Source of the DNA: Streptomyces endocoffeicus
Lineage (GTDB): Bacteria; Actinomycetota; Actinomycetes; Streptomycetales; Streptomycetaceae
Reading direction: 5' to 3'
Length of the DNA: 64,000 bases
Assembly (NCBI RefSeq): GCF_016741935.1
Contig: NZ_JAERRG010000001.1
Coordinates: 930,001-994,000 of the forward strand
In this document: positions 1-64,000 of the stretch, piece after piece
How the letters are laid out: each line of letters begins with the position of its first letter
Numbering within the stretch: position 1 is the first letter of the stretch
Notes under the pieces: generated by a model
Seen by the model: only the letters and a program-made list of their open reading frames with translations
Told to the model about the DNA's origin: nothing
Database searches by the model: none
Position numbers and translations under genes: made by a program

Positions 1-3000
1 CCAGCCGGTTGCGCAGGTCCACCGCGGTCAGCGAGTCGAAGCCCAGATCGCGGAAGGCCCGGTTCGGCTCGATCATCTCCGCGGCGGCGTAGCCGAGCAC
101 GGCGGCGGCGTGCTTGCGCACCAGATCGAGCAGCGCCCGGTCCCGCTCGCCCTCGGTGAGGGGGTTCAGCCGCTCGCGCAGCTGCGCCCCGGCGGCGTCG
201 GCGCTCTCGCCACCGTCGCCCTTCGTCTCCAGCGCCCGGACCTCGTCGAGGTCGCTCAGCAACGGGCTGGGGCGGACCGCGGTGAACGAGGGCGCGAACC
301 GCTCCCAGTCCACGTCCACGACCGTCACCACACCGTCGTCACCGGCCACCGCGCGCTCCAGCGCGGCGATCGCCAACTGGGGTGCCATCGCGGGCAGTCC
401 ACGCCGCGCCAGCTGCTCCCCCGCGTCGTCCCGGGTCGCCATGCCGCCCTCGGCCCACGGGCCCCAGGAGACGGCGGTGCCCGCGAGGCCCCGCGCACGG
501 CGCCGCTCCACCAGCGCGTCCAGGAACGCGTTTCCGGAGCCGTAGACGCCCTGGCTGCCGCCGCCCCACACACCGGAGATGGACGAGAAGACCACGAACG
601 CGTCGAGCTCGCGGTCGCCGAGCAGCTCATCCAGGTTGACGGCGCCCGCCACCTTGCCCGATACCACCCGGGCCGCGTCCGCGAGCTCGGTCTCCAGCAG
701 GGAGGCCGCGATCGTGACACCCGCCGCGTGCACCACTCCGGTGAGCGGCCGGTGCTCCGGTACGGCGTCCAGGACGGCGGCGAGCGCGTCGCGGTCCGCC
801 GCGTCACACGCGGCCACCGTCACCTCGGCGCCCATGCCCTCCAGCTCCGCCTTCAACTCGGCGGCGCCCTCGGCCTCGAGACCGCGGCGGCTGGTCAGCA
901 CCAGGTGCTCGGCACCGCTACGGACCAGCCAGCGGGCCACCTGGCCGCCGAGCCCGCCCGTGCCACCGGTGACCAGCACCGTGCCACGCGCACGCCACGA
1001 CGTGTCCTCGCCGACGGCCGGGGCCGACCGCACCAGACGGCGTACGAAGACACCGGAGCCGCGCACCGCGACCTGGTCCTCGCCGCCCTCGACGGACAGC
1101 ACACCGGCCAGCCGCGCCGCACCGCGCTCATCAAGCGACTCGGGCAGATCGACCAGACCGCCCCACAGCGGAGGCAACTCCAGCCCGGCCACCCGGCCCA
1201 GCGCCCAGACCATCGCCTGCGTCGGGCTGGTGAGCCGGTCGGAACGGCCCACGGTCACGGCGCCGCGCGTACCGCACCACAACCGGACCGGGATCTCGGC
1301 CCCCACCATGGCCCGCACCAGCACCAGGGTCAGCGCATAGCCGCCCGACAGCGCCGGATACCCCGGGCAGGGCTCCTCGTCCAGGGCCAGCAGCGACAGC
1401 ACACCGCCCAGCTCAGGCGCCTGCTCGGCCAGCTCGCGCAGCCGCTCCGCCAGCGCGTCCGCGTCGAGGTCCCGCTCGTCCACCGCGACCGGGACCACGC
1501 CCGCACCGTGCCGCTCGAGCCCGGCGACGACCTCCGAGACCAGCTCGTCCTCGGCGCGGGACGCCGGAACCACCACCAGCCACGTCCCCGACAGCGAGCC
1601 GTCGGCGACGTCGGAGAACGGCTTCCACGACACCCGGTAGCGCCAGCCGTCGATCGTGGACTGGTCGCGGTTGTTGCGGTGATACGCGGACAGGGCGGGC
1701 AGCACCGCGCTCAGCGGCGCCTCGCTGTCGACCGCCAGCGCGCCCGCCAGCGACTCCAGGTCCTGGCGCTCCACCACGTCCCAGAACCGCGCGTCGACGG
1801 AGCCGGTGGCATCGGCCACGCCTCCGTCGGGCGACAGGCCGAATCCGTCCAGCCAGTAGCGCTCGCGCTGGAAGGCGTAGGTCGGCAGCTCGACAGGGCG
1901 GGCGCCACGGCCCTCCAGTGTGGTGAGCCAATCGACCTTCTTGCCACGCGCGAACACCTCGGCGGCGGAGGTCAGGAAGCGCTCCAGGCCGCCCTCGTCA
2001 CGCCGCAGCGTGCCCACGACCACGGCCTGCGCCTCTGCGGCCTCGACGGTCTGCTGAACCGGAAGGGTGAGCACGGGGTGCGGGCTCACCTCGATGAAGG
2101 TGGCGTGTCCCTTGCCGAGGAGGGTGCGGGTGGTGGCCTCCAGCTCGACGGTCTGCCGGAGGTTGCGGTACCAGTACTCCGCGTCCAGACCGGCGGTGTC
2201 CACCAGCTCGCCGGTCACCGTCGAGTAGAACGGCACCTCCGACGAACGCGGTGCGATATCCGCCAGGACCTTCAGCAGCTCCTCGTGGATCGCCTCCACA
2301 TGCGCCGAGTGCGAGGCGTAGTCCACCGGAACCCGGCGAACCCGGATCTCCTCACCCTCCAGCCGCGCCACCATCTCGTCCAGCGCACCCGGGTCACCGG
2401 ACACCACGACCGAGCCGGGGCTGTTGACCGCGGCGACCGATATCGCGCCGTTCCAGGCGGCGATACGCTCCTTGGCCTCGTCCGCCGACAGACCGACCGA
2501 CACCATGCCACCGCGGCCCGCAAGGCCCGCCGCGATCGCCTGCGACCGCAAGGTCACCACCTTGGCGGCGTCCTCCAGCGACAGCGCACCGGCCACGCAG
2601 GCCGCGGCGATCTCGCCCTGGCTGTGGCCCATGACGGCATCGGGCTCGACGCCCATCGAACGCCACAGTTTCGCCAGCGACACCATCACCGCGAACAGCA
2701 CCGGCTGAACGACATCCACCCGGTCAAAACCGGGAGCACCGTCAACCCCGCGCAGCACATCCGTCAGCGACCAGTCCACATACGCCGACAGAGCCGTCTC
2801 ACACTCGCCGATCGCCTCCGCGAAGACCGGCGAGGACTCCAGCAGCCCCACCGCCATACCGGCCCACTGCGCCCCCTGACCGGGGAACACAAAGACCGAA
2901 CGGCCCCGCACATCCGCCACGCCACGCGTGACACCCGAGGCGACCTCATCCCCGGCCAACGCGCCCAGCCGCTCCAGGAGCTCCTCGCGGTCGGCCCCGG

Positions 3001-4489
3001 TCACCACCCCACGGTGCTCGAACACCGACCGCGTCCCCACCAGAGAGAACGCCACATCGGCGGCGCCCAGCTCCGGACGGGCCGCCACGAACTCCCGCAG
3101 CCTGCCCGCCTGCGCCCGCAGGCCGGCCGCGCTGCGGCCGGACACCACCCAGGCCACCGGTCCGTCGGCGACCTCGGCCTCGGCGACCTCGGCCGCCTCG
3201 GCCTCCGGAGCCTGCTCCAGGATCGCGTGCGCGTTCGTTCCGCTGATGCCGAACGAGGACACACCCGCCCGCCGGGGCTGCTCCGACCCGGGCCAGGGGG
3301 TCGACTCGTTCAGCAGCCGGATGTCGCCCTCCGACCAGTCCACCTGGCTGGACGGCTCGTCCGCGTGGAGCGTCTTGGGCAGCACGCCGTTCCGGATGGC
3401 CATCACCATCTTGATGACCCCACCGACACCGGCGGCGGCCTGGGAGTGGCCGATGTTGGACTTCAGCGAGCCCAGCCACAGCGGCTTGTTCTCCGGCCGC
3501 TCCTTGCCGTAGGTGGCCATCAGCGCCTGCGCCTCGATGGGGTCGCCCAGCGAGGTGCCCGTGCCGTGGGCCTCCACCGCGTCCACATCAGCGGGCGTCA
3601 GGCCGGCGTTCTTCAGCGCCTGGCGGATCACCCGCCGCTGCGAGGGACCGTTGGGCGCGGTCAGACCGTTGGACGCGCCGTCCTGGTTGATCGCCGAGCC
3701 GCGGATGACGGCCAGCACCGGGTGGCCGTTGCGCCGGGCGTCCGAGAGCCGCTCCAGGAGCAGCAGACCCACGCCCTCCGCCCACCCCGTGCCGTCGGCG
3801 CCCGCGCCGAACGCCTTGCACCGTCCGTCGGGGGCGAGCCCGCCCTGCCGGCTGAACTCGACGAACATGCTGGGGGTGAACATGACGGCGACGCCGCCCG
3901 CCAGGGCCAGTGAGCACTCCTCCTGACGGAGCGCCTGGCAGGCCCAGTGCAGGGCCACCAGCGACGACGAGCACGCGGTGTCCACCGTCACGGCGGGCCC
4001 CTCCAGGCCCAGGGTGTAGGCCACCCGCCCGGACACCACGGAGGTGGCGTTGCCCGCGAGCATCAGCCCCTCCACGTCCGCGGGCATCTCGCTCACTCCG
4101 GCGCCGTAGCCGGAGGGCGAGGCGCCGACGAACACACCGGCCTGGCTGCCCCGCACCGACGCCGGGTCGATTCCGGCGCGCTCGAACGCCTCCCAGGCGG
4201 TTTCCAGCAGCAGCCGCTGCTGGGGGTCGGTGGCGAGCGCCTCCCGCGGGCTCATGGAGAAGAAGCCGGGGTCGAAGTCGCCGGGGGTCTCCAGGAATCC
4301 GCCCTCGCGGACGGAGAAGGTGCCGGACCGCTCCGAGTCGGGGTCGAAGAAACCATCGACGTCCCAGCCCCGGTCAGGAGGGAACTCGGTGATGGCGTCG
4401 CCGCCCTCGGCGACGAGCCGCCACAGCTCCTCCGGCGTCTTCACGCCCCCGGGGTACCGGCAGCTCATCGCCACAATGGCGATGGGCTC
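1..4489 (-). other. Module F1: KS-AT(mmal)-KR(A1)-ACP (ACP cut at edge)
   Basis: KS is at 4489-3207, AT at 2902-2040, the KR catalytic part at 990-430 and ACP from about 135 to beyond the window. Methylmalonyl loading is shown by YASH near 2308. The KR is A-type by the Trp motif and absence of LDD. Confidence 0.9.
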
Positions 4490-4588
4490 CCGGTCCCGCT
4501 CCTCCACCTGTCGAAGTTGCCGACGAGCCTGACGCAGGTCAGCCGTCACCTTCTTGAGGTAGTCAAGGAGTTTTTCGTCTTCCGCCAC
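1..4588 (-). CDS. Modular type I PKS, N-terminal part (gene F, 3' end outside window)
   Basis: The frame has no stop before the window edge, so only the first 1529 residues are seen. The start is a GTG at 4588, opening with (M)[18 protein letters not shown], a docking helix matching the tail of gene E; AAGGGG lies 9 bases upstream and the gap to gene E is 45 bases. Domains: KS (34-461, Cys206), AT (562-850, GHSQGE and YASH, methylmalonyl), KR (structural part from about 981, catalytic part 1201-1385) and ACP (from about 1484, LGFDSL present, cut at the edge). The KR lacks LDD and has Trp in [12 protein letters not shown], so it is A1-type. The KS-AT half resembles C and E4, while the KR half is almost identical to E2 at the DNA level, so the module looks like a hybrid. 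Further modules or a thioesterase may follow outside the window. Confidence 0.94.
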
Positions 4589-4633
4589 TATCCCCAGCCC
4601 CTTGAAACACTCTGTGAGTTCCAGCTCGCCACG
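4589..4633 (-). promoter_or_regulatory. E-F intergenic spacer with RBS of gene F
   Basis: This 45-base gap holds AAGGGG at 4598-4603, 9 bases before the GTG start of gene F. The gene order and close spacing fit one operon. Confidence 0.65.
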
Positions 4634-7600
4634 TCAGGACATTCCGAATTCGTCGTCGATGAGTTTGAAGATCTCGTCGGCGGTGGCCGATTCGATCTCG
4701 CTGTCGTCGTCCATCTCGTCGTCCAGCGCCGTCGCGGTGCCGGACACCTGCCCGGTTCCGCCGGCGGACCACTTGGCCACCAGGCCCTGGAGCCGCGCCA
4801 TGACCTTGTCGTGCGTCTCACTGTCGGAGTCGAGCGCCGACAGGGTGGATTCCAGTCGGTCGAGTTCTCCGAAGACGGGCTCGGTCGCGGGCCCGTCGGC
4901 GGGGGTGACCTCTTCGCGCAGGAATCGTCCGAGCGCCGCCGGGGTCGGGTAGTCGAACACCAAGGTCGCCGGCAGCCGCGTTCCCGTGATCGCGTTGAGG
5001 CGGTTGCGCAGTTCGACGGCCGACAGGGAGTCGAAGCCGAGGTCCTTGAACGCGTGTCCCGGCTCGATCGCCTGTCCCGACGCATAGCCGAGGACGACGG
5101 CCACCTGGTCGCACACCAGGTCCACCAGGATGCGCTCGCGCTCCGTCTCGGACTTCCCGGCCAGGTGCTGCTTGACCTCGGCGGCCGGGTCGGCCGTGGC
5201 GCTCGCGGCGCCCGCCTCCGCGGTCCGACGTGCGGGTGCCCGCACCAGTCCGCGCAGCAGTGCGGGTACCGCGTCGCTCACCGACGCCATGTCCATCGTC
5301 ATGGGCACCAGGACGGCACCGTCGAGATCGCGGGTCGCGTCGAACAGCGCGAGTCCGGCCTCGGGGGTGAGGGCGACCATGCCGGTCCTGGTCATCCGGT
5401 TGACGTCGGCGTCGGCCAGCTCGGTGGTCATGCCGCCGTCCTGTGTCCACGGCCCCCAGACGAGCGAGGCTGCGGGGAGACCCTCGGCCCTGCGGTGCTG
5501 GGCCAGGGCGTCCATGAACGCGTTGCCCGCCGCGTAGTTGGCCTGGCCCGCGCCGCCGAAGGTACCGGAGACGGAGGAGAACAGGATGAACGCGGCGAGG
5601 TCGAGGTCGCGGGTGAGCTCGTGGAGGTGCAGCGCGGCGTCCACCTTCGGACGCAGCACCTTGTCCACCCGCTCCGGCGTCAGCGACTCCACCAGACCGT
5701 CGTCCAGCACACCCGCCGCGTGCACCACGGCCGACAGCGGATGCTCCGACCCGATTCCGGCCAGCAGGCTCTCCACCGAAGTCCGGTCGGCGACATCGCA
5801 CGCCACCGCCTCCGCCTCGGCGCCCAGCCCGGCCAGCTCCGCCACCAACTCCGCCGCACCCGGCGCCTCCGCGCCACGACGACTCGTCAGCACCAGACGC
5901 TCAACCCCGTGCTCCACCACCAAGTGCCGGGCCAGCAACGCGCCCAGACCACCCGTACCACCCGTGATCAGCACCGTCCCCGGGCCTTCGAGCGTCCTCG
6001 GGATGGTCAGCGCCACCTTGCCGGTGTGCCGGGCCTGGCCGATGAAGCGGAAGGCGTCGGGCGCCCTGCGGACATCCCAGGTGCGCACCGGCAGCGGTCG
6101 CAGCACTCCGCTTTCGAACAGGGAGATCAGCTCGCCCCACATCTCGTGGATGCGAACGGGTCCCGCCTCCATGAGATCGAACGCCTGGTAGGAGACGCCG
6201 CCGTATTCGGCGGCCACCTCCTCCGGCACCCTGATGTCGGTCTTGCCCATCTCCAGGAACCGGCCGCCGCGCGGCAGCAGACGCAGGCCCGCGTCCACGA
6301 ACTCCCGCGCCAGCGAGTCGAGCACCACGTCCATACCGCGCCCGCCGGTCACATCGAAGAAGCGCTTCTCGAAGTCCAGCGTCCGCGACGACGCGATGTG
6401 CTCGTCGTCCAGACCCAGCGACCGCAGGGTGTCCCACTTGCCCTCGCTCGCGGTACCGAAGACCTCGGCGCCGAGGTGCCGTGCCAACTGGAGCGTGGCC
6501 ATGCCCACACCACCGGCCGCCGAGTGCACCAGCACCGACTGGCCGGGCTGGAGACCGCCCAGGTCCACCATGGCGTAGTAGGCCGTCAGGAACACGATGG
6601 GGGTGGAGGCCGCCTGCTCGAACGTCCAGTCGCCCGGGATCCGGGCGACGACGCGCCGGTCGGTGATGGCCACCGGGCCGAACGACCCGCCGAAGATGCC
6701 CATCACCCGGTCGCCGGGCGCCAGGTCCGTCACTCCGGGGCCGACCTCGGTCACGGTACCGGCGCCCTCGCCACCGAGCGGCCCGGCCTCTCCGGGGTAC
6801 ATCCCCAGGGCGTTGAGCACATCGCGGAAGTTCACACCCGCCGCGCGCATCTCGACCCTGATCTCGTTCTCGCCCAGGGCCTCGGTGGCATCGGGGCAGG
6901 GCAGCAGCGCCAGGTTCTCCAGGGTCCCCTTGGCGTGCATGTCCAGGCGCCATTCCCGTATTCCGGCGGGCGGCAGCAGCGCGGCACCCGAGGAGACCCG
7001 GGCCATGCGCTGGCCGAGCACCGTTCCCTCGCGGACCACGGCCTGCGGCTCGTCGGTGGCGAGCACGGCGGGCAGTGCCGCCTTGGACGCCTCGTCGGGC
7101 TCCCGCGGGTCCAGGTCCACCAGGACGAAGCAGTTCGGGTTCTCCGACTGCGCGGACCGCACCATGCCCCACAGGGGGGCGTGGATCAGGTCCGGGGTCT
7201 CGTCGCGGTCCTCGGGCGCCATCGCGCCCGAGGTCACGAAGACCAGTCGGGAGGAGTCGAACCGGCGGTCGCCGAGCCAGCCCTGGATCATGCCGAGCGT
7301 GTGGTGCGTCACCGCGTGGACGGCGCCCGCCGGCTCCAGGCCCCGCTTGGCCTTGCTCTTGCCCTTGGCCTTCGCCTTGCTCTTGGGCCTGCCCTGAGCC
7401 GCCTCGTCGTCGAGGCCCGGCGCGTAGGAGACCAGCACGGCCTCCGGGGCGGCGGCGCCACCGTCGATCGCGGCGCCCAGCGCGTCGAGATCGGCGTAGG
7501 CGGTCACCTCGGCTCCGGCGATCGCGCCGGCGGCCAGTCCGTAGTGGTCGGTGCCCACCAAGGCCCACTTGGCCGTCGCGGCCTCGGCCGGAACGGCGGC

Positions 7601-10600
7601 CGGAACGGCGGTCCAGTCCAGCGTGAACAGCGAGTCGCGGAACTCCGACGTCCTGGCCGAGTCGATGTGTTCCACCGACACCGGGCGCAGCACGAGGGAT
7701 TCGACCGACGCCACCGGGCGGCCGGTCCCGTCGGCCACCGCGAGGGAGATGGAATCCGGTCCGAGCTGGGTGAGCCGCACCCGCAGGGTGGACGCGCCAC
7801 CGGCGTGGAGCGACACCCCGCTCCAGGAGAACGGGAGCCGGGAGAGCCCGACGTCCTCCAGGGCCACGAAGGTCACCGCCTGCACGGCGGCGTCCAGCAG
7901 GGCGGGGTGGAGGCCGAAGTCGACCGCGTCCGACGCGTGCTTCTCACCGAGGCTGACCTCGACGTAGACGTCGTCGCCGGAGCGCCAGGCGGCCCGCAGG
8001 CCCTGGAACACCGGGCCATAGGCGAAGCCGGTGGCGGCGAAGCGCTCGTAGAAGTCGCTGATGTCCAGGGCTTCCGCGTCCGCCGGGGGCCACGCGCTCA
8101 GGTCGAACGACGGCTCGGGGCCGGCCGGGGCGAGCGCACCGGCCGCGTGCTGCGTCCACGGCTCGTCCGAGGACGCGCCGGCCGGGCGGGAGTACAGGCT
8201 GAGCGAGCGGTAGCCCGTCTCGTCCGTGTCACCCACCCAGAGCTGCACCTGGACCGGTTCGTTCTCGGGCAGGACCATCGGGGTGGCCAGGGTGACCTCC
8301 TCGACCCGGCCGCAGCCGACCTGGTCGGCGGCGCGGATGGCCAGCTCCAGGAATCCGGTCCCGGGGAACAGCGCCGCGCCCCCGATCGCGTGGTCGGCGA
8401 GCCACGGCTGGCTCTGCACCGACAGCCTGCTGGTGAACAGGAATCCATCGCTGCCCGCCAGCTCGACTCCGGCACCCAGCAGCGGGTGGTTGGGAGAGCT
8501 GAGCCCGGCGGAGGCGACATCCCCGGTCATCGGGCCGGGCGCCTTCGGCCAGTAGCGCTGCCGCTGGAAGGCGTAGGTGGGCAGTTCCACCCGCCGCACA
8601 TCGTGTCCGGCGAACGCCGTCGACCAGTTCACGGTGGTGCCGTGGACGTGGAGTTCGGCCAGCGCCGTCGTCAGCGCCTGGGCCTCGGGGCGGTTCTTCC
8701 GCAGCGCGGGGACGAGGGTGAGATCGGCCCCGCCCTCGTCGGCCGTCAGGCAGTCCTGGGCCATCGCTGTGAGCACACCGTCGGGGCCCACCTCCAGGAA
8801 CGAGGTCACCCCGAGCTTCTCCAGGGCCCGTACCCCGTCCGCGAAGCGCACCGCCTCCCGCACGTGCCGCACCCAGTACTCCGGCGAGCACACCTCGGCG
8901 GCCGCCGCCGAGGCACCCGTGAGGTTGGAGACCAGGGAGATCGACGGTGCCCGGAAGGACAGGCCGGAGACGACGTCATGGAAGTCGTCCAGCATCGCGT
9001 CCATGCGCGGCGAGTGGAAGGCGTGGCTGACCGTCAGCCGGCGGGTCTTGCGACCTTGCTCCGCCCAGTCCTCGGCGATCTCCAGTGCCGCGGCCTCATC
9101 GCCCGCGATCACCACGGCCGTCGGGCCGTTGACCGCGGCGATGCTCACCTCGGCCGCACGGCCGGCCAGCGACAGAGCGACTTCCTCCTCGGACGCCTGG
9201 ATGGCCACCATCGCGCCGCCCTCCGGCAGCGCCTGCATCAGCCGGCCACGCGCCGCGATCAGCGCGCACGCGTCCTCCAGGGAGAGCACCCCGGCCACAT
9301 GGGCCGCGGCGACCTCTCCCACCGAGTGGCCGATCAGCACATCCGCGGTGACGCCCCAGCGCTCCAGCAGCCGGAACAGCGCCACCTCGATGGCGAACAG
9401 CGCGGGCTGGGTGAACGCCGTCTGGTTCAGCAGCTCGGCATCCGCGCTGCCCTCGGCGGCGAACATCACCTCCTGCAGCGGCCGGTCGAGCCGCACATCG
9501 AGGTACGCGCACACCTCGTCCAGCGCGCGGGCGAACACCGGGAAGGCGTCGTACAGCTCCCGGCCCATGCCCAGGCGCTGCGCGCCCTGACCCGAGAACA
9601 GGAACGCCGTCTTGCCGGCCGTGCCCACGGATCCCTGGACGACTGCGGGGGCCGTGGCACCCGAGGCGATGGCCTCGAGACCGCTCAGCAGCCCGTCCCG
9701 GTCGCCGCTCATGAGCACGGCGCGGTGATCGAAGACGGACCGGGTGACCGCCAGCGCGTGGCCCACGTCGTCGAGGTCGAGCTCGGGGTGGGCCGTCACA
9801 TAGTCGTGCAGGTTCCTCGCCTGGGCGCGCAGCGCCTCGGCGCCCTTGCCGGTGACCGTCCAGGGACGTGCGTCCGAGTCGGCCTGGGGGGCGTCGTCCG
9901 TACGGACCCGCTCCAGCGCCTCCGGCTCCGGGGCCTGCTCGATGATGGTGTGGGCGTTGGTGCCGCTGATGCCGAACGAGGAGATGCCCGCCCGGCGCGG
10001 CTCGCCGTTCTCCGGCCACGCGGTCGGCGCGGTCAGCAACCGGACCTCGCCCGCCGTCCAGTCCACATGCGGCGTGGGCTCATCGACGTGGAGCGTCCGC
10101 GGCAGCACGCCCTCGCGCATGGCCATCACCATCTTGATGATCCCGGCCACGCCCGCGGCCGCCTGCGTGTGCCCGAGGTTCGACTTGATGGAGCCCAGCC
10201 ACAGCGGCTGGTCCTCCTGCCGCCCCTGGCCGTAGGTGGCCAGCAGCGCCTGTGCCTCGATCGGGTCACCGAGCCTGGTGCCGGTGCCGTGCGCCTCGAC
10301 CGCCTGCACCTGGTGGGCGGCGAGGTCGGCGCTGGCCAGCGCCTGACGGATGACCCGCTGCTGCGACGGGCCGTTGGGCGCCGTGATGCCGTTGGACGCA
10401 CCGTCCTGGTTGACCGCGGAGCCACGCACGATCGCCATCACCGGGTGACCGTTGCGCCGCGCGTCCGACAGCCGCTCCAGCAGCAGCACGCCGACGCCCT
10501 CGGACCAGCCGGTGCCGTCCGCCGACGCGGCGAACGCCTTGCACCGCCCGTCCGACGACAGCCCCTTCTGGCGGCTGAAGTCCACGAACGACCCCGGGCT

Positions 10601-13600
10601 GGACATGATCGTGACACCGCCGGCCAGCGCCATGTCGCACTCGCCCTGGCGCAGCGACTGCGCGGCCATGTGCAGCGCCACCAGCGACGACGAGCACGCC
10701 GTGTCCACCGTGACGGCCGGTCCTTCGAGACCGAAGGTGTAGGAGATACGGCCCGATACGACGCTGGCCGCGTTGCCCGTTCCGAGGTAGCCCTCGGGTC
10801 CGCCCGGGGCGGTCAGCAGCAGGCCGATGTAGTCCTGGCCGTTGCTTCCCGCGAAGACACCCGTCCGGCTTCCCTTGAGGGAGGTGGGGTCGATGCCCGC
10901 CCGCTCGAACACCTCCCAGGAGGTCTCCAGCAGCAGCCGCTGCTGCGGGTCGATGGTCAGCGCCTCGCGCGGAGCGATCCCGAAGAACTGCGGATCGAAC
11001 TCATCGGCGTCGTAGACGAATCCGCCGCCGCTCGAGTAGCTGGTGCCCGAGTTCTCCGGGTCCGGGTCGTAGAGCTCGTCGAGGTCCCAGCCACGGTTGG
11101 TCGGGTAGGCGCTGATCACGTCGCTGCCCTCGGAGACCAGCCGCCACAGATCCTCCGGGGTGCGTACCCCACCGGGGAAGCGGCAGCTCATCGACACGAT
11201 CACGATCGGATCGTCGTCCACGACCGTGCCCGTCACCACCGGCAGGTCATCGGCCGGCGCGGGGGCGGTGCCCAGCACCTCACCGAGGACGAACTCGGCG
11301 AGCGCCGTGGGCGTCGGGTAGTCGAAGGCCACGGTGATCGGCAGGTTCACACCGGTCGCCATGCCGAGGCCGTTGCGCAGCTCCACGGCGGTCAGCGAGT
11401 CGAACCCGATGTCCCTGAAGGCCCGGTCCGGCTCCACCGAGTCGGCGCTCGGATAGCCGATCGCCTCGGCGGCGTGCGACCTGACGAGGTCGAGCACCTC
11501 CGCCTGGCGTTCGGCGGCCGACAGCCCTTCGAGGCGCTCGACCAGCCCGCTGGAGGCCGCGCCGATCTCGGCCTCCGCCGCCTCCAGCGCCTGCCGCACC
11601 TCCGGCAGTTCGTTCAGCAGGGGACGCGGCCGGGCGGCGGCGAATCCGGGGGCGTAGCGCTCCCAGTCCACGTCGGCGACGGTGATGTCGACCTCTTCGT
11701 GGTCGAGCGCCTGCTGAAGGGCGTCGACGGCGAGTTCGGGCGCCAGCGCCGGCATACCTTGCCGCTTCAGCTGGGCCGCGGTGGCCTCGTTGACCAGACC
11801 ACCGCCGCCCCAGGCACCCCACGCCACCGAGGTGGCCGCCAGCCCCTGGGCCCGGCGCTGCTGCGCCAGGGCGTCGAGGAAGGCGTTCGCGGCGGCGTAG
11901 CTGCCCTGGCCGTTACCACCGACGGTTCCGGCGTAGGAGGAGAAGAGGATGAACGCGGACAGGTCCAGGTCCTGGGTCAGCTCGTGGAGGTTCACCACGG
12001 CGTCCACCTTGGGCCGGAAGACACCCTGCGCCCTGGGGACGGTGAGGGTGTCGATGAGGCCGTCGTCCAGGATGCCGGCCGCGTGCACCACCGCGGTGAG
12101 CGGGTACTCGGCGGGCAGCCCGTCGATGAGCTCACGCAGCGCGCCGCGGTCGGCGGCGTCACAGGCCGCGACGGTGACCCGCGCGCCGAGAGCGATCAGC
12201 TCGTCCCTCAGCTCGGCCGCGCCAGGGGCGTCCGGGCCGCGGCGGCTGGTCAGCACCAGGTGCTCGGCACCGGCCTGGACGAGCCAGCGGGCGAGGCGGC
12301 CACCGAGGGCACCGGTACCACCGGTGATCAGGACGCTGCCGCGAGGCTCCCAGGTACGGGCCGGCTGGGTGTCGCCCAGGGGTGCCCGGACGAGCCGTCG
12401 GCCGAAGACCCCGGTGGCGCGCACCGCGACCTGGTCCTCGTCACCGGAGCGCCCGATCAGGCCGACCAGGCGGTTCAGCGCCCGCTCGTCGATCGCGTCC
12501 GGCGACTCGGGGAGGTCGACGAGACCGCCCCAGCGCTGTGCGTACTCCAGGCCGACCACCCGGCCCAGACCCCATATCAGGGACTGCTTGACGTTGCCGA
12601 CCCGGTCGGAGCGGCCCACGGACACGGCTCCGGTGGTGGCGAGCCACAGCGGCACATCGATGTCGATGTCGCTCAGCGCCTGGACCAGGGCCACGGTGCC
12701 GGCGAAGCCGCGCGGAATGCCCGGGTGTTCGGGGAGCGCCTCCTCGTCCAGCGCGAGCAGGGAGAGCACTCCGTCGATCGCGGGCTTCCCCGCCTGCTCG
12801 GATCCGTCCGTGGCGGGTGTGCCGGGGGCCGCGGCCCGGATGAGCTCGACCAGCGACGACCGCTCCGGCTCCGCCTCGTCCAGGTCGATCCGCACCATGC
12901 GGGCCCCGTGGCGCTCCACGTCCCGGGCGATGCGCTCGGCCAGTTCACGGGCGCTGTCGACCGGCGGGACGACGACCGCCCAGGTACCGGTGATCGGGGC
13001 GCCCTGCTCCTGGTCGGAGCCGGACGACGGCTGGTCGATGAGGGGCTTCCAGTTGATCCGGTAGCGCCAGTTGTCGACCGTCGAGCGGTCACGCCTGCCT
13101 CGCCGGTACGACGACAGGGCGGGCAGCACCGCGCTCAGCGGCGCCTCCCCGTCGAGCTCCAGCGTCCGCGCCAGTCCCTCGAGGTCCTCGCGCTCGACGG
13201 CCTCCCAGAACCGGGCGTCCACCGAGTCGGCCTCGGACACGGGGGCGTTGCCGAACGTGGCGTCCTCGGCCGGCTGCGGCCAGTACCGCTGCCGCTGGAA
13301 GGCGTAGGTCGGCAGGTCGATCTGGCGGGCGCCGTGTCCGGCGAACACCTTCCGCCAGTCGACGTCGGCCCCATTGACATGAAGCTCGGCGACCGAGGTC
13401 AGGAACCGCTCCAGGCCGCCCTCGTCACGGCGCAGCGTGCCGATGACCACGGCCTGGGCCTCGGCGGCCTCCACGGTCTGCTGAACGGGAAGGGTGAGGA
13501 CCGGATGCGGGCTCACCTCGATGAACACACCGTGGCCACTGCCGAGCAGGGTACGGGTGGTGGCTTCCAGCTCGACGGTCTGCCGCAGGTTGCGGTACCA

Positions 13601-16600
13601 GTACTCCGCGTCCAGACCGGCGGTGTCCACCAGTTCGCCGGACACCGTGGAGTAGAACGGCACCTCCGAGGAACGCGGCTCGATACCGGCGAGGACCTTC
13701 AGCAGTTCCTCGTGGATGGCCTCGACGTGTGCGGAGTGCGAGGCGTAGTCCACCGGCACCCGGCGAACCCGGATCTCCTCACCCTCCAGCCGCTCGACCA
13801 TCTCATCCAGCGCACCCGCGTCACCCGACACCACGACCGAACCCGGGCCGTTGACCGCGGCGACCGAGATCGCGCCATCCCAGGCGGCGATGCGCTCCTT
13901 GGCCTGGTCGACCGGCAGCCCGACCGACACCATGCCACCGCGGCCCGCAAGGCCCGCCGCGATCGCCTGCGACCGCAAGGTCACCACCTTCGCGGCATCC
14001 TCCAGCGACAGGGCGCCCGCGACGCAGGCCGCGGCGATCTCGCCCTGGCTGTGGCCCATCACGGCATCCGGCTCGATGCCAACCGAACGCCACAGCTTCG
14101 CCAGCGACACCATCACCGCGAACAGCACCGGCTGCACGACATCCACCCGGTCGAAGCCGGGAGCGCCCTCGGCACCGCGCAGTACCTCGGTCAGCGACCA
14201 GTCCACATAGGCCGACAGGGCCGTCTCACATTCGGCCATCGCCTCCGTGAACACCGGCGAGGACTCCAGCAAGTCCACCGCCATGCCCATCCACTGCGCC
14301 CCCTGGCCGGGGAAGACGAACACCGAACGGCCCGGTGCCTCGACGGCGCTCGCGCGGACCACGCCCGGTGCCTTCGTGCCCTCGGCCAACGCCGCCAGGC
14401 GCTCGAGGAGTTCCTCGCGGCCGGTCCCGGTCACCGCGGCCCGGTACTGGAACGCGGACCTGGTCGTCGCGAGGGAGTGCGCCACATCCGCGGCACGCAG
14501 CTCGGGGCGCTCGGCCACGAACTCCCGCAGCTGCTCGGCCTGGGCCAGCACCGCGTCGTTGCTCTTGGCGGCCACGACCCACGTCACCGGACCATCGGCG
14601 ACCTCGGCCTCGGCGGTCTCGGCCGCCTCAACCTCCGGAGCCTGCTCCAGGATGGTGTGCACATTGGTGCCGCTCATACCGAACGCCGACACACCCGCAC
14701 GCCGCGGGCGCCCGGTCTCGGGCCACGGCCTGGCCTCGGCCAGCAGCTCGACGTCGCCCTCCGTCCAGTCCACGTGCGGCGAAGGCTCGTCGAGGTGCAG
14801 CGTCTTCGGCAGCACGCCGTGACGCATCGCCATCACCATCTTGATGATGCCGCCCACGCCCGCGGCCGCCTGCGAGTGGCCGATGTTCGACTTGATGGCG
14901 CCCAGCATCAGCGGCTCGCCCTCGGGGCGGTCCTGGCCGTAGGTGGCCAGCAGCGCCTGCGCCTCGATCGGGTCGCCCAGCGACGTACCCGTACCGTGCG
15001 CCTCCACGGCGTCCACCTCGGCGGCCGACAGACGGGCGTTCGCCAGCGCCTGCCGGATGACCCGCTGCTGCGACGGGCCGTTGGGCGCCGTCAGACCGTT
15101 GCTCGCACCGTCCTGGTTCACCGCGCTGCCCCGCACCACGGCGAGCACCGGGTGCCCGTTGCGGCGTGCGTCCGACAGCCTCTCGAGGACGAGCATGCCG
15201 ACGCCTTCGGCCCAGCTCGCACCGTCCGCGGCGGCCGAGAACGGCTTGCTCCGTCCGTCGGAGGCCAGGGCGCGCTGCCGGCTGAACTCGATCAGCGACA
15301 TCGGGGTGGACATCACCGTCACACCACCGGCCAGCGCCAGCGAGCACTCGCCCTGGCGCAGTGCCTGCCACGCGAGGTGCAGGGCGACCAGCGACGAGGA
15401 GCACGCGGTGTCCACCGTCATGGCGGGCCCTTCGAGGCCCAGGGTGTAGGAGATACGGCCCGAGAGCACGCTCGGCGAGACACCGGTGCCGACGAGGCCC
15501 TCGACCGCCTCCTGGGATCCGACGAGAACGCCGCCGTAGTCCTGGTAGGTCGTGCCGGCGAAGACGCCGGTCTGGCTGCCCTTTGCCGAGACCGGGTCGA
15601 TACCGGCCCGCTCCAGCGCCTCCCACGAGGTTTCCAGCAGCAGTCGGTGCTGCGGGTCCATCGCTATCGCCTCACGCGGCGAGATCCCGAAGAACGCCGG
15701 GTCGAACTGGCTGGCGTTGTGCAGGAAGCCACCTTCCTGCGTGTAGCACTTGCCGGGCTCGTCCGGGTCCGGGTCGTAGAGGTTCTCCACGTCCCAGCCG
15801 CGGTCCGTCGGGAAGGGCGAGATGCCGTCCCGGCCCTGGGCGACGAGATCCCACAGACCCTCGGGGGTGGTCACCCCTCCGGGATAGCGGCAGCTCATCC
15901 CCACGATCACGATCGGATCGTCGTTGGCCGCCACCGCGACCGGTACCGGCTGCCGGGCCCCGGTCAGCGTGCCGAGGACCTCGGCACGGGTGAACTTCGC
16001 CAGTTCGGCGGGGGTCGGGTAGTCGAACACGGCCGTCGCCGGGAGGCGCAGGCCCGTGGCCTTGCTCACCCGGTTACGGAACTCGACGGCGGTCAGCGAG
16101 CTGAAGCCGAGGTCCTTGAACGCCTGCGATCCCTGGACCGCGTCGGCGGAGGCGTGTCCGAGCACTCCCGCGACATGTGTGCGGATCACATCGAGCAGCA
16201 CCCGGTCCTGCTCCGGCTCGGAGAGCCCGGCCAGCCGCTCGCGCAGCGCGGCGAGCGGACCGGAGTCCGATCCGGCGCCCCGCTTGGCGGTGCGTCGTGT
16301 GGTCTTGCGCCGACGGGAGGGCTTGGTGGAGGTCTCCTCTACGGAGGTGGTCACCTCGACGGGAGTGGTCTCCTCGACGGAGGTGGTCTCCTCGACGGGA
16401 GTGGTCTCCTCGACGCGGGTGGTCACCTCGGGAGAGGTGCCGGTCCCGGCCGCATCCGGCGCCGGGATCTCCGGCTGCTCCGTGGCGACCTGGCGCAGCG
16501 TCACCTTGTCGGCGGACAGCACGGCCTCACCGGCTCCGTCGACAGCCGTCAGGGAGAGGGTCTCCGGCCCGGTCCGGGCGAGCCGGACACGCAGCGCGGA

Positions 16601-19600
16601 GGCACCGGCCGCGTACAGCGACACCCCGGCCAGGCTGAACAGCATGCGGCCGCGCCCCATGCCGTCCAGCACTCCGAGGCCGAGCGGCTGCAGCGCCGCG
16701 TCCAGCAGGGCGGGGTGCAGCCCGAACCGCTGGGCGTCCACAACGGACTCCTCAGCCAGGCTGACCTCGGCGAACACCTCGTCCTCGCGCTGCCACACGG
16801 CTCGCAGCCCACGGAACGAGGGTCCGTAGACGAAGCCGCTGTCGGCGAGGAGCTCGTAGAGGCCGTCCACATCGACGCGCTCGGCGCCGGGCGGGGGCCA
16901 GGCGGCGGAGTCGAGGCGCGCCGCTCCTTCGGCGGTCGCGGCGTCCTCCGGCTCCGGGGCGAGCACACCGCTGGCGTGGCAGATCCACTCGTCCTCGTCC
17001 TCGTCCACCGGCTCGGCGGCTCGCGAGTACATCTCCAGCGAACGGGTGCCGGACTCGTCCTCCTCGCCGAGGACGAGCTGGATCTGGACGCCGCCCCCTC
17101 GGGGAAGGAGCAGCGGCGCCTGGATGACGAGCTCTTCCACCTGGCCGAGGCCGACCTCGTCACCGGCGCGAATGGCCAGTTCGACGAGGGCCGTGGTGGC
17201 CAGGACCGCCTCGCCGCGCAGAACATGGTCCGCCAGCCAGGGCTGGGTGTGCAGCGAGAGCGATCCGGTGAACACCAGGCCGTCGGCGCCCGCGAGGGGG
17301 ACGGCTCCGCCCAGCAGCGGGTGATCGGCGGGGTCGAGGCCGAAGGCCGCGGCGTCTCCCGCCGAGGCACCGGCCTCCAGCCAGTAGCGCTGATGCTGGA
17401 ACGCGTAGGTCGGAAGGTCCACGCGGCGGGCGCCGCGTCCGGCGAAGAAGGCCCGCCAGTCGACGGTTTCGCCGTGGACGTGCATCTCGGCGAGCGCCGC
17501 GAGGAGCGCCTGCGTGTCGGGGCGATCCTTGCGCAGCACCGGAACCAGCAGGGGGGCCGGTGTGCCCTCGGCCGCGATGTCGTCGACCGGCTCGGTCAGG
17601 CAGTCCTGGGCCATCGCGGACAGTACGCCGTCGGGGCCCACCTCGATGTACGCGGTGACACCCTGGGCTTCGAGGGACCGCACTCCGTTGCGGAAGCGGA
17701 CGGTCTCCCGTACGTGCCGCACCCAGTACTCCGGCGAGCACACCTCCTCGGCCCCGGCCTGCTCACCCGTGACGTTGGAGACGAGCGCGATGGACGGGCT
17801 GTGGTAGGTGAGCGTCCCCGCGACCGCGCGGAAGTCGTCCAGCATCGCGTCCATGTGCGGGGAGTGGAAGGCGTGGCTGACACGCAGACGGCGCGTCTTG
17901 CGGTCCTGCTCGGCCCACTGTCCGGCGATCTCCAGCGCCGCTGCCTCATCACCGGCGATGACCACGGAGGTCGGGCCGTTGACGGCGGCGATGCTCACCT
18001 CGGCCGCACGGCCGGCGAGTGACGGAGCGATCTCCTCCTCGGACGCCTCGATGGCGACCATCGCCCCACCGGCCGGCAGCGCCTGCATCAGGCGGCCGCG
18101 GGCGGCCACCAGCGCGCAGGCGTCATCCAGGGAGAACACCCCGGCCACGTGGGCCGCGGCGATCTCACCGATGGAGTGGCCGATCAGCACATCCGGGGTG
18201 ACACTCCAGTGCTCCAGCAGCCGGAACAGCGCCACCTCGACCGCGAAGAGCGCGGGCTGGGTGAACGCCGTCTGGTCCAGCAGCTCGGCGTCCGCACTGC
18301 CCTCGGCCGCGAACATCACGTCCCGCAGCGGACGGTCCAGCAGAAGGTCGAGCCGTGCGCTCACCTCGTCCAGCGCCCTGGCGAACACCGGGAACTCCTC
18401 GTACAGTTCGCGACCCATGCCCAGGCGCTGCGCGCCCTGGCCGGTGAACAGGAACGCGGTCTTTCCGGCCGTGGCCGCCTGCCCCTGAACGATGCCGGGG
18501 GCGTCGTCGCCCGCGGCGACGGTCTCCAGGCCGCGCAACAGCGCCTCGCGCTCGGTGCTCAGCAGCACCGCGCGGTGCTCGAACACCGATCGCGTGGCGA
18601 CCAGCGATTCGGCGATGTCCAGGACACCGGCCCCGGCCCCTTCGGAGACGCCGGACCCGGCCCCTTCGGAAAGGTGGGCGCGCAGCCGCTCGGCCTGGGC
18701 GCGCAGGGCTTCCGGGCTCCGGGCGGAGAGCACCCACGGGGCCATGCCCTGGTCGTCGGCGGGGGCCGCCGGGGCGGGCTCCGCCTCGTCCTGGACCGGG
18801 GCCTGCTCGATGATGGTGTGCGCGTTGGTGCCGCTCACGCCGAAGGCGGAGATACCGGCCCGGCGCGGCCGCTCGGTCGCGGGCCATGCGGCGGCCTCCG
18901 TCAGCAGGCGCACCTCGCCCGCGGACCAGTCCACCTCGCGCGACGGCTCATCCACGTGCAGCGTCCGCGGCAGCACTCCGTGCCGCATCGCCATCACCAT
19001 CTTGATGACACCGGCGACACCGGCGGCGGCCTGCGTGTGGCCGATGTTCGACTTGATCGAGCCCAGCCAGAGCGGCAGGTCCTCCGGGCGCTCCTGCCCG
19101 TAGGTGGCCAGCAGCGCCTGTGCCTCGATCGGGTCACCCAGCGTCGTACCGGTGCCGTGCGCCTCGATCACCTGGACGTCGGCGGCGGAGAGCTGGGCGT
19201 TGGCGAGGGCCTGCCGGATCACCCGCTGCTGCGAGGGGCCGTTGGGCGCCGTCAGACCGTTGCTCGCACCGTCCTGGTTGACCGCCGAGCCGCGCACGAT
19301 CGCCAGCACCTGGTGGCCGTTGCGCCGGGCGTCGGACAGCCGCTCCACGAGGAGCATGCCCACACCCTCGGACCAGCCCGTGCCATCGGCCGCGTCCGCG
19401 AACGGCTTGCACCGTCCGTCGGGGGCGAGCCCGCGCTGCCGGCTGAACTCCACGAAGGCGGCCGGGCTGGTCATCACGGTGACGCCACCGGCGAGCGCCA
19501 TGGAGCACTCGCCCTGGCGCACCGCCTGCGCGGCCTGGTGCAGGGCGACCAGCGACGACGAGCACGCCGTGTCCACCGTCAGCGCGGGTCCTTCCAGACC

Positions 19601-22600
19601 CAGGGTGTAGGAGATGCGGCCCGACACGACGGAGGTGGCGCTGCCGGTCAGCAGCTGCCCTTCCAGCCCCTCGGGGATCTCGTGCAGCCCCATTCCGTAG
19701 CCGGAAGTCGCGGCTCCCACGTAGACACCGATCTGGTTGCCGCGTACGGACGCCGGGTCGATACCGGCCCGCTCGAACGCCTCCCAGGAGGTCTCCAGCA
19801 GCAACCGCTGCTGCGGATCCATGGCGAGCGCCTCGCGCGGCGAGATTCCGAAGAACGCGGCGTCGAACTCGCCCGCCTCGTCGAGGAATCCACCCTCACG
19901 GGCGTAGAACGTGCCCAAACTCTCGGGGTCGGGGTCGTACATCCCGTCGACGTCCCACCCACGGTCGGAGGGGAAGTCCGTGATGGCGTCCGTACCGGCC
20001 GCGACGAGGTTCCACAGCTCCTCCGGGCTGCGCACACCGCCGGGGAAGCGGCAGCTCATCCCGACGATCGCGATCGGGTCGTCGTCGGCCGGGGCCACCA
20101 CCGCCGACGGCGTGGCCACCGCGCCCCGCGTCCCCAGCACCTCGGTACGCAGATGGTCGGCCAGCACCGTGGCGCTCGGGTAGTCGAAGACCAACGTGGC
20201 CGGCAGCACCAGCCCGGTCTCCGCGTTCAGGCGGTTACGGAACTCCACCGCCGTGAGCGAGTCGAAGCCCAGCTCCTTGAACGCACGCGCGGGCTCGACC
20301 GCCTCCGCACCGGAGAAGCCGAGGACCGCGGCGGCGTGGGCGCGCACCAGGTCGAGCAGGGTCCGGTCGATCTCGGCCTCGGTGAGCCCCGTCAGGCGCT
20401 CCCGCAGTGCCGAGCCGGTGCCGGTGCCCTCGGTGCTTCCGGCGCTCGCCAGCGCACGCTCGACCTCGGGCAGTTCACCGATGAGCGGGCTCGGCCGCCC
20501 CATGGTGAACGCGGGGGCGAATCGCTCCCAGTCCACATCGGCGACCGTCACCACACCGTCGTCACCCGCGACCGCACCCTGCAGCGCGGCGATCGCCAGA
20601 CCGGGCGCCATCGCGGGCAGACCGCGGCGGGCCAGGCCGTCGTCTCCGGCCGCCATACCGCCCCCGGCCCAGGGACCCCAGGCGACTGCGGTACCGGCGA
20701 GACCCCGCCCGCGGCGCTCCTCCACCAAGGCGTCCAGGTAGGCGTTGGCCGCACCGTACGCGGCCTGGCCACCACTGCCCCACACACCGGCGATCGAGGA
20801 GAAGACCACGAACGCGTCGAGCTCCCGGTCGCCCAGCAGCTCGTTCAGGTTGACGGCGCCCGCCACCTTGCCGGAGACCACGGCGGCGACATCGGCCAGA
20901 TCGGTCTCGGCCAGCGTCCCCGCACCGTTGGCGCCCGCCGCGTGGACGACCGCCGTCAGCGGGTACTCCTCCGGTACGGCGTCCAGCACCGCGGCGAGCC
21001 GCTCGCGGTCGGCCACATCGCAGGCGGCCACGGTCACCCGGGCGCCCAGGGCCTCGAGCTCCGCACTGAGCTCGGCCGCCCCCGGCGCGTCAGGACCGCG
21101 ACGGCTCGTCAGCACCAGGTGCTCGGCACCGCTACGCGCCAGCCAGCGCGCCACCTGACCGCCCAGCGCGCCCGTGCCACCGGTCACCAGCACCGTGCCG
21201 CGCGCCCGCCACGACGTGTCCTCGCCGACGGCCGCGGCCGACCGCACCAGACGGCGTACGAAGACACCGGAGCCGCGCACCGCGACCTGGTCCTCGCCGC
21301 CCTCGGCGGACAGCACACCGGCCAGCCGCGCCACCGCGCGCTCATCCAGCGACTCGGGCAGATCGACCAGACCGCCCCACAGCGGCGACAGTTCCAGCGC
21401 GGCCGTCCGGCCCAGCGCCCAGACCATCGCCTGCGCCGGGCTGGTGAGCCGCTCGGAGCGGCCCACCGACACGGCGCCACGCGTTCCGCTCCACAGCGAA
21501 GTCTCGACACCCGCGTCGACCATGGCCCGTACCAGGGACAGCGTCAGGGCGACACCGCCCGACAGCGCCGGATGCTCCGGGCAGGGCTCCTCGTCCAGGG
21601 CGAGCAGCGACAGCACACCACCCAGCTCCGGCGCCTCCGCGGCCGCCGCACGCAGCCGCTCGGCCAGCGCATCCGTGTCGAGGTCGCGCTCGTCCAGCAC
21701 GAGCGACACCACACCCGCGCCATGTCGTTCGAGCCCGGCGACGACCCCCGAGACCAGCTCGTCCTCGGCGCGGGACGCCGGAACCACCACCAGCCACGTC
21801 CCCGACAGCGAGCCGTCGGCCGCCTCGGAGACCGGCTTCCACGACACCCGGTAACGCCAGCCATCGATGGTCGACTGGTCACGAGTGCTGCGGTGATACG
21901 CGGACAGGGCGGGCAGCACCGCGCTCAGCGGCGCCTCACTGTCGATCGACAGGGCACCCGCCAGCGACTCCAGGTCCTGGCGCTCCACCACCTCCCAGAA
22001 CCGCGCGTCCACCGAATCCACGGCCGTCGACGCGCCCCAGCCCGCGAGGGTGATGGACACCTCGGGCCAGAACCGCTCGCGCTGGAAGGCGTACGTGGGC
22101 AGTTCCACCATGCCCGCGCCGCGCCCGGCGAAGACCGCCTCCCACTCCACCGACCCACCGTGGACGTGGAGTTCGGCCAGCGCCGTCATCAGCGCCTGGG
22201 TCTCGGGGCGGTCCTTGCGCAGCACCGGCACCACGGCCGAGGCCGAGGCCTCCTCCGCAGTCAGGCAGTCCCGCGCCATCGCGGACAGCACACCGTCGGG
22301 GCCGATCTCCAGGAACCTGGTGACGCCCTGGGCGTTGAGTGCCCGTATGCCGTCCGCGAACCGCACGGCCTCGCGCACATGCCGCACCCAGTACTCGGGC
22401 GAGCGCACGTCATCCGCGTTCGCCGCCTCGCCCGTCACATTCGAGACCAGGGCGATGGACGGTGCCTGGAAGGACAGGCCCGTGACGACGTCACGGAAGT
22501 CGTCCAGCATCGCGTCCATGCGGGGCGAGTGGAACGCGTGGCTGACGCGCAGGCGACGGGTCTTACGGCCCCGCTCCGCCCACTGCCCGGCGATCTCCAG

Positions 22601-25600
22601 CGCCGCACCCTCATCACCGGCGATGACCACGGAGGCCGGCCCGTTGACGGCCGCGATGCTCACCTCGGCCGCACGACCGGCCAGCGACGGAGCGACCTCC
22701 TCCTCCGACGCCTCGATGGCGACCATCGCCCCACCGGTCGGCAGCGCCTGCATCAGGCGGCCGCGGGCGGCCACCAGCGCGCAGGCGTCATCCAGGGAGA
22801 ACACCCCGGCCACGTGGGCCGCCGCGATCTCACCGATGGAGTGACCGATCAGCACATCCGGGGTGACACCCCAGTGCTCCAGCAGCCGGAACAGCGCCAC
22901 CTCGACCGCGAACAGCGCGGGCTGGGTGAACGCCGTCCGATCCAGCAGCTCGGCGTCCGCGCTCCCCTCCGCCGCGAACACCACCTCCCGCAGCGGGCGG
23001 TCCAGCTCCACGTCCAGGTGTGCGCACACCTCGTCCAGCGCCCGCGCGAACACCGGGAACGCCTCGTACAACTCCCGCCCCATGCCCAGGCGCTGCGCGC
23101 CCTGACCAGAGAACAGGAACGCCGACTTTCCACCGGTTACGGTCTGCCCCTGGACGACTCCCGAGGCGATTCCGCCCTCCGCGACGGCCCGCAGGCCACG
23201 CAGCAGGGTCTCCCGGTCCTCACCCACCAGCACGGCCCGGTGCTCGAACACCGACCTGGACGCCAGCGTGTGTCCGACGTCCAGCACTCCGACGTCTTCC
23301 CGCGCCGTCACATGCCCGTACAGCCGCTCGGCCTGCGCCCGCAGCGCCTCCCGGCTCTGCCCGGAGACCAGCCACGGCACCACGGCCGCCGACACCGACG
23401 TCTCGGGCCCGGCCGCCTGCGCGGCCACGGCCTCTTCCAGGTCAGGAGCCTGCTCGAGGATGGTGTGCGCGTTGGTTCCACTCAGCCCGAACGAGGAGAC
23501 ACCCGCCCGGCGCGGCTGTCCCGTCTCCGGCCACTCGGTGGCCTCGGTCAGCAGCCGTACCTCACCAGCCGACCAGTCCACCTGCCGCGACGGCTCGTCC
23601 ACGTGCAGCGTCTGCGGCAGCACGCCCGCACGCATGGCCATCACCATCTTGATGACCCCGGCCACGCCCGCGGCGGCCTGCGTATGGCCGATGTTGGACT
23701 TGATGGCGCCCAGCCACAGCGGGCGGCCCTCCGGGCGGTCCTGGCCGTAGGTCGCGAGCAGCGCCTGCGCCTCGATCGGGTCACCCAGCGTCGTACCGGT
23801 GCCGTGCGCCTCCACCGCGTCCACCTCGGCGGCCGACAGTCCGGCGCTCTCCAGCGCCTGCCGGATGACCCGCTGCTGCGAGGGGCCGTTCGGCGCCGTC
23901 AGACCGTTCGAGGCACCGTCCTGGTTCACGGCGGAGCCCCGCACGATCGCCAGTACCTGGTGGCCATTGCGCCGGGCGTCCGACAGCCGCTCCACGAGCA
24001 GCATGCCGACACCCTCGCCCCAGCCCGTGCCGTCCGCACCCTCGGCGAACGGCTTGCAGCGGCCGTCGGGAGCCAGGCCGCGCTGGCGGCTGAACTCCAC
24101 GAAGGCACCCGGTGTCGACATCACCGACACACCACCGGCCAGCGCCAGATCACACTCGCCCTGGCGCAGCGCCTGTGCCGCGAGGTGCAGCGCCACCAGC
24201 GACGAGGAGCACGCCGTGTCCACCGTCATGGCCGGCCCCTCGAGGCCGAACGTGTACGAGATGCGCCCGGACACCACACTGGCCGCGCTGCCCGTGCCCA
24301 CATGGCCGCCGAAGTCCTCGGGGGCGTCGAGCATGATCGTGGAGTAGTCCTGGCCGTTGGTTCCGACGAACACACCGGTCCGGGTGGAACGCAGCGAGGC
24401 CGGTTTGACGCCCGCGTTCTCGAACGCCTCCCACGACGTCTCCAGCAGCAGCCGCTGCTGCGGGTCCATGGCGAGCGCCTCGCGCGGCGAGATCCCGAAG
24501 AACCCGGGGTCGAACTGGGGCGCCCCGTAGAGGAAGCCGCCCTCGCGGGCGTAGAACGTGTTGCCCGGGTGCTCGGGGTCCGGGTGGTACATCCCCTCGA
24601 CGTCCCAGCCACGGTCGCCGGGGAACCCGGCGATGCCGTCGCCGCCCTCGGCCAGGAGTCGCCACAGGTCCTGCGGGGTCTCCACGCCTCCGGGGAACCG
24701 GCAGCTCATCGCCACGATCGCGATGGGGTCGTCGTCATCGGGCCGCACCCGGTGCGCCACCGTCGCGGTGGCCGCCTCGGCGTGGACTCCGCCCAGCTCC
24801 CGCCACAGCTGCCCGGCGAGCACCTCGGCGGTCGGGTAGTCGAAGATGAGGGTCGCGGGCAGCCGCAGACCGGTGGCCAGGTCGAGCCGGTTGCGCAGCT
24901 CGATGGCGGTGAGGGAGTCGAATCCGAGGTCCCGGAAGGCGCGGCCCGGCTCGACGGACTCAGCGGAGAAGTGGCCGAGTGCCGAGGCGGCATGGGTGCG
25001 GACGAGGTCCAGCAGGAGGAGGCGCTGCTCCTCGTCCGACCGTCCGGCCAGTTGTTCCCGCAGCTCGTGGCCCGGTGCCGGGCGGCCGGTGGTCCCGGCC
25101 ACGGCGGTCAGGAACTCACGCGCCTCGGGGATGTCGCTGACGAGGGCGCTGGGGCCCGCGCTCATCATCGACGCCATGCCGGTCCAGTCGATGTCGGCCA
25201 CGACCAGTGCGGCCTCGTCATGGCCCACGGCCCAGCGCAGCACGTCCACGGCGAGCGAGGGGGCCATAGGGGGCAGCGACCCTCCGCGGAGCCGCTCCCC
25301 GGCGCGGCCGCTCGCGGCCATGCCGCCGTCGGCCCACGGGCCCCAGGCGACCGCGGTGGCGGCCAGGCCCTGGGCCCGGCGCTGCTGTGCCAGCGCGTCC
25401 AAGTAGGCGTTGGCCGCGGCGTAGGCGCCCTGGCCCGCGCTGCCGACGACGCCGGCGAACGAGGAGAACAGCACGAACGCGTCGAGCGACAGTCCCTCGG
25501 TCAGCTCGTGCAGCTGCCGCGCGCCCTCCACCTTCGCGGTCAGCGTCCCGGCGAGCTGGTCGACGGTCAGGCCGTCCAGCACACCGTCATCCAGAATGCC

Positions 25601-28600
25601 CGCCGCGTGTACGACGGCGCTGAGCGGGTAATCCTCCGGAATGGCAGCCAGCACCGCGGCGAGGGCATCCCGGTCGGCGGCGTCGCACGCCGCCACGGTC
25701 ACCTGGGCGCCCAGCTCCTCGAGCTCCGCCTTGAGCTCGGCAGCGCCCTCGGCCGCCGGGCCGCGACGGCTGGTCAGCACCACGTGTTCGGCGCCCTCGC
25801 GCACGGCCCAGCGCGCCACATGGGCGCCCAGGGCACCGGTGCCACCGGTGATCAGCACCGAGCCACGGGGCCGCCACGCGCGCTCCGCCGACTCGTTGCC
25901 CACCGTGACGCGGGAGAGGCGCCGGGCGTACGCTCCGGATCCGCGCACCGCCACCTGGTCCTCGCCGCCTTCGGCGGACAGCGCCCAGGCCAGTCGCGCG
26001 GCGGCGCGCTCGTCCAGCGTCTCCGGCAGATCGACGAGGCCGCCCCAGATCCGCGGGTGCTCCATGGCCGCGACCCGGCCGAGGCCCCAGATCTCCGCTT
26101 GCGGGGTGCTGGTGAGCTGGTCGGAGCGACCCACCGAAACGGCACCCCGGGTGCCGCACCACAGCCGGGTCTCGATGTCCGCCTCGGCCAGGGCCCGCAC
26201 CAGCGTCAGCGTCAGCGCGAGGCCACGGGAGACCACCGGCTGTCCGGTGCAGGGCCGCTCGTCCACACCCACCAGGGACAGCACACCGCCGATCCCGGGC
26301 AGGTCGGCGGCGAGGTCACGCAGCCGCCCGGTCAGCACACCGGGGGCGAGGTCGTCCTCGTCCGCGACCACGCGGACGACATCGGCACCGTGCCGCTGGA
26401 GAGCGGCGCACGCCGACTCCGGATACGTGTCATCGATGCCGGAGGCGGGGACGACGACGAGCCAGGTCCCCGAGAGGGTGGCCGCGGGGGTCTCCGAGAC
26501 CGGCTTCCACGAGATGCGGTACCGCCAGCCGTCGACCGTGGCCCGGTCACGCTGCTGACGGCGGTACGAGGACAGCGCGGGCAGCAGTTCGCCGAGCGAG
26601 CCACCGCCGTCGACCTCCAGCGCCTCGGCCAGCGCCGCCAGGTCCTCGCGCTCCACCGCGTCCCAGAACCGCGCGTCCACACTGTCCGCGGCGGAACCAC
26701 TGGACACCGCGCTGGTGCCCTCCAGCCAGTAGCGCTGACGCTGGAAGGGGTACGTCGGCAGCTCGACCGTGCGGGCGCCCCGCCCGTCGAAGACCCGCTC
26801 CCAGTCCACCGTCACACCGTGGACATGGGCCTCGGTCAGCGCGGCCATCAGAGCCTGTGCGTCGGGGCGTCCCTTGCGCAGAGCGGGCACCACGGCCGGG
26901 GCCGACACCGACTCGTTCGTCAGGCAGTCCCGGGCCATCGCCGAGAGCACACCGTCGGGCCCGACCTCCAGGTAGGCGGTGACCCCCTGCGCCTGGAGGG
27001 AGCGGACGCCATCAGCGAAGCGCACGGCCTCGCGCACATGCCGCACCCAGTACTCGGGCGAGCACACCTCATCCGCGTTCGCCGCCTCGCCCGTGACGTT
27101 GGAGACCAGCGCCAGGGTGGGGGTCTGGAAGGACAGCCCCCGCACGACACGGCTGAAGTCGTCCAGCATCGCGTCCATACGCGGGGAGTGGAAGGCGTGG
27201 CTGACCTTCAGCCGGCTCGTCTTGCGCCCTTGTTCCGACCACTGGGCGGCGATCTCCAGCACAGCGGCCTCGTCACCGGCGATGACCACGGAGGTCAGGC
27301 CGTTGACGGCGGCGATGCTCACCTCGGACTCACGGCCCGCCAGCGAACCGGAGATCTCCTCCTCCGACGCCTGCACCGCGACCATCGCGCCGCCCTCGGG
27401 CAGCGCCTGCATCAGCCGGCCGCGGGCCGCGATCAGCGTGCACGCGTCCTCCAGGGAGAACACCCCGGCCACGTGGGCCGCGGCGATCTCGCCGATGGAG
27501 TGGCCGATGAGGACATCCGGGGTGACGCCGAAGTGCTCCAGGAGCCGGAACAGCGCCACCTCGATGGCGAACAGCGCCGGCTGGGTGAACGCCGTCTGAT
27601 CCAGAAGGTCGGCGTCCGCGCTCCCCTCCGCCGCGAACACCACCTCCCGCAACGGACGGTCCAGCACCACATCCAGGTGTGCGCACACCTCGTCCAGCGC
27701 CTGGGCGAACACGGGGAAGCCGTCATACAGCTCCCGGCCCATCCCGAGGCGCTGCGCGCCCTGGCCGGAGAAGAGGAACGCCGTCTTGACGGCCGTCCCC
27801 GCCACGCCCTGGAGCACACCGGGAGCGGCCTCGCCCGCGGCGATGGCTTCGAGTCCGGCGAGGAGTTCCGCGTGGTTCTCACCGGACACCACCGCGCGAT
27901 GCTCGAACATCGACCGTGTGGCCACCAGCGAATGGCCGACGTCCAGCGCGCTCAGCTCGGCCCGCTCCAGCAGGAACGCCTTGAGCCGGGCGGCCTGGGC
28001 CCGCAGGGCGTCCGAGTCACGACCCGACAGCAGCCACGTGGCCACACCGGTGTCACCGACGGAGACCGGGCTCGGCTCGGCCTCGTCCTCGACCGGCGGG
28101 GCCTGCTCGATGATGGTGTGCGCGTTGGTGCCGCTCACACCGAACGCCGACACACCGGCCCGGCGCGGCTGACCCGTCTCCGGCCACTCGGTGGCCTCCG
28201 TCAGCAGCCGCACCTCACCAGCCGACCAGTCCACCTGCCGCGACGGCTCGTCCACATGCAGTGTCCGCGGCAGCACACCGTGCCGCATCGCCATCACCAT
28301 CTTGATGATCCCGGCGACACCGGCGGCGGCCTGCGTATGACCGATGTTCGACTTCAGCGCGCCCAGCCACAGCGGACGGCCCTCCGGCCGCTCCTGGCCG
28401 TACGTCGCGAGCAGCGCCTGCGCCTCGATCGGGTCGCCCAGGGACGTACCGGTTCCATGGCCTTCCACGACGTCCACATCGGACGGGGACAGGCGCGCGC
28501 CCGTCAGCGCGTCCCGGATGACCCGCTGCTGCGAGGGGCCGTTGGGGGCGGTCAGACCGTTGGACGCACCGTCCTGGTTGACCGCGGAGCCACGCACGAT

Positions 28601-29479
28601 GGCCAGCACCGGGTGGCCGTTGCGGCGGGCGTCCGACAGCCGCTCCACGAGGAGCATGCCGACGCCCTCGGACCAGCCGGTGCCATCCGCCGTGTCCGCG
28701 TACGGCTTGCACCGGCCATCGGGCGCCAGCCCACGCTGCCGGCTGAACTCCACGAAGGCGGTGGGGCTGGTCATCACCGTGACGCCACCGGCCAGCGCCA
28801 GGTCACACTCGCCCTGGCGCAGCGCCTGTGCCGCGAGATGGAGCGCCACCAGCGACGAGGAGCACGCCGTGTCCACGGTCACCGCGGGCCCCTCGAGACC
28901 GAAGGTGTACGCGATACGGCCTGATACGACGGAAGTCGAGGTACCCGTCAGCAAATGGCCTTCGACTTCCTCCGGGAGCTCGTCGACATCCGTCCCGTAG
29001 CCCGAGGTCGAGGCTCCCACGAAGACACCGCCCCGGCGGCCCTTCACCGACCCCGGAGCGATGCCCGCGCGCTCGAACGCCTCCCATGAGGTCTCCAGCA
29101 GCAGCCGCTGCTGCGGATCCATGGCAAGGGCCTCACGCGGCGAGATCCCGAAGAAGCCCGCGTCGAAGTCGCCCGCGTCGTGCAGGAAACCGCCCTCGCG
29201 GGAATAGAAGGTGCCCGAGCGCTCGGGGTCCGGGTCGTACATCCCGTCCACGTCCCACCCGCGGTCGGACGGGAAGTCGGAGATGGCATCGCCACCGCCG
29301 GCCACCAGTTGCCACAGGTCCTCGGGGCTTCCCACGCCACCCGGGAAACGGCAGCTCATCGCCACGATCGCGATGGGCTCCTGCTCTCCTGCCTCCAGCT
29401 CGCGCAGGCGTTGACGCGCTTGGTGCAGATCTGCTGTTACCCGCTTGAGGTAGTCCCGAAGCCTATCTTCGTTCACCAT
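4634..29479 (-). CDS. Pentamodular type I PKS (gene E, modules E1 to E5)
   Basis: This is an 8281-residue protein, large even for a PKS. The ATG at 29479 begins a docking helix ([20 protein letters not shown]), with AAGG 5 bases upstream. E1: KS 34-460 (Cys206), AT 565-853 malonyl, KR 1205-1393 B-type, ACP 1490-1560. E2: KS 1584-2013, AT 2116-2406 malonyl, KR 2763-2953 A-type, ACP 3043-3115. E3: KS 3134-3560, AT 3673-3956 malonyl, altered DH 4045-4333, repeat linker 4340-4410, ACP 4426-4498, no KR. E4: KS 4521-4946, AT 5051-5333 methylmalonyl (YASH), KR 5711-5900 B-type, ACP 5993-6068. E5: KS 6090-6515, AT 6626-6906 malonyl, DH 6990-7280 ([10 protein letters not shown]), ER 7496-7820, KR 7831-8016 B-type, ACP 8116-8190. 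The tail ([12 protein letters not shown]) docks to gene F. Expected output is OH, OH, ketone, OH with methyl, and a fully saturated unit. Confidence 0.96.
4905..11212 (-). other. Module E5: KS-AT(mal)-DH-ER-KR(B)-ACP
   Basis: KS is at 11212-9920, AT at 9600-8760, DH at 8510-7640, ER at 6990-6000, KR at 5985-5430 and ACP at 5130-4905. The DH has [10 protein letters not shown] and the LLDAAVQ Asp; the ER has HSAAGGVG; the KR has LDD. This is a complete reductive loop giving a saturated two-carbon unit. Confidence 0.92.
7343..7384 (-). other. Lysine/alanine-rich insert between DH and ER of E5
   Basis: Fourteen residues ([14 protein letters not shown]) are almost all Lys or small residues. They interrupt the structural KR half that normally precedes the ER. 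Such a basic stretch is not seen at the same place in module A or B2. Confidence 0.8.
11275..15919 (-). other. Module E4: KS-AT(mmal)-KR(B)-ACP
   Basis: KS is at 15919-14640, AT at 14325-13480, the KR catalytic part at 12345-11780 and ACP at 11500-11275. The AT has GHSQGE and YASH. The KR has HAAGILDDG. It is the only methylmalonyl module in gene E. Confidence 0.9.
15985..20080 (-). other. Module E3: KS-AT(mal)-altered DH-ACP, KR absent
   Basis: KS is at 20080-18800, AT at 18460-17610, DH-like at 17345-16480 and ACP at 16200-15985. Between the DH and ACP there is only a short linker with a Thr/Val/Glu repeat and a basic patch; both the structural and the catalytic KR halves are missing. The DH motif is [10 protein letters not shown] followed by TTAL where PGTAF is usual. 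The ACP reads LGFSSL. The module should leave an unreduced ketone. Confidence 0.9.
16334..16429 (-). repeat. 18-bp tandem repeat in the E3 DH-ACP linker
   Basis: Just over five 18-bp units encode hexapeptides such as [12 protein letters not shown] and VTTSVE. A basic patch ([15 protein letters not shown]) follows at about 16277-16324. The array lies exactly where a KR would be expected. Confidence 0.9.
20135..24730 (-). other. Module E2: KS-AT(mal)-KR(A1)-ACP
   Basis: KS is at 24730-23440, AT at 23130-22260, the KR catalytic part at 21190-20620 and ACP at 20350-20135. The KR lacks LDD and has [12 protein letters not shown], so it is A1-type. Confidence 0.9.
24800..29380 (-). other. Module E1: KS-AT(mal)-KR(B)-ACP
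   Basis: KS is at 29380-28100, AT at 27785-26920, the KR catalytic part at 25865-25300 and ACP at 25010-24800. The KR has HAAGILDDG. This module receives the chain from D3 across the D/E protein junction. Confidence 0.9.
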
Positions 29480-29557
29480 GAAAACCTTGCCTATTACGAG
29501 TCAAAGAAGACTGAAGAATGAAAGGAGGCCAGAGAACTGCACCTCGGCGGGTCACAT
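29480..29557 (-). promoter_or_regulatory. D-E intergenic spacer with RBS of gene E
   Basis: This 78-base gap is visibly AT-rich for this locus. AAGG at 29485-29488 lies 5 bases before the ATG of gene E. No clear promoter or hairpin was recognised. Confidence 0.6.
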
Positions 29558-43807
<14,250 letters not shown>

Positions 43808-43832
43808 CAGTAGCTCCAAATTTCCAAAACCA
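43808..43832 (-). promoter_or_regulatory. C-D junction with RBS of gene D
   Basis: Only 25 bases separate the stop of gene C from the ATG of gene D. GGAG at 43814-43817 is 6 bases from the ATG. The short gap suggests translational coupling. Confidence 0.75.
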
Positions 43833-46800
43833 TCAGAGGTCTGTGCCGCCCAGTGCCCTCTGGACGAGGTCGTCGACATCCATCGCGTCGACATCCATCG
43901 CATCGACCGCGCTGTTCAATTCTTCTTGGGGCTCCAGCTCGGAACCGCTTCCCGAGATCTGGGCAAGTTCCAGCAGGGCGTCCATCAGCCCGGCTTCACG
44001 GAACCGCGCGAGCGGAACAGCGGCCAACGCCTCGCGAATCCGGTCCTCCTCCGGGTCCTTCAGCTCAGCCCCATCGGCTTCCGGAAACATATTCGTCTCC
44101 AGATGCTCGGCCAATGCGATGAGGTTCGGGTAGTCGAATGCCAATGTGGCCGGCAGTTCCAGGCCGGTGATCGAACTCAATTGGTTCCGGAGCTGGACGG
44201 CCATCAGCGAGTCGAAACCGAGCTCCTTGAACGACTGATCGTTCTCGATGGCGTCGGGACTGGCGTGCCCCAGGACCGCGGCGACGTGCTGCCGGACCAG
44301 CTTGCGGAGGGAACGCTGACGCTTCGCCGAGGAGAGCCCCGCCAGATCCGCACGCAGCTTCGCCGCGGCCAACTCGGCCGGTGCCGGGTCCGAGGACTCG
44401 GACGACGCGTTCGGCTGCCGCCTCTTCACCAGTTCGGTCAGCAGTGGCGTCGGCTGGGCTCCATCGTCCCCGAAGCGCTCCCATGCGGCATCGATCACCA
44501 GGGCGTAGGTCTCGTCCAGGTCAAGAACGCGCTGGAGCGCGGAGATCGCCAATTCCGGGTTCATCAGGGCGACGCCGCTGCGGTTCATGTACTCGTCGAG
44601 ATCTCCGTCGATCACCAGGCCGCTTCCGGCCCAGGCGCCCCAGGCGATGGAGGTCGCCGGAAGGCCGTCCGCGCGCCGCCACGACGCCAGCGCGTCCAGG
44701 AACGCGTTACCCGCCGCGTAACTCCCCTGCCCCGGGCCGCCTATCGTGCCCGCCGCCGAGGAGAACAGGACGAATGCCGACAGATCCATCCCGGCGGTCA
44801 GCTCATGCAGATTCCGCGCCGCGTCCACCTTGGGACGCAACACCCCGGCCGCCCGCTGAACCGTCAGCGCGTCGATCACACCGTCGTCGAGCACAGCCGC
44901 CGTATGCACCACCGCGCTCAACGGCGACTGTGCGGGAATCGCCTCCAGCACCGCCGCCAGCGCCGCACGGTCCGCGGCGTCGCACGCCGCCACCGTCACC
45001 CGGGCGCCCATGGCCTCCAGCTCCGCCTTCAACTCGACGGCGCCCTCGGCCTCCATACCCCGACGGCTGGTCAGCACCAGATGTTCGGCACCCGTACGCG
45101 CCAACCACCGCGCCACATGGCCACCCAGCGCACCCGTGCCACCGGTCACCAGCACCGAACCAGTCGGCCGCCAGCCGTCCCCGGTCGTGCTCTCCGGCGC
45201 CGAGGCCCGCACCAGCCGCTTGGCGAACACTCCCGAACCACGTATCGCCACCTGGTCCTCGGCGTCCGCACCGGCCAGTACACCGGCCAGACGGTCCACC
45301 GCACGGCTGTCCATGGTCTCGGGCAGGTCGACCAGACCGCCCCACCGCTGGGGATACTCCACTTCCACGATCCGCCCCAGGCCCCAGACCATCGCCTGGG
45401 TCGGGCTCACCAGCCGGTCGGAGCCTCCCACCGACACCGCGCCCCGCGTCCCGCACCACAGCGGGGCCACCACACCGGCGTCGCCCAGCCCCTGGACCAG
45501 TCCCACCGTCGCCGCCAGCCCGGCCGGGACCACCTCGAACGATCCGTGCGCCGACTCGTCCAGCCCCAGCAGCGAGAACACGCCCGACACCCCCGCCGGG
45601 TCGGCTCCCGCCTCGTCGAGCGCCTCACGCAGCCGCTCCGTCATCGCCTCACGGCCATCGGCCGCGTCGGCAACGACACGAACCACCTGCGCACCGCGCC
45701 CGGCCACACCGTCCACCACGGAGGCGAGCAAGGCGTCGTCACCACAGACCTTGGGGACGACGACCAGCCAGGTGCCGGTGAGCGTGGTCCCGGCGGCGGA
45801 CGCCACGGGCTTCCAGGCGGCGCTGTAGCGCCAGCTGTCCACCGTGCTCCGCTCACGCTGCTGACGACGCCACGACGACAGCGTCGGAAGCAACGCGGTC
45901 AAGGACGACTGCTGCTCCTCGTCCGCCACCTCCAGCGTCCGGACCAGCGCCTCCAGGTCCTCGCGCTCGACGGCCTCCCAGAACCGCGCGTCCACGCTGT
46001 CCGCGCCCAGCCCCGCACCGCCGACGGGCACCTCATCGACCGGCGCGTCCAGCCAGTACCGCTGGCGCTGGAAGGCGTAGGTCGGCAAGTCGACCCGGTG
46101 GGCACCACGGCCCTCGAACACCGCCCGCCAGTCGACACCGGCCCCGCTGACGTGGAGTTCGGCGGCGGAGGTCAGGAACCGCTCCAGGCCGCCCTCGTCA
46201 CGCCGCAGCGTGCCCACGACGACCGCCCGCGCCCCGGCGGACTCCACGGTCTGCTGCAACGGCAGCATCAGTACGGGATGCGGGCTCGCCTCGATGAAGA
46301 CACCGTGCCCGCTGTCGAGCAGTGCGCGGGTGGTGGCCTCCAGCTCGACGGTCTGCCGGAGGTTGCGGTACCAGTACTCGGCGTCCAGGCCGGCGGTGTC
46401 CACCAGTTCACCGGTCACCGTCGAGTAGAACGGCACCTCCGACGAACGCGGCTCGATACCCGCCAGGACCTTCAGCAGCTCCTCGTGAATCGCCTCCACA
46501 TGCGCCGAGTGCGACGCGTAGTCCACCGGAACCCGGCGAACCCGCACCTCCTCACCCTCCAGCCGCGCCACCATCTCATCCAGCGCACCCGGATCACCCG
46601 ACACCACGACCGAACCCGGGCCGTTCACCGCGGCGACCGAGATCGCACCATCCCAGGCGGCGATACGCTCCTTGGCCTCGTCCGCCGACAGGCCGACCGA
46701 CACCATGCCACCACGACCCGCAAGACCCCTCGCGATCGCCTGCGACCGCAACGCCACCACCTTCGCGGCATCCTCCAGCGACAACGCACCCGCCACACAC

Positions 46801-48785
46801 GCCGCCGCGATCTCACCCTGACTGTGACCCATCACCGCATCCGGCTCCACACCCACCGAACGCCACAACTTCGCCAACGACACCATCACCGCGAACAACA
46901 CCGGCTGCACCACATCCACCCGGTCAAAACCGGGAGCACCCTCAACCCCACGCAACACATCCGTCAACGACCAGTCCACATACGCCGACAGAGCCGACTC
47001 ACACTCGCCGACCGCCTCCGCGAACACCGGCGAGGACTCCAGCAACCCCACCGCCATACCCACCCACTGCGCCCCCTGACCCGGGAACACAAACACCGAA
47101 CGACCCGGGCCATCAGCCACACCACGCGTGACGCCCGGGACAGCCTCGTCCCCGGCCAACGCGCCCAGCCGCTCCAGGATCTCCTCGCGGTCAGCCCCCG
47201 TCACCACACCACGATGCGCGAACGAGGACCTGGTCGTCGCCAGTGAGAGAGCCACATCGGCGGCGCCCAGCTCCGGACGGGCCGCCACGAACTCCCGCAG
47301 CCTGCCCGCCTGCGCCCGCAGGCCGGCCGCGCCGCGGCCCGACACCACCCATGCCACCGGACCCTCGACCACCTCGGCCTCGGCGACCTCCGCCGCCTCG
47401 GCCTCCGGAGCCTGCTCCAGAATGGTGTGCGCGTTCGTCCCGCTCACGCCGAACGACGACACACCAACCCTGCGCGGCGCCCCGGTCTCCGGCCACGGGG
47501 TCGACTCGGTCAGCAGCGACACCGCCCCCGCCGACCAGTCCACATGCTCCGACGGCTCCTCCACGTGCAGAGTCTTCGGCAGCACACCGTGCCGCATCGC
47601 CATCACCATCTTGATGACGCCACCCACGCCGGCGGCCGCCTGCGTGTGCCCCATGTTTGACTTCAACGACCCCAACCACAGCGGCCGGTCCGCCCCGGGG
47701 CGCTCCTTGCCGTAGGTGGCCAGCAGTGCCTGCGCCTCGATCGGGTCACCCAGCGTCGTGCCCGTACCGTGCGCCTCCACCGCGTCCACATCGGCCGCCG
47801 ACAGGCCCGCGTTCCGCAGGGCGTCGCGGATCACCCGCTGCTGCGAGGGACCGTTCGGCGCGGTCAACCGGCTGCTCGCCCCGTCCTGGTTCACGGCGGC
47901 GCCCCGTACCACCGCCAGGATCTGGTGCCCGTTGCGCCGCGCGTCGGACAGCCGCTCCAGCAGCAGCACACCGGCGCCCTCGGACCATGCGGTGCCGTCG
48001 GCCGCGTTCGAGAACGACTTGCAGCGTCCGTCCACGGCGAGTCCGCGCAGTCGGCTGAACTCGATGAACACCTCTGGAGTCGCCATCATGGCCACACCGC
48101 CGGCGAGCGCCAGCGAGCATTCGCCCTTGCGGAGCGCCTGCACGGCCAGGTGCAGCGCCACGAGCGACGAGGAGCAGGCGGTGTCCACGGTCACCGCGGG
48201 GCCCTCGAAGCCGAAGGTGTAGGAGATCCGGCCGGACGCGATGCTTCCGGCGCTGCCGTTGCCCAGGTGGCCTTCGAGACCCTCCGGTATCGACCGGATA
48301 CGGGAACCGTAGTCGTTGTACATCACCCCGACGAACACGCCGGTGCGGCTGCCGCGCGCGGACGCCGGGTCGATGCCCGCCCGCTCCAGCGCCTCCCACG
48401 AGGTCTCCAGCAGCAGCCGCTGCTGCGGATCGGTCGCCAGCGCCTCGCGCGGGCTCATGCCGAAGAACGCCGCGTCGAAGCCGTTCGCGTCGTGCAGGAA
48501 CCCGCCCTCACGCGTGTAGCTCTTGCCCGGCTTCTCCGGGTCCGGGTCGTACAGGTCCTCGTCCCACCCCCGGTCCACGGGGAAGGTGGAGACGGCGTCG
48601 GTGCCCGAGGCGACCAGCTCCCACAGGTCTTCCGGCGACTCCACCCCACCGGGATACCGGCACCCCATGCCGACGATCGCTACGGGCTCGGTGTCCCGGT
48701 CCTTGAGTTCCCGCAGCTCTTGACGAGTCTCGTGCAGACTGGCCGTCGCGCGCTTGAGGTAATCGCGCAGTTTGGTGTCGCTCAC
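43833..48785 (-). CDS. Monomodular type I PKS (gene C)
   Basis: The product is 1650 aa with one module: KS (33-458, catalytic Cys204, HGTGT and GHTQAA present), AT (562-842, GHSQGE and YASH, methylmalonyl), KR (structural part from about 983, catalytic part 1207-1395, LDD, B-type, Ser/Tyr/Asn intact) and ACP (1492-1565, LGFDSL). The start is a GTG; GAGG lies only 2 bases upstream and AGGAG lies 12 bases upstream. The start is fixed by the docking helix ([20 protein letters not shown]), which fits the tail of gene B. The C-terminal tail differs from all others here: it carries [19 protein letters not shown], typical of a second docking class, and an AMDVD tandem repeat. Its partner is the N terminus of gene D, 25 bases away. 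The module should add a propionate unit and reduce the incoming ketone to a D-type hydroxyl. Confidence 0.96.
43870..43907 (-). repeat. 15-bp tandem repeat near the C terminus of gene C
   Basis: Two direct 15-bp units encode AMDVD twice, in the acidic tail beyond the docking helices of gene C. Confidence 0.75.
44090..48689 (-). other. Module C: KS-AT(mmal)-KR(B)-ACP
   Basis: KS is at 48689-47410, AT at 47100-46260, the KR catalytic part at 45165-44600 and ACP at 44310-44090. The KR motif is HTAAVLDDG (B-type). The AT-KR linker shares an [12 protein letters not shown] stretch with B1, so the two KR cassettes are close relatives. Confidence 0.92.
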
Positions 48786-48870
48786 TGCCTCTTGTCACTC
48801 CTCTGGGAACCCCAAGACAGGGGGTTGAAAGCCTTCGGCCGGTAACGTCCGGGGACGGGGTGCGTGTCGG
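48786..48870 (-). promoter_or_regulatory. B-C intergenic spacer with RBS of gene C
   Basis: This 85-base gap has GAGG at 48788-48791 (very close to the GTG) and AGGAG at 48798-48802 (12 bases away). Neither spacing is ideal, so initiation of gene C may be weaker than that of its neighbours. Confidence 0.55.
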
Positions 48871-59298
<10,428 letters not shown>

Positions 59299-59392
59299 CA
59301 GAACCTCTCGGGGTCGCGCTTCGGGAGCGGGGTGGTCGGCGGGCAGGTGGTGTGGGTTCGTGGGGGTGCCGTGCTGGCGGCCGCTGGTCGGA
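59299..59392 (-). promoter_or_regulatory. A-B intergenic spacer with RBS of gene B
   Basis: This 94-base gap holds GAGAGG at 59304-59309, 5 bases before the ATG of gene B. I see no terminator-like hairpin, which fits read-through within an operon. Confidence 0.7.
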
Positions 59393-62300
59393 TCACGACG
59401 TCCCGAACTCCTGGTCGATGAAGGCGAAGAGCTCATCGGCCTCCGCCGTCTCCAGATGTTCGGCGACATCCTGGCCATCGCCGGAATCGGTGGTCGGGCC
59501 GTCCGGTGCCGGGCCGCCGCGGCCGCCGTCCCAGTGGGACAGAAGACGCTTCAACCGGCCGGCGACCATCGCCCTGGTGTCGTCGTCGGCCGCCTCGCCC
59601 GTGCCGAGCAACGCCGCTTCCAGCCGGTCGAGTTCGGCGGCCACATCCGTTGGGTCGTCCGCCGCTGCGGGGGCGACCTCCGCATTGAGCTGTGCGGCCA
59701 GCGCGGCGGGGGTCGGATAGTCGAAGATGAGGGTCGCGGGCAGCCGCAGCCCGGTGGCCGCGTTCAGCCGGTTGCGCAACTCGACCGCGGTGAGCGAGTC
59801 GAAGCCCAGCTCCAGGAAGCCACGATCGGTGTCCACCGCCGACGCCGACCCGTGGCCGAGAACGGTGGCGGCGTGCTCCTGGACCACACGCAGCAGCGTC
59901 CGCTGCCGCTCCCCCTGACCGAGCCCGGCCAGCCGCCGCACCAGCGGCGCCTCCTGCGAACCGGAGTCGTCCTGGGCCGAGGCACGCCGGGACACGACAG
60001 GCCGTCGTACGAGCCCGCTGAGCAACGGCGGCACGGGGGTGGTGTCGGCGGTGGCCGCCAAGTGGCCGAGGTCGAGCCGCGCGGGCATCACCACGCCCTC
60101 GGCCAGCCGCCCGGCCGTGTCGAGCAGCCGCAGCCCCTCCTCGGAGGAGAACGGCACCAGTCCGCCGCGCGTCATCCGCGACAGGTCCGCCTCGGCGAGG
60201 TGTCCGGTCATCCCACTGCGCTCGGCCCACATACCCCAGGCCAGCGACACTCCCGGCAGACCCATCGCCCGGCGCCGCTGAGCCAGCCCGTCCAGGAACG
60301 TGTTGGCGGCGGCGTAGTTGGCCTGGCCCGCGGACCCCAGGACACCGGCGGCCGAGGAGAACAGGGTGAACATGGCCACATCGAAACGGCGCGTCAGCTC
60401 ATGCAGATGCCACGCCCCGTCGACCTTCGCACGCAACACCGCGTCCAGCCGCTCCGGCGTCAGCGAGGTCACCGTGCCGTCGTCCAGGAGGCCCGCGGCA
60501 TGGACCACACCGGTCAGACCGTGCCCGTCATCGGGCAGCCCCGCCAGCAGTTCGGCCAGCGCGTCGCGGTCGGCGACATCGCAGGCGGCGACGTCGACCG
60601 AGGCCCCGAGGGCCGTCAGCTCCGTCTCGAGCGCCGTCATGCTCTCGGCGGCGCGGCCGCGGCGGCTGACCAGCAGCAGCCGGCGCATCCCGTGCTCGGT
60701 CACCAGATGCCGGGCCACCAGTCCGCCCAGGACACCTCCGGCGCCGGTGATCAGTACCGTCCCGTCCGGGTCCAGCGCGGCCGGAACGCTCAGCACCAGC
60801 TTGCCCACATGACGCGCCTGGCTCATGAACCGGAACGCCTCCGGAGCCCTGCGCACATCCCACACCCGGGTGGGCAGCGGCTCCAGCACACCTCGCTCGA
60901 AGAGGGCCACGATCTCGGCGAGCATCGCTCCGATACGCTCCGGGCCCGCCTCGGCGAGGTCGAACGCCCGGTACAGCACGCCCGGATGCGCCGCGGCCAC
61001 CTCATCGGCGGACCGCACATCCGTCTTGCCCATCTCGATGAAGCGCCCGCCCTCACCCAGCAGCCGCAGCGACGCGTCCACGAACTCACCCGCCAGGGAG
61101 TCCAGGACCACATCCACCCCACGGCCGGCCGAGGAGTCCTTGAACCGCTCCTCGAACTCCAGCGTCCGCGAGGAGGCGATATGCGCCTCGTCCAGCCCGA
61201 GACCGCGCAGGACATCCCACTTGGCCTCACTCGCGGTCGCGAACACCTCACAGTCCCAGGCCCGCGCCAACTGCACCGCCGCGATCCCCACGCCACCGGC
61301 GGCGGCATGGACCAGCAGCGACTCACCACGCCGGAGACCCGCCAGCTCCCGCAGCGCATACAGAGCCGTCACGAACACGACCGGGACGGAGGCGGCATCG
61401 GTGAAGGACCAGCCGTCCGGGATCCGCACCAGAGTGCGGTGATCCACCACGGCCAACGGCCCGAAACCGCCCTCCCACAGCCCCATCACCCGGTCGCCGA
61501 CGGCCAGGGAGGTCACACCGGAGCCGGTGGCCACGACCACACCGGCTCCCTCGCCACCCATCAGAGCCTCACCCGGGTACATGCCCAGGGAGATCAGGAC
61601 ATCGCGGAAGTTCAGGCCGGTGGCACGCACCGCGACCCGCACCTCGTGCTCGCCGAGATCCCCGGTGGCGTCCGTGGCCGTGGCCAGCGCCAGCCCCTCC
61701 AGCGTGCCCGCTCCGGACGCCGCCAGCCGCCACGCCTCCGTACCGGCCGGCGGCGTCAACACAGCCGTCGCGGCACCGGGGGCCAGACGCGGCACCAGCA
61801 TCTCGGCGCCGCGCACCGCCAGCTGCGGTTCCCCGGTGGACACCGCCTGGTGCACCAGGGCCAGCGACTCCTCGTCGCCGTCCACATCCAGCAGGACGAA
61901 CCGGTCCGGATTCTCGGCCTGCGCCGACCGCACCAGCCCCCACACCGGGGCCGCCGCCAGATCACGCGGGTCCACGCCGTCCTCGGTCGCCATCGCACCC
62001 CGGGTCACGAGCACCAGCCGCGCATCGGCGAACCGGTCCTCCGCCAGCCATGTCCGCACCATGTCCAAGGTCTGGTGGGCGACCGCCCGCGTCGCCGGAA
62101 CGACGTCTTCACCGGGGGCGGAGGAGAGGGTCACGAACACCAGGTTCGGCAGCGGAGCGCCCGACCCCACATGCGCCGCGAGAGCAGCCAGGTCGGCGTG
62201 TTCCTCCACCGACCCATCGACCGCCTTCAGCGCCCGGGCCAGGCCGAAGACATCGGGTCCGGCCACGGCACACCGGTCCGTCGCGGGGACTGGGGCGGTC

Positions 62301-64000
62301 GTGGACGCCGCGACCCACTCCACCCGGTACAGCGACTCACCGTCCTCGGCGGACGACGCCAGTTGCGCTTCCGACACCGGCCGGGTGACCAGCGCGTCCG
62401 CCGACGCCACCGGCGTACCGGCGGCATCCGCCACCAGTACGGACATCCCATCGGCGCCCGTACGGGCCAGCCGTACGCGCAGGGAGGTCGCGCCGGTGGC
62501 GTACAGCGACACACCGCTCCACACGAACGGCAGCCGGATCCCGGCCTTGCTCCCGTCCTTCTCCGGATGCGAGGCGGCGGACACCAGCCAGGCGTGCAGC
62601 GCCGTGTCGAGCAGCGCGGGATGCAGCCCGAACCGGGCCGCCTCCGCCCGCCACTCCTCCGGCAGCGCCACCTCGGCGAAGACCTCGTCACCCCTGCGCC
62701 AGACGGCACGCAGCCCCCGGAACACCGGTCCGTACGCCAGCCCGGTGGCCGCCACATCCTCATAGAAGCCCGCGGTCTCGACCGCCTCCGCGCCCGCCGG
62801 CGGCCATGCGCTCAGGTCCGCCGGACCCGCCGCCCCATCGGCGGCGGACGCCACAGTCAGCGCGCCCTTCGCATGGCACGTCCACGACGCGTCCGGACCA
62901 TCGCCACGACGGGAATACACACTGAGCTCGCGCTCCCCGCCCTGCCCGGGCCCGCTCACCACCAGCTGCACCTGGACCGCCCCCTCCTCGGGCAGCACCA
63001 GAGGCGCCTCCAGCGTCAGCTCCTCCAACCGGTCACAACCGACCGCGTCACCGGCCCGCGACGCCAACTCGACAAACGCCGTACCCGGCAGGATGACCCG
63101 GCCCAGCACCGCATGGTCGGCCAGCCAGGGATGCGTACGCAGCGACAGCCGGCCGGTCAGCAGGAAACCGTCGGAGTCGGGCAGCGGCACGGCAGCGCCC
63201 AGCAACGGGTGTCCCGCCGCGTCCAGTCCCGCAGAGGACACATCACCGGCGCCGTCTGCTTCGGGATCCAGCCAGAAGCGCGCGCGCTGGAAGGCATACG
63301 TCGGCAGATCGACGCGCCTGGCCGCCGTTCCGGCGAACACGCCCGCCCAGTCGACGGACACACCGCCCACATACGCCTCGGCCAGAGACGTCATAAACCG
63401 ATCCAGTCCGCCTTCCTCACGGCGCAGCGAACCGACGGCGGTAACGCGGGTGCCGTGGTCCTCGGCCGTCTGCTCCACCCCCATGGTGAGCACCGGATGG
63501 GCACTGGCCTCGATGAACACCTGGAAGCCGTCGGTCAGCAGAACACGGACGGTCTCGTCGAAGCGCACCGTCTGCCGCAGATTCCGGTACCAGTACCCGG
63601 CGTCCATCTCCGTGGTGTCCAGCACCCCGCCGGTCACGGTCGAATAGAACGGCACCGACGACGAGCGCGGGGTGATTCCCGCGAGGATCCGCTGGAGCTC
63701 GTCCTCGATGGCCTCGACATGAGCGCAGTGGGAGGCGTAGTCCACGGGGACACGACGCGCCCGGATCCCCTCGCCCTCGCACGCCGACAACAGCTCGTCC
63801 AGCGCGTCGGCGTCGCCGGAGACCACGACCGCCGAGGGCCCGTTCACCGCCGCCACCGACAACCGCTCACCCCACGCCCCGAGCCGCTCCCGCACCGAGT
63901 CCACCGGCAGCGACACCGACACCATCCCGCCACGACCCGACAACGCCCGCAGCGCCTGGCTGCGCAGCGCCACCACCTTCGCGGCGTCCTCCAGCGACAA
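59393..64000 (-). CDS. Modular type I PKS, C-terminal part (gene A, 5' end outside window)
   Basis: Only the last 1535 residues are visible; the frame is open at the window edge and the first visible codon is internal to an acyltransferase. Numbering from the edge, the order is AT C-terminal half (about 1-175), DH (258-553), ER (748-1070), KR (1078-1263), ACP (1370-1445) and a C-terminal docking tail (1450-1535). The AT has the VDYASH signature of methylmalonyl-CoA ATs. The DH keeps the HxxxGxxxxP motif ([10 protein letters not shown]) and the LLDTALH aspartate. The ER has the HAAAGGVG nucleotide-binding motif. The KR has LDD plus the catalytic Ser, Tyr and Asn, so it is B-type. The ACP has LGFDSL. 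This is a fully reducing module that should leave a CH2 at the beta position and a methyl branch. The tail ends in an acidic [15 protein letters not shown] helix that fits the N terminus of gene B, 94 bases downstream. The stop is TGA. Confidence 0.96.
59665..64000 (-). other. Module A-last: (KS)-AT(mmal)-DH-ER-KR-ACP
   Basis: Approximate domain positions are AT to 63475, DH 63225-62340, ER 61755-60790, KR 60765-60210 and ACP 59890-59665. All three reductive domains keep their key motifs. The ER contains LGMYPG; the Tyr there may be the residue used to predict S-methyl configuration, but I could not align it to confirm. Confidence 0.9.

Follow-up and report, generated by a model that had tools for sequence, protein, structure and literature searches.

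Conserved loss of the ketoreductase from a polyketide synthase module of Streptomyces endocoffeicus that retains its dehydratase

Module E3 and its gene cluster

The window, the whole 64,000-nucleotide stretch of Streptomyces endocoffeicus DNA analysed here (contig NZ_JAERRG010000001.1, positions 930,001 to 994,000), contains the gene for polyketide synthase (PKS) protein E. Local profile HMMs built from the cluster itself give the reducing domains of its modules, in order from E1 to E5, as KR / KR / DH only / KR / DH-ER-KR, and the features of the third module and its neighbours are listed in Table 1. The cluster as a whole spans about 100 kb and encodes nine PKS proteins with 19 KS domains and 19 extension modules, and a thioesterase is located at the end of protein H.

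Table 1. Features of protein E and of module E3 in the window. Positions are counted from the first nucleotide of the window; E1 to E5 are the modules of protein E; KR, ketoreductase; DH, dehydratase.
Feature	Residues	Position	Strand	Basis
PKS protein E, 8281 aa, AzlE-like, modules E1-E5		4634..29479	-	ORF and domains
Module E3, KS-AT-DH-linker-ACP, without KR	3137-4502	15974..20071	-	
E3 KS	3137-3556	18812..20071	-	local profiles
E3 AT, HAFH motif (malonyl type)	3677-3963	17591..18451	-	
E3 DH	4045-4329	16493..17347	-	
E3 DH-to-ACP linker, 88 aa, in the place expected for the KR	4330-4417	16229..16492	-	
18-bp tandem repeat in E3 linker, 5.6 copies, encoding an acidic VEETT-type repeat		16331..16430	-	
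Basic patch in E3 linker		16277..16324	-	position counted by hand from the sequence
E3 ACP, GFSSL in place of GFDSL	4418-4502	15974..16228	-	
E2 KR, predicted to set the C19 hydroxyl		20591..21208	-	profiles
E1 KR, predicted to set the C21 hydroxyl, the hemiketal partner		25244..25873	-	profiles
E4 KR, predicted to set the C15 hydroxyl		11723..12346	-	profiles
E5 DH-ER-KR, predicted to give CH2 at C13, hence no downstream delta-hydroxyl		5354..8512	-	

The gene content fits an azalomycin-type guanidine-polyol PKS. As in PKSs of this type, protein I is a loading protein with the order ACP / KS-AT-DH-ER-KR-ACP, the loading protein is adjoined by an AMP-binding protein, a putative CoA ligase, and by a discrete AT of the VinK type (VinK_C), and the E protein has five modules of which the third is without a KR. 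The azalomycin PKS is described as having 19 extension modules (PMC5518293, PMC5082578).

The loss of the E3 KR is confirmed; it is conserved among the orthologues found and confined to this one module of the cluster. At E <= 10, the stretch originally assigned to E3 matched 11 Pfam families (KS, AT, DH, ACP and minor ones) with no KR among them, and a 178-residue piece covering the linker and ACP gave two matches, PP-binding and DUF760 (E = 0.2), neither of which is a KR. Positive controls returned the KR at 1.1e-34 in the E4 piece and at 1.5e-61 in the E1 piece. The local profiles, applied to the 19 modules of the cluster, found no KR in E3 either; these searches answer the profile-HMM check proposed for the linker span, with no KR-like domain in it. 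Among the matches listed from a genome-wide PF08659 scan are those in E4 (C1:941807-942340) and E2 (C1:950666-951199), with none between them.

These results bear out the original prediction that E3 has lost its entire KR and that the DH leads through a short repetitive linker into the ACP (Table 1). The flanking modules, which had been called intact, carry the catalytic motif in their KRs. E3 had been proposed as the single unreduced position among the visible modules, and this extends to the whole cluster, in which 18 KRs were counted, one in each of the other 18 modules and every one with a YxxxN motif, leaving E3 as the sole KR-less module of 19. A dead KR in F1, which would place a second ketone inside the window, was considered and rejected, as F1 carries YGSGN and is counted as intact. 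Beyond the window, the H1 KR has unusual residues at its NADPH site.

Predicted C17 ketone and hemiketal

When the modules are counted colinearly in reverse, starting at module H with its thioesterase, the beta-carbon of E3 is C17. The ATs of both E2 and E3 contain HAFH, which is given as a malonyl-type AT motif (PMC9673147), so CH2 groups are expected on both sides of C17, in agreement with the earlier claim that the ketone sits between CH2 groups. Modules E4, E2 and E1 are predicted to leave hydroxyls at C15, C19 and C21, and E5 a CH2 at C13; the C15 and C19 hydroxyls are 1,3-placed relative to the C17 ketone. Hydroxyls at distances suited to a six-membered hemiketal had been expected on both sides. 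The upstream part of this expectation stands, with the C21 hydroxyl from E1 as the partner, but the downstream part does not, because the DH-ER-KR set of E5 should leave C13 as CH2; a six-membered ring is possible only with C21.

Taken together, the domain content indicates that E3 very probably passes on an unreduced beta-ketone, likely to become C17 of a C17-C21 hemiketal, and that the E3 DH is most likely idle. The ketone is predicted because E3 is without a KR and the cluster has the domain order published for azalomycin-type PKSs. Extended with malonyl and bound to the E3 ACP, the beta-ketoacyl chain would escape reduction and be accepted as a ketone by E4. The hydroxyl that E1 leaves at C21 would then attack the C17 carbonyl, either on the assembly line or later, and close the six-membered hemiketal. 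The E3 DH would then have no beta-hydroxyl substrate of its own.

The compound family supports the claim that the loss of the KR probably defines a key structural feature of the product. For polaramycin B, the Fig. 3 legend of PMC9796313 gives a hemiketal between C17 and C21, and a review reports a six-membered hemiketal in all 48 guanidine polyol macrolides and gives, in its section 4, a rule for the ketone position, (n-2)/2, which is 17 for 36-membered rings (PMC6864768). The same review, which puts the quaternary hemiketal carbon near 99-100 ppm, regards the ring as essential if these antifungals are to be antimicrobial, which would tie a conserved gene-level loss of a KR to a ring needed for antimicrobial activity.

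E3 orthologues and the retained DH

From the best 80 matches, 79 loci similar to E3 were fetched, and six of these 79 contain the KS-AT-DH-ACP module, namely the loci in S. iranensis, S. antioxidans, S. rugosispiralis, S. hygroscopicus NBRC 13472, S. sabulosicollis and S. buecherae. Further E3 orthologues were found in S. lasiicapitis, S. youssoufiensis and S. antimycoticus. The comparison of homologous clusters proposed with the original prediction thus shows the KR to be missing in 10/10 orthologues (our genome and nine further species), with no KR-bearing orthologue among the ten. They keep the KS-AT-DH-ACP order, their neighbouring modules agree up to the ends of the contigs, and the S. 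iranensis module is 91.5% identical to ours.

A protein search found 604 proteins, and domain order was counted in the 120 of these that were listed. The domain following the 442 DHs in this set was a KR in 360 cases and an ER in 73, the protein ended in four, and the ACP followed directly in five. Of these five, one is an independent case from Amycolatopsis (P0110) and the remaining four are E3 orthologues, P0059 being the window's own protein or a near-identical copy and P0050 being S. iranensis again. In a tree of 206 DHs, the eight KR-less DHs included form one clade with support 1.0, and the closest DH outside it is only 57% identical, too distant to point to a donor module type. The single clade argues for one ancestral loss, and we read the KR as having been lost once, in the common ancestor of the E3 modules.

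The linker contains a basic patch with 9 Lys/Arg in 16 residues in all five clusters measured, and the patch is present in seven aligned E3 modules. An R/K..RR pattern occurs in 23 of 32 DH+KR modules, 3 of 52 KR-only modules and 5/5 E3 modules, and part of the patch may be left over from the segment that follows a KR. The patch is richer in Lys/Arg (9 in 16 residues against a median of 4), and it may yet have a special function. The ACP motif GFDSL is replaced in the same seven modules, by GFTSL in S. antioxidans and by GFSSL in the other six.

The catalytic His and Asp expected of an active dehydratase are kept in 10/10 E3 DHs. Two DH motifs depart from those of active dehydratases, HxxxGxxxxPG being changed to HxxxGxxxxAT and LPFxW to xLFSL. 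The proline of HxxxGxxxxP occurs in 197 of 198 other DHs and in none of eight E3 DHs, all of which have Ala. Among 185 KR- or ER-coupled DHs, 67 sites are conserved in at least 90%, and six of these are changed in all ten E3 DHs, four within the two DH motifs (P4094, G4095, P4280 and W4283) and two elsewhere (A4058 and R4073). As 11 of the 185 coupled DHs deviate at the 67 sites as much as our E3 or more, the deviation count by itself proves nothing, and the substitutions shared through common ancestry count as one event. The independent KR-less DH module of Amycolatopsis (P0110) has its PG motif intact, so loss of a KR alone does not bring the motif changes.

Among the ten E3 DHs, 206 of 279 columns are invariant. 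The median NG86 omega, calculated after dropping pairs at or below 75% identity, is 0.26 for the E3 DH (6 pairs with our own), which thus evolves under constraint; the E5 DH gives 0.20 and the E4 KR 0.27 (4 pairs each). Given these omega values, the invariant columns and the fixed substitutions, random decay of the E3 DH is not favoured. An AF2 model (mean pLDDT 91.9) predicts a normal DH fold whose best PDB match is 4ln9 (TM 0.90), an ordinary dehydratase; the dehydratase-cyclase AmbDH3 (5o15/5o16) is also among the structure matches, with a TM-score of 0.84-0.85 by query length and a phmmer E of 5.3e-43.

Most likely the E3 DH is idle and acts only as a scaffold that separates AT and ACP. 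Against this stands the omega of the retained domain, which has no explanation if the DH is mere baggage. We weighed whether the DH might have been retooled to bind the beta-keto chain and aid addition of the C21 hydroxyl to the C17 ketone, or to guard the beta-ketothioester until E4, and on the sequences and the model we regard this as unlikely. The predicted fold with AmbDH3 among its matches, the kept His and Asp, the six changed near-invariant sites with their concentration in two motifs, the invariant columns and the omega beside those of the E5 DH and E4 KR would all suit such a role, and the hemiketal step in demurilactone is said to await investigation (PMC9673147). However, the nearest structure is that of an ordinary dehydratase, purifying selection is also expected from a structural role (and omega is slightly above that of the E5 DH), one ancestral fixation accounts for the shared substitutions, and coupled DHs can deviate equally at the 67 sites. 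In addition, delta-hydroxyketones form hemiketals without an enzyme. On this unlikely reading, the DH stranded by the loss of the KR would have been rebuilt into a hemiketal-forming or beta-ketone-guarding domain that kept its His/Asp pair, with one replacement of PG and LPFxW that all ten species have since retained.

Reduction of the E3 ketone in trans, by a KR from an adjacent module or by a stand-alone reductase, would put a hydroxyl at C17 and give the retained DH a substrate. The azalomycin PKS has an established case of enoylreduction across modules, in which ER1/2 acts on module 3 (PMC9899208), but the related compounds carry the ketone-derived hemiketal at C17 (PMC6864768, PMC9796313) and every PF08659 match listed within C1:870000-1029000 lies inside a PKS protein, so that we hold trans reduction to be very improbable. 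An assembly fault in which the KR collapsed between repeats is scarcely credible and was rejected, for although PKS genes are repetitive, a tandem repeat lies at the very spot and the ebelactone PKS as first reported is suspected of being mis-assembled (PMC5082578), the reading frame is open across E3 and nine further species have the KR-less order with linkers of their own. The preferred reading remains an unreduced ketone at C17 beside an idle DH.

Comparison with known systems

The finding is real but ordinary and its main points are already in print, as both the KR-less module, in a published table, and the hemiketal of the compound class are already known. E3 is a clear-cut case from nature in which the KR was lost and the DH stayed, which is useful for PKS engineering, and the stranded DH makes enzymatic help in closing a polyol hemiketal a testable question. 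No discussion of the DH retained in E3 was found in the main texts of the literature searched on azalomycin, marginolactone and niphimycin PKSs, KR-lacking modules and DH cyclisation. If the unlikely retooling were true, the E3 DH would be the first DH-fold domain closing a hemiketal on a modular PKS, as far as our literature search shows.

The closest published layout is t1pks-4 (azl) of another strain, Streptomyces sp. N11-34, whose domain string agrees with ours in all nine PKS proteins and in which KS/ATm/DH/ACP is printed in third place among the modules of the five-module protein, as in our E3 (PMC8880029). The parts of that paper drawn on here tabulate the KR-less module with no discussion of the missing KR. 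The azalomycin F PKSs of Streptomyces sp. 211726, S. malaysiensis DSM4137 and S. iranensis comprise 19 extension modules plus a loading protein whose one module is iterative (PMC5518293, PMC5082578), to which our 19 modules and protein I correspond. S. iranensis, which produces azalomycin F (PMC10322714), has the same E architecture as ours, with the KR-less module before a KR and then a DH-ER-KR module, as far as its contig reaches.

The layout of azalomycin F proper is not reproduced across modules 3-7, where module 3 agrees and modules 4-7 have other domains or another AT type than their counterparts in the three species compared (S. iranensis, S. lasiicapitis and S. buecherae). Our modules are DH-ER-KR (M4), KR (M5), malonyl-type DH-KR (M6) and methylmalonyl-type KR (M7), whereas those of S. 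iranensis are KR, malonyl-type DH-KR, methylmalonyl-type DH-KR and malonyl-type KR, and S. iranensis is without a full-length counterpart of our A2. Our product is for this reason not expected to be plain azalomycin F. The C17-C21 hemiketal of polaramycin B and the guanidine polyol macrolides fits the E3 ketone and E1 hydroxyl predicted for our product.

Two other systems bear on the ring and the DH. AmbDH3 dehydrates its substrate and then cyclises the enoyl product (PMC4979870); it shares the DH fold with the E3 DH, the fold alone being the likeness, and its type of substrate does not arise in E3 because the module has no KR. The demurilactone A PKS makes a macrolactone in which a position left unreduced gives rise to a six-membered hemiketal, as predicted here, but there a KR with an apparently functional active site is present and must be inactive or skipped (PMC9673147), whereas in our E3 the KR is missing from the gene.

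Last module and adjoining features

The AT of H1, the last module, has GHGQG rather than GHSxG, the codon being GGC at C1:912501-912503. The last-module AT of S. rugosispiralis has GHGQG too; GHS is found in S. iranensis, S. lasiicapitis and S. buecherae. The H1 AT seems to be without its catalytic serine, and a different AT may therefore load H1. The H1 KR, also outside the window, has VTEGTG instead of VTGGTG and HADE instead of HAAG, and its activity is uncertain. The 1584-aa frame gave no match in a Pfam search at E <= 0.001.

Location of features (C1, contig NZ_JAERRG010000001.1; L005, a locus)
Feature	Location	Strand	Remark
1584-aa frame	L005:14346-19100	+	upstream of PKS genes
Protein H	C1:908190-914504	minus	outside window; carries module H1
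Minisatellite, 18-bp units encoding acidic VEETT repeats	window 16331-16430		in E3 linker
Proteins A, B, C	window 43833-64000 and beyond		region of layout difference

Modules lacking a KR

Among orthologues of the KR-less module E3, the VEETT-repeat part of the linker differs in length and the basic patch after it is retained. A further, independent DH module without a KR lies at the end of an Amycolatopsis sp. NBC_00438 protein (P0110, residues 6225-6490). It has an intact PG motif (HxxxGxxxxPG) and an Arg-rich linker of its own.

Ring size and cluster layout

A 34-membered ring would follow if module B1 sets the lactone hydroxyl; this predicted size is absent from the 32, 36 and 40 given in a review (PMC6864768).

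Azalomycin-like clusters fall into two layouts, M4-M7 differing between the S. endocoffeicus cluster and those of S. iranensis, S. lasiicapitis and S. buecherae. The pattern looks like a one-module insertion: B2 (M6) resembles S. iranensis M5 (89% identity), B1 (M5) resembles its M4 (76%), and no full-length counterpart of A2 (DH-ER-KR) occurs in S. iranensis. The layout printed for Streptomyces sp. N11-34 (PMC8880029) agrees with that of S. endocoffeicus. The S. rugosispiralis layout does so as far as its contig extends.
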